Positions 1 to 64,000 of a DNA stretch of 64,000 nucleotides are shown here, in pieces (within the stretch, counting starts at the first letter, position 1; every line of letters starts with the position of its first letter). A model generated the notes under the pieces. It had not been told where the DNA came from and made no database searches. It was given only the letters and a program-made list of their open reading frames with translations. The DNA is from Actinomycetota bacterium (lineage in GTDB: Bacteria; Actinomycetota; Thermoleophilia; Miltoncostaeales; Miltoncostaeaceae), in the NCBI GenBank assembly GCA_963169235.1, contig CAUJCX010000039.1, positions 1 to 64,000 of the forward strand. Direction: 5' to 3'. Both the position numbers and the translations under genes were made by a program.

Positions 1-5
1 CCCGC

Positions 6-320
6 ATGGCCGTTGCGTTCTTCGTCGTCGTCATCGCCGTCCTGCTGATCGTGGGCGGCATCATGGGGCTCATCGCCAACGTCATCTGGTGGGCCATCGG
101 CGGCCTCATCATCGGGGGCCTCGCCCGCTTCCTCGTGAAGAACACGCAGGGCCTGGGGCTCATGCGCACGATCCTCGCCGGCATCGCGGGGGCCATCGGC
201 GGTGGCCTGCTGGCGCGGCCGCTGCACGCGGGGGCCCTGGTGGAGTTTCTGCTGGCGATCATCGTGGCGGCGGTGGTGATCGGGGTGCTCACCGGCGCCA
301 TCGGCGCGCGCCGCGCCTGA
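6..320 (+). CDS. GlsB/YeaQ/YmgE-type small membrane protein
   Basis: A 104-residue, almost entirely hydrophobic protein. A first membrane segment covers about residues 2-24, a Gly/Ile-rich second segment about 27-45, and two more lie near 52-70 and 78-98, separated by short basic loops. Glycine-rich segments of this kind and the length are typical of the transglycosylase-associated (GlsB/YeaQ/YmgE) stress-response membrane family, whose biochemical function is not settled. The ATG lies five bases from the window edge, so its ribosome binding site and promoter are not visible. It is followed after about 50 bases by the YggS gene on the same strand. The family call rests on composition and size, so it is likely but not certain. 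Confidence 0.75.
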   Translation: MAVAFFVVVIAVLLIVGGIMGLIANVIWWAIGGLIIGGLARFLVKNTQGLGLMRTILAGIAGAIGGGLLARPLHAGALVEFLLAIIVAAVVIGVLTGAIGARRA

Positions 321-368
321 GTGGGCCGCGCCGGGCTCGCGCCGCCGCCGCGTGACACCATCACCGGC

Positions 369-1070
369 ATGAGCAGCCTGGACCCCGATCGCCTGGCCCA
401 GGCCGTGGCCGAGACCCGCGCCGCCCTGGCCGACGCGGCCCGCCGCGCCGGCCGCCCCGCGGACGCGGTCCAGATGGTGGTCGCCGGCAAGTACCTGGCC
501 CCCGAGGACACGCCGCTGCTGGTCCCCGCCGGGGTGGGCGTGGTGGGCGAGAACCGCCTCCAGGACCTGCGCGCCAAGCAGGCGGCGGGTGCCGACGGGC
601 TGGTGTTCGACTTCATCGGCCACCTCCAGCGCCGCAAGGTGAAAGAGGTGCTGGGCGCCGTGCGCCTCGTCCACTCCGTCGACTCGGCCGAGCTGGCGGC
701 GGAGATCGCGAAACGCGCAGAAGGTCCCACGCGGGTGCTCGTCGAAATCAACGTCGATGCGCAACCAGGCAAAGGCGGGGTGCTCCCCGCCCAGGCGGAG
801 GAACTCGTGGACGCGATCTCGCGGCACGAGCAGCTGACCGTGGGCGGCATCATGGTGATGCCCGCCGCGACCGTCGACCCCGAGGGCAGCCGGGCCGCGT
901 TCGCGCGCACCCGCGAGCTGGCCGCGCGGCTCGCCGGGCGCTGGCGCGGACGCCACGACTTCGCCGACCTCTCCATGGGCACCAGCCAGGACTTCCTGGT
1001 GGCGGCCGAGGAGGGTGCCACCATGGTGCGCGTGGGCAGAGGGCTCCTCGACCGTGCACGGAGGGTGTGA
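369..1070 (+). CDS. YggS-family PLP-binding protein (PLP homeostasis)
   Basis: A 233-residue cytosolic protein of the YggS/PROSC family. These are single-domain TIM-barrel proteins that bind pyridoxal phosphate without a known catalytic reaction and balance the vitamin B6 pool. The PLP-binding lysine sits in the early VVAGKYL segment. It is followed by the family's GENRLQD segment, an HLQRRK motif, and a C-terminal MGTSQDF...VRVGRGLL phosphate-binding region. An in-frame GTG at 321 would add 16 residues, but the ATG at 369 matches the usual family N-terminus. The stop codon overlaps the sepF start by one base (TGATG). A yggS-sepF-proC-yggT order is widespread next to the division cluster of Gram-positive bacteria. 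Confidence 0.9.
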   Translation: MSSLDPDRLAQAVAETRAALADAARRAGRPADAVQMVVAGKYLAPEDTPLLVPAGVGVVGENRLQDLRAKQAAGADGLVFDFIGHLQRRKVKEVLGAVRLVHSVDSAELAAEIAKRAEGPTRVLVEINVDAQPGKGGVLPAQAEELVDAISRHEQLTVGGIMVMPAATVDPEGSRAAFARTRELAARLAGRWRGRHDFADLSMGTSQDFLVAAEEGATMVRVGRGLLDRARRV

Positions 1071-1624
1071 TGGCAGCGGGTGACCTGTGGCGCAAGGCCC
1101 TGGACTACTTCGGTTTCCAGGACGAGCGCGACGATTACGACGACGAGTACGACGAGGAGCCCGCCACGCGGGCCCGCTCCGGCGCGTCGGCCCCCGTGCG
1201 CGGGGCGGAGGACCTCGAGCGCAGCTACCGGGAGCGCCCCAACGTGCGCCGCCTGGGGCCACGCCGGGAGGAGTACGACGACGTGTTCGCCGACGAGCGC
1301 CCGGTGTCGCGCCCCAGCATCCGTGCGGTCGAGTCGCGGCCGTCGCACACGCAGGTGCACCTGGTGGTGCCCAAGAGCTTCAACGACGCCCAGCAGATCG
1401 CCGACAAGTTCAAGGCGAACGTGCCGGTCATCCTCAACATGCAGTCGGCCGAGAACGACCTGGCCAAGCGCCTCATCGACTTCTCGTCCGGGCTCACATA
1501 CGCGCTCGACGGCGGCATGCAGCGCATCGCCGACAAGGTGTTCATGCTGACGCCGCGCAACGTGGAGGTGTCGGCCGAGGAGCGCGCGCGTCTGTTGGAG
1601 AAGGGCTTCTTCAACCAGTACTGA
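1070..1624 (+). CDS. sepF: Cell division protein SepF
   Basis: A 184-residue SepF, the FtsZ-interacting membrane anchor of the divisome in Gram-positive bacteria. The N-terminus (about residues 1-18) is an amphipathic membrane-binding helix. A long acidic and arginine-rich linker follows to about residue 90. The conserved SepF core then starts at the VHLVVPKSFNDAQQIADKF segment, continues through PVILNMQ and FSSGLTYAL, and ends with a VFMLTPRNVEVS strand. The start is the ATG that shares one base with the yggS stop; a GTG three bases upstream is possible. It is translationally coupled to proC (TGATG). In actinobacteria without FtsA, SepF is normally the main FtsZ tether. Confidence 0.95.
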   Translation: MAAGDLWRKALDYFGFQDERDDYDDEYDEEPATRARSGASAPVRGAEDLERSYRERPNVRRLGPRREEYDDVFADERPVSRPSIRAVESRPSHTQVHLVVPKSFNDAQQIADKFKANVPVILNMQSAENDLAKRLIDFSSGLTYALDGGMQRIADKVFMLTPRNVEVSAEERARLLEKGFFNQY

Positions 1625-2424
1625 TGCCCGCCGCCGACTCAACCTGGCCCGCCACGGTGGGCGTCATCGGGGCCGGAGCGATGGGCGGCGCGTTCGCCGC
1701 GGGCATCGCGCGCGCGGCGACGCCGCCGCGCATCCTGGTGGCCGACGCCGTGGACGAGGTCGCGGCCCACGGGGCCGCGGGCTGCGGCGGTGACGTGGCC
1801 GACGTGGCGCAGGCCGCCGCGTGCGACGTGGTGGTGCTGGCCGTGAAGCCCAAGGACGTGCCCGAGGCCCTCGAGGCCGTGCGCGCCCGCCACGGCGACC
1901 CGCCGGTGCTGGTGTCGGTGGCCGCGGGCTGGGACCTGGCCCGTCTGCGTCGCGAGATCCCCACCGGCGGCATCGTCCGCACCATGCCCAACCTGGCCGT
2001 GCGGCACGGGGCCGGCCTGGTGGCGCTGGCCACCGCCGACCTGCCGCGCGACCGGCACGCCGCCGTGCTGAGGCTGCTGGCCCCGCTGGGCGAGGTGGTG
2101 GAGGTGGACGAGTCGCTGTTTCCCGCCGCGACCGCGCTGGCGGGTAGCGGGCCGGGCCTCGTGGCGCTGATGGCCGAGGGCCTGGAGGAGGGAGGCGTCC
2201 GCGCCGGTCTCTCGCGGGCCCAGGCGCGGGCCATGGGCCGTGCCGTGCTGGAGGGGGTCGCCGCGCTGCTGGCCGACGGTCAGGACCCGGCGGCGCTGCG
2301 CCAGCGGGTCAGCTCCCCGGCGGGTACCACGGTCGAGGGGATCGCGGTGCTCGAGCGCGGCGCCGTGCGCGCCCACATCGCCGACGCCGTGGTGGCGGCG
2401 GCCGAGAAGTCGAAGGCGATGTAA
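1624..2424 (+). CDS. proC: Pyrroline-5-carboxylate reductase
   Basis: A 266-residue enzyme that performs the last step of proline synthesis, NAD(P)H-dependent reduction of 1-pyrroline-5-carboxylate to L-proline. The N-terminal Rossmann fold shows a GVIGAGAMGGAFAAG nucleotide-binding loop at about residues 10-24. The all-helical C-terminal dimerisation domain carries the family segments AGSGPGLVALMAEGL and SSPAGTTVEGI. Length is normal for ProC. The ATG overlaps the sepF stop by one base, so it is probably translated from the same message. The gene is a common passenger in sepF clusters. Confidence 0.95.
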   Translation: MPAADSTWPATVGVIGAGAMGGAFAAGIARAATPPRILVADAVDEVAAHGAAGCGGDVADVAQAAACDVVVLAVKPKDVPEALEAVRARHGDPPVLVSVAAGWDLARLRREIPTGGIVRTMPNLAVRHGAGLVALATADLPRDRHAAVLRLLAPLGEVVEVDESLFPAATALAGSGPGLVALMAEGLEEGGVRAGLSRAQARAMGRAVLEGVAALLADGQDPAALRQRVSSPAGTTVEGIAVLERGAVRAHIADAVVAAAEKSKAM

Positions 2425-2428
2425 AGCC

Positions 2429-2707
2429 ATGGACACGTTCATCCAGTACGTCAACGCGCTCTTCGTGGTGTTCCTGATCCTCGTGCTCATCAGGATGCTG
2501 ATGTCGTGGGTGCCGCACCCGCCCATCTCCGGCGTCCTCCGCACGCTGTGGGACTTCGTGCACCAGACCACCGAGTGGTACCTGCGCATCTTCCGCAAGT
2601 TCATCCCGCCCATCGGCATCCTCGACGTGTCCGCCATCGTCGCGATCATCATGCTGATGGTGGCCAACAACGTCGTGGTGCGGGTGCTGCAGCAGATCAG
2701 TGGATGA
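2429..2707 (+). CDS. YggT-family membrane protein
   Basis: A 92-residue integral membrane protein of the YggT family. It has two predicted membrane segments (about residues 8-28 and 66-86), joined by a loop with the family's WVPHPP and FRKFIPPIGILDVS signatures. YggT proteins are linked to osmotic and cell-shape roles and usually sit beside sepF; no biochemical activity is established. The ATG lies four bases after proC. The end of the gene overlaps the next reading frame by eight bases. Confidence 0.88.
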   Translation: MDTFIQYVNALFVVFLILVLIRMLMSWVPHPPISGVLRTLWDFVHQTTEWYLRIFRKFIPPIGILDVSAIVAIIMLMVANNVVVRVLQQISG

Positions 2708-3032
2708 CACGCCGGTCTGGCTGACCGCGGACGCGCACGGCGCCGTGGTCACCGTGAAGGCCGTGCCGCGTTCGCGCCGCACCCGGGCCGTCGGGGTTCA
2801 GGACGGCGCGCTGCGCGTGCAGATCGCCGCCGCGCCCCACAAGGGGCAGTCCAACGCCGCGCTGTGCGCGTACCTGGCCGACGCGGCGGGCGTGCGGCCG
2901 TCGGCCGTCGCGCTGCGCCGCGGCTCCAGCGGGGCGCGCAAGGTCATCGGCGTGGCGGGTGACCCCGACGTGGTGTGCGCCAACCTGGCGCGGCGGCTGG
3001 GGGAGGACCTCGGTACGCTCCCGCCCGGATGA
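2700..3032 (+). CDS. DUF167 (YggU-family) protein
   Basis: A 110-residue soluble protein of the DUF167/YggU family, of unknown function. Recognisable segments are [11 protein letters not shown] near residue 20, an [11 protein letters not shown] motif near residue 45 and an [13 protein letters not shown] segment near residue 75, which match the family core. The start is a GTG at 2700 overlapping the end of the yggT frame. The stop overlaps the lspA ATG (ATGA arrangement). Position between yggT and lspA is typical of the cluster. Confidence 0.85.
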
Positions 3033-3568
3033 ACACGTCTCGCCTCGATGCCCAGCAGGTGCGCGACGCGGCCGAGCGCCGCGGCGCCCGCCTGCGCCGC
3101 GTGCGTACCCACCTGGCCCTCGTGGCCGCCGCCATCGTCGTGCTGCTGGACCAGGTGGTGAAGTCGGTGGTGCGGGCCACGATGAACATGGGGGAGGCCC
3201 ACACCGTCATCCCCCGGGTGGTGTCCATCCGGCGCGTGGTCAACGAGGGCATCGCGTTCGGGTTCTTCCCCGGCAACACCACCGTCGTCGCCGTGCTGAC
3301 GGTGCTGGCGCTCGTGGCCATCGGGGTCGCGATGGCGCGGCTGGTGGGGCGCAACACGCCGGCGTCGGTGGGCGGCGGCATGCTGCTGGGCGGCGCGGCG
3401 GGCAACCTGTTCGACCGCATCGTGCACGGCGGCGTCACCGACTTCATCGACTTCCGCTGGTTCCCGGCGTTCAACGTCGCCGACATCGGCATCACCGTGG
3501 GCGCGGCGCTCCTGGTGCTGGGGCTGATGATGCTGGACGACCACTCTGAGGACGACGCCCATCCCTGA
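3029..3568 (+). CDS. lspA: Signal peptidase II (prolipoprotein signal peptidase)
   Basis: A 179-residue membrane aspartyl protease that cleaves lipoprotein signal peptides before the lipidated cysteine. Four membrane segments are visible (about 28-45, 83-103, 113-125 and 152-169). Both catalytic aspartates are present: D129 in the [10 protein letters not shown] motif and D152 in the FNVADIGI motif. The conserved N-terminal LLDQVVK and VVNEGIAFG segments are also present. The ATG overlaps the DUF167 stop by three bases. Its substrates in this window would include the two sugar-binding lipoproteins with lipoboxes at 13266 and 44786. Confidence 0.96.
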
Positions 3569-3626
3569 CCCCGCGCCGATCCGGCTGACCGCGGGGGCCG
3601 GCGAGTCGGGCCGCCGCGTCGACCAG

Positions 3627-4484
3627 GTGGTGGCGGCCGTCGAGGCGGTCGGGAGCCGCGCGGAGGCGCAGCGGCTCATCGACGCGGGGCGGGTGACGGT
3701 GAACGGCGACGTGCCGCGCAAGCGGCTGGTGCTGGCCGCGGGCGACGTGGTCGACGTGCGCGTCGCCCCGCCGGCGCCGGTGGGCCTGGTGCCCGAGCAC
3801 GTCGACTTCGGCATCGCGTACGAGGACGAGCACCTGATGGTGATCGACAAGCCGGCGGGCCTGGTGGTGCACCCGTCGCGGGGGCACGACACCGGCACGC
3901 TGGTACACGGCCTCCTGGCGCACCAGGTGCGGGGCGGCGACGACCCCACGCGCCCGGGCATCGTGCACCGGCTCGACCGCGACACGTCGGGCCTCCTGGT
4001 GGTGGCCCGCACCGAGCGCGCGCACCGGCGCCTGCAGCGCATGCTGCGCGACCGCACCATCGACCGCCGCTACACGGTGCTGGTACACGGCGAGCCTCCG
4101 CCCGCCATGAGCATCGACCGGCCCGTGGCGCGCAGCCGCCGCGACCGCACGCGCATGGCCGTCGACGCCGGGGGCCGCGAGGCGATCACCCACGTGAAGG
4201 TGCGCGAGCGCCTGGACGGCTTCGCGCTGTGCGAGGCCAAGCTCGAGACGGGCCGCACCCACCAGATCCGCCTGCACCTGGAGTCGGCCGGGTACCCGGT
4301 CGTCGGCGACCCGGTGTACGGGCGGCGCCCGCCGACGCTGGGCCTCACGCGCCAGTTCCTGCACTCGTGGAGCCTGGAGTTCCCGCACCCGGAGCACCGC
4401 GACGACCCGGAGCGGGTGGTGCACTGCGAGAGCCCGCTGCCGCACGACCTGGTGCTGGCGTTGCAGCGCGTCCGCGGGAGCTGA
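3627..4484 (+). CDS. RluD-family 23S rRNA/tRNA pseudouridine synthase
   Basis: An RluA/RluD-family pseudouridine synthase. An N-terminal S4 RNA-binding domain (SRAEAQRLIDAGRVTVNG) precedes the catalytic domain, which carries the HRLDRDTSGLLVVAR motif whose aspartate is the nucleophile. It also has the ETGRTHQIRLHL and GDPVYG motifs. The coordinates given use the first canonical start, GTG 3627 (285 aa). However, the frame stays open back to 3531 and encodes a stretch ending in RRVDQ, which resembles the normal start of the S4 domain. No ATG, GTG or TTG exists there, so a CTG (3546 or 3585) may be the real start. The gene follows lspA, as in many Gram-positive bacteria. Confidence 0.88.
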   Translation: MVAAVEAVGSRAEAQRLIDAGRVTVNGDVPRKRLVLAAGDVVDVRVAPPAPVGLVPEHVDFGIAYEDEHLMVIDKPAGLVVHPSRGHDTGTLVHGLLAHQVRGGDDPTRPGIVHRLDRDTSGLLVVARTERAHRRLQRMLRDRTIDRRYTVLVHGEPPPAMSIDRPVARSRRDRTRMAVDAGGREAITHVKVRERLDGFALCEAKLETGRTHQIRLHLESAGYPVVGDPVYGRRPPTLGLTRQFLHSWSLEFPHPEHRDDPERVVHCESPLPHDLVLALQRVRGS

Positions 4485-4546
4485 GGAGGAACACCAGGGC
4501 AACACCGGATGGGCCGCCGTGACGTGCGATCACGCATGATGTCTCC

Positions 4547-4783
4547 ATGCCTCGCACGGTGCAGATCCGGAACCTCGACGACGACGTGTACGACGCGCTG
4601 AGGCGGCAGGCCGCGGAGATCGGCGTGTCGGTGCCCGAGCTCCTGCGCCGGGAGGCGACCCGCATGGCGTCGCGCATGCCATTGGCGGTGTGGATCGAGC
4701 GCACGCGTGGCCACCGCAGCGAGGCGACCAGGGCGGAGGTGCTCGCCGCCCTCGACGAGATCCGGGGTCCCTGGCCGACGTGA
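4547..4783 (+). CDS. VapB/FitA-like ribbon-helix-helix antitoxin
   Basis: A 78-residue protein whose N-terminus (TVQIRNLDDDVYDALRRQAA) is a typical ribbon-helix-helix DNA-binding strand-helix pair of the FitA/VapB antitoxin type. The C-terminal half (LAALDEIRG) is the short toxin-binding tail of such proteins. A small inverted repeat, TGCG-ATCA-CGCA at 4525-4536, lies just upstream of the ATG and could be its operator. The downstream toxin frame begins inside the antitoxin stop (GTGA overlap) but is truncated. This antitoxin may therefore be an orphan or act on a partner elsewhere. Confidence 0.78.
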   Translation: MPRTVQIRNLDDDVYDALRRQAAEIGVSVPELLRREATRMASRMPLAVWIERTRGHRSEATRAEVLAALDEIRGPWPT

Positions 4784-4941
4784 TCGTGGTCGACGCGTCG
4801 GTCCTCGACGAGCTCGTGGCAGGCGGGCCGGACGGCCCGGCGATCGGCGGGGTTCTCGTTGGCGAGGATTCGTTCGCACCACACGCGATCGGCGTCGCGG
4901 TAGTGGCCCCCGGACCGAGGTGCCGGTGCGTGGTGGTGTAG
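4780..4941 (+). pseudogene. Truncated VapC-type PIN toxin remnant
   Basis: A 53-codon frame starting with GTG in a GTGA overlap with the antitoxin stop, the usual coupling of vapBC operons. Its first residues, VIVVDASVLDELVAGG, are the first beta strand and catalytic Asp of a PIN-domain ribonuclease. The next part (SFAPHAIGVAVV) resembles the APHLLDVEV segment that normally follows. The frame then stops at about residue 53, whereas PIN toxins run to about 130 residues. The later acidic residues of the active site are absent, and I see no continuation in another frame before the next gene. I read it as a decayed toxin. Confidence 0.65.
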
Positions 4942-5083
4942 GTGGCCCCGAGCGAGGGGTGGGCGCTTCCCGGCCCGGGAGGGTCACCTGAGTACGCGCA
5001 ACCCACCCGGCAGGGGGGTGCGGGCGGGGCCGGCACGATCGTAGGCTCGCGTCGTCCCGCCCCCGAGTCCGCACCGGTCATCC

Positions 5084-7045
5084 ATGCGCTCCCGCACCCT
5101 CGTCCTCGCGCTCACCGCCGCGGCGGTGGCCGCCCCCGCGTCCGCCGACGTCTCCCAGCGCGCCCCGGACGGCTGGGGACCGTCCGTGGTCGTGGGCGAG
5201 CGGCTGCCCGCGTCCTACGAAACCCGTCCGCGCGCCGCGTTCGACACGACGGGTGCCGCCTCGGTGTTCTGGGACGGCGAGTCGAACCAGGGCGGCACCC
5301 ACCCGGCGGCGCGGACATGGTCGCCCGGTGCTGGGTGGGGTGGCCTCGTGAGAGCGCCGTACGGGGTCGGGGGAGAGGCGGGCTACCAGATGGCCGCCGA
5401 CGAAGCGGGAACCGTGCACCTGGCGTCGTTCTCGCGGTGGGGAAACCCCCTGGGGATGGGCTACAGCGAGCGTCCGGCAGGCGGGCAGTGGACGGGCCAG
5501 GAATTTCTCTCGACGTCGATGCCTGCGTACTGGACCCACGTGGGCCTTCTGGGGGTGCACCCATCCGGCGCGACGTGCCTCGAGTGGAACACGTCCGCGT
5601 CGGGGGGGCAGAACCCGGGGACGTCGCGTGTGGCCGAGCGTCCGGCGCGTGGTGAATGGTCGACGCCCGTGGTTGTCGCCGCACGCCCGTTCGAGGGGTT
5701 CGTCACGGCGGGACGGTCGGGCTGCCGAGACCGGGTGTGGCGGGATGGCACGACGCTCCGCGTGGCGCGTCGCGCAGCGGGCGGCGGCTGGACGACAGCC
5801 GACAGTCCCAGCACGCAGGACGTCGTCGCGCTGAGCGGCGCGTTTACCGATGCGGCCGACACCACGACCATGGCGTGGGTGGACGTCGAGGAGGGAAAGC
5901 GCGTGGTGCGCACGTCGCAACGCACAGGCACCGGTGCATGGCAGCCCGCGGTTCGGCACTCCTGGGGTGATGCGGACCCGGCGTCCGCGACCCTGGCGGT
6001 GTCCCCCGACGGCACGCGCGTGGTGGGTTGGCTGAGCGGCGAGCAGGCGATCGTGCGGGTCGCGGGGCCCGGAGGCCCGTGGGGAGACCCGCACGTGGTC
6101 AACCCGCCCGGTCAGCCGATCGAACGCAGGGCCACGACGATCAAGGTGGCGGCGGGGCCGGGCGGCACAGCGGCAGTGCAGTGGGTGGGGGAGTACACGG
6201 GCGGGCGTCTCTTCGCCGCCGTGCGCCTACCGGACGGCTCGTGGACCGGGTCGCACGACATGGGGGTCGACTCCAATTCGTACACCAGCGTCTTCGCGGT
6301 TGCGGTCGACGGCGAGGGTAACGCCGTCTCGGCGTGGGGTAGTGAGGGCGGGATGATGGCGCGCCTCTTCGACGCGGCCCCGCCCGTGCTCGGCGCGCTG
6401 AACGCTCCCGCCACCGCGACCACCGGCGCCGAGTGGCGGGCCGCGATCGCTGCGTCCGACCCGCAGACCGGCGTGGCCAGGATCGCGTGGGACTTCGGCG
6501 ACGGCGCCTTCGCCGAGGGCCCGGCGGTGGGCCACGCGTTCGCCCAGCCGGGTCCCCATACGGTCACGGTGACGGCGCGCGACGGCGCCGGCAACACCAC
6601 CCGCCGCACCATCGTGGTGGAGGCGGTGGCGCCTCCCGTGACGCCGACCCCCTCCGCCCCTGCGGCACCGACGACCCCCGCCAGCACGCCCACCGCGCCG
6701 ACCCCCTCCCGCACCGGCACGGTGGCGTCCACCGGCGAGCCCGGTCCCGCCGCGGTCGTGACGGTGCGGCCGCTCACGCCGTCCGTGCGGCTCACGCGGG
6801 TGAGCCTGGCGGGACGGGTGCTGCGCGTGACGGGCCGGGCGACCGCCCGGACGCCGGTGAACGTGCGCATCGCGTGCTCGGTGGGCAGGCCACGCGTCGT
6901 GAGCCGCCGGGCGATCGTGCCGCGCGGGCCGTTCACGCACGCGTTCCGCCTGCCGCGCTCGGCCGCACGGCCCGGCGTCTGCCGGGTGCGCGTCGCGGTG
7001 GGGGCGCGGGTGGTGCTCGCCCGCACGGTGATCGTGCGCCGCTGA
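5084..7045 (+). CDS. Secreted protein with PKD domain and basic C-terminal beta domain
   Basis: A 653-residue exported protein. A Sec signal peptide (MRSRTLVLALTAAAVAAPASA) covers about residues 1-21. Residues about 25-440 hold recurring Trp/Gly-rich strand motifs that look like a propeller-type or repeated beta fold, with no enzymatic motif I recognise. A PKD domain follows at about 445-520 (motifs WDFGDG and HAFAQPGPHTVTVTARDGAG). A Pro/Thr/Ala-rich linker comes next (about 522-565), then an Arg/Val-rich C-terminal domain. Similar C-terminal domains occur in other secreted proteins here (24410, 37402). It is probably surface-exposed or released; ligand unknown. It stands alone, between the antitoxin and the rhamnose locus. 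Confidence 0.8.
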   Translation: MRSRTLVLALTAAAVAAPASADVSQRAPDGWGPSVVVGERLPASYETRPRAAFDTTGAASVFWDGESNQGGTHPAARTWSPGAGWGGLVRAPYGVGGEAGYQMAADEAGTVHLASFSRWGNPLGMGYSERPAGGQWTGQEFLSTSMPAYWTHVGLLGVHPSGATCLEWNTSASGGQNPGTSRVAERPARGEWSTPVVVAARPFEGFVTAGRSGCRDRVWRDGTTLRVARRAAGGGWTTADSPSTQDVVALSGAFTDAADTTTMAWVDVEEGKRVVRTSQRTGTGAWQPAVRHSWGDADPASATLAVSPDGTRVVGWLSGEQAIVRVAGPGGPWGDPHVVNPPGQPIERRATTIKVAAGPGGTAAVQWVGEYTGGRLFAAVRLPDGSWTGSHDMGVDSNSYTSVFAVAVDGEGNAVSAWGSEGGMMARLFDAAPPVLGALNAPATATTGAEWRAAIAASDPQTGVARIAWDFGDGAFAEGPAVGHAFAQPGPHTVTVTARDGAGNTTRRTIVVEAVAPPVTPTPSAPAAPTTPASTPTAPTPSRTGTVASTGEPGPAAVVTVRPLTPSVRLTRVSLAGRVLRVTGRATARTPVNVRIACSVGRPRVVSRRAIVPRGPFTHAFRLPRSAARPGVCRVRVAVGARVVLARTVIVRR

Positions 7046-7491
7046 CGCGTCCCGCGCCGGGGGTCAGACGGCAGCGGGTCCTTCGGCCGCGCCCACCGCG
7101 CTCATATGAAAATCGCGAAAAATGGTGGATGCGTCCGTCGCCCAGGGCGCGCGCAACGGTCGTGGCGTACCTTCCGCCATCGCGGCGGCCCGGGCGCGTC
7201 TTCCTCAGCGCGCGTCCCGGGTCGCCGCGCGGGGTTCGTGGCCCACCGGCCGGCCGCGCCGAGGGGACGGTGCCGGCGATCGCATCCGCCGACCTGGACG
7301 CGTTGGGACGCATCCCCGCCCCGTGCCGTGTGATCCGTCCGGGGCGGCGGCCACTTCGTGCGGCTTGACACGTGCTCGGATGGTCTGTTGTGATCGCTTG
7401 CGTGCGGTCGCAACCCGTGCGCGGGTCACATCGCACACGTCATCACACCGGCGCACGCCGCCACGGGTGCGCCTGGCGCGGGAGGAACCCC
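7046..7491 (+). other. Intergenic region upstream of the rhamnose locus
   Basis: A 446-base gap. Reading frames that cross it look like shadows without good start contexts, so I call no gene here. It contains a short AT-rich patch (about 7102-7127) that is unusual for this GC-rich sequence. At its right end is the promoter/operator described separately, at 7365-7402, with an inverted repeat TTGCG (7398-7402) / CGCAA (7409-7413). Confidence 0.6.
7365..7402 (+). promoter_or_regulatory. Candidate promoter A with DeoR-type operator motif
   Basis: A TTGACA -35 box at 7365-7370 is followed after 18 bases by TGTGAT (7389-7394) as a plausible -10. The motif TGATCGCTTGCG (7391-7402) overlaps the -10. 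The same arrangement, TTGACACG followed by TGATCGTTTGCG, recurs at 8742-8778 before the DeoR gene. A repressor bound there would block the promoter of the solute-binding protein gene at 7492. Confidence 0.6.
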
Positions 7492-8712
7492 ATGGCCGTC
7501 GTGCGCTTTCTGGCCCCCGACACCGATCCGTTCGTCGCGTCCGTGCTCGCCCACGCGGACGAGTTCACCGAACGCACCGGCCTGACGCTCGAGCCGACGA
7601 TCCTGGCGAGCGACGAGTTCTTCGCCAACGCCATCCACACCCGCCTCGTGCGGCCCGGCGAGGTGGACGTGTTCATGTCGGGTCCTGTCCTTCTGTGGCA
7701 GCACGTGGGGGCCGGGCACGTGGCCTCCCTCGACGACCACGTCGCCGGCGCGAGCGCCGACTGGGCCGTCGACGACTTCTTCCCGGCGCTGCTCGACGCC
7801 AACCGGTGGTCGGGCCGGTTCGGCGACCCGCTGGGCAGCGGTCCCCTGCGCGAGATCCCCGTCAACTGCGAGTCGTACAACCTGGCGTACCTGCCCGCCG
7901 CGCTCGAGCGCGCCGGCGTGGACGTGCCCACCACGTGGGACGCGTACTTCGACGCGGCCGCCACGCTGGTCGGCGCGGGCGGCGTGCGGGGATGGGGGCA
8001 GCGCGGCATCGACGTGTGGCACACGATGTACACGGGCTACGCCACCCAGGTGTGGTCGTGCGGCGGCACCGACTTCGACGAGACGGGGCGCTCGGCGATC
8101 GCGTCCGGTGCGTGCGTCGACGCGACGCGGGCGTTCATCGACGCGCTGCGCGCGTCGGGTCCGTCCGACTGGCTGCACCAGCGCTGGTACGAGCTGGCGC
8201 TCGGCTTCGCCGCGGGCGAGTACGGCCTCCTGGTCGACTCCGACCACTACGCCCCCATCTTCGAGGGCGACGATTCGGCGATGGCGGGTCGCATCGGGTA
8301 CGCGATGCCCCCGTCGGGCCCCGCGGGATGCCGGCCCAACCTGTGGACGTGGTCGCTGGCGATGAACGCCAACTCGTCCGATCCCGCCGCCGCCTGGGCG
8401 TTCATCGAGTGGGCCAGCGGCCCCGACTTCCTCCTGCGCTCCGCGCTGGAGGGCAACCTCAACCCGACCCGGCGCAGCACGTGGGACGCGCCCGCGTTCC
8501 GCGACCGGGTGGCGGGCTGGGGCGACTACGCGGCCGTGTCGCGCGAGCTGCTCGAGCGCCACGCCCACGTGCTGGTGACGCCCCACCCCGACTACCTGAC
8601 GCTGGCCACGCGCTGGGTCCAGGCGCTGCGGGAGGCGTACGCGGGTGCCGACGTACACGACGCGCTGGCCCGTGCGGCCGCCGACATCGACCGCGCGACC
8701 GGTCGGGCCTGA
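7492..8712 (+). CDS. Family 1 solute-binding-like protein lacking a signal peptide
   Basis: A 406-residue protein with the overall pattern of a family 1 (sugar/UgpB-like) extracellular solute-binding protein: FLAPDTDPF at the start, a central CESYNLAYLP strand, a VPTTWDAYFDAAATL segment, and a late NANSSDPAAAWAFIEWASG segment typical of this fold. The ATG at 7492 has a strong GGAGGA site. The mature-like sequence starts at residue 3 with no signal peptide or lipobox, and the in-frame extension upstream does not supply one. No MalFG-type permease lies nearby; the adjacent importer is a different (CUT2) type. It sits under promoter A, so it is probably regulated with the rhamnose genes. Its role is unclear: a cytosolic sugar-binding protein, or a protein exported by another route. 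Confidence 0.75.
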   Translation: MAVVRFLAPDTDPFVASVLAHADEFTERTGLTLEPTILASDEFFANAIHTRLVRPGEVDVFMSGPVLLWQHVGAGHVASLDDHVAGASADWAVDDFFPALLDANRWSGRFGDPLGSGPLREIPVNCESYNLAYLPAALERAGVDVPTTWDAYFDAAATLVGAGGVRGWGQRGIDVWHTMYTGYATQVWSCGGTDFDETGRSAIASGACVDATRAFIDALRASGPSDWLHQRWYELALGFAAGEYGLLVDSDHYAPIFEGDDSAMAGRIGYAMPPSGPAGCRPNLWTWSLAMNANSSDPAAAWAFIEWASGPDFLLRSALEGNLNPTRRSTWDAPAFRDRVAGWGDYAAVSRELLERHAHVLVTPHPDYLTLATRWVQALREAYAGADVHDALARAAADIDRATGRA

Positions 8713-8741
8713 TCGCGTCGGCACAGATGAGTACGTGGCAC

Positions 8742-8778
8742 TTGACACGAACTCCGTGTGCGTGTTTGATCGTTTGCG
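8742..8778 (+). promoter_or_regulatory. Candidate promoter B with DeoR-type operator motif
   Basis: TTGACA (8742-8747), a 17-base spacer and TTTGAT (8765-8770) form a good promoter 35-40 bases before the deoR-like start. TGATCGTTTGCG (8767-8778) overlaps the -10 and nearly repeats the motif of promoter A. This suggests autoregulation of the repressor and control of the whole downstream rhamnose run. Confidence 0.65.
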
Positions 8779-8812
8779 ACCGAACCAGGCCGTAGAGAAA
8801 GCCCAAACGCAC

Positions 8813-9622
8813 ATGGCCGCACCACGACGCCTCCTCGCCGACGCCCGCAGGGCAAGCATCCTCACGATGCTGCGGGCGTCCGGGTCGGTCACCGTCGCGG
8901 AGATCGAGTCGGTGCTGGGCGTGTCGCCCATGACCGCCCGGCGCGACCTGGCCGAGCTCGAGCGGCGTGGCATCGCGCGGCGCAACCACGGCGGCGCGGT
9001 GCTGCCGCCGCTGGCCGCGCACGAAGACTCCTTCGCCTCCCGCCTAGAGGTTGCCACGGAGGCGAAGGAGGCCCTCGGGGCCGGCGGGGCGGCGATGGTG
9101 CACGACGGGCAGACGCTGTTCCTCGACTCGTCCACCACCGCGTGGTTCGTCGCCCGCGCGCTGCTCGAGCGCGGCGCGCGCGCCACCGTCATCACCAACT
9201 CGCTGCCCATCATGGACCTGGTCGCCGGGCACGCGGGGCTGGCCCTCGAGCTGGTGGCCGTCGGCGGGGCGCTGCGGCGCCTGACCCACTCGTTCGTGGG
9301 GCCGCAGGCCACCGACGCCATCGCGCGCCACGCCGCCGACCTGGCGTTCTTCAGCGTCAAGGGCGTCACCGGGGACGGCCAGATGACCGATCCCGACGCC
9401 CTCGAGGCCGACGTCAAGCGCGCGATGATCCGCAACGCCGACGAGACCGTGCTGCTGCTGGACGACTCCAAGCTGAGCGTGCACGGCCTGCACGTGGTCG
9501 ACCACGTGGCCGCCATCCGGCACGTGATGGTGCACGGCGCGGCCGCGTCCGACCTCAAGGGCCTGCGGGCCGCGGGGGCGCGGGTGCGCGACGCGGGCGT
9601 GCGGCTGGAGTCGGCGTCGTGA
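8813..9622 (+). CDS. DeoR-family transcriptional regulator of the rhamnose genes
   Basis: A 269-residue DeoR-family repressor. The N-terminal winged helix-turn-helix covers about residues 8-60 ([20 protein letters not shown], then a [17 protein letters not shown] recognition region). The C-terminal DeoRC sensor domain (about 75-250) has the family's [25 protein letters not shown] and VGPQATDAI segments and a DDSKL motif that usually binds a phosphosugar or polyol ligand. The ATG at 8813 was chosen because the helix-turn-helix begins just after it; upstream frame extension crosses promoter B. Its stop overlaps the ATPase start (GTGA). Likely ligand: a rhamnose-pathway intermediate such as rhamnulose phosphate (inference). 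Confidence 0.88.
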
Positions 9623-11142
9623 CCGAGGACGCGACCCTCACGGTGCCGATCCTCGAGCTCGACCACGCGGCCAAGTCGTACGGCGCGGTGCGGGCGCTGC
9701 GCGAGGGCACGCTGGCCCTGTGCGCCGGCGAGGTGCGGGCGCTGGTGGGCGAGAACGGCGCCGGCAAGTCGACGCTGGTGAAGCTGCTGGCCGGCGTGGA
9801 GCGGCTCGACGCGGGCGTCATGCGCGTCGACGGCGAGGACGTCGACTTCCACTCGCCGGCGGCCGCCCGCGCCGCGGGCATCGCGGTGATCTACCAGGAG
9901 CCCACGCTGTTCCCCGACCTGTCGGTGGCCGAGAACATCGCGATGGGGCGCCACCCGCTGCGCGCGGGACGGCGCATCGACCGGGGCGTGATGCGCCGCG
10001 ACGCGCAGGCCCTGCTCGACCAGCTGGGCGTGCGGCTCAACGCGTCCCGCCCGGTGCGCGGCCTGTCCATCGCCGACCAGCAGATCGTCGAGATCGCCAA
10101 GGCGCTCAGCTTCGAGGCGCGTGTGCTGATCATGGACGAGCCCACCGCCGCGCTGTCGGGGCCCGAGGTCGAGCGCCTGTTCACCGTGGTGCGCGCCCTG
10201 CAGCAGCGGGGCGCCGCCGTGCTGTTCATCTCGCACCGCCTGGAGGAGGTGTTCTCCATCTGCGACACGGCCACCGTGATGCGCGACGGCGCGGTGGTGC
10301 ACGACGCCCGCATCGCCGACATGACGCCCGACGACATGGTGCGCCGCATGGTGGGACGCGACCTCGGCGCGCTGTTCCCCAAGGAGGACACCACGGTGGG
10401 CGAGCCGGTGCTCGTCGCCCACCGGCTCACGCGCGAGAACGTCTTCACCGACATCAGCTTCACGCTGCACAGCGGCGAGATCGTGGCCCTGGCGGGCCTG
10501 GTGGGCGCCGGCCGCAGCGAGGTGGCGCGGGCCGTGTTCGGCATCGACCGCCTGGACGCCGGGCACGTGGAGGTCGAGGGGCGGCGCCTGCCCAACGGGC
10601 GCCCCGCGGCCGCGATGGCGGCGGGCATCGGCCTGGTGCCCGAGGATCGCCGCCAGCAGGGCCTGGTGATGGACCTGTCGATCACGCGCAACGTCACGCT
10701 CACCGTGCTGCGCCGGCTCAGCCGCCTGGGCCTCATGCGGCGGGGGTCCGAGCGCCGCGTGGCGGCCGAGTGGGCCGAGCGCCTGCAGCTGCGCCACCAC
10801 ACGCTGGACGGGCCGGTGCGGTTCCTGTCGGGCGGCAACCAGCAGAAGGTGGTGCTGGCCAAGTGGCTCGCCCGCACGCCGAAGGTGCTGATGGTCGACG
10901 AGCCCACCCGCGGCATCGACGTGGGCACCAAGGCCGAGGTGCACCGCCTGCTGTCGCGCCTGGCCGCCGAGGGCCTGGCCGTGCTGATGGTCTCGAGCGA
11001 GCTGCCCGAGGTGCTGGGCATGGCCGACCGCGTGCTGGTGATGCACGAGGGGCGGCTCACGGCCGAGCTGTCGCGCGACGAGGCCGACGAGGAGACCGTG
11101 ATGCGCGCGGCCACCGGGCAGACCCACGAGGCGGCCGCATGA
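9619..11142 (+). CDS. rhaT: Rhamnose-type CUT2 ABC importer ATPase (two-domain)
   Basis: A 507-residue sugar ABC ATPase with two fused nucleotide-binding domains. The first has Walker [10 protein letters not shown] (about residue 45), a divergent signature LSIADQQ and Walker [12 protein letters not shown]. The second lacks a standard P-loop (GLVGAGRSE) but has the [15 protein letters not shown] signature and [12 protein letters not shown]. This asymmetric layout is typical of CUT2 importers (Rbs, Xyl, Rha). The GTG start overlaps the deoR stop. It is followed directly by two permeases and a binding lipoprotein, then catabolic genes, so rhamnose is the likely substrate. The symbol follows the Rhizobium rhaSTPQ naming. 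Confidence 0.88.
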
Positions 11143-12176
11143 GCACCGACGCACCCCCCGTCCCCGGGCGCAAGGACCGCGGCGCCCGCCTGGCCGAGCT
11201 GGTGCTGCGCGTGCGCGAGCTGGGCATCGTCGGCGCGCTCGTGCTGCTGTTCGTGGTCACCGTGATCATGGAGCCGCGCTTCGCGGACGCCGACTCGCTG
11301 CGCGACCTGCTGCTGAACGCGTCCATCTTCGCCATCCTCGCGGTCGGCCAGACGCTGGTGATCGTGACCCGCAACATCGACCTGTCGGTCAGCTCGGTGC
11401 TGGCCCTGTCGGCGTACTTCGCCGGCAGCGTGGTGTCCGACCATCCCGGCGTGCCGGTGTGGGCCCTGTTCGTGATGGGCATCGGCATGGGCATGGCGTG
11501 CGGCCTGTTCAACGGCGTGCTGTCCACGTACGGCGGGGTGCCGTCGCTGGTGGTCACGCTGGGCACGCTGTACGCATTCCGCGGCCTGGCCTTCCTGTGG
11601 ACCGACGGCCGCCAGGTGAACGCCGAGACGCTGCCGGACGCGTTCCTCAACCTGGGCAGCGGCTCGGTGCTGGGCGTGCCCACGCTGTCCCTGTTCGCCA
11701 TCGCGGTCGTGCTGGTGGCGGGCTGGTGGATGCGCGACTTCCGCGCGGGACGGCAGCTGTACGCCATCGGCTCCAACCCCGAGGCCGCCCGGCTGGCCGG
11801 CGTCCGCTCGCAGCGGCTCGTGCTGCTGGCGTTCGTCGTGTGCGGAGCGCTGGCGGGGCTCGCGGGCGTGCTGTTCACCGCCCGCTTCGGCACCGTCGAC
11901 GCCACCGCGGGCGCGGGCTACGAGCTGACGGTCATCGCCGCGGCCGTGGTGGGCGGCGTGGCCATCTTCGGCGGCGTCGGCACCGTGTATGGCGCGGCCC
12001 TCGGCGCGCTGCTCCTGACCACCATCACGTCGTCGCTCATCATCCTCAAGGTCTCGGCGTTCTGGCAGCAGGCGGCCATCGGCGCGCTGCTCATCCTCGC
12101 CATCGTGCTCGACCGCGTCGTCGGTGTGCGCCTCGAGTCCGCCCTGCGGCAAAGGAGCGCCCGCCGTGTCGCGTAA
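11139..12176 (+). CDS. rhaP: Rhamnose-type ABC importer permease 1
   Basis: A 345-residue CUT2-family permease with about eight to ten membrane segments. Family signatures are visible: [18 protein letters not shown], an [19 protein letters not shown] loop, an [13 protein letters not shown] cytoplasmic coupling motif, and [22 protein letters not shown] near the end. The ATG overlaps the ATPase stop (ATGA). It pairs with the next gene to form a heterodimeric channel, as in the rhizobial rhamnose importer, which has two permeases. Confidence 0.87.
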
Positions 12177-13269
12177 TTCCCTCGCCCCCGGCGCGGACAC
12201 CGCGCCCGCGCCCGACGGCGGTTCCGGCGCCGGCCGCGGCCCGCTGGCACGCCTGGCGTCCGCCGCGGGGCGGTGGGAGTTCCTCATCCTGCTGCTGATC
12301 ATCGCGACGTGCGTGGCCGGTCAGGCCATCTCGCCGCAGTTCCTCAGCCGGGCCTCGTTCATGACCGGGTCGCTCGACTTCACCGAGGTCGCGCTGATGG
12401 CCCTGCCGCTGACGCTCATCATCATCACGGCCGAGATCGACCTGTCGGTGGCGTCCGTGCTGGCCCTGTCGAGCGCGCTGATGGCGTGGCTGTGGATGCA
12501 CGACGTGCCGATGGTGCCCACCGTGCTCCTGTGCCTGGTCGCGGGGGCCCTGTGCGGGCTGTTCAACGGCCTCCTGGTGACCAAGGGGGGGCTGCCGTCG
12601 CTGGCCGTCACCATCGGCACCCTGGCCCTGTTCCGGGGCCTCGCGTACGTGGTCATCGGCGACCAGTCGGTGACCGACTTCCCCACGGCGTGGACCGACT
12701 GGGGCTTCGGCATGGTCGGCACGTCCATCCTGCCCAACACCATCGCCGTGTTCGCGGTGCTGGCGGTCATCTTCGCCGTGCTGCTGCACGGCAGCCGCTT
12801 CGGGCGGTCCATCTACGCCATCGGCGCCAACCAGGAGGCCGCGTACTTCTCGGGCATCAAGGTCAAGCGCATCAAGCTCATCCTGTTCGTGATCTCCGGC
12901 GTCGTCTCGGCGCTCGCCGGCGTCATCATCTCGCTGCGCAACTCCACCGCGGCGGCCAACGTCGGTCAGGGCTTCGAGCTGACCGCCATCGCCGCCGTCG
13001 TGCTGGGCGGCGTGTCCATCTTCGGTGGCCGGGGCACGGTGGGCGGCGTCGTCCTCGCCCTGTTTCTCCTCGCCGCCATCCAAAAGGCTCTCTCCCTGAG
13101 TGAGTCCATCTCGACGGCCTGGATCCAGGTCGTCACCGGCGCCCTGCTGATCGGCTCGGTGCTCGGCCCCAACCTGGTCTCGCGGATGAACGAGGCCCGG
13201 GCGCGCGCCCGCATGCGCGGCGACGCCCAGGCCCGTCCGCCGACCACTTCCCAGGAGGAAGCAGTATGA
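12166..13269 (+). CDS. rhaQ: Rhamnose-type ABC importer permease 2
   Basis: A 367-residue CUT2 permease, paralogous to its upstream neighbour. Signatures are IITAEIDLSVASVLALSSA, NGLLVTKGGLPSLAVTIGT, IGANQEAAYFSGI and VLGGVSIFGGRGTVGGVVLAL. The start is GTG 12166, spaced from an AAAGGAG ribosome binding site and overlapping the previous stop by 11 bases. The tail is basic and disordered. The stop overlaps the next ATG by four bases. Confidence 0.87.
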   Translation: MSRNSLAPGADTAPAPDGGSGAGRGPLARLASAAGRWEFLILLLIIATCVAGQAISPQFLSRASFMTGSLDFTEVALMALPLTLIIITAEIDLSVASVLALSSALMAWLWMHDVPMVPTVLLCLVAGALCGLFNGLLVTKGGLPSLAVTIGTLALFRGLAYVVIGDQSVTDFPTAWTDWGFGMVGTSILPNTIAVFAVLAVIFAVLLHGSRFGRSIYAIGANQEAAYFSGIKVKRIKLILFVISGVVSALAGVIISLRNSTAAANVGQGFELTAIAAVVLGGVSIFGGRGTVGGVVLALFLLAAIQKALSLSESISTAWIQVVTGALLIGSVLGPNLVSRMNEARARARMRGDAQARPPTTSQEEAV

Positions 13270-14327
13270 ACACGTCGCGCATCACCCGCGCGCTGGTGGC
13301 CTCGGCGGCCGCGGCCTGCCTCGTCGGCGCCGTCGCCGCTTGCCAGGACAGCTCGTCCGATTCGTCCTCCACCACCGCCAAGACGGGCGGGGGAGGCGAG
13401 ATCCCCAAGGGGCTGAAGACGGTGTCGATGCCCAAGCAGCTCGGCAACCCGTACGAGGAGCTCGAGCACAGCGGCGTCACCGAGGCCATGGAGGAACTCG
13501 GCGGCACCAACCGCGTCGTCGGCCCCACCGACGCGGGCGCGTCGTCGCAGGTGCCGCTCATCAACTCGGTGACCCAGCAGAAGCCCGACGCGTTCATCAT
13601 CGCCGGCAACGACCCCAACGCCGTGGCCCCCGCGCTGAAGGCGATGGCGAAGGCCGGCGTCAAGGTGGTGGCGATGGACTCCGACGTCGCCCCCGACGCA
13701 CGCACCGTGTTCATCAACCAGGCCAACACGCAGGGCGTGGGCGAGGACCAGATCAAGCTGGTCTGCGAGCTCGTGCCGAAGTGCACCGGTGAGATCGCCA
13801 TCTTGAGCGCCACGGCCAACGCGCCCAACCAGAACGCGTGGATCAAGGTGATGAAGGAGGTCCTCAAGCAGGACGCCTACAAGGGCCTCAAGCTGGTGAA
13901 GGTGGCGTACGGCGACGACGACGACCAGAAGTCGTTCCAGGAGATGCAGGGCCTCGTGAAGGCCTATCCCAACCTGAAGGGCGTCATCGCGCCCACCACG
14001 GTGGGCATCTCGGCCGGCGCGCGCTACCTCTCGACCTCGCCGTTCAAGGGCAAGATCGTGATGACCGGCCTGGGCACCCCCAACCAGATGCGCAAGTTCG
14101 TCAAGGACGGCACCGTCACGGCGTTCCAGCTGTGGAACCCCAAGGACGTGGGCTACCTGGCCGGGTTCGCCGCCGCCAACCTCGTGGCCGGCAACATCAC
14201 GGGCAAGGAGGGCGAGACGTTCGAGGCCGGCAAGCTGGGCGAGCGCACCATCGGCAAGGACGGCGAGATCCTGCTCGGCCCGCTCCAGCGGTTCGACAAG
14301 GCCAACATCGACGACTTCGACTTCTGA
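13266..14327 (+). CDS. rhaS: Rhamnose ABC importer substrate-binding lipoprotein
   Basis: A 353-residue periplasmic-binding-like lipoprotein of the RbsB/RhaS fold. The signal peptide ends in the lipobox VAAC with the lipidated cysteine at residue 26, followed by a Ser/Thr-rich tether. The mature domain starts near residue 50 (KTVSMPKQLGNPYEELE) and contains the sugar-binding segments IIAGNDPNAVAPALKAMAKAG, VVAMDSDVAPDARTVFINQ and GLGTPNQMRKFVKDGTV. A GAGGAAGCAGT site precedes the ATG. It would capture the sugar at the cell surface for the permeases just upstream. Confidence 0.88.
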   Translation: MNTSRITRALVASAAAACLVGAVAACQDSSSDSSSTTAKTGGGGEIPKGLKTVSMPKQLGNPYEELEHSGVTEAMEELGGTNRVVGPTDAGASSQVPLINSVTQQKPDAFIIAGNDPNAVAPALKAMAKAGVKVVAMDSDVAPDARTVFINQANTQGVGEDQIKLVCELVPKCTGEIAILSATANAPNQNAWIKVMKEVLKQDAYKGLKLVKVAYGDDDDQKSFQEMQGLVKAYPNLKGVIAPTTVGISAGARYLSTSPFKGKIVMTGLGTPNQMRKFVKDGTVTAFQLWNPKDVGYLAGFAAANLVAGNITGKEGETFEAGKLGERTIGKDGEILLGPLQRFDKANIDDFDF

Positions 14328-14336
14328 GTCGTCGGC

Positions 14337-15809
14337 GTGACCGACTCCGTCTCCATGGATCGCGTTGACGGAAACACCCGGCCCGCGCCTCGCGCGCGGG
14401 TCGGCGTGTTCGGCATCGGACTGCGTGCCTACTGGGACCAGTTCGACGGCCTCCTCGACCGCATGCACCGCTACCAGGGCCGCGTTGAGGAGCGCGTCCG
14501 CGAGCTGGGCGCCGACGTGGTGTCGGCGGGCCTGGTGGACACCGCGGAGGGCGCGCGCGAGGCGGGCGACCTGTTCGCCCGCGAGCGCGTCGACCTGGTG
14601 CTGTGCCACGCGGTCACGTACGCCACGTCCAGCCAGGTGCTGCCCGTTGCGCAGGCGGCGCGCGTGCCCGTGGTGCTGCTGGGCCTCCAGCCCACCGCGT
14701 CCATCGACTACCCGAACATCGACACCGGGGAGTGGCTCGCGAACTGCGCCGCGTGCTGCGTGCCCGAGATCGCCGGCGCGTTCACCCGGGCCGGCATCCC
14801 GTACGACACCGTCGCCGGCACCATCGACGACGACCCGCGGGCGTGGCACAAGATCGGCTCGTGGGTGCGTGCCGCCGGCGTCGCGCACGCCCTCGGCCGC
14901 GCTCGCATCGGGTTCCTGGGCCACACGTACCCCGGCATGCTCGACATGTACTCCGACTTCACCGCCGTGCATGCGCAGCTGGGCGCGCACGTGGAGGTGC
15001 TCGAGATCGACGACCTCGGCGTGCGCGTGGCCGCCGCGGGTGACGACGACGTGCGCGCCAAGATCGACGAGATCCGCGGCATGTTCGACATCGCCGACCC
15101 GTCCGACGACCCCATCGCCGGGCCGATGGACGACGACGCGATGCAGTGGTCCGCACGCGTGGCCGTGGGCCTCGACCACCTGGTGCGCGACTTCGCGCTG
15201 GACGGCCTCACGTACTACTACCGGGGCCTCGACGGCAACGAGGCCGAGCGCCTCGGCGCCGGCGTGATCGTCGGCAACTCGCTGCTCACCGCGCGGGGCG
15301 TGCCGACGGCGGGGGAGGGCGACCTCAAGACCAACATCGCCCAGCTGATCCTCGACCGGCTCGGCGCGGGCGGCTCGTACACCGAGTACTACGCGCTCGA
15401 CTTCGACGAGGGGTTCATCCTCATGGGCCACGACGGCCCCGGCCACATCACCATCGCCGAGGGACGTCCCACGCTGAGGGCGCTGCGGATGTACCACGGC
15501 AAGCGCGGCGCCGGCCTGTCGGTGGAGTTCCGCGTGCGCACCGGCCCCATCACCATCGTGGGGTGCACCCAGACGCGCGAGGGCCGCCTGAAGCTGATCG
15601 TGGCCGAGGGCGAGGCGATCCCGGGCCCCACCATGCGCATCGGCAACACCAACTCGCGCCTGCGGTTCGCGTCGCCGCCGGCGGACTTCTTCGAGCGCTG
15701 GTGCGCCGAGGGCCCCACGCACCACGTGGCGCTGGGCGTCGGCCACGTCGCCGACGACGTCGCCCGCGTGGCCGCGCTGACCGGCCTCGACGTCGCCCGG
15801 GTGGGCTGA
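14337..15809 (+). CDS. L-arabinose/L-fucose isomerase-family sugar isomerase
   Basis: A 490-residue ketol isomerase of the AraA/FucI fold. The four residues expected to bind the catalytic Mn ion in AraA have clear counterparts: E327 in TAGEGDLKTN, E350 in SYTEYYALDFDEGF, H365 in ILMGHDGPGH, and a histidine at 462/463 in GPTHHVALG. The GTG at 14337 is used; an ATG at 14355 is an alternative. A separate rhamnose isomerase of a different fold (17585) is in the same run, so this enzyme is an extra isomerase. It may act on L-fucose, L-arabinose or a related 6-deoxysugar, letting the shared kinase and aldolase process more than one sugar. Its substrate cannot be read from sequence alone. Confidence 0.82.
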   Translation: MTDSVSMDRVDGNTRPAPRARVGVFGIGLRAYWDQFDGLLDRMHRYQGRVEERVRELGADVVSAGLVDTAEGAREAGDLFARERVDLVLCHAVTYATSSQVLPVAQAARVPVVLLGLQPTASIDYPNIDTGEWLANCAACCVPEIAGAFTRAGIPYDTVAGTIDDDPRAWHKIGSWVRAAGVAHALGRARIGFLGHTYPGMLDMYSDFTAVHAQLGAHVEVLEIDDLGVRVAAAGDDDVRAKIDEIRGMFDIADPSDDPIAGPMDDDAMQWSARVAVGLDHLVRDFALDGLTYYYRGLDGNEAERLGAGVIVGNSLLTARGVPTAGEGDLKTNIAQLILDRLGAGGSYTEYYALDFDEGFILMGHDGPGHITIAEGRPTLRALRMYHGKRGAGLSVEFRVRTGPITIVGCTQTREGRLKLIVAEGEAIPGPTMRIGNTNSRLRFASPPADFFERWCAEGPTHHVALGVGHVADDVARVAALTGLDVARVG

Positions 15810-16129
15810 TGGAGCGGGTGTGCTTCCTCCTGCGCGTGCGTCCCGACCGGCTGGACGAGTACCGCGCGCACCACCGCGCCGTCTGGACCGAGATGACGGA
15901 CGCGCTGACGGCCACCGGCTGGCGCAACTACAGCCTGTTCCTGGCCGACGACGGCCTGCTGGTGGGCTACCTCGAGACCGACGATTTCGCGGCGTCCCTG
16001 GCCGGCATGGAGGACACCGACGTCAACGCCCGCTGGCAGGCGCTCATGGCGCCGTTCTTCGCGCTGCCCGACGGCGAGCGGCCCGACACGGGCCTCGTGC
16101 GCCTCGACGAGATCTTCCACCTTGCGTGA
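15809..16129 (+). CDS. rhaM: L-rhamnose mutarotase
   Basis: A 106-residue dimeric ferredoxin-like-fold enzyme that interconverts the alpha and beta anomers of L-rhamnose. Conserved features are FLLRVRPDRLDEYRAHH near the start (catalytic histidine region), a W..NYSLFL strand near residue 40 and the C-terminal LDEIFHL. The ATG overlaps the previous stop by one base. The kinase start lies inside its last codons. Confidence 0.9.
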   Translation: MERVCFLLRVRPDRLDEYRAHHRAVWTEMTDALTATGWRNYSLFLADDGLLVGYLETDDFAASLAGMEDTDVNARWQALMAPFFALPDGERPDTGLVRLDEIFHLA

Positions 16130-17588
16130 CGCGAAGCGATACGTCGCGGTCGACCTGGGCGCGTCGAGCGGCCGAGTGCTGGTGGCGACGTTCGACGGCG
16201 GACGGGTGGAGCTGGACGAGGTACACCGCTTCGTCAACGAGCCAGTGCGGCTTCCCGACGGGTTGCGCTGGAACCTGCTGGGCCTGTTCGCCGAGGTGGC
16301 GCGGGGCGTGCGCGACGCGTGCGCGGCCGGTCCGGTGGTGAGCGCCGGCGTCGACGCGTGGGGCGTCGACTACGCCCTGGTGGACGACGAGGCCCGCCCC
16401 CTGGGCCTGCCGTTCCACTACCGCGATGCGCGCACCGACGGCATGCCGGAGCGGGCGTTCGCGCGGGTGCCGCGCGACGAGCTGTACCGCGTCACGGGCA
16501 TCCAGACGATGCCCATCAACACGGTCTTCCAGCTGCTGGCCGACGACCCGCGCGCGCTGGATCGTGCCGCCGGCATCCTGCTGGTGCCCGGCCTCGTCTC
16601 CCACTGGCTGGGCGGGCGTCCCGCCAACGACGACACGGCGGCGTCCACCACGGGCCTGCTCGACGCGGCCACCGGCGACTGGGCCCGCGGCGTCATCGCC
16701 CGCCTGGGCCTCCCGGCCGCGCCGTTCGGCCCGCTGGTGGCTCCGGGCACCGCGCTGGGGACGCTGCGGAGCGACATCGCAGGCGGCGCGACCGGGGTCG
16801 ACGTGGTGGCGGTGGCCGGACACGACACCGCGGCCGCGTTCGCCGCGGCGCTGGGCGACGACGACACCGCGGTGCTGTCGAGCGGCACCTGGTCGCTCGT
16901 GGGCATCGAATCGCCCCGGCCCGTGCTGAGCGATGCGGCCCTGGCGGCCAACCTCACCAACGAGCGGGGCGTGGGCGGCACGGTGCGCCTGCTCAAGAAC
17001 GTGATGGGCCTGTGGCTGCTGCAGGAGTGCGAGCGGGAGTGGGGGCTCGGCACCGCGCAGCTGCTGGCCGAGGCCGAGGCGGCGGACGATGCACCGCTGT
17101 TCGACCCCGACGACCCCACGCTGCTGGCGCCGGGCGGCATGCCCGCGCGCATCCACCGGCTGATGGGCGCGTCGCCCGATCGGGGCGCCACGGTGCGCGG
17201 CATCCTCACGTCGCTGGCCTGCAAGTACCGCTGGGTGCTGGAGGACATCGAGGCCGTGTCCGGCCGCCGCATCCGTCGCATCGACGTGGTCGGCGGCGGG
17301 GCGGGCAACGCGCTGCTGGCCCGCATCACCGCCGACGTCACCGGGCGCACCGTGCTGGCGGGGCCGCGCGAGGCGACGGCCCTGGGCAACGCGCTGGTGC
17401 AGGTGGGCGCCCACGCGGGGCTCGACCGCAGCGCCCTGCGCGACGTCGCGCGGGTCTCCGCCGAACGCGTGCCGTTCCGCCCGGCCGACGGGCCCGCCGG
17501 CGACGCCCTGTACGCCCGCTTCCTCGACACCACTGGGCTGCGCCACGCGGGCGCGCCACCGACGCCAACGGGAGGACGAACCGCATGA
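16122..17588 (+). CDS. rhaB: Rhamnulokinase
   Basis: A 488-residue FGGY-family sugar kinase that phosphorylates L-rhamnulose to rhamnulose 1-phosphate. It shows the [12 protein letters not shown] phosphate-binding loop at the N-terminus, the [13 protein letters not shown] and HYRDARTDG substrate segments (both typical of RhaB), the [11 protein letters not shown] adenosine loop and a [11 protein letters not shown] motif in the second domain. The only start that keeps the first strand is a TTG at 16122 overlapping the rhaM stop, an uncommon but usable start. The gene is coupled to rhaI by an ATGA overlap. Confidence 0.92.
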
Positions 17589-18781
17589 GCAACGACCACG
17601 CGCACCTGCGCAGCGCGCTGGAGGCCGCCGGCGTCGACGTGGCCGACGTCGAGCGCCGCCTCGGCGGCCTCGAGGTGGAGACCCCGTCGTGGGGCTACGG
17701 GGCGGCCGGCACCCGGTTCGCCGTGTTCCCCGGTCCCGGCACCGCCCGCGACATCTGGGAGAAGGTCGACGACGCCGCCGAGGTGCACCGCCTCACCGGC
17801 ACCGCGCCCGCCGTGGCCATGCACTTCCCCTGGGACGCCGTGCCCGACTACGACGCGCTGCGCGCGTACGTCACCGAGCGCGGGCTGCGGGTGGGGGCCG
17901 TCAACCCCAACCTGTTCCAGGACCCGGACTACCGGCTGGGCTCGGTGTGCAACCCCGACGCCCGCGTGCGCGACAAGGCCGTGGCCCACCTGGTGGAGTG
18001 CATCGAGATCGCCACCGCGCTGGGCTCCACCGCCCAGTCGCTGTGGTTCGCCGACGGCACCAACTACGCCGGTCAGGACGACCTGCGCGCGCGGCGTCAT
18101 CGGCTGCGCGAGTCGCTCGAGCGCGCATACGCCGTGCTGCCCGACGCGCAGGAGATGCTGGTCGAGTACAAGTTCTTCGAGCCGGCGTTCTACTCCACCG
18201 ACCTGCCCGACTGGGGCACGGCCCTGCTCACCTGCCTGGCGCTGGGCGACCGCGCCCGCGTGCTGGTCGACCTGGGCCACCACGCCCAGGGCGTCAACGT
18301 CGAGCAGATCGTCGCGCTCCTGGCCGACGAGGGCCGCCTGGGCGGGTTCCACTTCAACAACCGCAAGTACGCCGACGACGACCTCGTGGTGGGCTCCGTC
18401 AACCCGTTCGAGCTGTTCCTGATCTTCTGCGAACTCGCCGACGGGGACCTGCCGCGACTGACCATCGACCAGGCGCACTGCATCGAGCCGACCGTGGAGG
18501 CCATGGTGCTCAGCGTGACCAACATCCAGGAGGCGTACGCCAAGGCGCTGATCGTCGACCGGGATGCGCTGGCGACCGCCCGCGCCGACGGCGACGTGCT
18601 GGGGGCCCACCGCGTGATGCTGGACGCGTTCGGCACCGACGTGAGGCCCCTGTGCGCGCACGTCCGCACGGCGCGGGGGGCCGCCGCCGATCCGCTGTCC
18701 CAGCTGCGGTCCTCCGGCTACGTCGCGCGCAACGCCGAGGCCCGCGCCGAGGGCGCGGCGACCGGGCTGGGCGCCCGATGA
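17585..18781 (+). CDS. rhaI: L-rhamnose isomerase (non-RhaA, RhaI type)
   Basis: A 398-residue TIM-barrel sugar isomerase of the RhaI family found in rhizobia, Bacillus and actinobacteria, distinct from E. coli RhaA. Signatures are [15 protein letters not shown] near the N-terminus, [21 protein letters not shown], the metal-binding [23 protein letters not shown] and [12 protein letters not shown] segments. It converts L-rhamnose to L-rhamnulose. The ATG overlaps the rhaB stop (ATGA), and its stop overlaps the aldolase start the same way. Confidence 0.9.
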
Positions 18782-20859
18782 GCCCCGCAGACGGCGTGAT
18801 GATCGCCCCCGTGGACGACCGCTGGGACGCGTCCGCGGGTGAGGGCGACGCGCTCGACCAGGTGCTGGCCGCGTCGCGCCTCCTGGGCTCCGACCGGTCG
18901 CTGGCCAACTTCGGCGGCGGCAACACGTCGGCGAAGGGCACGGCCACCGACCACGCGGGCCGCGACGTGCGGGTGATGTGGGTGAAGGGCTCGGGCAGCG
19001 ACCTGGCCACCATGGAGCGGCGCCACTTCACGGGGCTGCGGCTCGACGAGATCCTCCCGCTGATCGAGCGGCACGAGATGAGCGACGAGGAGATGGTGGC
19101 GTACCTGGCGCGCTGCCAGCTGGACCCCACCATGCCGCGGTGCTCCATCGAGACGCTCTTGCACGCGTTCGTGCCCGCCGAGCACGTGCACCACACCCAC
19201 CCCGACGGCATCAACGTGCTGGCGGGCACGCGCGACGGCGAGGCGCTGGTGCGGGAGTGCTTCGGCGACCGCGCCGCGTGGAGCCCGTACATCCGCCCCG
19301 GTTTCACGCTGGCCCGTCAGGTGGGGCTGGCGGTGCGCGAGAACCCGGCCCTCGAGGCCGTGATCCTGGCCAAGCACGGGCTGGTGGTGTGGGGCGACAC
19401 GGCGCAGGAGGCGTACCGGCGCACCGTCGCGATCGTCAACGAGGCGATCGCGTTCACCAACGCCCGGGTGGGGGGCGCGGCCCGCTTCGGCGGACCTGCC
19501 GGAACGCCGCTTTCCGACGACCAGGCCGCGGAGCTCCTGGCCGACGTGCTGCCCGCGCTGCGCGGGGCGGTGTCGAGCGAGCGCGCGAAGGTGCTGGTGG
19601 TCGACCGCGCGCCGGCCGTCGTCGAGTTCGTGTCGTCGCGTGACGCGCCCGAGCTGGTGGGGGTGGGGGCGCCGTGTCCCGACCACCTGGTGCACACCAA
19701 GCGGGTGCCCCTGTGGGTGCCGTTCGACCCCGCCCGCGACGACGCCGCGGCGCTGGCCGAGCGCATCCGCGAGCTGGTGCCCGCCTACCGCGACGAGTAC
19801 CGCGCGTACGTGGCGCTTCACGCGGACGCCGACACGGTGCCCGCCGATCCCGACCCGCGCGTGGTGCTGATCCAGAACGTCGGCCTGGTGGGCGTCGGCA
19901 CGTCGCCCCGCGCGGCCGCGCTGTCGCGCGACCTCTACCACCGCGCGGTGGAGGTGATCGCCGGCGCCGACGCCATGGGCGGCTTCGTGTCGCTCACCGA
20001 CGCCGAGAGCTTCGCCATCGAGTACTGGCCGCTGGAGCTGTACAAGCTGTCGCTGGCGCCCCCGCCGGGGGAGCTCCAGGGCACCGTCGCCCTGGTCACC
20101 GGCGGCGCCGGCGGCATCGGGCGGGCCACCATGGCCGCGATGGCGGGCATGGGGGCGTGCGTCGTGGGCCTCGACCTCGACGCGGACGGGGCGCGGGAGG
20201 CGGTCGCGGCGTATGGCGACGCGGGGCTCGGCCTGGCGTGCGACGTCACGTCCGAGGACGCCGTCCGGGACGCGTACCGGCAGGCCGTCGCGCGCTTCGG
20301 CGGGGTCGACATCGTGGTGTCGAACGCCGGCGTCGCGTCGAGCGCCCCGCTCCAGGAGACCACCCTCGACGAGTGGCAGCGCAACTACGCCGTGCTGGGC
20401 ACCGGCTACTTCCTGGTGGCGCGCGAGGCGTTCCGCACCATGATCGCGCAGGCCACCGGGGGCAGCATCGTGTTCGTCGCGTCGAAGAACGCGGTGGTGG
20501 CGGGCCGCAACGCGGCGGCGTACTCGTCGGCGAAGGCGGCCGAGCTGCACCTGGCCCGCTGCCTGGCCGAGGAGGGGGGCCCGCACGGCATCCGGGTCAA
20601 CACGGTGAACCCCGACGCGGTGCTGCAGGGATCGCGCATCTGGGGCTCGTCGTGGCGGCGTGAGCGCGCCGACGCGTACGGCATCGAGCCGGACCAGCTG
20701 GAGGAGCACTACCGCAAGCGCACCACGCTGGGCGTCAACATCCTGCCGGACGACATCGCCCAGGCCGTGGTGCACTTCGCGTCCCCGGCCCGCTCCGGCA
20801 AGAGCACCGGCAACATGCTGAACGTCGACGGGGGGGTCCCGGCGGCGTACGCCCGCTAG
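18778..20859 (+). CDS. rhaD: Bifunctional rhamnulose-1-phosphate aldolase / lactaldehyde dehydrogenase
   Basis: A 693-residue fusion. Residues about 1-430 form a class II aldolase/adducin-type domain with zinc-binding histidines in HVHHTHPDG and an AKHGLVVWG segment. It would split rhamnulose 1-phosphate into DHAP and L-lactaldehyde. Residues about 440-693 form a short-chain dehydrogenase with the TGGAGGIG nucleotide loop, an SNAGVASS segment and a [12 protein letters not shown] active-site Tyr/Lys region. In related fusions (RhaEW, YuxG type) this half oxidises lactaldehyde to lactate. Fusing the two steps would keep the reactive aldehyde from escaping. It is followed immediately by lutABC. 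Confidence 0.92.
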
Positions 20860-21587
20860 TGCGCGTCTCGCTGATGATCACGTGCCTGGCCGACACGCTG
20901 TTTCCGCGTGCCGGTCAGGCGACGGTGACGGTGCTGGAGCACCTGGGCTGCGACGTCGTGTTCCCGGCCGAGCAGACCTGCTGCGGCCAGATGCACGGCA
21001 ACACCGGCTACCGCGACGACGGGCTGGGCCTGGCGCGGCGCGCGTGCCGGGTGTTCGCCGACGCCGAGCGCGTCGTGTGCCCGTCGGCGTCGTGCGTGGG
21101 CTGGCTGCGGGAGACCGCCCCCATGCTGGCCGCCGCCGCCGGCGACGACGCCCTGGTGGCCGAGCTGCGCGGCCTGGCGCCGCGCATGCGGGAGCTGACC
21201 GAGCTGATCATCGACGACCTGGGCGTCGAGGACGTGGGGGCGTCGTTCCCCCACACGGTCACGTACCACCCCACGTGCCACAGCCTGCGCGGCCTGCACC
21301 TGGGCGAGCGGCCCGTGCGCCTGCTGCGCGCCGTCCGCGGCCTGCAGCTGGTGCCGCTGCCGTCGGCCGAGGAGTGCTGCGGCTTCGGCGGCACGTTCGC
21401 GCTGAAGAACGCCGACGTCTCGATGGCGATGCTGGCCGACAAGGTGCGCTGCGTGGGCGACTCGGGCGCCGAGGTGGCCACCGCCGTCGACGGGTCGTGC
21501 CTGATGCAGATCGGCGGGGCGCTGTCGCGGCAGCGCACGGGCGTGCGCACCATGCACCTGGCAGAGATCCTGGCGGCGCGGGAATGA
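20859..21587 (+). CDS. lutA: Lactate utilisation protein LutA (CCG Fe-S protein)
   Basis: A 242-residue protein of the LutA/YkgE family with two cysteine-rich CCG modules: QTCCGQMHGN near residue 40 and AEECCGFGG near residue 170, plus conserved single cysteines in TYHPTCHS and DGSCLMQIGG. It forms part of the LutABC complex that oxidises L-lactate to pyruvate. The GTG start shares its first base with the TAG stop of the rhamnose aldolase gene, so it is very likely cotranscribed. This placement gives the lactate formed from rhamnose an immediate outlet. Confidence 0.92.
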   Translation: MRVSLMITCLADTLFPRAGQATVTVLEHLGCDVVFPAEQTCCGQMHGNTGYRDDGLGLARRACRVFADAERVVCPSASCVGWLRETAPMLAAAAGDDALVAELRGLAPRMRELTELIIDDLGVEDVGASFPHTVTYHPTCHSLRGLHLGERPVRLLRAVRGLQLVPLPSAEECCGFGGTFALKNADVSMAMLADKVRCVGDSGAEVATAVDGSCLMQIGGALSRQRTGVRTMHLAEILAARE

Positions 21588-22957
21588 GCGAGGGCTTTCC
21601 CCAGGCCGCCCGCGCGGCCCTGGCCGACACCCAGCTGCGGCGCAACCTGGCGGGCGCCACGGCCACCATCCGGGCCCGGCGCGCCGCCGCGGTGGCCGAG
21701 TGCGACGACTGGCAGGAGCTGCGCGACGCGGCCGAGGCCATCAAGACGCGCACCATGGCGCGCCTGCCCGAGCTGCTCGAGATGCTCGAGACGCGGGTGA
21801 CCGAGGCGGGCGGCACCGTGCACTGGGCCCGCGACGCCGCCGAGGCCAACGCGGCGGTCGCCGCCGTCGCCGCCGCGCACGGCGCCGACGAGGTGATCAA
21901 GGTCAAGTCCATCGCCACCGACGAGATCGGCCTCAACGAGGCGCTCGCGGCCCGGGGCGTGCGGGCGTTCGAGACCGACCTGGCCGAGCTGATCAACCAA
22001 CTGGGCGACGACTGGTCGTCGCACATCCTGGTGCCCGCGATCCATCGCAACCGCAGCGAGATCCGGCGCCTGTTCGCGCGTACCATCGCGAAAGGCCGGC
22101 CGCTCACGGACGCGCCGGAGGAGCTGGCCGAGGCGGCCCGCGTGTACCTGCGCGAACGGTTCCTGTCGGTGCCCATGGCCGTCAGCGGCGCCAACTTCGC
22201 CATCGCCGAGACCGGCGCCGTGTGCGTGGTGGAGTCGGAGGGCAACGGCCGCATGTGCACCACGCTGCCGCGCGTGCTGGTGACCGTGATGGGCATCGAG
22301 AAGCTCTTGCCCCGGTGGCGCGACCTGGAGGTGTTCCTGCAGATCCTGCCCCGGTCGGCGACGGGCGAGCCGATGAGCCCGTACACGTCGCTGTGGACCG
22401 GCGTGCACCCGGGCGACGGCCCCGAGGAGTTCCACCTGGTGATCCTCGACAACGGCCGCACCGACGTGCTGGCCGACGAGCTGGGCCGGCAGGCGCTCCA
22501 CTGCATCCGCTGTTCGGCCTGTCTCAACGTCTGTCCCGTGTACACCCGCGTGGGCGGGCACGCGTACGGGTCGGTGTACCCCGGACCCATCGGGGCCATC
22601 CTCACGCCGCAGCTCAAGGGGCTCCACGCGGCGCCGACGCTGCCGTTCGCGTCCACGCTGTGCGGGGCGTGCCTGGAGGTGTGCCCGGTGAAGATCGACA
22701 TCCCGTCCGTGCTGGTGCACCTGCGCGGACGCGTGGTGCGCGAGACCCGCGGCCGCGTGACCCGCGAGGGCGTGATGATGGCCGCCGTGGCCAAGGCGTT
22801 CGGTTCGCGGCGCCGGTACGAGCGCGCGCAGCGCCTGGCGCGGCTGGGGCACGGGCCGCTGGCCGACCAGGTGATGGGGCGGTGGACCGCGATGCGCGAC
22901 CTGCCGGAGCCGCCCGCGCAGACGTTCAGGAGCTGGTGGCGTGAGCGCCAGGGATGA
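21584..22957 (+). CDS. lutB: Lactate utilisation protein LutB (Fe-S protein)
   Basis: A 457-residue iron-sulfur protein of the LutB/YkgF family. The N-terminal DUF162-like domain (about residues 50-290) includes the AVSGANFAIAETGAV signature. Two 4Fe-4S binding clusters follow: CIRCSACLNVCPVY near residue 310 and CGACLEVCPVKIDIP near residue 360. The ATG overlaps the lutA stop (ATGA). It would act as the electron-transferring core of L-lactate oxidation at the membrane or in the cytosol. Confidence 0.92.
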   Translation: MSEGFPQAARAALADTQLRRNLAGATATIRARRAAAVAECDDWQELRDAAEAIKTRTMARLPELLEMLETRVTEAGGTVHWARDAAEANAAVAAVAAAHGADEVIKVKSIATDEIGLNEALAARGVRAFETDLAELINQLGDDWSSHILVPAIHRNRSEIRRLFARTIAKGRPLTDAPEELAEAARVYLRERFLSVPMAVSGANFAIAETGAVCVVESEGNGRMCTTLPRVLVTVMGIEKLLPRWRDLEVFLQILPRSATGEPMSPYTSLWTGVHPGDGPEEFHLVILDNGRTDVLADELGRQALHCIRCSACLNVCPVYTRVGGHAYGSVYPGPIGAILTPQLKGLHAAPTLPFASTLCGACLEVCPVKIDIPSVLVHLRGRVVRETRGRVTREGVMMAAVAKAFGSRRRYERAQRLARLGHGPLADQVMGRWTAMRDLPEPPAQTFRSWWRERQG

Positions 22958-23573
22958 CGTGCTCGCCCGGGTGCGCCGGGCCCTCGGCCCGTCGCCGTCG
23001 GCGCCGGAGGTGCCCCGCGGCTACCACCAGGCCGGGGCGTCCCGCGACGGCGACGCGGTGGCCCGCTTCTGCGAGCGGGCCGCCGAGTACACGGCCACGG
23101 TCACCCGCTGCGGCGACGACGCGCTGGCGGCCGTGCTGGGCGCCCGCGCGCGGGCCCACGGCGTCACGCGGCTGGCGTGCCCCGCCGCGACGGCGTGGGC
23201 CGTTGACGGCGCCGAGACCGTGCCCGACGACCCGCCGCTCGACCCGCGCACGCTGGACTCCATCGGGGCCGTGGTGACCGGTTCGGCCCTCGCGATCGCC
23301 GACACCGGCACGGTGGTGCTGGACGGCGGGCCCGCATCGGGACGGCGGGCGCTGTCGCTGGTGCCCGACGTGCACCTGTGCGTGGTGCGCGCCGCGACGG
23401 TGGTGTGGTCGGTCCCCGACGCGATCGCGGCGCTGGCGGCCGACGGCGCCCGCGGCCGGCCCGTCACGTTCATCAGCGGCCCGTCGGCCACGTCCGACAT
23501 CGAGCTGCAGCGCGTGGAGGGCGTGCACGGCCCACGGACGCTCGAGATCGTGGTCGTCGACGAGGCCCCGTAG
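22941..23573 (+). CDS. lutC: Lactate utilisation protein LutC
   Basis: A 210-residue protein of the LutC/YkgG (DUF162) family, the third component of lactate oxidation. Typical segments are SIGAVVTGSALAIADTGTVVLDGG and ISGPSATSDIELQRVEGVHGP, the latter being the strongest family hallmark. The GTG start overlaps the end of lutB by 17 bases. It is the last gene of the rhamnose-lactate run and is followed two bases later by a strong hairpin. Confidence 0.92.
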   Translation: MSARDDVLARVRRALGPSPSAPEVPRGYHQAGASRDGDAVARFCERAAEYTATVTRCGDDALAAVLGARARAHGVTRLACPAATAWAVDGAETVPDDPPLDPRTLDSIGAVVTGSALAIADTGTVVLDGGPASGRRALSLVPDVHLCVVRAATVVWSVPDAIAALAADGARGRPVTFISGPSATSDIELQRVEGVHGPRTLEIVVVDEAP

Positions 23574-23574
23574 G

Positions 23575-23606
23575 GCGGCGCCGGACGGACGTCGTCCCGG
23601 CGCCGC
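23575..23606. terminator. Hairpin terminator between lutC and the YbjQ gene
   Basis: A perfect 10-base inverted repeat, GCGGCGCCGG (23575-23584) and CCGGCGCCGC (23597-23606), with a 12-base loop. It lies between two convergent genes. There is no T tract, so it is either an intrinsic terminator of the GC-rich actinobacterial type or a 3' end-stabilising stem for both transcripts. Confidence 0.7.
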
Positions 23607-23619
23607 ACCCGCCCGGGCG

Positions 23620-23943
23620 TCAGGCGGCGGGACGCACGCGGCAGGCCGTGCCGTACGCGCAGATCTCCGTCGCGTTCTCCATGAACTCGCTGGCGTCGAA
23701 GCGCATGGCGATGACCGCGTTCGCGCCCTTGGCCTCGGCCTCCTCCGACAGCCGCGCGATGGCCTCCTGGCGGCTTTCGCCAAGCATCTTCGTCATGCCC
23801 TTCAGCTCGCCACCGACGATGGACTTGAACGCGGCGCCGATCTGCGAGCCCATGTGGCGGCTGCGCACGGTCAGCCCGAAGATCTCGCCGTACACCTCCT
23901 CCACGACGTAGCCGGGAAGGTCGTTGGCGGTGGTGATGATCAT
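23620..23943 (-). CDS. YbjQ/UPF0145-family protein
   Basis: A 107-residue protein of the YbjQ (UPF0145) family, sometimes called heavy-metal-binding domain proteins; they form pentamers. The N-terminus MIITTANDLPGYVVEEVYGEIFG, the central GGELKGMTKMLGESRQEAIARL and the C-terminal GANAVIAMRFDAS are the family hallmarks. The true ligand is unknown. The ATG at 23943 is preceded on the minus strand by a GAGGAGACCCC site. It is convergent with lutC. Confidence 0.9.
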   Translation of the reverse strand: MIITTANDLPGYVVEEVYGEIFGLTVRSRHMGSQIGAAFKSIVGGELKGMTKMLGESRQEAIARLSEEAEAKGANAVIAMRFDASEFMENATEICAYGTACRVRPAA

Positions 23944-24409
23944 GGGGTCTCCTCGGGAGCCGGTGGGGTGCGGATGGGGGACCGACCGTACTCCCGGGGC
24001 GGCGCGGGATGCGTGACGGCATGGACAACTCCGGGTGCGACGCATCTCGCGGTGGTGGGGTAGGGCGCCGCGCGTGTACGGGTGAACGGCGGACTTCCCA
24101 CTCGGCCGGATGCGGTGGAGGGCGACCTGGTCGAATGGCCTGTTGATCATTTCCGCACGTCGCTGGTACGTTGGCCGCCAAGCTTCGTGATGTACGCACG
24201 CGGGCGATCGGCGCGCGTGCGGGTGGGAAAGCAGGGCGACGGGGGCGGTCCTGCGACCCCTCGGTCGGGTGGGGGCACGCGCGGGACGTGGACGTCCGGC
24301 CCCGCGCGATCCGCGTTGCCGACGCGGCGTTGACGCCCCCGTACCCCGAACCGCGCGGACCGCTCGCCGGTGGTGAGCGGTCATTCAGTCAGTCGGAAGG
24401 GGAACCCTG
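23944..24409. other. Intergenic region between divergent YbjQ and secreted-protein genes
   Basis: A 466-base gap. Small open frames in it lack good start sites and look spurious. It contains one clear promoter-like pair facing right (24143-24172) and a stem ACCGCTC (24359-24365) / GAGCGGT (24375-24381) just before the ribosome binding site of the 24410 gene. If that promoter is used, the message has a leader of about 230 bases. Confidence 0.5.
24143..24172 (+). promoter_or_regulatory. Candidate promoter upstream of the 24410 gene
   Basis: TTGATC (24143-24148) and TACGTT (24167-24172) are separated by 18 bases. They stand out because the surrounding DNA is GC-rich. The distance to the next start codon implies a long untranslated leader, so either a leader RNA exists or the match is chance. 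Confidence 0.4.
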
Positions 24410-25225
24410 ATGGTGAGCTTCACGCGTGGGAGCCTCGTGGTGTTGGCCACGGGCGTGGTGATGGTGGGTGCCGGCGTCGCGCAGGGCGCGGACGGCGTCC
24501 TGGTCAAGAACGTGCCCGCCACGTTCGAGTTCCGCCTCCACTCGGGCGGAACAACCCCGTGCGGAGCGGCGGGCTTCATCCGCTGGAAGAGCGTGGCCGG
24601 CGCGACGAGCGCGACGGCGAAGTTCCGCTCGCGCTCCGCGGAGGCGGCGGACACCAACGGACCGTTCAGCGATGCGACGGCGACCGGGCAGCGCGGGGAC
24701 GGAACCAAGCCCCCGTTCGAGAACACGTTCCTGGGCGTGTACACGGTGGAGCCGGGCTACGACTGGCTGAACGCGGGCGTGTGGATGTGGGGCGGTAGCG
24801 ACCAGGGCTGCGCCGACGGGCACCTTCGCGGGCAACGGATGATCGATCAGGCGGCGGGCGTTCAGGTGACGCTGACGATCCAGGTCCCCGGGCCGGTGGT
24901 GAAGAGCGTCGGGGCCCGGCAGCTGCTGCCGCGGTCGGGGAACGCGACCGTCGCGACCCTGAAGTGCCCGGTCGGTGGCACGTGCACGGTGAAGGCGCCG
25001 CGCTTCGTGACCGTGTTCGCGAGCGGCAGGACGTACCGGCTGGGGGTCACCGCTCCGCGGGCGCTCGCGGGCGGCAAGAGCGCGAACGTGGTGGTGAGAT
25101 TCCCGCGGGCGGCGACCCGGGATCTGGCGGGCCGCACCGTGCGTCCGCGCGTGAAGGTCGAGGTGAGCAACCAGAAGGTGGCGAAGACCAGCCTCATCGC
25201 CGGCCGCAGCATCCGCGTGAGGTAG
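24410..25225 (+). CDS. Secreted protein of unknown function
   Basis: A 271-residue exported protein. The signal peptide covers about residues 1-27 (ending GVAQGADG). Residues about 30-165 form a beta-rich region with cysteines in TTPCGAAG and QGCADGH, which could form a disulfide. The C-terminal region (about 170-271) is basic and valine-rich and includes KCPVGGTCTVKAP, a short CX5C element. No enzyme motif is visible. The ATG follows a GGAAGGGGAA site. It lies alone between a divergent gene and the ribosomal operon. Confidence 0.7.
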   Translation: MVSFTRGSLVVLATGVVMVGAGVAQGADGVLVKNVPATFEFRLHSGGTTPCGAAGFIRWKSVAGATSATAKFRSRSAEAADTNGPFSDATATGQRGDGTKPPFENTFLGVYTVEPGYDWLNAGVWMWGGSDQGCADGHLRGQRMIDQAAGVQVTLTIQVPGPVVKSVGARQLLPRSGNATVATLKCPVGGTCTVKAPRFVTVFASGRTYRLGVTAPRALAGGKSANVVVRFPRAATRDLAGRTVRPRVKVEVSNQKVAKTSLIAGRSIRVR

Positions 25226-25294
25226 CCAGGCGGGCCGGGGGCGGCGCGCGGTCGCCCCTCGGCCCTCGCGGCCGCGGGAGCCGCCCGCGTGCGC

Positions 25295-25300
25295 TAAACT
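25295..25300 (+). promoter_or_regulatory. Candidate -10 element of the rpsB operon
   Basis: TAAACT stands out in GC-rich sequence about 130 bases before rpsB and matches a housekeeping-type -10 (TANNNT). No clear TTGACA partner is visible at 17-18 bases upstream. The same hexamer occurs at 40087 before the XRE gene. Confidence 0.4.
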
Positions 25301-25354
25301 GCTCGGCCGAATCCGTTCACGCCTCCCCGGTGCGATTCCGCGTCGCCGATGGTG

Positions 25355-25372
25355 CCCCCGACAACCCGGGGG
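25355..25372 (+). promoter_or_regulatory. Small hairpin in the rpsB leader
   Basis: CCCCCG (25355-25360) and CGGGGG (25367-25372) form a six-base GC stem with a six-base loop, about 55 bases before the rpsB start. A leader stem could serve as an attenuator or S2-binding site, as ribosomal protein S2 autoregulates in other bacteria. I cannot identify a known conserved leader motif. Confidence 0.35.
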
Positions 25373-25427
25373 TTCGGCGGTGCCCGCACCGGCTTTTCCA
25401 TGTTCCGAACCAGTCGAAGGAGACCTC

Positions 25428-26291
25428 GTGGCCACAGTCACGATGAAGCAGTTGCTCGAGTCCGGTGTGCACTTCGGCCACCAGACCCGCCGTTGGAACC
25501 CCAAGATGCGCCGCTACATCTTCGGTGAGCGCGGCGGCATCTACATCATCGACCTGCAGCAGACGCTGCCGCTCTTGGAGCGTGCGCAGGAGATCTGCAA
25601 CGCCATCGCGGCCCGCGGCGGCACCGTGATGTTCGTCGGCACCAAGAAGCAGTGCTCCGACGCCGTGCAGACGGCGGCGTCCCGCGCGAACCAGCCGTTC
25701 GTGTCGCACCGCTGGCTGGGCGGCCTGCTCACCAACTGGTCGACCATCAGCAACCGCATCAAGCAGCTGCACGCGCTGCGCACCCAGAAGAAGGAAGGGC
25801 AGCTCGACCTGCTGCCCACCCGCGAGCGCCTCACCAAGCTGGCCGAGCTCGAGAAGCTCGAGACCAACCTGGGCGGAGTGGCCGACATGCAGCGTCTGCC
25901 CGACGCCATCGTGATCGTCGACCTGAAGAAGGAGGCGATCGCGGTGAAGGAGGCCAACCGCCTTGGCATCCCGGTGATCGGCCTGGTCGACACCAACTGC
26001 GATCCCGACGACGCCACGTACGTCATCCCCGGCAACGACGACGCCATCCGCGCGTGCGACCTCATCCTGGGCGCGCTCAGCGACAGCATCCTCGAGGGCA
26101 AGGGCGAGACCCCGGCCGCGGTGGGCGCGGCCCCCGCGGCGGACGCCCCCGTCGCCGAGGCCGTCGTGGTGGAGGTCGCCGAGACCCCCGCCGCGGCCGA
26201 CGAGGCGCCGCAGCGGATCGTGGTGGAGGTCTCCGAGATCCCCGCCGAGCCGGAGAGCGCCGCCGAGGCCGCCCCGGCCGAGGCCGAGTGA
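25428..26291 (+). CDS. rpsB: 30S ribosomal protein S2
   Basis: A 287-residue uS2. The N-terminal [22 protein letters not shown] segment, the central [11 protein letters not shown] and the [15 protein letters not shown] motif are diagnostic. The last 60 residues form an acidic Ala/Glu/Val-rich tail beyond the usual core. The start is GTG 25428 with a GAAGGAG site. It heads the translation cluster with tsf. Confidence 0.97.
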
Positions 26292-26334
26292 CCACCGCTT
26301 CCCGACCCACGCCCCACAAGGAGACGTCCCCACA

Positions 26335-28269
<1,935 letters not shown>

Positions 28270-28299
28270 GCGGGGCCTCCCCAGGCTTCCGCCGCACGT

Positions 28300-29061
28300 A
28301 TGAGCATCACGCGCCGCCTGCGCTCGGCCCGCGCGCTGGCCCGCCTGGGCCGGCACGAACCGCGGGTCGCGCCGGTCGCCCTCGGCCGCGTGCCCCGCTC
28401 GGTGGCGATCATCATGGACGGCAACGGGCGCTGGGCCCGTCAGCGCGGGCTGCCGGTCGGGGCGGGGCACCGCGCGGGGGCGAAGGCCCTGAAGGAGGTC
28501 GTGCGCCGCGCCCGCGACATCGGCATCCTCGACCTGACCGTGTACTCGTTCTCCACCGAGAACTGGACGCGGCCCCAGGCCGAGGTGGACGACCTGATGC
28601 ACCTGTTCACCGAGCTGATCGAGCGCGAGCTGCCCGAGCTGATGGATGAGGGCGTGCGCATGCGCTTCATCGGCCACCGCGGCGACCTCAGCGACGCGCT
28701 GCGGGCCCGCATCGAGGAGGCCGAGGCGACGACGGCGGGCAACCCCGGCCTGCGCCTGTTCATCGCCATGAACTACGGCGGGCGCCAGGAGATCGTGGAC
28801 GCCGCCCGCCGTTTCGCCGCCGAGTGCGGTCCCGACGCGGGCATCGAGGAGTTCGGCGCCCTGATGTACGGCGACCTGCGCGACCCCGAGCTGGTCATCC
28901 GCACCAGCGGCGAGCAGCGGCTGTCGAACTTCCTGCTGTGGCAGTCGGCGTACAGCGAGCTGTGCTTCGCCGACCGCCTGTGGCCCGACTTCACGCCCGC
29001 CGACCTGGAGGCCGCGGTGGCCGAGTACGGGGGGCGTGAGCGGCGGTTCGGCGGCCGCTGA
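28300..29061 (+). CDS. uppS: Isoprenyl (undecaprenyl-type) diphosphate synthase
   Basis: A 253-residue cis-prenyltransferase that makes the polyprenyl carrier for peptidoglycan. The substrate-binding IIMDGNGRWARQRG motif is near residue 38, followed by GHRAGAK, the TVYSFSTENW segment, NYGGRQEI and the RTSGEQRLSNFLLWQSAYSE region near the C-terminus. About 30 basic residues precede the core. The stop overlaps the cdsA ATG by one base. The product chain length cannot be judged from sequence. Confidence 0.94.
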   Translation: MSITRRLRSARALARLGRHEPRVAPVALGRVPRSVAIIMDGNGRWARQRGLPVGAGHRAGAKALKEVVRRARDIGILDLTVYSFSTENWTRPQAEVDDLMHLFTELIERELPELMDEGVRMRFIGHRGDLSDALRARIEEAEATTAGNPGLRLFIAMNYGGRQEIVDAARRFAAECGPDAGIEEFGALMYGDLRDPELVIRTSGEQRLSNFLLWQSAYSELCFADRLWPDFTPADLEAAVAEYGGRERRFGGR

Positions 29062-29978
29062 TGGCGCTGCGCACTCCATGGTCGGGCCGGCGCGGGCCCG
29101 ACGACGACGACGACCTCGACGTCACCGAGGACGAGGCGCGGTACGCCATCGACGTGCCGGCGCCGCGCGGACCCCGCTTCGACCCGCAGCTGGTCTCGCG
29201 CGTGGCGGTCGCCGTGCCGGGCATCATCCTCGCCGTCGCCGTGGTCTACGGCGGCGGGCTGTGGTTCGCGGCCGCGATGGGCCTGCTGGCCTGCCTGGCC
29301 CTCTTGGAGTTCTACTCGCTGACCGCGGCCACGCGGCCCCTGCGCTGGGCCGGCTACGCCGGGGTGCTGGTGATGATCGGCATGGCCTGGGGCAACGACG
29401 CGCCGCCGTACGGCGCGCTGCACGGCCTCGCCATCGGCGCGGGGCTCGTGGCCCTGGCGGCCCTCACCATCGGCCGCGTGGAGGACATCACGGTGCGGGT
29501 GGCCACCACGTCGCTGGGGCTCGGCTACGTGGGCCTGTCGTTCGCGATGCTGATGGCGCTGCGCGAGCTGCCCCACGGGGCGGAGGCGGTGGTCAACGTG
29601 CTCGTGGGCGTGTGGGTGTTCGACACCGCGTCGTACGTGGGCGGCAAGACGTGGGGGCGCACCCCGGTCGCGCCGCGCATCTCGCCCGGCAAGACCCTCG
29701 AAGGGCTGATCGTCGGACTGGTGTGCGGGGTGCTCGCGGTGATGATCGCGGGCCTCTACATGGACTGGATCGATGCGCTCCAGTCGTTCATCCTGGGCCT
29801 CGTGATCTGCGTCACCGCGTTCATGGGCGATCTGTTCGAGTCGGCGCTGAAGCGCGACGCCGGCGCGAAGGACAGCGGGCGCCTGCTGATGGGCCACGGC
29901 GGCGTGCTCGACCGGTTCGACGCCCTGATGTTCGCGTCGGTGGCCGCGTACTTCACGACCGTTGCGCTGGTGTACTGA
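29061..29978 (+). CDS. cdsA: Phosphatidate cytidylyltransferase
   Basis: A 305-residue membrane enzyme making CDP-diacylglycerol from phosphatidate and CTP. An acidic N-terminal tail of about 50 residues is followed by about seven or eight membrane segments. The CDS signature is present near the C-terminus: ALKRDAGAKDSGRLLMGHGG, then VLDRFDAL. The usual ISPGKTLEG motif occurs near residue 210. It is directly coupled to uppS, a pairing common in bacteria. Confidence 0.93.
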   Translation: MALRTPWSGRRGPDDDDDLDVTEDEARYAIDVPAPRGPRFDPQLVSRVAVAVPGIILAVAVVYGGGLWFAAAMGLLACLALLEFYSLTAATRPLRWAGYAGVLVMIGMAWGNDAPPYGALHGLAIGAGLVALAALTIGRVEDITVRVATTSLGLGYVGLSFAMLMALRELPHGAEAVVNVLVGVWVFDTASYVGGKTWGRTPVAPRISPGKTLEGLIVGLVCGVLAVMIAGLYMDWIDALQSFILGLVICVTAFMGDLFESALKRDAGAKDSGRLLMGHGGVLDRFDALMFASVAAYFTTVALVY

Positions 29979-29989
29979 GAGAGGGACCC

Positions 29990-30343
29990 GTGCCCCTTCC
30001 CCGGCTGACCATCAGGGTGCCGATCGCCCGCAAGATGCGCGCCCCCGCGTTCTACGCGCTGGCGGCCTTGGAGGACGGGCCCCTGGAGGGCGCCGACATC
30101 CTGCGCCGCGCGGACGAGCTGTCCGGCGGGCACGTGCGGATGTCGGCGGGCACGCTGTACGGTGCGCTCGAGCGGCTCGTCGAATCCGGGAAGGTGTACG
30201 CCGGTGATTACCGCTTCGAGCATTCCCGTCCCCGCAGGGAGTACCGGCTCACGGAGTACGGCCGCGCCGTGCTGGCCGCCGAGGCCCGCCACCACCGCCC
30301 CCGCGCCCGCGAGCGGCGCCCGAAGGGCCACCCCGGCCGGTAG
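29990..30343 (+). CDS. PadR-family transcriptional regulator
   Basis: A 117-residue PadR-type winged helix protein. The pattern FYALAALEDGPLEGADILRRA, then SAGTLYGALERLVESGKV and the wing REYRLTEYGRAVL is characteristic. The basic tail (after about residue 100) is short, so this is the small PadR form without a long C-terminal dimer helix. The start is GTG 29990; an ATG at 30034 is possible. It is followed nine bases later by a membrane protein gene, the usual target and partner arrangement for this type. Confidence 0.85.
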   Translation: MPLPRLTIRVPIARKMRAPAFYALAALEDGPLEGADILRRADELSGGHVRMSAGTLYGALERLVESGKVYAGDYRFEHSRPRREYRLTEYGRAVLAAEARHHRPRARERRPKGHPGR

Positions 30344-30352
30344 CGCCCTCCC

Positions 30353-31312
30353 ATGAGGCGCCGGGAGCGCATCTTCCGCCTGGTCGGGGCCCTGGCATTC
30401 CCGCGCGAGTGGTGGCGCCGCCACGGCGGCGAGGTGACCGACACCGCGCTGCGCTCGCCCGCCCCCGGCAAGGAGCTGGCCGGGCTCGTGCCCGCCGGGC
30501 TGTCGGTGCGCACGCGCGGGTACGGCACCAACGCGCGTGGCGAGGGCTGGGTGGTGGACGGCGCGCGGTTCGGCGTGCTGGTGGCCCTGGTGGTGGGCTT
30601 CGCGGCCTGCCAGGGGGTGGCGTACACCGAGCCGTCCCGCCTGGCGAACACCAGCCTCGCGCGGTTCGTGGTGGACTTCGCGTGGCTGGCGGCCATCGTG
30701 GCGGTGGGGCGGCGGCGCGACACGCTGGGCGCCGTGATGCTGAGCGTGCCGGCCGCGCTGGCCACCGTGATCGGCACCGCCGCCACCATCCGGGCCGTCG
30801 ACTCCCCGCTGCGCGACCCGCCGGCCGCGTCGCTGCCGTGGCTCAGCCTGATGCTGTGGACCGGCGTCGCGGCGCTGTTGATCCTGCGCGTGTGGAGCCG
30901 CGGCGTCGTCCGCCGCAGCGGCTCCGTGTGGTGGATCGCGGCCCCGTTCGTGCTGATCGGGCTGATGTGGCTGGGCGGGCTGCCCGTCGATGCGGCCGAC
31001 CGGGACGTGGAGCGCCAGGTGGCGATCCTCGCCGCGATGGGACTGTTCGCGCTCATCGGCTTCGTGCGGCTGTGGCGCGATCCCAGCTGGGCCGTCGCGG
31101 CGGGCCTGGCGTTCGCGGCCCACGGCGTCGGCACGGTGGCGTGGACGGCGGGCCGCCTGGGCGACGGCGGCGCCACCGTGCTGGCGGTGGACGCGCTCGG
31201 GGTCATCGCGACGTGGAGCGCGGCGGCGCTGGCACCGCGCATCGTGGTGGCCACGCCCGGCGTGCCGGACCGTCGCGCGGCGGCGGCATCCGACGACGAG
31301 ACGCGCCGGTAG
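30353..31312 (+). CDS. PadR-linked multi-pass membrane protein
   Basis: A 319-residue protein with a cytosolic N-terminus containing a FPREWWRRHGGEVTDTAL element, like the short YPRRWRxRYGDE motif that begins many PadR-associated membrane proteins. It has about seven or eight hydrophobic segments (first about residues 75-92, last about 270-300). No transport or enzymatic motif is visible. Its promoter is probably that of the PadR gene. Function unknown; perhaps membrane stress sensing or transport. Confidence 0.7.
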   Translation: MRRRERIFRLVGALAFPREWWRRHGGEVTDTALRSPAPGKELAGLVPAGLSVRTRGYGTNARGEGWVVDGARFGVLVALVVGFAACQGVAYTEPSRLANTSLARFVVDFAWLAAIVAVGRRRDTLGAVMLSVPAALATVIGTAATIRAVDSPLRDPPAASLPWLSLMLWTGVAALLILRVWSRGVVRRSGSVWWIAAPFVLIGLMWLGGLPVDAADRDVERQVAILAAMGLFALIGFVRLWRDPSWAVAAGLAFAAHGVGTVAWTAGRLGDGGATVLAVDALGVIATWSAAALAPRIVVATPGVPDRRAAAASDDETRR

Positions 31313-31358
31313 GCACGGGCCGACCTCAGGCGGCGGCCGCCGGGGGTACGATGGCGGC

Positions 31359-32399
31359 ATGAACATCGACCTGCTGCGAGAACTGTGCGCCACGCCCGGC
31401 GCCCCCGGCCACGAGGACCCCATCCGCCGCGTCGCCGCGCGCGAGCTGGAGGCCGTCTGCGACGACGTCCAGGTGGACCCGGTCGGCAACCTCATCGCCC
31501 GCAAAGCGCCCACCGGCAAGGGCCGCTCGCGGCCCAAGCTGATGCTGTGCGCGCACCTGGACGAGATCTCGTTCATGGTGCAGCACATCGAGGACACGGG
31601 CTTCCTGCGGGTGATCCCGCTGGGGGGCTTCGACCCCAAGACGCTCACCGCGCAGCGGGTCACCGTGCACGGCCGCCAGGACCTGCTGGGCGTGTTCGGC
31701 GGCAAGGCCATCCACCTCATGAGCGACGAGGAGAAGAAGAAGCCGCTCAAGATCGAGGACTACTTCATCGACGTCGGCCTGCCCGCCGACCGCGTGAAGG
31801 AGCTGGTGCGGGTGGGCGACGTGGTCACCCGGCAGGGCGAGATCACGCCGATGGGCGACCTGGTCACCGGCAAGAGCCTCGACAACCGCGCGGGCCTGTA
31901 CGTGATGATCGAGGCGATGAAGGCGCTGGGCAAGCACAACTGCGAGGTGTTCGCGGTGGGCGCGGCCCAGGAGGAGGTGGGGTGCCGCGGCGCCCGCGTC
32001 GCCACCGCCCGGGTGCGGCCCGACATCGGCCTGGCCATCGACATCACGCTGGCCAACGACGGGCCCGGCGTGCCGCCGTACCAGCGCGTCAGCGCCATCG
32101 GGGCGGGCGCGGCGATCAAGGTGTTCGACGGCGGCGTGATCGTGCCCACGTCGGTCATCGACCACCTCACCAAGGTCGCGGACAAGCGCGGCATCCCGCA
32201 CCAGCTGGAGGTGCTGCCCCGCGGCGGCACCGACACCCGTGAGCTGCAGCTGTCGGGCGACGGGGCGCTGGCGGGGTGCGTGTCGATCCCCACGCGCTAC
32301 GTGCACCAGTCGGTCGAGACGCTCGACCCCGCCGACCTCGACGCGTGCGTGGCGCTGACCGCGGCGTTCTGCGAGACCGCGCACACGCTGGTGAAGTAG
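31359..32399 (+). CDS. M42-family aminopeptidase
   Basis: A 346-residue dinuclear-metal aminopeptidase of the M42 (TET/glutamyl aminopeptidase) family. Expected metal and catalytic residues are seen: H in CAHLDEISFMV, D in KSLDNRAG, the catalytic EE in AAQEEVGCRGA, D in LAIDITLAND and H in RYVHQSVET. Members form dodecameric tetrahedral complexes that trim peptides from proteasome-like degradation. The ATG at 31359 gives the family's normal start. It runs as a single gene, probably its own unit. Confidence 0.9.
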   Translation: MNIDLLRELCATPGAPGHEDPIRRVAARELEAVCDDVQVDPVGNLIARKAPTGKGRSRPKLMLCAHLDEISFMVQHIEDTGFLRVIPLGGFDPKTLTAQRVTVHGRQDLLGVFGGKAIHLMSDEEKKKPLKIEDYFIDVGLPADRVKELVRVGDVVTRQGEITPMGDLVTGKSLDNRAGLYVMIEAMKALGKHNCEVFAVGAAQEEVGCRGARVATARVRPDIGLAIDITLANDGPGVPPYQRVSAIGAGAAIKVFDGGVIVPTSVIDHLTKVADKRGIPHQLEVLPRGGTDTRELQLSGDGALAGCVSIPTRYVHQSVETLDPADLDACVALTAAFCETAHTLVK

Positions 32400-32420
32400 A
32401 CCGCACCCGACGAGAGGGCG

Positions 32421-33080
32421 ATGGCGATGGGCGACTCACCCGTGCACCACTACGACGGCACCGACCTCGACGTGACGTGGGACAAGCGCCTGTGCATCCA
32501 CGCGGCCGAGTGCCTGCGCACGGCCCCGGGCGCGTTCGACGTGTCGCGCAAGCCCTGGGTGCTGCCCGACGGCGACGACGCGGCGCGGGTGCGCGAGGCC
32601 GTCGCGCGCTGCCCGTCCGGGGCGCTGGCCTTCGTGGCGAAGGACGGCCCGCCCGAGACGCCCGACGTCGCACCCACCGTGCGGGTGCGGGCGGACGGCC
32701 CCCTGGAGCTGCGCGGCGCGCTGCACATCGCCGGCGCCCCCGCCGACTCGCCGGGCCTCGCGCTGCGCGCCACGCTGTGCCGCTGCGGGCAGTCGGCCGC
32801 GAAGCCCTACTGCGACAACAGCCACAAGGAGGCGGGCTTCACCGACCCGGGCGCCGTGGAGGGCCCGGGGCCGGGCGGGGGGGACGCGGGCGAGCTGACC
32901 GTGCGGCCCGCGGCGAACGGCCCGCTGCTGGTGACGGGAGAGGTCACGGTGGTGGCCGACGACGGCGCCGCGACGTGGCGGGGCGCGAAGGCCGCGCTGT
33001 GCCGCTGCGGGCAGTCGGCCAGCAAGCCGTTCTGCGACGGCAGCCACGCGCGGGTGGGGTTCACGGCACCCGGCGCCTGA
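32421..33080 (+). CDS. Three-cluster CDGSH-type iron-sulfur protein
   Basis: A 219-residue soluble protein with three iron-sulfur modules. The N-terminal YjdI-like 4Fe-4S mono-cluster domain (about residues 10-75) has the LCIHAAECLRTAPGAFD and ARCPSGAL cysteines. Two CDGSH domains follow, near residues 115-135 and 195-215, each showing CRCGQSA-KP-CD-SH (YCDNSH in the first, FCDGSH in the second), which bind 2Fe-2S clusters through three Cys and one His. Such proteins are considered redox or iron-sulfur transfer proteins. Adjacent genes give no further clue. Confidence 0.88.
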   Translation: MAMGDSPVHHYDGTDLDVTWDKRLCIHAAECLRTAPGAFDVSRKPWVLPDGDDAARVREAVARCPSGALAFVAKDGPPETPDVAPTVRVRADGPLELRGALHIAGAPADSPGLALRATLCRCGQSAAKPYCDNSHKEAGFTDPGAVEGPGPGGGDAGELTVRPAANGPLLVTGEVTVVADDGAATWRGAKAALCRCGQSASKPFCDGSHARVGFTAPGA

Positions 33081-33163
33081 CCGGGGAGCCTGCGGGCGTG
33101 ATGACGTCGCGCGCAGGGGAGGGGCGGGTCGCGTCGGCCCACCCCTCCCGGTACCCGCCCCGC

Positions 33164-33553
33164 TCAGGCGATGGCGGCTCCGTGCCGCAGCCGCAGGTCC
33201 GTCATCCTGACGCGGAACCTGCCGCAGCGCAGCTCGATCGGCTCGCCGCAGATCGTGGCGCTCGAGATCAGCGTCTCACCCTCCCGGAGCCCGGACGTTC
33301 CCTCCAGTCGCGATTGCGCCGTCTCGACGATGTAGAGGCCGGCCTGGCTGAGGTCGTGCACCGACAGGTGCCGCACCGTCCTGTCCTCGATGTGCAGCAA
33401 CCCGAAGATCGCCCGCTCGTAGATGTCGATGAAGTCCGTCACGAGCCGCCCCGCCACGTGGGCGAGGCCGCGCCGCACCACGAACGCCTGGACGCCACGC
33501 GGTGGCACGTCCGAGTGTCCGCAGCAGTCTTCGGTGGTCAGGGAGCTGGTCAC
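33164..33553 (-). CDS. Small soluble protein of unknown function
   Basis: A 129-residue protein starting with GTG, preceded on the minus strand by a good GAGAGGAG site. It is rich in Arg, Leu and Val, with a CC pair near the start (EDCCGHS) and two more cysteines later. The middle (DFIDIYERAIFGLLHIEDRTVRHLSVHDLSQAG) could form a helix plus strands. I do not recognise the family. The neighbours are convergent or far, and the gene follows hyuB on the same strand after a 370-base gap. It may be independent. Confidence 0.55.
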   Translation of the reverse strand: MTSSLTTEDCCGHSDVPPRGVQAFVVRRGLAHVAGRLVTDFIDIYERAIFGLLHIEDRTVRHLSVHDLSQAGLYIVETAQSRLEGTSGLREGETLISSATICGEPIELRCGRFRVRMTDLRLRHGAAIA

Positions 33554-33923
33554 TTCTCACTCCTCTCGTTGACCGAGATTGAGACGGACGGCGGGTGCCG
33601 TCCGCTGGCCACAGCCGGCGATGGGAGGTGGTCGTTCCCCCCACCGATCGTGGGTGTGCAGGGACAACCGCTCGGAGATGCCGAGCGGGTACTACCGGGT
33701 GGTTCCCGACGCGCGGGGCGTCAGCGGGTGGTGAGACCCCTCCGGGCGCGCACCGAAGGCTCGATCAGGCGGCGTGGTGCGGCACCGGAGAGCGGGAGGT
33801 ACGAGATACGCATGCGAAAAAATTAGGGGGCGTACGCGTGTTCGGCAAGGTATATACGTCGTCACGATGGCCCGCGCGCCGAGGCTGACGGCGGATTCTG
33901 GCGAAATAGCGGCGATGCGCTGC
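33554..33923. other. Intergenic region between hyuB and a small unknown gene
   Basis: A 370-base gap without a convincing gene. It contains a perfect stem-loop (33668-33688), an AT-rich patch near 33811-33830 including a run of A bases (T on the minus strand, the hyuB transcript direction), and a TATATAC stretch near 33850. The T run could belong to a hyuB terminator, but I see no stem directly before it. Confidence 0.5.
33668..33688. terminator. Perfect stem-loop upstream of the small unknown gene
   Basis: CCGCTCGG (33668-33675) and CCGAGCGG (33681-33688) pair perfectly around a five-base loop. It lies between hyuB and the 33553 gene, both on the minus strand, so it may end the hyuB message or act in a leader. 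Confidence 0.45.
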
Positions 33924-35441
33924 TCAGGCAGCGCCCCAGCCGCCGCCTCCCGGGCTGCGCAGCGTGATGACATCGCCCGCCCGTAGGAACCCGCGCCACT
34001 TGCCCGGCACCGGGGCCCCGTTGACCAGGTTCTCGCCGGGGGCCCCGTCCTCGCCTCCGCGCGCGCCCCGCGGTCCGTGGAGCCGGCGCTCCGCGATGAT
34101 CGACGCCTCCGCGTCGGCCAGCACCCGTATGACCCGCTCGACCCCGTCGCCGCCGCGGTGGCGCCCCGCACCCCCGGTGCCGCGCCGGATGCGGTACGCC
34201 TCGACCCGCAGCGGGAACGCGGCCTCCAGCATCTCCACCGGCGTGTTGAGCGTGTTGCTCATGGCCACGTGCACGGCGTCGGGGCCGTCGTCGCCGGGGG
34301 AGGCCCCCTGGCCGCCCGCCATGGTCTCGTAGTACGTGAAGCCCGCACCGCCGATGGTGAGATTGTTCATGGTGCCCTGCCCCTGCGCGGGCACGTCCAC
34401 GGCGCCGCCGACGGCGGAGAACACGGCGTCCACGATGCGGCTGGAGGTCTCCACGTTGCCCGCGGCGACGGCGGACGGCGGGCGGGCGTTGACCAGGCAT
34501 CCCGCGGGGGCGGTGATGGAGACCGGGGCGAACGCCCCCGCCGAGGCGGGGATGTCGGGGTCGGTGACGGCGCGCACCACGAAGTAGACGGCCGAGCGGG
34601 TGACCGCCAGCGGGCAGTTCATGTTGCCTGCGCCGGCGGGGGACGTGCCGGCGAAGTCCACGTCCATCGTCTCGCCGGCGATGCGGACGCTCACCGCGAT
34701 GACCAGGGGGCCGTCGCCGACGCCGTCGCCCTCCAGCTCCTCCCGGGCCTGGTACTCCCCGTCGGGCAGCGCCGCGATGGCCGCCCGCGTGCGCCGTTCG
34801 CCGTACTCCAGCAGGGCACCCAGCGCGTCCACGGCGGTGCGGGCCCCGTGCCGGGCGATCACGTCGGCGGCGCGGGCGTCGGCCACGCGGTGGCACGCCA
34901 GCTGCGCGCGCAGGTCGCCGTGGCGCTCGGCCGGCGTGCGGCTGTTGGCCAGGATGATCGCGAGGATGTCGTCGTCGAGCACCCCGTCGCGCACCAGGCG
35001 CACCGGGGGCAGCACCAGGCCCTCCTGCACCAGCTCCCGCGACCCCGCCGGCATGCTCCCCGGCGCCATGCCCCCCACGTCGGCATGGTGGGCGCGGCTG
35101 ACGGCGAACCCGACGTGCGCGCCGTCGTGGTACAGCGGGCTCACCAGCGTCAGGTCGGGCAGGTGCGTGCCGCCCGCGTACGGGTCGTTGACGATCCAGA
35201 CGTCGCCGGGGCGCACGCCGCGGGCCGCGACGGCGGCCACCGCCTCGGGCATCGCCCCCAGGTGCACGGGGATCGTGGCGGCCTGCACCACCATGCGACC
35301 GGCGGCGTCGAACACGGCCGTGCTGCAGTCGCGCCGCTCGGTGATGTTGGGGCTGTGCGCGCTGGCCACCAGCGACGCCTCCATCTCCTCCGCGACGGCC
35401 CGCCACGCGTTGGCCATCACCTGCAGCGTCACCGGGTCCAT
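33924..35441 (-). CDS. hyuB: Hydantoinase B / oxoprolinase-type subunit
   Basis: A 505-residue HyuB-family subunit. Diagnostic features are MDPVTLQVMANAWRAVAEEM at the N-terminus, SPNITERRDCS, AATIPVHLGAMPEAV, NDPYAGGTHLPDLTL, SRAHHADVGGMAPGSMP and the C-terminal GGGGWGA. The class hydrolyses cyclic imides or amides with ATP (hydantoins, 5-oxoproline) or carboxylates ketones as in acetone carboxylase relatives; the substrate is not predictable here. The ATG overlaps the hyuA stop. It would act as a heterodimer or heterooligomer with HyuA. Confidence 0.9.
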   Translation of the reverse strand: MDPVTLQVMANAWRAVAEEMEASLVASAHSPNITERRDCSTAVFDAAGRMVVQAATIPVHLGAMPEAVAAVAARGVRPGDVWIVNDPYAGGTHLPDLTLVSPLYHDGAHVGFAVSRAHHADVGGMAPGSMPAGSRELVQEGLVLPPVRLVRDGVLDDDILAIILANSRTPAERHGDLRAQLACHRVADARAADVIARHGARTAVDALGALLEYGERRTRAAIAALPDGEYQAREELEGDGVGDGPLVIAVSVRIAGETMDVDFAGTSPAGAGNMNCPLAVTRSAVYFVVRAVTDPDIPASAGAFAPVSITAPAGCLVNARPPSAVAAGNVETSSRIVDAVFSAVGGAVDVPAQGQGTMNNLTIGGAGFTYYETMAGGQGASPGDDGPDAVHVAMSNTLNTPVEMLEAAFPLRVEAYRIRRGTGGAGRHRGGDGVERVIRVLADAEASIIAERRLHGPRGARGGEDGAPGENLVNGAPVPGKWRGFLRAGDVITLRSPGGGGWGAA

Positions 35442-37366
35442 CACGTCGCCTCCGCCGTCGCGACGATGTCGCCGGACGCCCGGCGCGCCGCCGTCCACCC
35501 CTCGGGGAGCCAGAACGTGCTGCCGTCACCGGCCACGGCGACGGGGCCGGTGAGCCGGTCGGTGCCCGCGTCCGGCGACACGGGGGCGGCGGGTCCGGGC
35601 TCCTCCGCCGACGCCTCCACCGACAGGGCCCGCACCGGGCTGCCGGGGCGCTCGTCGCCGTGCTGGCGCGCGTGGGCGCGATGGAACGCGGCGGCCAGGG
35701 CGGCGTCGCCCCCGGCGGGGTCCCAGTCGACGACGAGCTCGTGCCGCTGCCCCTCGTAGCGGCACGCCGCGCGGAATGTCAGCACCGGCTCACGCATGCC
35801 GTCGGCGAGTCCGGCGGCCAGCTCCCGGGCCGTGCGGCTGACCTCGTCGCCGTCGGCGACCAGGCGGTCGACGGACGCCATCCGGTCGCGTCGCCGTCCC
35901 GCCAGCACCAGGCCCAGGGCGGCCATCGCCCCGGCCGCGGCGGGAGCCCACACGGTGCGGGCCCCCACGATGGCCGCCACGTCGCACCCGTGCAGCGGGC
36001 CCGCGCCGCCGAACGCCACCAGCGTCGCCTGCCGGGGATCGACGCCGCGCTCGACGCTCACTCGCCGCACCGCGCGCGCCATCTCGTGGTTGGCCACCCG
36101 TACGATGCCCTCCGCGCAGGCCTCCACGGTGATGCCCAGCGCCTGGGCGAGCCCCGCCACGGCCCGCCGGGCCGCGTCCGCGTCCAGCCGCACCCCTCCC
36201 GCCAGCGGGGTGCCGGCGTCCAGGCGTCCCAGCACGACGTTGGCGTCGGTGACGGTGGGGCGTGCGCCGCCGCGCCCGTACGCGGCGGGTCCGGGCACGG
36301 CGCCGGCGCTCTCGGGTCCCACGCGCAGCGCGCCGCCGCTGTCGGCCCACGCGATGCTGCCGCCGCCCGCCGAGACGGTGACGATGTCGAGCATGGGCAG
36401 GTGGAGGGGGCGCCCCGCGATCTCCGAGCGCTGCGTGCGCCCCGGGGCCCCGTCCTCCACCAGCGCCACGTCGCACGACGTCCCGCCCATGTCGAACGTG
36501 ATCGCCCGCGGCGCCTCCCCACCGGCCAGGCGGGCGGCCCCGACGACGCCGCCGGCGGGTCCCGACAGCACGGTGCGCGATGCGTGCGCCGCGGCGGTGG
36601 CGGCATCCGTGAGGCCGCCGGACGACTGCATCACCTCCAGCGTGGGCAGGCCCGCGTCCCCGAGGCGCGCTCCCAGCGCGCCGAGATAGCGGCGCATCAG
36701 GGGGTTGAGGTACGCGTCCACGACGGTGGTGGCCGCCCGCTCGTACTCCCTGACCGCGGGCAGCACCTCGTGCGACGTGCTCACGTGCACGCCGGGCAGC
36801 GCGGCGCGCAGGGCGTCGGCCAGGCGGCGCTCGTGCGCGGCGTGCCGGTAGGCGTGCAGCAGGCACACGGCCACGGTGGCCACGCCCATGTCGCGCACCC
36901 GGCGCACCACGTCGGCGACGGCGGCGTCGGTGAGCGGCACCCGCACGCCCGCCGCGTCGCAACGCTCGGCCGCCTCCACCACGCGCTCGCGCGGGACGAG
37001 GGGTGGGGGGTGGGCGGCCGACAGGCGGTACAGGTGCGCCCGGTCCTGGCGGCGCAGCTCCAGCAGGTCGCCGAACCCCTGCGTCACGACCAGCGCGGTG
37101 TCGGCCCCGCGGCCCTCCAAGAGCGCGTTGGTGCCCACCGTCATGCCGTGCGCGAAGCGGGCCACGTCGCGGTGCCTGAGCCCGGCGCGCTCGAGCACCG
37201 CGTCGACGGCCTCGAGCACGCCGCGGCTCTGGTCGTCGGGGGTGGTGGGCACCTTGGCGAGCGTCACGGAGCGCCCGGGCACCAGGGCCACGGCGTCCGT
37301 GAACGTGCCGCCGACGTCCACGCCCACCAGTACGGGGCCGGTGTCGGTGCCGTCGGTGCCTATCAT
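35441..37366 (-). CDS. hyuA: Hydantoinase A / oxoprolinase-type ATPase subunit
   Basis: A 641-residue ATP-binding subunit of the HyuA/oxoprolinase family. The VGVDVGGTFTDAVAL phosphate-binding motif is near residue 14, followed by HGMTVGTNALLEGRG, the SGPAGGVVGAA and FDMGGTSCDVALV segments, VSAGGGSIAWAD and AFGGAGPLHGCDVA, all diagnostic. The ATG at 37366 starts the conserved core within 12 residues. It is transcribed divergently from a secreted-protein gene with only 35 bases between starts. No dedicated transporter or regulator lies next to it. Confidence 0.9.
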   Translation of the reverse strand: MIGTDGTDTGPVLVGVDVGGTFTDAVALVPGRSVTLAKVPTTPDDQSRGVLEAVDAVLERAGLRHRDVARFAHGMTVGTNALLEGRGADTALVVTQGFGDLLELRRQDRAHLYRLSAAHPPPLVPRERVVEAAERCDAAGVRVPLTDAAVADVVRRVRDMGVATVAVCLLHAYRHAAHERRLADALRAALPGVHVSTSHEVLPAVREYERAATTVVDAYLNPLMRRYLGALGARLGDAGLPTLEVMQSSGGLTDAATAAAHASRTVLSGPAGGVVGAARLAGGEAPRAITFDMGGTSCDVALVEDGAPGRTQRSEIAGRPLHLPMLDIVTVSAGGGSIAWADSGGALRVGPESAGAVPGPAAYGRGGARPTVTDANVVLGRLDAGTPLAGGVRLDADAARRAVAGLAQALGITVEACAEGIVRVANHEMARAVRRVSVERGVDPRQATLVAFGGAGPLHGCDVAAIVGARTVWAPAAAGAMAALGLVLAGRRRDRMASVDRLVADGDEVSRTARELAAGLADGMREPVLTFRAACRYEGQRHELVVDWDPAGGDAALAAAFHRAHARQHGDERPGSPVRALSVEASAEEPGPAAPVSPDAGTDRLTGPVAVAGDGSTFWLPEGWTAARRASGDIVATAEAT

Positions 37367-37401
37367 GCGTCGCTCATGCCGATGATCCCGCACACGCCCG
37401 C

Positions 37402-38436
37402 ATGATCGCATTCGCGGTCGCCGCGGCGCTGACCGCGCCCATGCTCCCCGGCGGCGACGTGCCGGCCGCCACCCCCCTGCCGGGAGCGCCGGGCGTCCCA
37501 TCCGCGGAGGCGGGCTGGACCGTCCGCGGCGGCGCCGGGTTCGCGTGGCCCGGGGCGGGTGCCCCCGTGCGCCTGAACGACAACACCACGCTGGTGAGCC
37601 CGGACGTCGCGGTGCCCCCCGAGGCGCAGGCGCTGGGCGTGCGCATCGCGACGGGCGCGGCGTTCGCGGTGATCGTGGCGGAACCCGTGGACGGTTCGCC
37701 CCGCGTGGCGCTGGGCACCGTGGAGACGTCGGCGGCGCTCACCACCACCACGGTGCCCGTGTGGCGGGTGGCCGGACGGACCGTGCGCATCGTGATCGAC
37801 CCGGTCGGGGCGCTGGGGGAGGTCGTCACGGTGGCCGACGTCGGCCCGCTGTCCGCTCCGCTGCCGGGGTGGACGCCCACCGCGGGGCTGGTGGAGGCGG
37901 CCGGCCCGCGGGGCATCGTCGCCGTGCGCCGGGAGCCCGCCGCCGTGACGTCGCCCACGGCCGACGCCGGCCGCTACGCGCGCGCCGTGCTGGTGCGCGT
38001 GCGCGGCACGGGCACGCTGCGCGCGCGGGCTGGAGGCGGCTGGGTGGTGCGGCCGCTGGACCGGCGCTGGCGCGACGTCCGCGTCCCCGTCGGCCCCGCC
38101 CGGCGCCGCGCGCTCGCCCTGCAGGTGCGCATCGACCCCGACGGCGGGGTGGCGTTCGCCCGCCGTCTCGGCGTGATCGTGCGGCGTCCGGTCGTGCGCG
38201 CCGGGGTGCGGCGCCGCGGGCTGCGCGTGGTGGTGCGGGGCCGGGTGGTCGGGTGCCCCGCGCGGGTGGTGCGCGCCACCGCGGCGCGGGCGCACGCGTC
38301 CGCGCGCGTGGGACGCCGCGGGGGCTTCACGGTGAGGCTGGCCACCCGGCAGCGGCGCATCACGCTCGCCACCGTGGGCACGCCCACGTGCGAGCCCGGG
38401 CGGGCCCGCGTCACGGCGCCTCCCGTCAGGCGTTGA
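37402..38436 (+). CDS. Secreted Arg/Val-rich protein of unknown function
   Basis: A 344-residue protein with a short N-terminal hydrophobic signal (MIAFAVAAALTAPML). The next region (about residues 35-200) is beta-rich and lacks recognisable motifs. The C-terminal third is strongly basic, with repeated Arg/Val strands and two cysteines (VVGCPARV and TPTCEPG). This C-terminal style recurs in the exported proteins at 5084 and 24410. It overlaps the convergent SPOR-protein gene by 11 bases. Cell-surface attachment is plausible but not shown. Confidence 0.6.
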   Translation: MIAFAVAAALTAPMLPGGDVPAATPLPGAPGVPSAEAGWTVRGGAGFAWPGAGAPVRLNDNTTLVSPDVAVPPEAQALGVRIATGAAFAVIVAEPVDGSPRVALGTVETSAALTTTTVPVWRVAGRTVRIVIDPVGALGEVVTVADVGPLSAPLPGWTPTAGLVEAAGPRGIVAVRREPAAVTSPTADAGRYARAVLVRVRGTGTLRARAGGGWVVRPLDRRWRDVRVPVGPARRRALALQVRIDPDGGVAFARRLGVIVRRPVVRAGVRRRGLRVVVRGRVVGCPARVVRATAARAHASARVGRRGGFTVRLATRQRRITLATVGTPTCEPGRARVTAPPVRR

Positions 38437-39343
38437 TGTAGCGGGGGTACGCCTTCGGGTAATGCGACTTCAGCTCGGCCACCCGGGCGATGACGGCGTT
38501 GCGCGACTGGTACCGGCCCACGTACACCACGAAGTAGCCGGGACGCAGCCCGCTGTGGTCGCTCGACTTGAGGATGCCCGGCGAGTAGCCCTGCGCCTCG
38601 GCCTTGTCGCGGGTGTTCGTGGCGGAGCCCGCGTCGGTGGTGGACGCGATGATCACGGTCCACGCGGACGTACCGCTGGGCCAGTCGGACGCGACGTCGG
38701 TGACCGTGGGGAACGTCTCGGTGGACGGGTCCGAGAACGTCGTCTCGGTGGACGGATCGGTGAACGTGGTCTCGGTGGACGGATCGGGCGCCGTGGGCGT
38801 CGAGAACGTGGTGTCGTCGGTCGGGAACGTGGTGGGGTCGGTGACCGGGGAGGTCGGGAACGTCGCCACCGTCAGGGGCCCCGTCACGGTCTCGGTGCCG
38901 ATGGCCGTGGGAATCTGACCCGTGGTGTCAGGGGTGAGGCCGCCCGTGGTGGCCGGGGTGGTGGCGACGGTGGGGAACGGCACCGTGGACCCCGTGGACG
39001 CCCCCGTGCTGCCACCGCGCGGTCCCGCGCCGTCGTCGCGCGTCAGCCCCCACCACACCGCACCCGCGGCGACGGCCGACGCCAACAGGGCCAGCGCGAT
39101 CCACAAGCCCGCCGACCGGCCGCGCGGACGCAGCCGCGGTGCCCGCGGCGTGGGCGCCCCGCACACCAGGCAGTACGGCTGGTCGGGCTCGAGCGGCGAA
39201 TGGCATTCGTCGCACTCCGGGGCCACCTCGGGGCCGTGCCCCTCCGCGGCCTCCGCGGCGGCCTCCACCGGGTCGGCGCGGTGAGGCACGTCGTCGCCGG
39301 GGCGCGTGCCCTCGGGCGGGGTGGAGGTGCCGTCGTCGCTCAC
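38426..39343 (-). CDS. Membrane protein with zinc ribbon, TM segment and SPOR-like domain
   Basis: A 305-residue protein in four parts: a cytosolic acidic N-terminus with a zinc ribbon (CDECHSPLEPDQPYCLVCG, about residues 44-62), one membrane segment (about 80-100), a long Thr/Pro-rich extracellular linker and a C-terminal domain (about 230-305) with the SPOR-like pattern WTVIIAST, EAQGYSPGILKS and YFVVYVGRYQSRNAV. SPOR domains bind denuded glycan at division sites. The linker carries three copies of a nine-residue repeat. Its GTG start overlaps the stop of the upstream zinc-ribbon gene, so the two are translated together. The protein could link a cytosolic signal to cell-wall synthesis. Confidence 0.68.
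   Translation of the reverse strand: MSDDGTSTPPEGTRPGDDVPHRADPVEAAAEAAEGHGPEVAPECDECHSPLEPDQPYCLVCGAPTPRAPRLRPRGRSAGLWIALALLASAVAAGAVWWGLTRDDGAGPRGGSTGASTGSTVPFPTVATTPATTGGLTPDTTGQIPTAIGTETVTGPLTVATFPTSPVTDPTTFPTDDTTFSTPTAPDPSTETTFTDPSTETTFSDPSTETFPTVTDVASDWPSGTSAWTVIIASTTDAGSATNTRDKAEAQGYSPGILKSSDHSGLRPGYFVVYVGRYQSRNAVIARVAELKSHYPKAYPRYINA
38715..38795 (-). repeat. Triplicated 27-base repeat in the SPOR-protein linker
   Basis: Three tandem near-identical 27-base units start at 38715, 38742 and 38769. On the minus strand they encode the nine-residue unit DPSTETTFT/S in the Thr-rich extracellular linker. Such units can expand or contract by slippage and tune the length of a surface tether. 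Confidence 0.8.
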
Positions 39344-40029
39344 GTGGTGGGCGAACCGGTGGGGAGGACGGCCGTCTCGCCGGGCGCGGGGCCCGCGCCG
39401 CCCGCGGGCGGGGACGGCGCCAGACGGGTGCCGCACTGCATGCAGAAGCGGGCGTCGGCGTAGAACGGGGCGCGGCACGACAGGCACGCGCCGCACTCGG
39501 ACGGGCCCGCGGGCACCGGCCGGCGGCGCGCGCTGCGCGCGGCCGCGATGTCGGCCAGCTGCAGGTCGATCTCGCGGATGGCGTCGTCGATCTCGGCCAC
39601 CCGCCGCGCGCGCTCCTTGACGGCCGGGAACTGCACCTGATCGCGCTGGTACAGGTCGTACACCAGGCCACCGAGGTGGAACAGGGTGTCCTCGCGCCGG
39701 TCGATCAACTCGGCCCGGTTGCGCCGCAGGTGCGGACCGTGCGGCAGGTCCTCCTCGGGCACCGTCACCACGTCGTCCGGGTGGTCGGCGGGGGGGACCG
39801 ACGGGATCATCTCGGTCGGCTGATCGGGCGACGGCGCGCCCTCGTCCCCGCCGTCACGGCGCCGGAAGAAGCCGCGGGTGCGGCGCCTGCGCACCTCGTG
39901 GACCGGGTCGGGCGCCTCGTCCGCCACGGCCTCGCCTTCGGCGGCGGGAATGTCGATGGCGTCGCCGGGGTCGTCCCGGCCGGCGTCGCCGCGCGGGCCC
40001 GATGCGGAGGTCTCGTTCACTCGGGGCAT
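39340..40029 (-). CDS. Zinc-ribbon and coiled-coil cytosolic protein
   Basis: A 229-residue soluble protein. The first 95 residues are acidic and low-complexity with a basic patch (RRRRTRGFFRRR). Residues about 100-165 form a helical, possibly coiled-coil stretch with heptad-like leucines (LGGLVYDLYQRDQVQFPAVK to IDDAIREIDLQLADI). A zinc ribbon follows near residue 175-200 (CLSCRAPF to FCMQCG). No family is recognised. It overlaps the SPOR-domain gene by four bases, which suggests interaction. It is divergent from the XRE gene. Confidence 0.65.
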   Translation of the reverse strand: MPRVNETSASGPRGDAGRDDPGDAIDIPAAEGEAVADEAPDPVHEVRRRRTRGFFRRRDGGDEGAPSPDQPTEMIPSVPPADHPDDVVTVPEEDLPHGPHLRRNRAELIDRREDTLFHLGGLVYDLYQRDQVQFPAVKERARRVAEIDDAIREIDLQLADIAAARSARRRPVPAGPSECGACLSCRAPFYADARFCMQCGTRLAPSPPAGGAGPAPGETAVLPTGSPTT

Positions 40030-40086
40030 CCTAGACCACCCGTCGGCGCGTCCCCCCGGCCGCGGGAGGAAGCCCGCCCGCTCGGA

Positions 40087-40108
40087 TAAACTTGTGACGC
40101 GATGTCAC
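40087..40108 (+). promoter_or_regulatory. -10 element and start-codon operator of the XRE gene
   Basis: TAAACT at 40087-40092 lies nine bases before the ATG at 40102, so transcription would begin at or beside the start codon (leaderless message). The inverted repeat GTGAC (40094-40098) / GTCAC (40104-40108) spans the start codon. It is a candidate autoregulatory site for the encoded helix-turn-helix protein. Confidence 0.55.
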
Positions 40109-40494
40109 TTCCCTGGTCCACGCGCCCGTTCGGCGAGGCGCTGCGCGACGCGCTGGAGGCTCAGGGCATGAGCTTCCGTGACCTCGAGAGCCGCAGCCTG
40201 GTGCCGGTGGGCAACCTCCACGACCACGTCAGCGGCAAGCGGGGCGTGCCCGGCGACGACCTGCTGCGCCGCATCGCCGACGGCGTCCACGTGGAGCCCT
40301 CGTACTTCCGCGAGTGGCGGCACCGACGGCTGGTCGAGGCCCTCGAGGCGCACCCCGACGTCGAGCTGCGCCTGTGGCGGCGGCTCGAGCGCGGCGGCTT
40401 CGCCACCGTGCTGGGTGCGCGGGTCGACAGCACGCCCGCCGAGGGTGCGGTCAGGCCGGCTTCGGACCCGTCGCCTTCGCCCGGCGGTCGCTGA
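40102..40494 (+). CDS. XRE-family helix-turn-helix regulator
   Basis: A 130-residue DNA-binding protein. Residues about 10-65 match the XRE/Cro fold (FGEALRDALEAQGMSFRDLE, then NLHDHVSGKRGVPGDDLLRRIADGVHV). A charged region and a Pro/Ser tail follow. The ATG lies nine bases after a -10-like TAAACT, suggesting a leaderless transcript. An inverted repeat covers the start codon. The last 44 bases overlap the convergent 40774 gene on the other strand, so the two messages are antisense to each other at their ends. Confidence 0.75.
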   Translation: MSLPWSTRPFGEALRDALEAQGMSFRDLESRSLVPVGNLHDHVSGKRGVPGDDLLRRIADGVHVEPSYFREWRHRRLVEALEAHPDVELRLWRRLERGGFATVLGARVDSTPAEGAVRPASDPSPSPGGR

Positions 40495-40774
40495 TCATCT
40501 CGCGCCGGCCGGCGCGCATGAACTGCACGTCGACCGTGTCGCCCTTCAGGTCGCCGTACACGCCGATGCCGATGAACAGCATCACCTGACGCCAGAAGCC
40601 CACCGCGGGCCGGGCCCGCAGCGGCTCGTCGAAGTGGATCCGCCGGCCGTCCAGGTGAAGGCCGTGCCCCTCGGTCAGCTCCCGGCCGTTGACGAACACC
40701 GTCACCGGCCCCTCGGACCCCTCGGGCAGGTCCATCCACCACACCTCGGTGGCGGCCCGCTCGACATCGTTCAT
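40451..40774 (-). CDS. Small protein coupled to the GGDEF/HD gene
   Basis: A 107-residue protein starting in an ATGA overlap with the stop of the diguanylate cyclase gene, so it is probably cotranslated. It begins with an acidic region (EVWWMDLPEGSEGPVTVFVNGREL) that resembles a beta fold. The hydrophobic VGFWRQVMLFIGIGVYG stretch near residue 65 could be a short membrane or interface segment. A charged tail ends the protein. I do not recognise a family. The coupling suggests a partner or effector of the upstream signalling protein. Confidence 0.6.
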   Translation of the reverse strand: MNDVERAATEVWWMDLPEGSEGPVTVFVNGRELTEGHGLHLDGRRIHFDEPLRARPAVGFWRQVMLFIGIGVYGDLKGDTVDVQFMRAGRREMISDRRAKATGPKPA

Positions 40775-43071
40775 GTTCCTCCCTTGCGCGTGCCCATCGT
40801 CGCCGTCAGCTCGGCCGTCAACGCGGCCACGACGGCGGCGTCGATGCGCTCCCCGCCCATCTCGTGCAGCGTGCGTAGCGCAGCCGCGAACGGTAGCGGT
40901 GCGCGCCGCCCGTCGCCGTGCAGTAAGCCATCCCACACGTCGGCGGCGGCCAGCACGTGCGTGCCTTCGTACGCGAGGTCGCTGGTGCTGTCGGGGCGGC
41001 GCGGCGGATCGAGGTGGCCGCCCACCCAGCGCGCCTGCAGCGGGGTCAGCACGTCGGCCAGCAGCTGCGCGCCCAGCGCGGCGTGGTCGGCGCCGGCGGC
41101 ACCGGCGGCCTCGACGGGCCTGCCCACGCGCCCCACGTCGTGCAGCAGCGCGGCGTCCCGCATCAGATCGACGTCACGGCGCTCCCAGCCCAGGCCGCGC
41201 GCGAGGTCGGTGGCCACGTCGGCCACCCGATGCGCGTGGTCCATGGTGTCGGCATGGCGCGCGTCGACGGCGCGCGCGAGGGCGTGCAGGGCCTCGAGGG
41301 CGCGGGCCTGCTCGAACCGCGCCGCCCGGGACGACGTCCCCGTGCGGGTCGCCTCCACGTCGTACGCCACCGTCCGGTCGCGGCCCTGAGCCTTCGCGGC
41401 CAACAGCGCCTGGTCGGCCTTCGCCAGCAGATCGTGGGGGTCGTCGGCGACGTCGAGGTCGCAGGTGCCCGCCGACAGCGTCACCACCCCCACGCCGTCG
41501 AACGGGGCGCCGCGGATCGCCTCGCGGGCGCGCTCCCCGGCGGCCGTGGCGCCGTGCCGGTCGGTGCCGGGCAGGATCCAGGCGAACTCCTCGCCGCCCG
41601 TGCGCGCCAGCATCTCGCCGTCGCGCACCAGCTCGCGCAGGCGGCGGGCGACGTCGCCCAGCACGCGGTCCCCCACGGGGTGCCCGAACGTGTCGTTCAC
41701 GGCCTTGAAGTGGTCGACGTCCATCACCACCAGCCCCAGATGGCGGCCGGCGTCGCGCGCCCGCATGGTCTCCTCGGCGAGGCGCTGCTGGAACGCGCCG
41801 TGGTTGGGCAGGAGCGTCAGGGGATCGGTGCTGGCCCGCTCGGCGAGCACGTGCCGCGCCTCGGCGTTCTCGATCGCGACCCCGGCCAGGCGGGCGAACG
41901 GCATCAGCCGCTCCTCGCAGCCTTCGGGCAGTTGCTCGGGCGCCCCGGCGACCACCACGATCACGCCCCACGGACGCCCGTCCACCACCACGGGCGCGGC
42001 GATGCTGGTGCGCACGCCCGCGTCGCGGAACGGCTTGGGCATCAGCTCGGGCACCTCGTTGTAGTCGGCCACGCGGGCCGGCTCCCCGGTGCTCATCGCG
42101 CGGCCGCGCACCGAGTCGGGGTGCACCGCGCCGCGGGGATCGTCGGCCGACGCGGGGGCCACCAGGGCCAGCAGCTTGGGCGACCCGGTCTGGGCGACGG
42201 TCGTCGCGCGGTCGTTGTCGATCTGGTCGAGCCACCCCGCGTCGGCGCCCAGGAGTCCGCGCACCTCCTCCGCGATGGTCTCGAACACGTGCGTGACGTC
42301 GTCCGACTCGGCGGCGGCCGTGGCCACGCGGCGCAGGGCCGACTGCTCGGCGGCGGTCTCGGCGAAACCCCGCACCAGGTGGGCCTGTGCGCGCCCGAAC
42401 AGGCGGTACACGAGCACGGCGCCCACGAGCAGCGCGGTCAACAGGGCCGCCATCCACATCACCAGCGTGCGGATGCGGGCGTTCTGGTCGGCCAGACTGG
42501 CCGCGGCGCGCTGCTGCCCGGCGGTCGTCCAGTCGCGCAGCGCGGCGAAGAACCGCACCACCGTGGCGTCGCGCAGGCGGGTGCTGTCGGGCAGGGGGAC
42601 GTCGCGACCCTGCCCCTTGATGATGAAGTCGCGGGCGCCCTTGATGGCCACGTCGAACTCGGCCATGGTGCGGCGGGCCGCGGCCGCCTGCGGCGACCCG
42701 GGATCAATGCGGCGCTCCTCGTCGGCCTCGCGCGACACCGACACGGCCAGCGTCTGCATGCGGCCCACGATGGCCCACGGGATCGACTTCTCGCCGGCGG
42801 CCTGGCGACGCAGGAACTCCTCCAGCACGAAGTGCGCCTGCTCGCGCATGTCGATGAGGCGGGTGGCGATGGCGGCGTCGCGGTCGTACCGCTCGCGGGC
42901 CTTGTTCATGCTGAACAGGGTGACGGCGGTGGCGAGCGCCAGGGCGACCACCACGACGACGAGCAGCACCAGCTGCGCCACGCGCAGGCGGGCGACGTCC
43001 TCGAGGTTCTTCCGTACGCCGTGCGTCGGGGTCTGCTGCACGTGGGGGTCTATGACCTTCTCCGCTGCCAT
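40771..43071 (-). CDS. Membrane GAF-GGDEF-HD signalling protein (c-di-GMP)
   Basis: A 766-residue sensor. Membrane segment 1 is near residues 31-54; an extracytoplasmic helical region follows to about 195; segment 2 is near 200-223. A GAF domain spans about 245-410. The GGDEF domain (about 425-580) keeps the active-site RTGGEEF, so cyclic di-GMP synthesis is likely. The C-terminal HD domain (about 600-740) has the HD pair in LLHDVGRVG and resembles HD-GYP phosphodiesterases (HVLAAADVWDGLL), but the GYP segment is not conserved. The ATG at 43071 was chosen because upstream residues are not conserved-looking. Synthesis and breakdown may thus be coupled or one domain degenerate. Confidence 0.85.
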   Translation of the reverse strand: MAAEKVIDPHVQQTPTHGVRKNLEDVARLRVAQLVLLVVVVVALALATAVTLFSMNKARERYDRDAAIATRLIDMREQAHFVLEEFLRRQAAGEKSIPWAIVGRMQTLAVSVSREADEERRIDPGSPQAAAARRTMAEFDVAIKGARDFIIKGQGRDVPLPDSTRLRDATVVRFFAALRDWTTAGQQRAAASLADQNARIRTLVMWMAALLTALLVGAVLVYRLFGRAQAHLVRGFAETAAEQSALRRVATAAAESDDVTHVFETIAEEVRGLLGADAGWLDQIDNDRATTVAQTGSPKLLALVAPASADDPRGAVHPDSVRGRAMSTGEPARVADYNEVPELMPKPFRDAGVRTSIAAPVVVDGRPWGVIVVVAGAPEQLPEGCEERLMPFARLAGVAIENAEARHVLAERASTDPLTLLPNHGAFQQRLAEETMRARDAGRHLGLVVMDVDHFKAVNDTFGHPVGDRVLGDVARRLRELVRDGEMLARTGGEEFAWILPGTDRHGATAAGERAREAIRGAPFDGVGVVTLSAGTCDLDVADDPHDLLAKADQALLAAKAQGRDRTVAYDVEATRTGTSSRAARFEQARALEALHALARAVDARHADTMDHAHRVADVATDLARGLGWERRDVDLMRDAALLHDVGRVGRPVEAAGAAGADHAALGAQLLADVLTPLQARWVGGHLDPPRRPDSTSDLAYEGTHVLAAADVWDGLLHGDGRRAPLPFAAALRTLHEMGGERIDAAVVAALTAELTATMGTRKGGT

Positions 43072-43170
43072 GAGCTGCGACGCGCGTGCGACGCCAGAGG
43101 AGCTCGTGAGGCTTGGTAGCTTATCGCGTTTTGCGGCGGCGACGATGGGCGGCCTTGTACGGTCTGTGAC

Positions 43171-43416
43171 ATGCCTCCCGCACCACTTCGTGCCAAGCGC
43201 CACGCGGCGGTTCTGGAACGCTGGCCCGTGCTCAACGAGGTGTGGGCGCAGCGCGTCGAGAGCGCCCGCCCGCGGGTGGAGTCGCGTGAGATCGGCCCGG
43301 GATCGCCCGGCGGCATCTCGCTGCTTCAGGCCATCAACCGCGCGTCCGGGCTACCCGAGGAACACGGCGGGGACGCCGTACGGCGGGCGAAGGCCGGGGG
43401 AGACCCACCCGGCTGA
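43171..43416 (+). CDS. Small protein of unknown function, divergent from the GGDEF gene
   Basis: An 81-residue frame with an ATG and high-GC codon use like its neighbours. The sequence is basic at the start and contains an AVLERWPVLNEVWAQRVE helix and an ISLLQAINRASGLPEEHGG segment. No family is recognised. It lies in a divergent slot opposite the GGDEF gene with 99 bases between starts, and converges with the ROK gene. It may be real, but there is no independent support. Confidence 0.4.
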   Translation: MPPAPLRAKRHAAVLERWPVLNEVWAQRVESARPRVESREIGPGSPGGISLLQAINRASGLPEEHGGDAVRRAKAGGDPPG

Positions 43417-43425
43417 CGGACGGGC

Positions 43426-44625
43426 TCAGGCCGCGAACGGCAGCGCCGGCGCCTCGCGCAGCGCCAACCCGACGGCACCCAGCACCTCGGCCCTCACGCC
43501 GAGCGCTCCGGGCACGATCACGACGCCCTCGGCGGGGCGGTGCATGGCGCAGCGGTCGAGCGCCTCGCGCACGGGGTTCTCGAGCGCCTGCCACGCGGGC
43601 GTGATGTCGCCACCCACCACGATCAGGCTGGGGTTGAGCAGGTTCACCGTGGCGCCCAGGGCCTGGCCCACCAGGGCGCCGACGTCGCGCAACGCACGCC
43701 GCGCGACGGGGTCGTCGTGCTCGGCGCGCTCCACCAGGTCGGCCAGGGGCGAGCGCCGGCTCGTGCGCGACGGCTCTCCGGCCATGACGCCCTGGGCCAT
43801 GCGCTCGAGGCAGCCCCGGTTGCCGCACTTGCACAGCGGGCCATCCGGGGACAGGCTGGTGTGTCCGACCTCGCCCGCGGTGCCGTGGAAACCGCGGTGG
43901 AGCCGGCCGCCGATGATGAGGCCCGACCCCACGCCGTGCGCGAGCTTGACGTACAGCATGGTCTCGTGGCCGGGATGGTCGCCCCACAGGCGCTCCGCGA
44001 CGGCGCACAGGTTGGCGTCGTTCTCGGCGCGGATCGCGAACCCCAGCCGGTCGCTGAGGACGCCGCCCACGTCGATGCCCGCCAGCGCGGGGATGCACGA
44101 CTCCACCCCCAGAAGGCCGGTCTCGCGGTCGACCGGGGCCGGCACGGCGGCCGCCGCTCCCACCAGGTGGCCGGCCCCCACCGCCGCCTCCGCGAGCGCC
44201 TGCTGCACCAGTGCGACGGTGGCGTCGATGATGGCGGGGGCGTCGTCGGGGTCGGGCGACGGTGCGTCGAGCTCGGCGCGCACGGTTCCGGCCAGGTCGC
44301 TCACCAGCACGCGCAGCCGCGCATAGCCGATGTCGACGCCCAGGGCCGCCCCTGCAGACGGGTTGAGGCACAGCGTCACACCTGGACGCCCCGTTCCTCC
44401 GAGGCTTGGACGATTCGCGGCGCCCTCGCTGACGATGTCGTCGTCGATGAGCTCGGCGACCACCGTGGACACGGTGGAGCGCGACAGCCCGGTGGCGCGG
44501 GCGAGCTCGGCGCGGCTGAGTAGCTGCGCTCCCCGCAGGGCGTCGATGATGCGGCCGCGATTGCGGTGACGCAGCGACGCGAGCGAACCCGGGGGGCGGG
44601 GGCGACGAGGGCGAGAGGAGGCCAC
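43426..44625 (-). CDS. ROK-family transcriptional repressor (XylR-like)
   Basis: A 399-residue ROK regulator. An N-terminal winged helix-turn-helix (about residues 12-70, LSRAELARATGLSRSTVSTVVAEL) precedes the sugar-kinase-like domain. That domain shows GVDIGYARLRVLVSD and the ROK zinc motif region GTAGEVGHTSLSPDGPLCKCGNRGCLE. Some kinase residues may be lost; the protein is likely a sensor. The start is a GTG at 44625; a TTG at 44661 is possible but lies upstream of a minus-strand -10-like GATTAT. It is divergent from the sugar importer at 44786 with two inverted repeats between, so it probably represses it in the absence of the sugar. Confidence 0.88.
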   Translation of the reverse strand: MASSRPRRPRPPGSLASLRHRNRGRIIDALRGAQLLSRAELARATGLSRSTVSTVVAELIDDDIVSEGAANRPSLGGTGRPGVTLCLNPSAGAALGVDIGYARLRVLVSDLAGTVRAELDAPSPDPDDAPAIIDATVALVQQALAEAAVGAGHLVGAAAAVPAPVDRETGLLGVESCIPALAGIDVGGVLSDRLGFAIRAENDANLCAVAERLWGDHPGHETMLYVKLAHGVGSGLIIGGRLHRGFHGTAGEVGHTSLSPDGPLCKCGNRGCLERMAQGVMAGEPSRTSRRSPLADLVERAEHDDPVARRALRDVGALVGQALGATVNLLNPSLIVVGGDITPAWQALENPVREALDRCAMHRPAEGVVIVPGALGVRAEVLGAVGLALREAPALPFAA

Positions 44626-44666
44626 GAGCGGACCATAATCAACGAAGCTCGCACGAAGCAAGCCCT

Positions 44667-44721
44667 CAAACAGCTCTGTTTGGTCGAGGTGTTGACAAAC
44701 GTGTCATTCCGCACGTAGTGT
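44667..44721 (+). promoter_or_regulatory. Promoter and two inverted repeats of the xylose-type importer
   Basis: TTGACA (44692-44697) and TAGTGT (44716-44721) with an 18-base spacer form the importer promoter. Upstream is a perfect palindrome, CAAACAG-CT-CTGTTTG (44667-44682), that fits a ROK-repressor operator. A second repeat, TGACA-AACG-TGTCA (44693-44706), overlaps the -35. They sit between divergent ROK and importer genes. Confidence 0.65.
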
Positions 44722-44785
44722 CGTCCCCGCGGGACCCACCAATGCGTCCCGGGCGTGCCAGGCACACACACAGGGGGAGACCAGC

Positions 44786-45898
44786 GTGAACCTTCGTACC
44801 CGCCGTACCCGACTCGTTCTCGGCGTTTGCGCCGCGGGCGCGCTTGCACTCGGTATCACCGCGTGCGGCGGCGACGACGACAAGTCCTCGACCGGCGAGT
44901 CCGCCGGCGGCGCCAAGAAAATCGCGCTGCTGCTGCCCGAGTCGAAGACCACCCGTTACGACCAGCAGGACAAGCCGCTGTTCGAGGCCAAGGTGAAGGA
45001 GCTGTGCCCGGACTGCTCGGTGGAGTACTCCAACGCCGACCAGGACGCGCAGAAGCAGCTGACCCAGGCCGAGGCGGCCATCGCCAACAAGGTCAACGTG
45101 ATGGTCCTCGACCCGGTGGACGGCAAGGCCGCCGCCGCCATCGTGACCAAGGCGAAGGCCGCGAACATCCCGGTCATCTCGTACGACCGGCTCATCCTCG
45201 ACTCCGAGCCCGACCTCTACATCTCGTTCGACAACGAGAAGGTGGGCCGCCTGCAGGGTGAGGCGCTGGCCAAGAAGCTGGCGGACGACGGCAACCCGAA
45301 GGGCCCGATCATCAAGATCAACGGCTCGCCGACGGACAACAACGCCACGCTGTTCAAGAAGGGCTCCACCGAGGCACTGACCGAGGCCGGCGTCCAGATC
45401 GAGGCCGAGTACGACACCCCGGACTGGAGCCCCGACAAGGCCCAGACGTTCATGGAGCAGCAGATCACGAAGTTCGGCAAGACGGGCTTCAAGGGCGTGT
45501 ACGCCGCCAACGACGGTACGGGTGGCGGCGCCATCGCGGCCATGAAGACGGCCGGCGTCGACGTCACCAAGGTGCCCGTCACGGGTCAGGACGCCGAGCT
45601 GGCCGCGATCCAGCGCATCCTCGCGGGTGAGCAGTTCATGACGGTCTACAAGGCCATCAAGACCGAGGCCGAGTCGGCCGCCGAGGCCGCCGTCGACCTT
45701 GCCAACGGCAAGACCCCGTCCAACGCGACGGGCAAGGTCAACAACGGTCAGATCGACGTGCCGTCGATCCTGCTCGAGCCGGTCGCGGTGACGAAGGACA
45801 ACGTCGCCGACACCGTGGTGAAGGACGGCTTCTACACCGCCGCCCAGATCTGCACCGGCAAGTTCCAGGCGGCCTGCACCTCCGCCGGCATCAAGTAG
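44786..45898 (+). CDS. Xylose/ChvE-type sugar-binding lipoprotein
   Basis: A 370-residue substrate-binding lipoprotein with lipobox ITAC (cysteine 27) and a Gly/Asp/Ser tether. The mature domain is of the RbsB/XylF fold: IALLLPESKTTRYDQQDKP at the N-terminus, VMVLDPVDGKAAAAIVTKAKA, the sugar-contacting ISYDRLILDSEPDLYISFDN, and KINGSPTDNNATLFKKG. These match D-xylose-binding proteins and the related ChvE group best. Thus the likely ligand is D-xylose or a related aldose. The GTG start has an AGGGGGAG site. A strong hairpin separates it from the ATPase gene. Confidence 0.85.
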   Translation: MNLRTRRTRLVLGVCAAGALALGITACGGDDDKSSTGESAGGAKKIALLLPESKTTRYDQQDKPLFEAKVKELCPDCSVEYSNADQDAQKQLTQAEAAIANKVNVMVLDPVDGKAAAAIVTKAKAANIPVISYDRLILDSEPDLYISFDNEKVGRLQGEALAKKLADDGNPKGPIIKINGSPTDNNATLFKKGSTEALTEAGVQIEAEYDTPDWSPDKAQTFMEQQITKFGKTGFKGVYAANDGTGGGAIAAMKTAGVDVTKVPVTGQDAELAAIQRILAGEQFMTVYKAIKTEAESAAEAAVDLANGKTPSNATGKVNNGQIDVPSILLEPVAVTKDNVADTVVKDGFYTAAQICTGKFQAACTSAGIK

Positions 45899-45910
45899 CC
45901 ACGTCCGGTC

Positions 45911-45940
45911 GCCGGCAGGGGCCTCGCCGCCCCTGCCGGC
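45911..45940 (+). terminator. Perfect intercistronic hairpin after the binding-protein gene
   Basis: GCCGGCAGGGGC (45911-45922) pairs perfectly with GCCCCTGCCGGC (45929-45940), a 12-base stem with a six-base loop. It lies between the binding protein and the ATPase. As in other importers, it probably stabilises or partly terminates the message so that the binding protein is made in excess. Confidence 0.75.
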
Positions 45941-45970
45941 CCGGCGCGTCACCCTGATGGAAGGCGGGAG

Positions 45971-46771
45971 ATGAGCCAACGAGAGGCGGCCGGACCCATC
46001 CTGGAGATGTCCGGTCTGAACAAGCGCTTCGGCGCAGTGCAGGCCCTCACCGACGTCGACTTCGAGGTCGCGGCGGGCGAGGTGGTCGCGCTGGTGGGCG
46101 ACAACGGGGCCGGCAAGTCGACCCTGATCAAGGCCATCTCGGGGGCGCAGCCCGCCGACGACGGCACCATCCGCTTCGAGGGCCGGCAGGTGTCCATCGG
46201 GACGCCGGCCGATGCGCAGGATCTCGGCATCGCCACCGTGTACCAGGACCTCGCGCTGTGCGACAACCTGGACGTGGTCGGCAACCTGTGGCTGGGGCGC
46301 GAGGCCCGCTCCGGGGGCGTGATCCTGGACGAGGTGGCGATGGAGCACCGCGCCACCGAGCTGCTGAAGCAGCTGCAGGTGCGGACGCTGCGCAGCGTCC
46401 GCACGCAGGTGTCGTCGCTGTCGGGCGGTCAGCGCCAGTCGGTGGCGATCGCCCGCTCGCTGCTGGGCGAGCCCAAGGTGGTGATGCTCGACGAGCCCAC
46501 CGCGGCGCTGGGCGTGGCCCAGACCCGGCAGGTGCTCGACCTGATCCTGCGCCTGAAGGAGCAGGGACTGGGCGTCATCGTGATCAGCCACAACCTGGCC
46601 GACGTCTTCGAGGTGGCCGACCGCATCGTGGTGATGCGCCTGGGCCGTCGCGTCGCGACGTTCGACGTCAAGGAGGCCACGCGCGCGGGGGTGGTCGCGT
46701 CCATCACCGGCGCCGACATCGAGACCGCGGCCAACCCCGAGGCGGCCGCGCACGGGGAGGACGACCAGTGA
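45971..46771 (+). CDS. Single-domain sugar ABC ATPase
   Basis: A 266-residue ATPase. Walker A GDNGAGKST is near residue 45, the signature LSGGQRQSVAIARSL near 156, and Walker B VVMLDEPTAALG near 175. The H-loop is VISHNL. Unlike the fused two-domain ATPase of the rhamnose system, this has one domain, as in FrcA/GguA-like importers, and would work as a homodimer. The ATG is preceded by a GGAAGGCGGGAG site; the stop overlaps the permease GTG (GTGA). Confidence 0.88.
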   Translation: MSQREAAGPILEMSGLNKRFGAVQALTDVDFEVAAGEVVALVGDNGAGKSTLIKAISGAQPADDGTIRFEGRQVSIGTPADAQDLGIATVYQDLALCDNLDVVGNLWLGREARSGGVILDEVAMEHRATELLKQLQVRTLRSVRTQVSSLSGGQRQSVAIARSLLGEPKVVMLDEPTAALGVAQTRQVLDLILRLKEQGLGVIVISHNLADVFEVADRIVVMRLGRRVATFDVKEATRAGVVASITGADIETAANPEAAAHGEDDQ

Positions 46772-47997
46772 CGACCGACGCCCCCCAGCCCGCCGGGCCG
46801 GACGACATCGCCCTCCGCGACCGCGACGCCGACAAGGGCCTCATCGGGAACTACTTCGACCGCCTGAAGTCGGGCGAGCTGGGTTCCCTGCCGGTGATCC
46901 TCGGCGTGATCATCGTGTGGCTGGTCTTCTACATGAAGAACAGCAACTTCCTGAGCGCGTTCAACCTCACCAACCTCACGCTGCAGTCGGTGGCCATCGC
47001 CGTGGCCGCGGCCGGCGTCGTGCTGGTGCTGCTGCTGGGCGAGATCGACCTGGCCGTCGGTTCGGTGGCGGGCCTGTGCGCGGCCATCTGCGTGGTGGCC
47101 AACCTCGATCACGGCGTCCCGGGATGGCTCGCGGTCGCGCTGGCCGTGCTGGCCGGGGCGGTCATCGGGTTCATCCACGGTGCCATCACCGCCTGGGTGG
47201 GCGTGCCGTCGTTCGTCGTCACCCTGGCCGGCTTCATCGGCTGGGGAGGCCTGCTGCTCTACACGCTGGGCGCGGGCGGCAGCCGCAACATCACCGACCA
47301 GTTCACGCTGGACCTCACCCAGAAGTTCCTGGGTCCCGAGTTCGCGTGGCCGCTGGTGATCGCGCTCTTGGTGTGCCTGTTCGGCAACGACCTGTACCAG
47401 CGCCGCAAGCGCCTGGCGGCGGGCCTGGTGACGCCGCCGCTGGCGGGGACGCTCATCCGTGACTGCCTGGTGGCCGCGGTCGCCATCGGCGCCGTGCTGG
47501 TGTGGTCGTCCGACCGCGGCATGCCCGTGGCGGTCGTCATCCTGCTGGCCATCATCATCGGCCTCGACCTGCTGGTGCGGCGCACGCCGTTCGGCCGTCG
47601 CATCATGGCCGTGGGTGGCAACAAGGAAGCCGCCCGGCGCGCGGGCATCAGCGTCAACAACACGCTCATCATCGTGTTCGTGTTGTGCGGCGCGCTGGCG
47701 GGGCTGGCGGGCATCATGCTGTCGTCCCGCGGCCTGTCGGTGACGCAGTCCACCGGCGGTGGCAACTTCCTGCTGACGGCCATCGCCGCCGCCGTCATCG
47801 GCGGCACCAGCCTGTTCGGCGGGCGCGGCACCGTGTACTCGGCGCTCCTGGGCGCCCTGGTGCTGGGCTCCGTCGCCAACGGCATCGCGCTCTTGGGCCT
47901 GACGTCCGACTACGAGCAGATGATCACCGCGCTTGTGCTTCTCGCGGCCGTCGTGCTCGACGCGGTGGCCCGGCGCGGGCGGCGCGCCGCCCGCTAG
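46768..47997 (+). CDS. Xylose-type ABC importer permease
   Basis: A 409-residue CUT2 permease, longer than usual because of an acidic N-terminal region of about 40 residues and an insertion near 190-250. Signatures are LLLGEIDLAVGSVAGL, AWVGVPSFVVTLAG, VGGNKEAARRAGI and VIGGTSLFGGRGTVYSALLGAL. About ten membrane segments. The longer XylH-like form agrees with the xylose-type binding protein. It ends 11 bases before a strong hairpin. Confidence 0.87.
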   Translation: MTTDAPQPAGPDDIALRDRDADKGLIGNYFDRLKSGELGSLPVILGVIIVWLVFYMKNSNFLSAFNLTNLTLQSVAIAVAAAGVVLVLLLGEIDLAVGSVAGLCAAICVVANLDHGVPGWLAVALAVLAGAVIGFIHGAITAWVGVPSFVVTLAGFIGWGGLLLYTLGAGGSRNITDQFTLDLTQKFLGPEFAWPLVIALLVCLFGNDLYQRRKRLAAGLVTPPLAGTLIRDCLVAAVAIGAVLVWSSDRGMPVAVVILLAIIIGLDLLVRRTPFGRRIMAVGGNKEAARRAGISVNNTLIIVFVLCGALAGLAGIMLSSRGLSVTQSTGGGNFLLTAIAAAVIGGTSLFGGRGTVYSALLGALVLGSVANGIALLGLTSDYEQMITALVLLAAVVLDAVARRGRRAAR

Positions 47998-48007
47998 CGC
48001 ACGCCCT

Positions 48008-48038
48008 CCCGCCGGCCCTCCCCTGTGGGGCCGGCGGG
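48008..48038. terminator. Terminator hairpin after the xylose-type importer
   Basis: CCCGCCGGCCC (48008-48018) and GGGCCGGCGGG (48028-48038) form an 11-base stem with a nine-base loop, 11 bases after the permease stop. There is no T tract. A second hairpin follows directly, giving a tandem pair between convergent genes. Confidence 0.75.
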
Positions 48039-48046
48039 ACCTGCCC

Positions 48047-48075
48047 GTCCGGTCACCCCTCGGCGGTGACCGGAC
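48047..48075. terminator. Second hairpin overlapping the 3' end of the HExxH gene
   Basis: GTCCGGTCACC (48047-48057) and GGTGACCGGAC (48065-48075) pair perfectly with a seven-base loop. The arms cover the stop codon and final codons of the minus-strand gene, so it may end that transcript or protect its 3' end. Confidence 0.6.
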
Positions 48076-48736
48076 GCTCCGGGGCGTCCACGCCCGCCGC
48101 CGCCGGCGTCCCGGCGCGACGGGGCAGGGGGCGCGACAGGATGGACGCCGCCGCCGCGCGCCCGTGGGTGGCCGATGCGGTGGCCGCGGGGCCGGCGGAG
48201 ATCGCGGCGCGGTCGCGCGCAAAGGCCCACACGGGCATCGCGATGCACCAGGCGACGGCCGCGACCACGCACCACGCCCCGGCGGCGTCCACCGCGGACG
48301 CGATCCGGGCGGCGTGGTCCATCCCCCCGAAGCCCTCCGGTCCCAGCAGGTACGCCCAGTCGTGGACGGTGCCGCCCACCAGGGGCAGGTCCTCGGTGGG
48401 CGCGTCGGCGATGTAGCGGGCGACGCCGGCGCACGACAGGCCCGCCCAGCCCAGGCCGACCGCGATCCCCAGGCGCTCGCCGCGGACGTGCAGGTAGACG
48501 CCGATCGCCAGCGGGATCGCGACCTGGCCGACGCTGCCCGCCAGCACGTACAGCGTGCGCGGCATCCAGATGCTGGCCCAGTGGCTCGACTCGTGGAACG
48601 CCAGGAAGATCACGTCGATGACGGGCAGCGGCTGGTCGAGCGCGAAGTAGCGCCAGCCCAGCGCGGCCAGCACCAGCGCGGCGACGACGTAGCGCCAGAG
48701 CCACGTCCACGACGATACGGGGGAGGGGGGCGTCAC
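48053..48736 (-). CDS. Multi-pass membrane protein with HExxH motif
   Basis: A 227-residue protein with about five membrane segments. A HESSH motif (residues 48-52, LAFHESSHW) lies at the start of the second hydrophobic region and matches the zinc-metallopeptidase HExxH pattern, as in membrane-embedded M50-type proteases. A second hydrophobic stretch (IWMPRTLYVLAGSVGQVAIPLAIGVYL) follows directly. The third zinc ligand cannot be assigned. The C-terminus is a hydrophilic Ala/Arg/Pro tail. It begins with GTG. An alternative is a chance motif in a structural membrane protein. Confidence 0.65.
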   Translation of the reverse strand: MTPPSPVSSWTWLWRYVVAALVLAALGWRYFALDQPLPVIDVIFLAFHESSHWASIWMPRTLYVLAGSVGQVAIPLAIGVYLHVRGERLGIAVGLGWAGLSCAGVARYIADAPTEDLPLVGGTVHDWAYLLGPEGFGGMDHAARIASAVDAAGAWCVVAAVAWCIAMPVWAFARDRAAISAGPAATASATHGRAAAASILSRPLPRRAGTPAAAGVDAPERPVTAEG

Positions 48737-48749
48737 CCCCCTGACATCG

Positions 48750-48787
48750 GCGTGATGCCGGGGAGGGTCAACCCCGCGGCATCACGC
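48750..48787 (-). terminator. Strong hairpin between the 48799 and 48736 genes
   Basis: GCGTGATGCCG (48750-48760) and CGGCATCACGC (48777-48787) pair perfectly over 11 bases. A further GGG/CCC part extends the stem inwards with one bulge. It lies 12 bases after the stop of the 99-residue gene and 14 bases before the HExxH gene start, both on the minus strand, so it likely terminates the former. Confidence 0.7.
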
Positions 48788-48798
48788 GCGTCGTGCGG

Positions 48799-49098
48799 TC
48801 AGCCGTGCTCCTCGCCGATCTCGGCCTCCTCGGCGCCCGACAGAAGCTGGTCGAGCGTCGCGTAGAACGGCTCGGTCAGCTCGTCGGCGACGCGCACCGC
48901 GATGCTCACGACGTGGACGTCGTCGCCGTGCGCGTGGGCGTCGGTGGTGACGGACGCGCCCGCCAGGACGTACGCGGGGATGAGGCCGACGTCGTCCATG
49001 GGGTCCTGGCCGAACGCCACGCCGCGGTCCTCCAGCATGTCGCGCAGGCGATCGGCGAACTGTGCGCCTTCGGAGCTGATGGTGAGGATGTCGGTCAC
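48799..49098 (-). CDS. Small acidic protein of unknown function
   Basis: A 99-residue acidic soluble protein. The N-terminus (TDILTISSEGAQFADRLRDMLEDRG) begins with a strand and helix; the middle (DDVHVVSIAVRVADELTEPFYATLDQLL) contains another helix. No family is recognised. It lies between a secreted protein gene (28 bases upstream) and a strong hairpin, and is probably transcribed with the former. Confidence 0.6.
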   Translation of the reverse strand: MTDILTISSEGAQFADRLRDMLEDRGVAFGQDPMDDVGLIPAYVLAGASVTTDAHAHGDDVHVVSIAVRVADELTEPFYATLDQLLSGAEEAEIGEEHG

Positions 49099-49126
49099 GG
49101 CGTCCTTTGGGTCGCGGATGGGGTGG

Positions 49127-49993
49127 TCATCGGTGCAGCGCGATGAGCGGCGCGGTCGCGCGGCGGCCGGGAGGGCAGCCCAGCGCCTGCGCGCGGGGGG
49201 TGTAACGGTACTGTGCCGTCTGCCGGCCCACCATGCCGTACACGATCGCCGTGGCGCGGTCCGGCGTGGCGCCCATGGCCCGCACGTTCAGCACGATGCG
49301 GCCGTTGACCGCCGAGTACACGCGCTTGTACGTGCGGCTGCGCACCACCTTGCCGCGCACCTTCGTGGTGGTGCGGCAGATGCGTTCCGGCGCGATCTTC
49401 TGCGTGCCGAACGTGCCGGTGTACGTCTGCTTCACCGGGTCGTAGCGCAGCATGGCGCCCTTCTGGCCCGCGCGCGTCATCACCGTGTTGCACGCGCCGA
49501 CGGCGCAGCGGGGCCTGAACGTCCACACCTGCGGGGTGCCGTGCACCCGCACCGTGAACGCGCCGACCAGGCGGGGCGGGTTGCCCTGCAGCGTGAACGT
49601 GCGGATCTCGGAGCGCAGCATGCCGCCCGGAGCGCCGGGGCACACGATCTCGGCGTACCACGTGAACGTGATGGGGGTGCTGGTGGCGCGGGTGTACGTG
49701 CTGGACCCGCCCAGGGGCTGCCCGGTCGACGGGTCCAGGGTGACGGGGTTGCCCGCGCGGACGCGCCCCTCGCCCTCCAGCACGACCTTGCCCGTGGTGG
49801 TGGGGACGCCGCAGCCGGTGATGTCGGCGGCCCACGTCAGCGGGATCGCGAACGGCGCGTCCTGCGGGCCGAGCACCGCGCCGTTGGCGGGGGACGACCC
49901 CACCAGGCTGACGGACGCGCCCAGGGCGGGCGCCGCCGTGGCCAGGGCGCCACCCAGCGCGACGGCGGCGAGGGCGGTGGACGTGCGTGACAC
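49127..49993 (-). CDS. Secreted beta-rich protein of unknown function
   Basis: A 288-residue exported protein with a Sec signal peptide (residues about 1-25, ending PALGAS). The mature part opens with SLVGSSPANGAVLGP, a beginning seen in some Ig-like or CopC-like bacterial domains, though no copper ligands are seen. A cysteine pair lies at CAVGAC, and others at TGCG, IVCPG, RICRT and LGCPP. The second half is basic and beta-rich. Function unknown. It lies just downstream of the ABC-2 exporter operon and 35 bases from its last gene. Confidence 0.65.
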   Translation of the reverse strand: MSRTSTALAAVALGGALATAAPALGASVSLVGSSPANGAVLGPQDAPFAIPLTWAADITGCGVPTTTGKVVLEGEGRVRAGNPVTLDPSTGQPLGGSSTYTRATSTPITFTWYAEIVCPGAPGGMLRSEIRTFTLQGNPPRLVGAFTVRVHGTPQVWTFRPRCAVGACNTVMTRAGQKGAMLRYDPVKQTYTGTFGTQKIAPERICRTTTKVRGKVVRSRTYKRVYSAVNGRIVLNVRAMGATPDRATAIVYGMVGRQTAQYRYTPRAQALGCPPGRRATAPLIALHR

Positions 49994-50028
49994 GTGGTTC
50001 TCCTTCGGTCGATTCCGCGAAGAGCGGG

Positions 50029-50748
50029 CTACGGCAGGTTCATCCGTTGCAGGCGACGGCCGGCCAGGGCGAGGGCGACGGCGACGATGGCCACCAGCAC
50101 CACCAGCGACGTGACGACGCCGGTGTCCGGGGGCTTCACCTCGTAGCGGGTGAGGACGTCGAGGCTACGCGCCAGCACCACCCGCGCATGTGAGCTGACC
50201 GAGAAGTTTCCGGCAGAGGACGCGAAAGACGCGACGATGCTCTCCCACAGAAGCACGTACGCGAGCCCGAACAGCATGGCCCGGCGCGTGAAGAACCCCA
50301 GCGCCACCGCCAGCGCGGTGTACGCCGCGGTGGACAGCACGACGGCGAGCACCAGGTCGGCCTTCCCGGCCATGGAGACCTCGGCCCTGCCCGCCAGCAT
50401 CACGGCGAGCACCGTCGGCACCGCCACCAGCATCAGCGTCGCGGCGAACGCGGCGAGCCACGTCTCGACCACGATGCGCAGGCGCGAGACGGGCGTCTGC
50501 GCCAGGTACAGGATGGTGAGGTCCTCGCGCTCGTCGGTGACGGCCGACGAGCCGATGACGAACGCGCCCAGCGCGATGATGATGGGGATCAGGAGGCCGC
50601 GGGTGAAGCCGGCGTATGCGGCCCGGACGTCGGTGGCGCCACGCAGCGACAGGATGCCCACCAGCAGCCCCAGCGCGGGCAGGAGCCCCAGCGCGATGAT
50701 GCGCTTGGCCCGCACGATGCGCTTCAGCACGATGCCGGCGATGATCAC
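50029..50748 (-). CDS. ABC-2-type exporter permease (second system)
   Basis: A 239-residue ABC-2 family permease with six hydrophobic segments. The SSAVTDEREDLTILYLAQTPVSRLRIVVETWLAA segment near residues 65-100 is the coupling region typical of ABC-2 permeases. The GTG start overlaps the ATPase stop (GTGA). With the ATPase at 50745-51671 it forms one exporter; substrate unknown. Confidence 0.82.
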   Translation of the reverse strand: MIIAGIVLKRIVRAKRIIALGLLPALGLLVGILSLRGATDVRAAYAGFTRGLLIPIIIALGAFVIGSSAVTDEREDLTILYLAQTPVSRLRIVVETWLAAFAATLMLVAVPTVLAVMLAGRAEVSMAGKADLVLAVVLSTAAYTALAVALGFFTRRAMLFGLAYVLLWESIVASFASSAGNFSVSSHARVVLARSLDVLTRYEVKPPDTGVVTSLVVLVAIVAVALALAGRRLQRMNLP

Positions 50749-51671
50749 TGCGCACCCCGCGCCCGCGCGGTGAGGTACGCGTACAGCGACTCGAGGTCGT
50801 CGTCGACGGGCTCGATGGCGCGCAGCGTGGTGCCCGCGGCGGAGGCGGCGCGCGCGACGGTGCGGCCCAGCGCCTCCGGGTCGGACGTGTCCACCTCCAC
50901 GGTGCCGTCGCCCACCCGCACCTCGCGCGTGGCCGGGTCGGCGGTGAGCGCCGCCGCCAGGGGGCGCGCGTCGCCCGCGGTGCGCACCCGCACGGTCTGC
51001 GGCCGGTCGCGCAACAGCGCCTTGATGCCCACGGTCTCGCCCTCGGCGACGACCCGGCCGTTCACCAGCACCACCACCTGCGGCGCCATGCGCTCGACCT
51101 CGTGCAGCACGTGCGACGACACCAGCACGGTGCACCCGGCGGCGGCCCGGCGCCGCACCACGTCGATCATGTGGCGCCGCTGAGCGGGATCGAGCCCGTT
51201 GAGCGGCTCGTCCAGCAGCAGCACGGCGGGGTCGTGCGCGAGCGCCTGGGCCAGCTTGGCGCGCTGCCCCATGCCCTTGGAGAACTGGCCCAGGCGCCGG
51301 TCGGCGGCCTCGGTGAGCCCCACCTCGGCCAGCGCGGCGGCCGCGGCCGCGTGCGGGTCGGCCACGCCGCGCATGCGGGCCAGCGCCACGACGGCCTCGC
51401 GGGCGGTGAGCTGCGGCCACAGCCCCATGCCGTCGGGCACGACCCCGAGCCGGGAGTGGATCGCGATGTCGCGGTGGGGGTCGGCGTCCAGCACGCGCAC
51501 CGTGCCCTCGTCGGGGCGCGCGTAGCCCGCCAGCAGGCTCAAGAGCGTCGACTTGCCGGCGCCGTTGTGGCCCAAGAGGCCGGTGATGCCGGGGCCGACG
51601 CGGAACGACACCTGGGACACGGCGACGGTGTCGCCGAACGTGCGCGAGACGCCCTCCACCACGATGCTCAC
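50745..51671 (-). CDS. ABC-2-type exporter ATPase (second system)
   Basis: A 308-residue ATPase. Walker A HNGAGKST is near residue 38, the signature FSKGMGQRAKLAQAL near 135, Walker B AVLLLDEPLNGLDP near 155 and VSSHVLHEVE near 185. A C-terminal accessory domain follows. It starts with GTG in an overlap with the upstream permease stop. The substrate is not indicated; a lipid, peptide or antibiotic export role is possible. Confidence 0.85.
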   Translation of the reverse strand: MSIVVEGVSRTFGDTVAVSQVSFRVGPGITGLLGHNGAGKSTLLSLLAGYARPDEGTVRVLDADPHRDIAIHSRLGVVPDGMGLWPQLTAREAVVALARMRGVADPHAAAAAALAEVGLTEAADRRLGQFSKGMGQRAKLAQALAHDPAVLLLDEPLNGLDPAQRRHMIDVVRRRAAAGCTVLVSSHVLHEVERMAPQVVVLVNGRVVAEGETVGIKALLRDRPQTVRVRTAGDARPLAAALTADPATREVRVGDGTVEVDTSDPEALGRTVARAASAAGTTLRAIEPVDDDLESLYAYLTARARGAQ

Positions 51672-52627
51672 GGCTGCCTCCGGAACCGCACCAGCATCAC
51701 GGCCAGCGACAGCAGCACCACGGCCGCGTACGCCAGCGCGTGGCTCGGCACCGAGATGTCGTTGTCGCGGAACAGGCGCTGCGCCAGCTGGATCGGCACG
51801 GCCACCAGGTTCACGGCGGCCCCCAGGCGCTCGAAACCCGCCGCCTGCAGCGCGCCGGCGACGATCGCCGAGCCCAGCACCAGGCCCACCAGCGCGCCCA
51901 CCGCGTAGGCGCGCCGCCCCGTCAGCGCGGCGATGGCGAGCCCCAGCGACGAGAAGTACGCGGCCACCAGGAGGCCCCCGGCGATGATGCGCGGCACCGC
52001 GTCGGCGTCGTTCTTCAGGGCGTCCCACACGGACGGCGCGAACATCACGTTGCCGAGGAACAGCATGAGCGTGGGCAACACCGTCATGGCGGTCATCGCC
52101 ACCATCGACGCCAGCCACTTGCCCAGCACGTACCGGGTGGGCGACACCGCCGTGGCGAAGTACAGGCTGGTGACGCGGTACTGCATGTCGGGGCAGATGA
52201 GCTCGGGCGTCACCAGCGCCGTCCACAGCACGATCAGGGTGCCGATCATCCCCAGGTAGTTCGAATACGGCAGCAGCTCGATGGGCAACTCCTGCCCCGG
52301 GAAGTTGCTCGACAGGAGCGCCCGCACGGTGAGCACGCCCATGCCGGGGATGAACGCGAGGCCCAGGAGGGCGAAAGGCACGAACTTGGCGCTCCACCCG
52401 CGGCGCCGCCCGAACGCCCGCAGGATGCTCCACCACGCCAGCACGAGGGGCGCCTGCCACGACGGCGTGCGTTCGCCGCGGTAGCCCTGGAACCGCACGT
52501 CGTGCACCTGGGCGCGCGCCATGGCCTGCGCCGGGGCCGCCGGTGAGGGGACGGGCGGCGGGGTGCCGAACCCGGGCGGCGGGGGCGGGGGGCGTCGCCC
52601 GGGCGGCGGCGGGGGCGGGCCGGTCAT
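51668..52627 (-). CDS. ABC-2-type exporter permease with proline-rich N-terminus (first system)
   Basis: A 319-residue permease with about six membrane segments. The N-terminal 35 residues are strikingly proline-rich (two runs of six prolines), followed by a cytosolic stretch (RAQVHDVRFQGYRGER) and the membrane domain. ELICPDMQYRVTSLYFATAVSPTRYVLGKWLAS around residues 155-185 is the ABC-2 coupling region. The run of prolines could slow translation or bind a partner. It overlaps the ATPase genes by four bases on both sides. Confidence 0.8.
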   Translation of the reverse strand: MTGPPPPPPGRRPPPPPPGFGTPPPVPSPAAPAQAMARAQVHDVRFQGYRGERTPSWQAPLVLAWWSILRAFGRRRGWSAKFVPFALLGLAFIPGMGVLTVRALLSSNFPGQELPIELLPYSNYLGMIGTLIVLWTALVTPELICPDMQYRVTSLYFATAVSPTRYVLGKWLASMVAMTAMTVLPTLMLFLGNVMFAPSVWDALKNDADAVPRIIAGGLLVAAYFSSLGLAIAALTGRRAYAVGALVGLVLGSAIVAGALQAAGFERLGAAVNLVAVPIQLAQRLFRDNDISVPSHALAYAAVVLLSLAVMLVRFRRQP

Positions 52628-53562
52628 CGGCTCATCGCCTCCACCAGCACGTCCTCCACGGTGCCGCCCGCCGGGACGAGCTTGCGCAGGGCCACGCCGT
52701 GCGCGGCCGCCGCGTCGCGCAACGCGTCGAGGGCGCGGTCGGAGCCGTCGCCCATCACGATGCCGTGCTCGCCCTCCCGCGTCACGCGGAATCCGGCGGC
52801 GGCGAGGGCGGCGGCCAGCTGATCGGCCCCGGAGCCCACCTCGACCCGCACGCCCTCGGAGGTCTGCGGCGCGAGTTGCTCGAGCGTCTCGGCCGTCGCC
52901 AGGCGCCCGTCGCGCAGCACCACCACGGCGTCGCACGTGCGCCGGATGTCGTCGAGGATGTGCGACGACACGATGACGTGGATGCCCAGCTCGGTGGCGA
53001 TGCGGCGCACCAGCATCAGCATCTCGGCGCGGCCCGCCGGGTCGAGGCCGGTGGTGGGCTCGTCCAGCAGCACCACCTCGGGCCCGTGCACGATGGCCTG
53101 CGCCAGCTTCGCGCGCTGCTTCATGCCGGTGGAGTACCCGCCCACCAGGCGGGAGCGCTCCTCCTCGAGGCCCACGGTGAACAGCGCCTCGGAGGCGCGG
53201 CGCACGGCGTCGCGGTGGGGCAGGCCCCGCAGTTGCGCCAGGTGCACCACGATGTCGGCGGCCGACATGCTGGGCGGCAGGCAGTCGTGCTCGGGCATGT
53301 ACCCGATGCGGCGCCGCACCAAGTCGGCGGCCGTCGCGGCGTCCTGGCCCAGGATGCGGATGCTGCCCTCGGAGGGGCGCAGCAGGCCGAGGATCGCCTT
53401 CATCAGCGTCGACTTCCCGGCGCCGTTGCCGCCCAAAAGGCCCGTGGCCGGTGCGTCGATGTCCACGCTCACCCCGTCCAGGGCGATGTGCGACCCGTAC
53501 TGCACGCGCACGTTGTCGACCTCGATCAGGGCTGGGCTCACGGAGGGCACCCTACGCACCAT
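52624..53562 (-). CDS. ABC-2-type exporter ATPase (first system)
   Basis: A 312-residue ATPase. Walker A GNGAGKST is near residue 46, the signature YSTGMKQRAKLAQAI near 144, Walker B VVLLDEPTTGLD near 165 and VSSHILDDI near 195. It heads the minus-strand run of two exporter pairs. The ATG at 53562 is used; a GTG six codons later is an alternative. It is divergent from the MbnPH-type cluster with 120 bases between. Confidence 0.86.
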   Translation of the reverse strand: MVRRVPSVSPALIEVDNVRVQYGSHIALDGVSVDIDAPATGLLGGNGAGKSTLMKAILGLLRPSEGSIRILGQDAATAADLVRRRIGYMPEHDCLPPSMSAADIVVHLAQLRGLPHRDAVRRASEALFTVGLEEERSRLVGGYSTGMKQRAKLAQAIVHGPEVVLLDEPTTGLDPAGRAEMLMLVRRIATELGIHVIVSSHILDDIRRTCDAVVVLRDGRLATAETLEQLAPQTSEGVRVEVGSGADQLAAALAAAGFRVTREGEHGIVMGDGSDRALDALRDAAAAHGVALRKLVPAGGTVEDVLVEAMSR

Positions 53563-53682
53563 GGCCGACGGCCACCCGGGGTCTTGGCCGAAACCATACG
53601 CGGCGGGTCATGCGTACCGACCGTCCCGCGCCCGGCGCGCGCGCACGTGATTCCGGGCCGAACCGGCGCTACCATCGGCCAG

Positions 53683-54294
53683 ATGAACCCGCTTGTCGCA
53701 CGGGGACTTCGGCGTGGCGCCGTCGGCGCCGCCGCTCTCACCGCCACGCTCGTGGCCCACGCGGCCTCGGGCGCGGACGTCGCGCTGACCGCCACCGCGC
53801 CCCTGGTGTGGATGGGGGTCGTGCTGTTCGGCGCGCAGGGCCTGTGGCGCCGATGCGGGGAGGGCTTTCGTGCGTGGGGCCCGGTGCGGATGCTGGCGAC
53901 GCTGGCGCTGGTGCAGGCCGCCCTGCACGTGGCCATCCACGTCGCGCCGTGGGCGTTCGGGTTCGTCGGGCACGCGCACGCGCCCCTGCTGAGCGCCACC
54001 GCGGTGGGCGCGCACGCGGCGGTCGCGCTGGTCTTCGGCGCCGCCCTGTGGTGGGGCGAGACCGTGCTCAGCCGCATGGTGGACGTGGTGGACGCGGTGC
54101 GCTCGGCGCTGCGCGCGCGGCGGGGCTGGCACCGCGGCACGGTGCTCGTGCCGCGCGTCGCCGCCGCGCTGTCGCGGGTGCCGGCCGGATGCGTCGTCGC
54201 GCGGGGCCCTCCGTGGCCGGCGGCCGTGCACGCGGGCCCCGCCACGGGAGCCCTGCGGTGCGTGGCCTCCGACGCCCATTTCCCGCGGCCGTAG
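53683..54294 (+). CDS. Membrane protein upstream of the MbnPH-like pair
   Basis: A 203-residue protein with about four membrane segments (first about residues 12-30). Two clusters of histidines occur in membrane-near sequence (HVAIHVAPW and GHAHAPLL), which could bind a metal such as copper. A cytosolic basic loop and a hydrophilic tail with two cysteines follow. No family is recognised. It ends 30 bases before the MbnP-like gene on the same strand and is probably cotranscribed, so a role in delivering or sensing the same metal is a fair guess. Confidence 0.6.
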   Translation: MNPLVARGLRRGAVGAAALTATLVAHAASGADVALTATAPLVWMGVVLFGAQGLWRRCGEGFRAWGPVRMLATLALVQAALHVAIHVAPWAFGFVGHAHAPLLSATAVGAHAAVALVFGAALWWGETVLSRMVDVVDAVRSALRARRGWHRGTVLVPRVAAALSRVPAGCVVARGPPWPAAVHAGPATGALRCVASDAHFPRP

Positions 54295-54324
54295 CCGGCC
54301 GCAACGACCCGGAGTTTCCGACAC

Positions 54325-55245
54325 ATGACCCGTTCGACCCTGTTCCGCACCGTGCTGGGTGCCGGTGCCCTCGGCCTCGCGCTCGTGCCCGCATCCCAGG
54401 CCGTGGCCGCCACGAAGGCCCCGGCCCGCATGCCCGTGACCATCACGTTCAAGGCCGTCGCGGGCACGGCCCCCGTCAGCTGCGGCACGGTGATCCACGG
54501 CCTGGGGACGTCCCAGGCCGACGCGCAGCTGGAGGACCTGCGCCTGTACGTGTCCAACCTGCGCCTCGTGCGCGCCAACGGCACGTCCACGGCCCTCGTG
54601 CTGACCGGCCCGGCGCGGTTCAACGCGACGGTCAAGGGGGAGCGCACCACGCTGATCGACCTCGAGAACGGCACGGGCGGCTGTGCCCGCGGCGGGACGT
54701 CGGAGGTCAACGCCGTGGTGAAGGGCACCGTGCCGCGCGGCGCCTACACGGGCCTGCGCTTCTACGTCGGGGTGCCGTTCACGCTGAACCACACCGACGT
54801 GGTGGGCGCGCCGCCGTCGCTGGCGTCGGCCGCGATGGCGTGGTCGTGGCAGGCGGGCCGCAAGTTCACCAAGATCGAGCTCGCCGACCCGAAGGCCGGT
54901 GGCGCGGCGTGGCAGACGCCGTCGTTCATGTTCCACCTGGGCAGCACCGGCTGCACGGGCAACCCGGTGACGGGTGAGACGGTGGGGTGCCGGGCGTCCA
55001 ACCGCGCGTCCGTGACGCTGCCGCGGTTCAACGCGGCCAAGCAGGTGGTGGCCCTCGACCTGGCCGCGCTGGTGGCGGGCAACGACGTCACCCGCAACAC
55101 GCCGATGACGGCGCCCGGGTGCATGTCGGGCGCCACCGACCCGGAGTGCGCGGCCACGTTCGCCGCGATGGGCGTCGACGTGGCCACGGGCGCGTCGCTG
55201 CGTCACGGCGCTCAGCAGCGCGTGTTCCGGGCGTTGGCCCGGTGA
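54325..55245 (+). CDS. MbnP-like copper-binding protein (four-Cys family)
   Basis: A 306-residue exported protein. After a signal peptide (about residues 1-29) it matches the MbnP / metallo-mystery pair four-Cys family. Features are SCGTVIHGLG (C53), DLRLYVSNLRLV, FMFHLGSTGCTG (H204, C210), DLAALVAGNDV and cysteines at 120, 222, 266 and 275. The diagnostic W-S-W-QAG-KF motif is at residues 173-181. In characterised MbnP, a partner diheme enzyme converts a tryptophan to kynurenine, which allows tight copper binding. Gram-positive export implies a cell-surface or released protein. The stop overlaps the diheme gene start. Confidence 0.85.
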   Translation: MTRSTLFRTVLGAGALGLALVPASQAVAATKAPARMPVTITFKAVAGTAPVSCGTVIHGLGTSQADAQLEDLRLYVSNLRLVRANGTSTALVLTGPARFNATVKGERTTLIDLENGTGGCARGGTSEVNAVVKGTVPRGAYTGLRFYVGVPFTLNHTDVVGAPPSLASAAMAWSWQAGRKFTKIELADPKAGGAAWQTPSFMFHLGSTGCTGNPVTGETVGCRASNRASVTLPRFNAAKQVVALDLAALVAGNDVTRNTPMTAPGCMSGATDPECAATFAAMGVDVATGASLRHGAQQRVFRALAR

Positions 55246-56438
55246 GCGGGTCCGCACGCGACGCGGCGCGCCGGGGCGCGCGCCGCGCCGCCGTGCCCGC
55301 GCTGGTCGCGTTCGCGGCGGTGGTGACCGGGTTCTCCGGCACCACCGCGGCGGCGGCCACCGCGCGCCCGGCGGCGGACGACTGGAAGTGGGCGCTGCCG
55401 CCCGGCTTCCCGGTACCGCTGGTACCCAAGGACAACCGCATGTCCAAGGCCAAGGTGGAGCTCGGCCGGTTCCTGTTCTACGACCCCAAGCTGTCGGGCA
55501 ACGGCACCCAGTCGTGCTCGAGCTGCCACCTGCAGGCCAAGGCCTTCAGCGACGGGCGCGCGCAGGGCCTGGGCTCCACGGGCGAGCTGCACCCGCGCGG
55601 GCCGCAGTCGCTGACGAACGTGGCGTACAACACCACGCTCACGTGGGCCAACCCGGCGCTGGTGCGCCTGGAGCGCCAGGCGGAGACCCCGCTGTTCGGC
55701 GAGCACCCGGTCGAGATGGGCGTCACCGACCGCAACAAGGCGCGGGTGCTGGCCCGGTTCCAGCGCTCGAAGGCGTACCGCGCCCGCTACGCGGCGGCGT
55801 ACCCGCGCGTGAAAAAGCCCGTGACGTGGGCCAACACGGTGAAGGCGATCGCGGCGTTCCAGCGCACGCTGATCTCGGGCGACAGCCGCTACGACCGCCT
55901 GTTGCAGCGCAAGGCGCGGTTCACGGCCTCCGAGCAACGCGGTGCCGAGTTGTTCTTCGGCGAGCGGGCCGAGTGCCATCACTGCCACGGCGGTTTCAAC
56001 TTCACCGAGCAGACCACGTTCGTGGGTGCCCGCCGCGAGCGGCCGGTGTTCCGCAACACGGGGCTGTTCAACATCGGCGGCACGGGTGCGTTCCCCGAGC
56101 CGAACACCGGCGCGTTCAGCATCACGGGCAACCCGGCCGACATGGGGGCGTTCCGCGCACCCACCCTGCGCAACATCGCGCTGACGGCGCCGTACATGCA
56201 CGACGGCTCGCTGCCGACCCTGGAGGCCGTGATCGACTTCTATGCGGCCGGCGGGCGCGACATCACCGAGGGGCCCAACGCCGGGGACGGGCGCCTGAGC
56301 CCGTTCCGCGATCCGCTCACCAGCGGCATCGACCTGTCTCCCGAGGAGAAGGCCGACCTCGTGGCCTTCCTCAAGACGCTCACCGACCGGGGTTTCGTGA
56401 CCCGGCGCAGCATCTCGGACCCGTTCCGGCGCCGCTAG
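55242..56438 (+). CDS. MbnH-like diheme enzyme (cytochrome c peroxidase/MauG family)
   Basis: A 398-residue exported protein of the bacterial cytochrome c peroxidase/MauG superfamily. A signal-like N-terminus (about residues 1-40) is followed by ELGRFLFYDPKLS and the first heme site CSSCH (92-96). The second heme site CHHCH (245-249) is in a FFGERAECHHCHGGFNF segment. C-terminal motifs are RAPTLRNIALTAPYMHDGSLPTLEAVIDFYA. By analogy to MbnH it would oxidise a tryptophan of the partner at 54325 through a bis-Fe(IV) state. The GTG start overlaps the partner's stop (GTGA), so both are made together. Confidence 0.87.
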   Translation: MSGSARDAARRGARRAAVPALVAFAAVVTGFSGTTAAAATARPAADDWKWALPPGFPVPLVPKDNRMSKAKVELGRFLFYDPKLSGNGTQSCSSCHLQAKAFSDGRAQGLGSTGELHPRGPQSLTNVAYNTTLTWANPALVRLERQAETPLFGEHPVEMGVTDRNKARVLARFQRSKAYRARYAAAYPRVKKPVTWANTVKAIAAFQRTLISGDSRYDRLLQRKARFTASEQRGAELFFGERAECHHCHGGFNFTEQTTFVGARRERPVFRNTGLFNIGGTGAFPEPNTGAFSITGNPADMGAFRAPTLRNIALTAPYMHDGSLPTLEAVIDFYAAGGRDITEGPNAGDGRLSPFRDPLTSGIDLSPEEKADLVAFLKTLTDRGFVTRRSISDPFRRR

Positions 56439-56451
56439 CTGCGCGCGGAGG

Positions 56452-56475
56452 GGCGGCCGGGGTCACTCGGCCGCC
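56452..56475. terminator. Hairpin between the diheme gene and serB
   Basis: GGCGGCCG (56452-56459) and CGGCCGCC (56468-56475) form an eight-base stem and eight-base loop. It lies 13 bases after the diheme gene and includes the serB stop codon. It likely ends both converging transcripts. Confidence 0.65.
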
Positions 56476-57650
56476 ACCACCGCGTCGCGCGTGAGCCCCA
56501 GCAGGTAGAGCGCGGCGTCGAGGTACGGCACCGACAGCGACGCGTCGGCGGCGTCGCGCACCACGGGCTTGGCGTTGAACGCGATGCCCAGCCCGGCCCG
56601 CGCCAGCATGTCGAGGTCGTTGGCCCCGTCGCCGATGGCCACCGTCTGGTCGAGCGGCACGCCCTCGCGGCGGGCGAAGTCCTCCAGGGCGCGGGCCTTG
56701 CCGGCCCGGTCGACGATCTCGCCCACCACCCGCCCGGTGAGCACGCCGTCGCGCACCTCCAGCGTGTTGGCGGCCGCGTAGTCGATGCCGAGCGCGCGGG
56801 CCAGCGCGGACGTGACGTGGGTGAAGCCGCCGCTGACAATGCCGATGCGGTAGCCGTGCGCCTTCAGCGTGCGCACCAGGGTGCGGGCCCCCGGCATCAG
56901 CTCCACCTCCTCGCTGAGCGTGCGCACGTGGTCCTCGGCGAGGCCCTCCAACAGCGCCACCCGGTGCCGCAGCGACTCGGCGAAGTCGAGCTCGCCCTGC
57001 ATGGCGCGCTCGGTGACCGCGGCCACCTCGTCGCCCCTGCCCGCGTGGGCCGCGAGCACGTCGATCATCTCGGCCTGGATGAGCGTGGAGTCGACGTCCA
57101 TCACCAACAGGCGCTTGGGGTGCCGTCGGGAGGCGGGATCGTGCAGGGCCACGTCGACGCCGAGGGCGCGGGCGTCCTGCGACAGCGCGGTGCGCAGGGC
57201 GGCGGGGGGGTCGGGCTCGGAGAAGCGCAGGCGCACGCACGCCACGGGCACCGACGCCACCTGCCGGATGCCGGTGACGCGGCCGCCGTGCACCTCGACG
57301 GTCTCGGCCAGGCGATCGATGGCGCGGCCGGACACCTCGGCGCCCAGCACGGTCAGCTCAGCCTGCTCGGCGGGCACCAGCGTGAGCTCGGGGCGCCCCT
57401 CCAGCCGCGTGGTGATGCCGGGGAAGCGCGCGGCGAGGGCGTCGAGGCCGGTGCGCAGGCGGTTCTCCACCACGTCGTCCGCGACGGTGATGACGGCGCC
57501 CATCAGCACCTGGCCGCCGTAGCGGGTGTGGTTGACGTCGCGCAGCGTGCCGTGGATGTCGGCCACCAGATGCAGGAACGCCGAGGCCAGATCGTGCTGG
57601 TCGGGGCCCGCGACGGTGAGGTGGTAGGAGGCGGGCGTCACGGTGGCCAA
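56463..57650 (-). CDS. serB: Phosphoserine phosphatase with N-terminal ACT domains
   Basis: A 395-residue HAD-superfamily phosphatase for the last step of serine synthesis. About 170 N-terminal residues form two ACT-like regulatory domains (YHLTVAGPDQHDLAS and later PVACVRLRF). The catalytic domain has LLVMDVDSTLI (nucleophile Asp), GELDFAESLRHRVALLEGL, GIVSGGFT and IGDGANDLDMLARAGLGIAF. The long frame begins with TTG 57650; a GTG at 57641 gives a nearly identical protein. The ACT domains suggest serine feedback control, as in mycobacterial SerB2. Confidence 0.93.
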   Translation of the reverse strand: MATVTPASYHLTVAGPDQHDLASAFLHLVADIHGTLRDVNHTRYGGQVLMGAVITVADDVVENRLRTGLDALAARFPGITTRLEGRPELTLVPAEQAELTVLGAEVSGRAIDRLAETVEVHGGRVTGIRQVASVPVACVRLRFSEPDPPAALRTALSQDARALGVDVALHDPASRRHPKRLLVMDVDSTLIQAEMIDVLAAHAGRGDEVAAVTERAMQGELDFAESLRHRVALLEGLAEDHVRTLSEEVELMPGARTLVRTLKAHGYRIGIVSGGFTHVTSALARALGIDYAAANTLEVRDGVLTGRVVGEIVDRAGKARALEDFARREGVPLDQTVAIGDGANDLDMLARAGLGIAFNAKPVVRDAADASLSVPYLDAALYLLGLTRDAVVAAE

Positions 57651-57743
57651 GGATACCCGTCCACCGCCCGGGCCCGGTCGGGATGCCGCGCACCACGGGG
57701 TGTTCGGCCCGCCGGCGCGACGATCGTCACGGGCGCCCCGTGC

Positions 57744-59306
57744 TCACGCGACGCTGGCCAGCACGATGGCCACCAGGATCTTGGTGACCATGGCGGCGGG
57801 GAACACCAGGGCGTAGCCCGCGGCGACGCGCTGGTCGTCGCCGGTGCGCTCCTGCGCGAACGCCAGCACCGCGGGCTGCGTCTGGGCGCCCGCCACGAGG
57901 CCGGCCAGGTGGGGGCCGCCCAGCCGGAACGTGCGGGCCACCACCACCAGCGTCAGCGCCGCCAGGGCGGTGACCGCGATGCCCAGAAGCGCGATGCGCG
58001 GGGCCTGTCCGCCGGACACCGCCCGCGCCAGGTCGCCACCGGCGTGGGATCCGGCGGCGGCCAGGAACACCAGGATGCCGAGCTGCTGCAGCAGGTGGGA
58101 CGCGGTGTAGGGCAGCGACCACGCGATCGGGCCGGTGCGCGCCAGCCGGCCCAGCACCAGGCCCACGATCAAGGGTCCCGCGGCCATGCCCAGCGCGAAG
58201 TGCCCGCCCCCGGGCAGCGGCATCGCCACCAGGCCCAGCGCGATGCCGGCCACCATCCCCAGCGACAGCCCCAGCGGGTTGAGGTCGCCGGGCCCGCGCT
58301 CGGAGTCGCCGAGGAAGCGCGAGACCTCGGGGATGCGGTCGCGGGGCGCGATGACGCGCACGCGGTCGCCCAGGTGCAGGCGGGTGTCGCCGCGGGCCAT
58401 CAGGTCGACGTCGCCGCGGCGGATGCGCGTGGCCCGGGCCCCGAAGCGCTCGAGCTCAAGCTGCTCGATGGTGAGGCCCGACAGCGCGCGGTTCGACACG
58501 GCCACGCGGCGCATGTCGAGCGTGCGCCGGTCGAGCGTGATCTCGTCGTCGGAGCGGGTGCCGATGCGCGACTCGACGGCGTCCACGTGCGCCGCAGGCC
58601 CGACCGTCGAGACGAGGTCGCCGGGCTCGAGGTGCATGTCGTCGCGGGCGACCTCCACGACGTCTCCCACCTTCACGCGCGAGAACACCACGTGGTCGCC
58701 CGCCTCACTGGCGAGCTCGCCCAGGTCGGGCAGGTCGCCGTGCGTCACCCGCACGGTGCGCGTGACCAGCGGCGGCGCGGCCTCGTCGGCCGGCGCGGCG
58801 CGGCGCAGCACCCAGGCCGCGGCCAGCAGCATGGTGATGACGCCGCCGAGGTACGTGACCGAGTAGCCGACGGTGGGGCTGCTGGCGCCGCCCAGCTGGT
58901 CGGTGGCGGCGGCCAGGGCCGGGGTGTTGGTGAGTGCGCCCGCGTACGCACCCGCCGCGACCCCGCGGGGGATGCCGAGCACGTCGCCCAGTACCAGGGC
59001 TGCGACGCCGCACGCCGCGAGGCCCGCGCTGACCGTGGCCACGGCCCCCACGTGGTGGCGCAGGGCGGCGAAGAACGACGCGCCGCTGGCGATGCCCACG
59101 CAGTAGGCGAACAGGCCCAGGCCCATCGAGCCGAGGACGACGGGCAGGTGCAGCCGCTCGTCCCACGCGGACGCGGCCAGGGCCGCGAACAGCACCGCAG
59201 CGGGGCCGAGCGAGAACCCGCGGACGCGCACGGCGCCCACGGCGCTGCCCACCGCGCAGCACGCGAACAGCACAAGCAGCGGGTTCTCGGCCAGCCACGC
59301 GGCCAT
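57744..59306 (-). CDS. AspT/YidE/YbjL-type membrane transporter with RCK_C domains
   Basis: A 520-residue membrane transporter. The N-terminal half has about six membrane segments, with GAYAGALTNTPALAAATDQLG the family signature. Residues about 185-320 hold two soluble TrkA-C (RCK_C) type domains (VGDVVEVARDDMHLEPGDLV and LHLGDRVRVIAP). The C-terminal half repeats the membrane domain, with LVAGAQTQPAVLAFAQE as the second signature. Characterised members exchange aspartate/alanine or succinate. Substrate here unknown. It is divergent from corA. Confidence 0.85.
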   Translation of the reverse strand: MAAWLAENPLLVLFACCAVGSAVGAVRVRGFSLGPAAVLFAALAASAWDERLHLPVVLGSMGLGLFAYCVGIASGASFFAALRHHVGAVATVSAGLAACGVAALVLGDVLGIPRGVAAGAYAGALTNTPALAAATDQLGGASSPTVGYSVTYLGGVITMLLAAAWVLRRAAPADEAAPPLVTRTVRVTHGDLPDLGELASEAGDHVVFSRVKVGDVVEVARDDMHLEPGDLVSTVGPAAHVDAVESRIGTRSDDEITLDRRTLDMRRVAVSNRALSGLTIEQLELERFGARATRIRRGDVDLMARGDTRLHLGDRVRVIAPRDRIPEVSRFLGDSERGPGDLNPLGLSLGMVAGIALGLVAMPLPGGGHFALGMAAGPLIVGLVLGRLARTGPIAWSLPYTASHLLQQLGILVFLAAAGSHAGGDLARAVSGGQAPRIALLGIAVTALAALTLVVVARTFRLGGPHLAGLVAGAQTQPAVLAFAQERTGDDQRVAAGYALVFPAAMVTKILVAIVLASVA

Positions 59307-59472
59307 GGTGGCCTCCCGGGACGGGGGTGACGGCGACCGGCCCGCCGCCGCGCGGGCGGCAAGGGGATCGCCCCGAAGGACGGCGAGACGGTAGCGCAGC
59401 GCGCCGCGGCCCGGTCGCCGCCGGGCCGGTGTGACACCGGGGTGAGCGGCCGGTGCGTTTAGGGTGTGCGCG

Positions 59473-60507
59473 GTGACCGACCCGCTTCACGTGACCATGC
59501 AGCATGCCGCCGCCGGCGACGCCGACGCGGACGACGGCGAGAAGTACCTGCAGGGGCGCCACGTCACGCTGGTGACGGCCGAGGGCGTGACGCACCACCC
59601 GCCGCGCGAGCGCCTGGAGCGCATGCGCGACGACCACACGTTCTTCTGGCTCGACGTGCACGAGCCGCTTCCCAGCGACGTGGCGAACCTGGCCGACGTG
59701 ATGCACCTGCACCCGCTGGTGCTGGAGGACCTCGCCGAGTTCGGCCAGCGGCCGAAGGTGGACACGTACGGCGACCACGCGCTGGTGGTGGCGTTCGGCG
59801 CCGCCACCGACGAGGACCAGCTGGTGGAGGTGCACAGCGTCGTGGGCCCGACGTGGTTGATCACGCTGCACCGCGACGACTGCGTGGCGTTCCCGCCGCT
59901 GTACCGGCGCATCGAGCGGGGCGCGCGCCCGGCGGGGCCGCTGCAGGCGCTGTACCGCGTACTGGACGCGCTCACCGATAGCTTCTTCCCGCTCCTGGAG
60001 GCCTGGGACGAGCGCGTGGACGAGATCCAGAACGAGATCTTCGCCGAGCCCCGCGACGAGCACATGCGCGAGGTGTTCGCGGTGAAGCGCCGCCTCATCG
60101 GGGTGCGGCGGGTGGTGTCGCCGCAGCGCGACGTGTTCGCGCAGCTGGCGGCGGGCACCGTCGATCTGCCCGCGCTCGACCAGGACTCGCGCCGCTACTT
60201 CCGCGACGTGTACGACCACATGATCCGCCTGGCCGACATGGTCGACACCCAGCGCGACCTGCTGACCGGCGTGATCGACGTCTATCTGGGCATGGTGGGC
60301 AATCGCCGCGACCAGGTGATGAAGCAGCTGACGCTGATCGCCACCATCTTCATGCCCCTGACGTTCATCACCGGCTTCTTCGGGCAGAACTTCGGCTGGA
60401 TGGAGGCCGGCATCGGCTCGTGGTGGGCGTTCGCAGTCGCCTCACTGGCCCAGCTGGGCGTGCTGGTGGGGGCGGTGCTGACGTTCCGGCGGCGCGGCTG
60501 GATGTAG
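59473..60507 (+). CDS. corA: CorA-family divalent cation transporter
   Basis: A 344-residue CorA-family transporter. A large N-terminal cytosolic alpha/beta domain (HPLVLEDLAEFGQRPKVDTY) and long stalk helix precede two C-terminal membrane helices. The pore motif reads ITGFFGQNFGWM near residue 303, with GQN in place of the classical GMN. The variant is at the selectivity filter, so magnesium specificity is likely but not assured. The GTG at 59473 is used; a GTG nine bases upstream is possible. A TAGGGT -10-like element (59460-59465) ends eight bases before the start, which suggests a short leader. Confidence 0.88.
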   Translation: MTDPLHVTMQHAAAGDADADDGEKYLQGRHVTLVTAEGVTHHPPRERLERMRDDHTFFWLDVHEPLPSDVANLADVMHLHPLVLEDLAEFGQRPKVDTYGDHALVVAFGAATDEDQLVEVHSVVGPTWLITLHRDDCVAFPPLYRRIERGARPAGPLQALYRVLDALTDSFFPLLEAWDERVDEIQNEIFAEPRDEHMREVFAVKRRLIGVRRVVSPQRDVFAQLAAGTVDLPALDQDSRRYFRDVYDHMIRLADMVDTQRDLLTGVIDVYLGMVGNRRDQVMKQLTLIATIFMPLTFITGFFGQNFGWMEAGIGSWWAFAVASLAQLGVLVGAVLTFRRRGWM

Positions 60508-60522
60508 CCGCCGCCCGCGAGG

Positions 60523-60981
60523 TCATTCGAACGGGAGGCCCTTGCGGATGCGCTCGAGGGCCGTCGCGACCCGACGGGCCTTCGTCTCGGGGCGCTTGGC
60601 CTGGGCCACCCACGCCGAGTACTCCTTGCGGTGCGTGTACGCGAGGCCGTCGAACGTCGCGGCGGCCCCCGGGTCGGCGGCCAGCGCGTCGGCCAGCTCC
60701 GGGGGCACGTCCACCACCCGGGGGGCCTCGTCGAGCGCGATCTCGGCCGTGACCTCGTCGCCGATCTCCACGCCGAGCTCGGCCCGCACGTCCCGGCGCA
60801 GGCCGATCATGTTCTGGCCGCCCATCACGGCCACGCGCACCCGGGCGGTGCGGCCGCCGATGGTCACGGTGACCGGCGCCCGCCGACCACCGCCGAGCGC
60901 GTCCACCTGGGCGTCGGTGAGGATGATGGCCGCGGCGGGGCCCATGGGCGCGATGCGGGTGGAGAGCGTGAGCGTGGTCAT
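60523..60981 (-). CDS. DUF1905 / YdeI-type protein
   Basis: A 152-residue soluble protein. The N-terminal half (about residues 1-85) is a DUF1905 beta-barrel ([26 protein letters not shown], then [17 protein letters not shown]). The C-terminal half matches the YdeI/OmpD-associated domain ([33 protein letters not shown]). Proteins of this kind are linked to peptide or bacteriocin resistance, but the mechanism is not known. The ATG is preceded by a direct-repeat pair. Confidence 0.85.
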
Positions 60982-60982
60982 A

Positions 60983-61002
60983 TGTGCGCCAGGTGTGCGC
61001 CA
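60983..61002 (-). repeat. Direct-repeat operator candidate before the YdeI-type gene
   Basis: TGTGCGCCA occurs at 60983-60991 and again at 60994-61002, an 11-base period that puts both copies on one face of the helix. It lies within 25 bases of the start codon and could bind a regulator. Confidence 0.45.
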
Positions 61003-61012
61003 AACCCGGGCC

Positions 61013-61054
61013 GGTGCCCTCCCACGGGCACCTCCGACTCGTCGTCTGACGACG
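61013..61054 (-). terminator. Two hairpins downstream of tRNA-Arg
   Basis: GGTGCCC (61013-61019) / GGGCACC (61026-61032) form a seven-base stem with a six-base loop. CGTCGTC (61040-61046) / GACGACG (61048-61054) form a tight second palindrome. They lie 35-76 bases after the tRNA 3' end (minus strand) and likely mark the end of its transcript. Confidence 0.5.
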
Positions 61055-61088
61055 GGAAACCCCTGGAGAACGAGGGATTCTGGTGCAG

Positions 61089-61162
<74 letters not shown>

Positions 61163-61371
61163 GGGTGGGTGACGAGTGTAGCCGATGCGCCTCGCACCCG
61201 GAGAACCCGTTCCCCGCGCGGGTCCGCGCGGTGGGCGCCGGTTCGTGCGCTCACCGCACGAACGCATGTTTCGGTGTATGTCCCTCAAGTGCGCAGATCC
61301 TGGCGCCGATGGGCCAGGTGCGAACTCGTTTTCCGCAACCCTACCCCCGAACCACCCGAGGTGAACTCTCT

Positions 61372-63105
61372 GTGCGCCTTACCCAGCGCACCGTCGCCAT
61401 CGCGAGCATGGTCTCGATGGCCGTGCTCGTCGTCGGCCTCGTTGCCGCGATCTTCTTCGCCAAGATCTCCAGCGGTGCGATGCGCGATGCCTACGCCACG
61501 CAGCAGCAGTCGCTGGTGCAGGCCAACAACCTGTCCGCCGCGTCCGACCTGCTGACCGGCGAGGTGCGCGCGTTCGCCGTGAGCACCGACCGCTCGCACC
61601 TCGACGCCTACTGGCACGAGATCGACGTCACCAAGACCCGTGACAAGGCCCTCGCCGCGCTGAAGTCCCTCGGCACGCCGTCGTCCGAGCTGGCCTACAC
61701 CGACACGGCCAAGAAGAACTCCGACGCCCTCGTCAACACCGAGACCCGCGCGCAGGCGCTGGTGCTGCAGTACCTGAACGTGCCGAAGGGCGAGTGGCCC
61801 GCGGCCGTCGCCGGTTTCGCGCTCAGCGCCAAGGACCAGGCCCTCAGCCCGGCCGACAAGCTCGAGACCGCCCGCCGCATCCTGTTCGACGACACGTACG
61901 CCGCCGACAAGGGCAAGATCGTCGCCCCGATGACGCAGTTCCGCACCGAGATGAGCCAGCGCCTGAGCCACTCCGTCGACTCCGCGTCGTCGCGCCAGAG
62001 CTTCGCGTTCGTGCTCGTGTTCACGCTCGTCACCCTGCTGGCCATCGGCGTGGGCCTCGTCCTGTGGGTGCTGCAGTCCAAGATCACCGCCCCGATCGTG
62101 TCGTACATCACGGCGCTGCGGGCAAAGGACGCCGACAACAGCGAGATCGTGCTCAACCCCGCCGGTACCGAGGAGCTGAAGGAGCTCGCGACCGCGTACA
62201 ACACGCAGTCCCACGAGAGCCGCGTGGCCCTCGAGGAGACGCAGAAGAGCGTCATGACCCGTCTCGCCGGCGAGATCATCGGTGAGGCCCAAGCCGTCAC
62301 GGCCGCCACGCAGCTGATGGCCGGCGCCAGCACGGACGCCAGCCGCGCGTCGTCCGAGATCGCTTCCGCGATCGAGGAGATCGCCGTCGGCGCGTCGCGC
62401 CAGGCCGAGATGGTCACCACTGCTCGTGACGAGGTGGCCCTGACGGCCGAGGCCGGTCAGGCCGCCCGCGTCAGCGTGCAGGACGGCGTCAGCGCCGCCG
62501 AGCGCGCGTCGGACGCCATGGAGGGCGCGCGGGCCGCGTCCGAGGCCATGACGTCCGCCATCAGCACGCTGGGCGAGCGCTCCGAGCGCATCGGCGGCAT
62601 CGTCGCCACGATCACGGAGATCTCCGACCAGACCAACCTGCTGGCACTCAACGCCGCCATCGAGGCCGCCCGGGCCGGCGAGGCCGGTCGCGGGTTCGCC
62701 GTGGTCGCCGACGAGGTGCGCCAGCTGGCCGAGCAGTCCCAGTCGGCCGCCGGTCAGATCGCCGCCCTGGTGCACGAGATCCAGGCCGACACGGCCGGTG
62801 CCGTGGAGCGCGTCCGTGAGGGTGCGGAGCGCACGGAGGAGGGTGCCCGCGTGGTCGCCGAGACCCGTGAGGCCTTCCTCGAGATCGACCGCAACGTGGT
62901 GGCCATGGCCGACCGCATCGAGTCGATCGCGACGTCCACCGGTGAGGTGTCGGCGGTGTCGCAGCAGACCAGCGCCGCCACCGAGGAGATCTCGGCGTCG
63001 GCCCTCGACGCGACGGGCTCGATGGAGAGCCTGGGTGCCAGCCTCGCCGAGGTGGCCCAGCGCGCCGAGCAGCTGCAGGCGTCGGTGCAGGCCTACCTGG
63101 ACTGA
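61372..63105 (+). CDS. Methyl-accepting chemotaxis protein
   Basis: A 577-residue receptor. Membrane segment 1 is near residues 9-31; a helical extracytoplasmic domain follows to about 205, then segment 2 (about 208-230). A HAMP-like linker and the MA signalling domain (about 290-577) follow. The CheA/CheW-binding tip is [39 protein letters not shown] near residues 415-455. The GTG start has a GAGGTGA site. No other chemotaxis or flagellar genes occur in the window, so partners must be elsewhere. The ligand domain has no recognised class. Confidence 0.9.
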
Positions 63106-63136
63106 CCCCGGTCCCACCCATGAGGTGACCCGTGCC

Positions 63137-63189
63137 GCGGCCGGGTACCCGCGCGATCCGGTTCTCCGGTCGCCCGGGTGCCCGGCCGC
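63137..63189 (+). terminator. Branched hairpin after the chemotaxis receptor gene
   Basis: The 14-base arms GCGGCCGGGTACCC (63137-63150) and GGGTGCCCGGCCGC (63176-63189) pair with a single U-G wobble. The 25-base loop contains its own small stem, CCGG-TTCT-CCGG. It is 31 bases after the stop and is the largest hairpin I found here. Confidence 0.7.
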
Positions 63190-63280
63190 AGTGCGTTGAT
63201 GCGGGGAGGGAATCCCCCCGGCGCCGGGACGCCCGCTACCGTGTAACGGATCCGCGGGCCGCGACGGGAGGGGGTGGCGC

Positions 63281-63787
63281 GTGCTGATCGGCGTGATCTC
63301 CGACACCCACATGCCGGCGCGGGCCCAACGCCTGCCGGAGGCGTGCACCGCGCTCCTGGCCGGGTGCGACGTGATCGTCCACGCCGGTGACCACTGCGAC
63401 GCCGCGTCGCTGGTGCGGCTGCGCGCCATCGGCCCGCCCGTGGTGGCCGTGCACGGCAACGTGGACGGCGACGACCTGCGCCGGGCGCTACCCGAGACGG
63501 CCGAGATCGACGCGGGCGGGGTCCGCATCGCCGTGGTGCACGACGCCGGCCGCCGCGACGGTCGCCACGCGCGCATGCGCCGCCGCTTCCCCGGCGCGCG
63601 CGTGGTGGTGTTCGGCCACTCCCACATCCCGCTGGTCGAACGGGGACCCGGCGACCTGCTGCTGGTCAACCCGGGCAGCCCCACCGACAAGCGGTCGCAA
63701 ACGTGCCACACGATGGCGCTGATCCGGGTGGACGACGGCGCGGTCCGCGCGGAGGTCGTGACGCTGGACGGCCCGCCCGAGGCGTAA
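63281..63787 (+). CDS. YfcE-family metallophosphoesterase
   Basis: A 168-residue calcineurin-like phosphoesterase. The family metal-binding motifs are in order: IGVISDTHMP (D and H), VHAGDHCD (D), VHGNVDG (N and D), VVHDAGR (H), and VFGHSHIP (two H). Length matches the YfcE/MJ0936 phosphodiesterases. The GTG start follows a GGAGGGG site. It is followed by RNase Z after 12 bases, so they may form an operon. Confidence 0.9.
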   Translation: MLIGVISDTHMPARAQRLPEACTALLAGCDVIVHAGDHCDAASLVRLRAIGPPVVAVHGNVDGDDLRRALPETAEIDAGGVRIAVVHDAGRRDGRHARMRRRFPGARVVVFGHSHIPLVERGPGDLLLVNPGSPTDKRSQTCHTMALIRVDDGAVRAEVVTLDGPPEA

Positions 63788-63799
63788 GCTCCCCGGCCG

Positions 63800-64000
63800 A
63801 TGGACCTCTGGATCACGTTTCTCGGCACCGCGGCGTCGGTGCCCAGCCGGGCCCGCGGCACCGCCGCCACCCTGATCGCGCACGGCTCCACCCGGGTGCT
63901 GCTGGACTGCGGCGAGGGTACGCAGCGGCAGCTGTTGCGCAGCGGCGCGGGCCTGGTGGACGTGGACGTGATCCTGCTGACGCACCTGCACGGCGACCAC
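63800..64000 (+). CDS. rnz: Ribonuclease Z (N-terminal part; runs off the window)
   Basis: The first 67 residues of RNase Z, the tRNA 3'-processing endonuclease. ITFLGTAASVPSRARGTAA opens the metallo-beta-lactamase fold. VLLDCGEGTQRQLLR is the typical second segment. The zinc-binding motif THLHGDH closes the visible part at residues 61-67. The rest lies beyond the window. The tRNA-Arg in this window does not encode CCA, so it would need this enzyme for 3' maturation. Confidence 0.9.
   Translation, partial: MDLWITFLGTAASVPSRARGTAATLIAHGSTRVLLDCGEGTQRQLLRSGAGLVDVDVILLTHLHGDH

Follow-up and report, generated by a model that had tools for sequence, protein, structure and literature searches.

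RESULTS

A solute-binding protein gene heads a rhamnose cluster

The window analyzed here comprises the first 64,000 nucleotides of contig CAUJCX010000039.1 (assembly GCA_963169235.1), which belongs to an actinomycetote of the family Miltoncostaeaceae. On its forward strand, the gene of a solute-binding protein (ORF 7492-8712) is followed by a DeoR-family regulator gene, rhamnose transport and rhamnose utilization genes, and genes for L-lactate oxidation (Table 1). The CUT2 importer that the initial annotation had placed behind the binding-protein gene is present there as an ATPase, two permeases, and RhaS (9616 to 14327).

Table 1 Features of the rhamnose locus and the evidence for their assignment
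Feature	Position	Strand	Basis
PKD-domain protein, signal-like N terminus by eye; between rluD and the rhamnose cluster	5084-7045		
Promoter/operator-like element of the binding-protein gene	7365-7402	+	Pattern search; rank 1 (38.5 bits)
Ribosome-binding site GGAGGA	7481-7486	+	Sequence
CUT1/MalE-type solute-binding protein without signal peptide or lipobox, 406 aa, no lysine	7492-8712	+	Pfam, structure, relatives, composition
Matching promoter/operator-like element of the DeoR gene	8742-8778	+	Rank 2 (21.0 bits); similar element in five relatives
DeoR-family regulator of the rhamnose cluster	8813-9622	+	Pfam DeoRC, 2.7e-37; 50-56% identical matches heading five rhamnose loci
CUT2 importer ATPase	9616-11142	+	Pfam, NCBIfam, related loci
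CUT2 permease 1 (BPD_transp_2)	11139-12176	+	Pfam
CUT2 permease 2 (BPD_transp_2; approximate start)	12202-13269	+	Pfam
RhaS rhamnose-binding lipoprotein, exported binding protein of the local importer	13266-14327	+	NCBIfam TIGR02637 above cutoff; lipobox; K/(K+R) 0.80
Arabinose/fucose-isomerase-like protein (approximate start)	14337-15809	+	Pfam
RhaM-like L-rhamnose mutarotase	15809-16129	+	PF05336, 5.7e-28
Rhamnulokinase-like FGGY kinase (approximate start)	16122-17588	+	Pfam, NCBIfam
RhaI-like L-rhamnose isomerase	17585-18781	+	TIGR02635, 530.7 bits (cutoff 531.35)
Bifunctional rhamnulose-1-phosphate aldolase/dehydrogenase (approximate start)	18778-20859	+	TIGR02632 above cutoff
LutABC-like L-lactate oxidation genes	20859-23573	+	Profile matches

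Five genomes of the same class carry the genes for DeoR, the CUT2 ATPase, two permeases, RhaS, mutarotase, kinase, RhaI, and aldolase-dehydrogenase in the same order. LutABC lies upstream of deoR in the five related clusters, whereas it is found downstream of the rhamnose genes in the window. No match to the binding protein above 60 bits was obtained in the five most similar rhamnose stretches or in six further RhaS loci (41 to 50% RhaS identity). An isomerase-like gene of the 14337-15809 type, the second such gene beside RhaI, is present in the related stretches L141, L142, and L144, while L140 and L143 gave no match above 60 bits. A second common motif, approximately CGCAATCGCACACAAA, precedes lutA in L142 and L143 (weaker in L140 and L144; judged by eye) and is perhaps another operator.

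The genes rluD, rpsB, and tsf stand side by side in three genomes of the same family. The window has the end of rluD at 4484 and the first rpsB homology near 25434, and the approximately 21 kb between them (4485 to 25433) hold the PKD protein, the binding-protein gene, the rhamnose cluster, and LutABC. Because rluD and rpsB are otherwise adjacent, and because a genome of the same genus had neither RhaS nor the binding-protein gene at the thresholds used, this block probably represents an island for sugar use that was acquired between housekeeping genes.

The protein has a complete CUT1-type fold

The ATG start of ORF 7492-8712 has a GGAGG sequence six bases 5′ of it, and the frame of 406 codons is intact, with a base composition of the coding type. 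The product was assigned to the Pfam family SBP_bac_1 with an E value of 4e-29 (103 bits compared to a cutoff of 26) and matched SBP_bac_8 as a second family; NCBIfam models gave no match at E 0.01. An AlphaFold2 model calculated from a 23-sequence alignment reached a pLDDT of 93.0 and a pTM of 0.90, and residues 3 to 9 form its first strand. Foldseek and VIA-align returned whole-length matches of the model to sugar-binding proteins of ABC importers. Among the matches listed, PDB entries scored Z values of 39 to 46 at a TM of about 0.8 (5iai, 45.8; 6dtq [MalE3], 44.0; 1eu8, 43.1; 4rya [sorbitol], 42.0), and the sequence identity to these four entries was 19 to 22%. Residue 1 of the model aligns near the start of the solved chains (e.g., residue 3 of 6j9w). 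Together with the whole-length matches, this position indicates that the mature fold is complete and that nothing lies ahead of it.

By family (SBP_bac_1) and by its two-lobe fold, the protein is a CUT1 binding protein. It shares this fold over 406 residues with the extracellular members of the group (PF01547; TmMalE3 6dtq, sorbitol-binding 4rya, and 5iai; Z, 42 to 46), and several of their invariant Trp and Arg residues are also present. Unlike these proteins, it has no signal, lipobox, FDWK-like linker, lysine, or recognized MalFG partner. Fold and family together make it fairly probable that the protein binds a sugar. The initial annotation had proposed a family 1 solute-binding protein with a mature fold from residue 3, no signal or lipobox, and a strong GGAGGA site. 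The Pfam score far above the cutoff and the whole-length fold matches, the strand at residues 3 to 9 and the negative upstream frame (see below), and the ribosome-binding site before the ATG agree with these three proposals.

The upstream DNA resembles a promoter and encodes no recognized export signal

Whether the protein is exported was assessed with simple rules and by homology: a hydrophobic, uncharged stretch following a basic residue was sought before the aligned start. The comparison set consisted of 80 listed relatives of 462 confirmed in a scan of genome contigs; the 80 are 26 to 39% identical to the binding protein. The in-frame sequence upstream of ORF 7492-8712 is closed by a TGA (7366-7368) inside the −35 hexamer, and no signal was detected by the rule used in the 41 codons between this TGA and the ATG. 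The only ATG, GTG, or TTG codons in this frame are GTGs at 7372, 7390, 7402, and 7417. Those at 7372 and 7390 fall between or within the −35 and expected −10 boxes, where the DNA corresponds to the pre-deoR promoter region of five related genomes. When read in frame, the promoter DNA from 7372 to 7401 yields MLGWSVVIAC, whose resemblance to a lipobox is fortuitous but could deceive automated start prediction. A start at GTG 7372 with the lipobox-like VIAC was rejected, as it is located in the promoter between the −35 and the expected −10 box and lacks an n-region. The rule also flagged residues 14 to 22 (FVASVLAHA), which were rejected as a signal since they constitute helix 1 of the predicted fold; the mature part of one relative was flagged by this crude rule as well (2 of 23 in all).

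A signal-like segment was present in all 77 relatives with a readable N terminus among the 80 listed of 462, and 75 of these 77 were positive for a loose FDWK-like linker pattern, which is absent from all three frames of the query. MalF and MalG were both found nearby in 76 of the 80. Since every evaluable relative has the signal-like segment and nearly all have both permeases, the absence of a signal appears to be particular to ORF 7492-8712 among the relatives seen and does not look like a family trait. Orthologues with a signal peptide had been named as a finding that would point to a mis-called start. Such relatives do exist (77 of 77 evaluable, of 80 listed); however, the conclusion of a mis-called start does not follow, because the upstream DNA is a conserved promoter and the protein does not have the lysine-rich make-up of the lipoproteins sampled from this genome. 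As the in-frame upstream DNA is promoter, a start or frame error is unlikely to account for the missing signal, and the protein is predicted to carry neither a Sec/Tat signal nor a lipobox.

The amino acid composition was compared with that of 340 kb (340,041 bases) of the organism's own genome, the window included, in which ORF classes were derived from mechanical ORF choice and not from annotation. The binding protein contains 0 Lys and 28 Arg in 406 residues. All eight ORFs classed as lipoproteins in the sample displayed K/(K+R) values of 0.40 to 0.91; they include RhaS of the cluster and the binding protein of the CUT1-like importer. Lipoproteins of this high-GC genome are lysine rich and arginine poor in the sample (8 of 8). 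The median was 0.13 for 83 other ORFs classed as cytoplasmic and 0.11 for 19 ORFs with a hydrophobic N terminus and no lipobox. Low lysine therefore sets the binding protein apart from lipoproteins but not from every exported protein. Taken alone, the absence of lysine is a weak distinguishing feature, given a lysine content of 0.3% or less in 8 of the 83 other cytoplasmic-classed ORFs; 4 of the 83 have no lysine after residue 60. Free cysteines were discarded as a cytoplasmic mark, as four are also found in three relatives. The lysine-free make-up may reflect long cytoplasmic residence.

The protein is divergent and has no close ortholog among the matches listed

The closest relative among the 80 listed of 462 is 39% identical, and a closer one may exist beyond them. 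The searches of genome sets, which overlap, returned one match (31%) in 41 other genomes of the same family, two weak matches in 199 relatives, three matches in 399 genomes of the class, and nine in 396 genomes of the phylum (best, 36 to 37%). Nothing was found in the viral contigs scanned, and plasmid matches (424 records) were all below 60%. Six plasmid records were inspected by eye, and all six showed a signal-like N-terminal segment; in the five with a gene table, the binding protein adjoins at least one permease. Among the matches listed, no close ortholog was found in the same-family, class, and phylum genomes.

Overall identity to 22 aligned relatives was 26 to 39%, and of the 43 alignment positions with at least 90% conservation among the other 22 sequences, the protein retains 33. 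This share (0.77) is the lowest of the 23 sequences (next, L056 with 0.78). In the tree, the branch of the binding protein is the longest (1.59) and has no supported sister. Among the near-invariant residues lost is the H in the KHP loop that follows strand 1. The KHP loop contacts the ligand in MalE-like proteins, and its altered sequence means that the ligand specificity may have changed.

No free CUT1 permease pair was recognized among the inspected matches

The four relatives without both permease genes comprise two whose stretches end within 1.2 kb, one with MalF only, and one with neither. The genome under study (2.94 Mb in 65 contigs, 96% complete) yielded four matches to SBP_bac_1 and 17 to BPD_transp_1. 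The window's contig carries no BPD_transp_1 match, consistent with the initial annotation that no matching MalFG-type permease is near. Eleven of the 17 were inspected in context (the regions around nine were fetched, and two are in L161). A CUT1-like importer pair with its own lipoprotein and ATPase is located at C47:165536-166974. By eye, the pair on contig C20 resembles a phosphate importer, contig C8 carries two matches fused as a pair, with a binding protein of their own next to them, as well as a dipeptide-type pair, and contig C45 has a single permease adjoining its own binding protein. The two matches in L161 adjoin a lipoprotein. The remaining six, considered by coordinates only, are distributed over five contigs, and the only neighboring pair among them falls within a single open frame. 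A free CUT1 permease pair was thus not recognized among the 11 of 17 matches inspected in this 96%-complete genome, and a cognate MalF/MalG set, nearby or free elsewhere, is not apparent among them. A remote partner pair had been put forward as a case against an intracellular protein; the one CUT1-like pair recognized among the inspected matches comes with its own lipoprotein.

The binding-protein gene and deoR share a predicted operator

The element upstream of ORF 7492-8712 consists of a −35 box (TTGACA, 7365-7370) and imperfect 10-bp direct repeats, GGTCTGTTGT (7382-7391) and GATCGCTTGC (7392-7401). The pattern TTGACACG-NN-CTC, which was written from this site and the one before deoR, occurs in the window only at these two places (0.15 matches expected). 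Upstream of deoR, the five relatives display CTTGAC followed by GATCG 26 to 27 bases on. A profile built only from these five deoR promoters was used to scan both strands of the 340,041 own bases and ranked the 7365 site first (38.5 bits) and the 8742 site second (21.0), followed by a site with 6.5 bits, in line with the shared promoter motif that the initial annotation had described. The profile is not fully independent, since the window motif was already known when the short pattern used to select the relatives' sites was composed; this pattern has one match per relative's stretch, each directly before deoR, and the columns outside the pattern agree too. Each of the two window sites can be interpreted as a pair of imperfect 10-bp direct repeats. 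DeoR-type RhaR sites have been described as two imperfect direct repeats with a period of 10 to 11 bp in PMC3870299, and the operator layout is alike here. On the strength of this predicted operator, the binding-protein gene is a putative member of a DeoR-type rhamnose regulon. The relatives' deoR promoter has a closer counterpart in the 7365 site than in the local deoR promoter. From this we suggest that the 7365 site represents the ancestral promoter of the operon and that insertion of the binding-protein gene separated it from deoR.

DISCUSSION

The most likely reading, to which we assign a probability of about one half, is that ORF 7492-8712 encodes an orphan CUT1-type binding protein that resides in the cytoplasm as a ligand-binding helper of the rhamnose pathway. 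Its complete fold, the absence of a signal and of a recognized free permease pair, the deoR-like operator, and its absence from related rhamnose stretches support this reading. That the protein is both cytoplasmic and functional is likely. The proposal of an intracellular protein under rhamnose control thus probably holds, with the missing signal, the lack of a recognized partner permease, and the shared promoter motif as its basis. In such a scenario, a CUT1-type binding protein would have lost its export signal and permeases and would now fold and work in the cytoplasm under the rhamnose repressor. The DeoR protein would repress its gene along with the transporter and enzyme genes, and rhamnose or a rhamnose product would induce them. 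Inside the cell, the protein could bind a sugar by the usual two-lobe closing motion and act as a ligand-dependent helper that buffers or senses rhamnose entering the cell, a rhamnoside, or an intermediate of the pathway, perhaps through contact with the regulator or an enzyme. Such a sensing or buffering role is plausible, though tentative, and rhamnose or one of its phosphates is a candidate ligand at most. It is rather improbable that an importer receptor moved intact into the cytoplasm to become a free-standing sugar sensor or a co-effector of the DeoR-type repressor; if so, the rhamnose genes would be tuned by a stand-alone two-lobe receptor and not by the regulator's own effector domain alone.

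The main rival is that the gene is a relic, captured without signal and permeases behind a copy of the rhamnose promoter and drifting since, perhaps expressed yet idle. The longest tree branch and the lowest share of near-invariant residues also fit relaxed selection, and the failure to find a close ortholog among the matches listed and the absence from five related rhamnose stretches point in the same direction. We nevertheless consider a relic unlikely: the ribosome-binding site is good, the operator-like site is well kept, the predicted fold is complete and confident, and 33 of 43 near-invariant residues have been retained despite the low overall identity. The intact, coding-type frame adds to this, although an open frame alone is weak evidence in GC-rich DNA. 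The long branch and the changed conserved residues might instead mean that the fold is no longer a binder but has become an enzyme or a structural subunit in rhamnose degradation. Binding-protein folds have become enzymes elsewhere, as in yeast Thi5. This conversion is improbable here, however, as five related clusters with the same pathway genes do without the protein and no catalytic signature came up in the family matches.

Two further explanations would put the protein outside the cell. The signal-like segments of all 77 evaluable relatives (of 80 listed), together with the in-frame GTG 7372 that would add MLGWSVVIAC and its lipobox-like end, could indicate that a mis-called start, a frameshift, or an assembly error conceals a real signal peptide. 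This is very improbable: the added stretch matches promoter DNA upstream of deoR in five relatives, precedes the expected transcript start, lacks a positive n-region, and would be separated from the fold by about 30 R/H-rich residues. Moreover, none of the three frames contains an FDWK-like linker, and a recent error alone would not explain the lysine-free composition. Non-classical export, after which the protein would serve the local CUT2 importer or remote CUT1 permeases, is suggested by the adjoining importer genes and by the normal action of binding proteins outside the cell. We see hardly any chance for it, since the local importer is equipped with RhaS, a binding protein from a different family that carries a lipobox, and the sole CUT1-like pair recognized among the 11 of 17 matches inspected has its own lipoprotein. 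In addition, the protein has neither an anchor nor the lysine-rich make-up of the sampled lipoproteins, and the near-invariant residues H12, E40, Y71, and T87, which might face a permease, are replaced by D, S, H, and A.

The locus resembles the DeoR-type RhaR rhamnose regulons described in PMC3870299, in which DeoR regulator, importer, and rhamnose enzymes occur together. What sets it apart from the regulons presented there is the additional CUT1-type binding protein without a signal at the head of the cluster; neither “signal peptide” nor “substrate-binding” appears in the main text of that paper. Solute-binding folds that act inside cells in sugar responses are known from SgrR and DsvR, which a preprint (PMC13060122) describes as cytoplasmic regulators that combine an HTH with an SBP_bac_5 solute-binding domain at the C terminus. 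An intracellular position in a sugar-response setting is proposed likewise for the ORF 7492-8712 protein. Compared to SgrR and DsvR as portrayed there, it belongs to another SBP family and has no DNA-binding domain, so a regulatory role would need a partner. It is not an SgrR-like fusion, because no HTH family was matched in Pfam and the binding-protein fold fills the protein from residue 3. No description of a free-standing CUT1 binding protein that lacks a signal and belongs to a sugar regulon was found in the open-licence literature searched; the relevant passages of PMC5812351, PMC12827396, and PMC3415414 treat other subjects.

Solute-binding domains are already used in some cytoplasmic regulators. 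If our reading is true, the protein would represent an intermediate step toward such cytoplasmic use, namely, an intact stand-alone importer receptor that has lost export and transporter and has a clear regulon. It would also serve as a warning that the annotation “extracellular solute-binding protein” can misstate the location of a protein. For this genome, comparing a lysine-free make-up with the lysine-rich lipoproteins offers a simple check.
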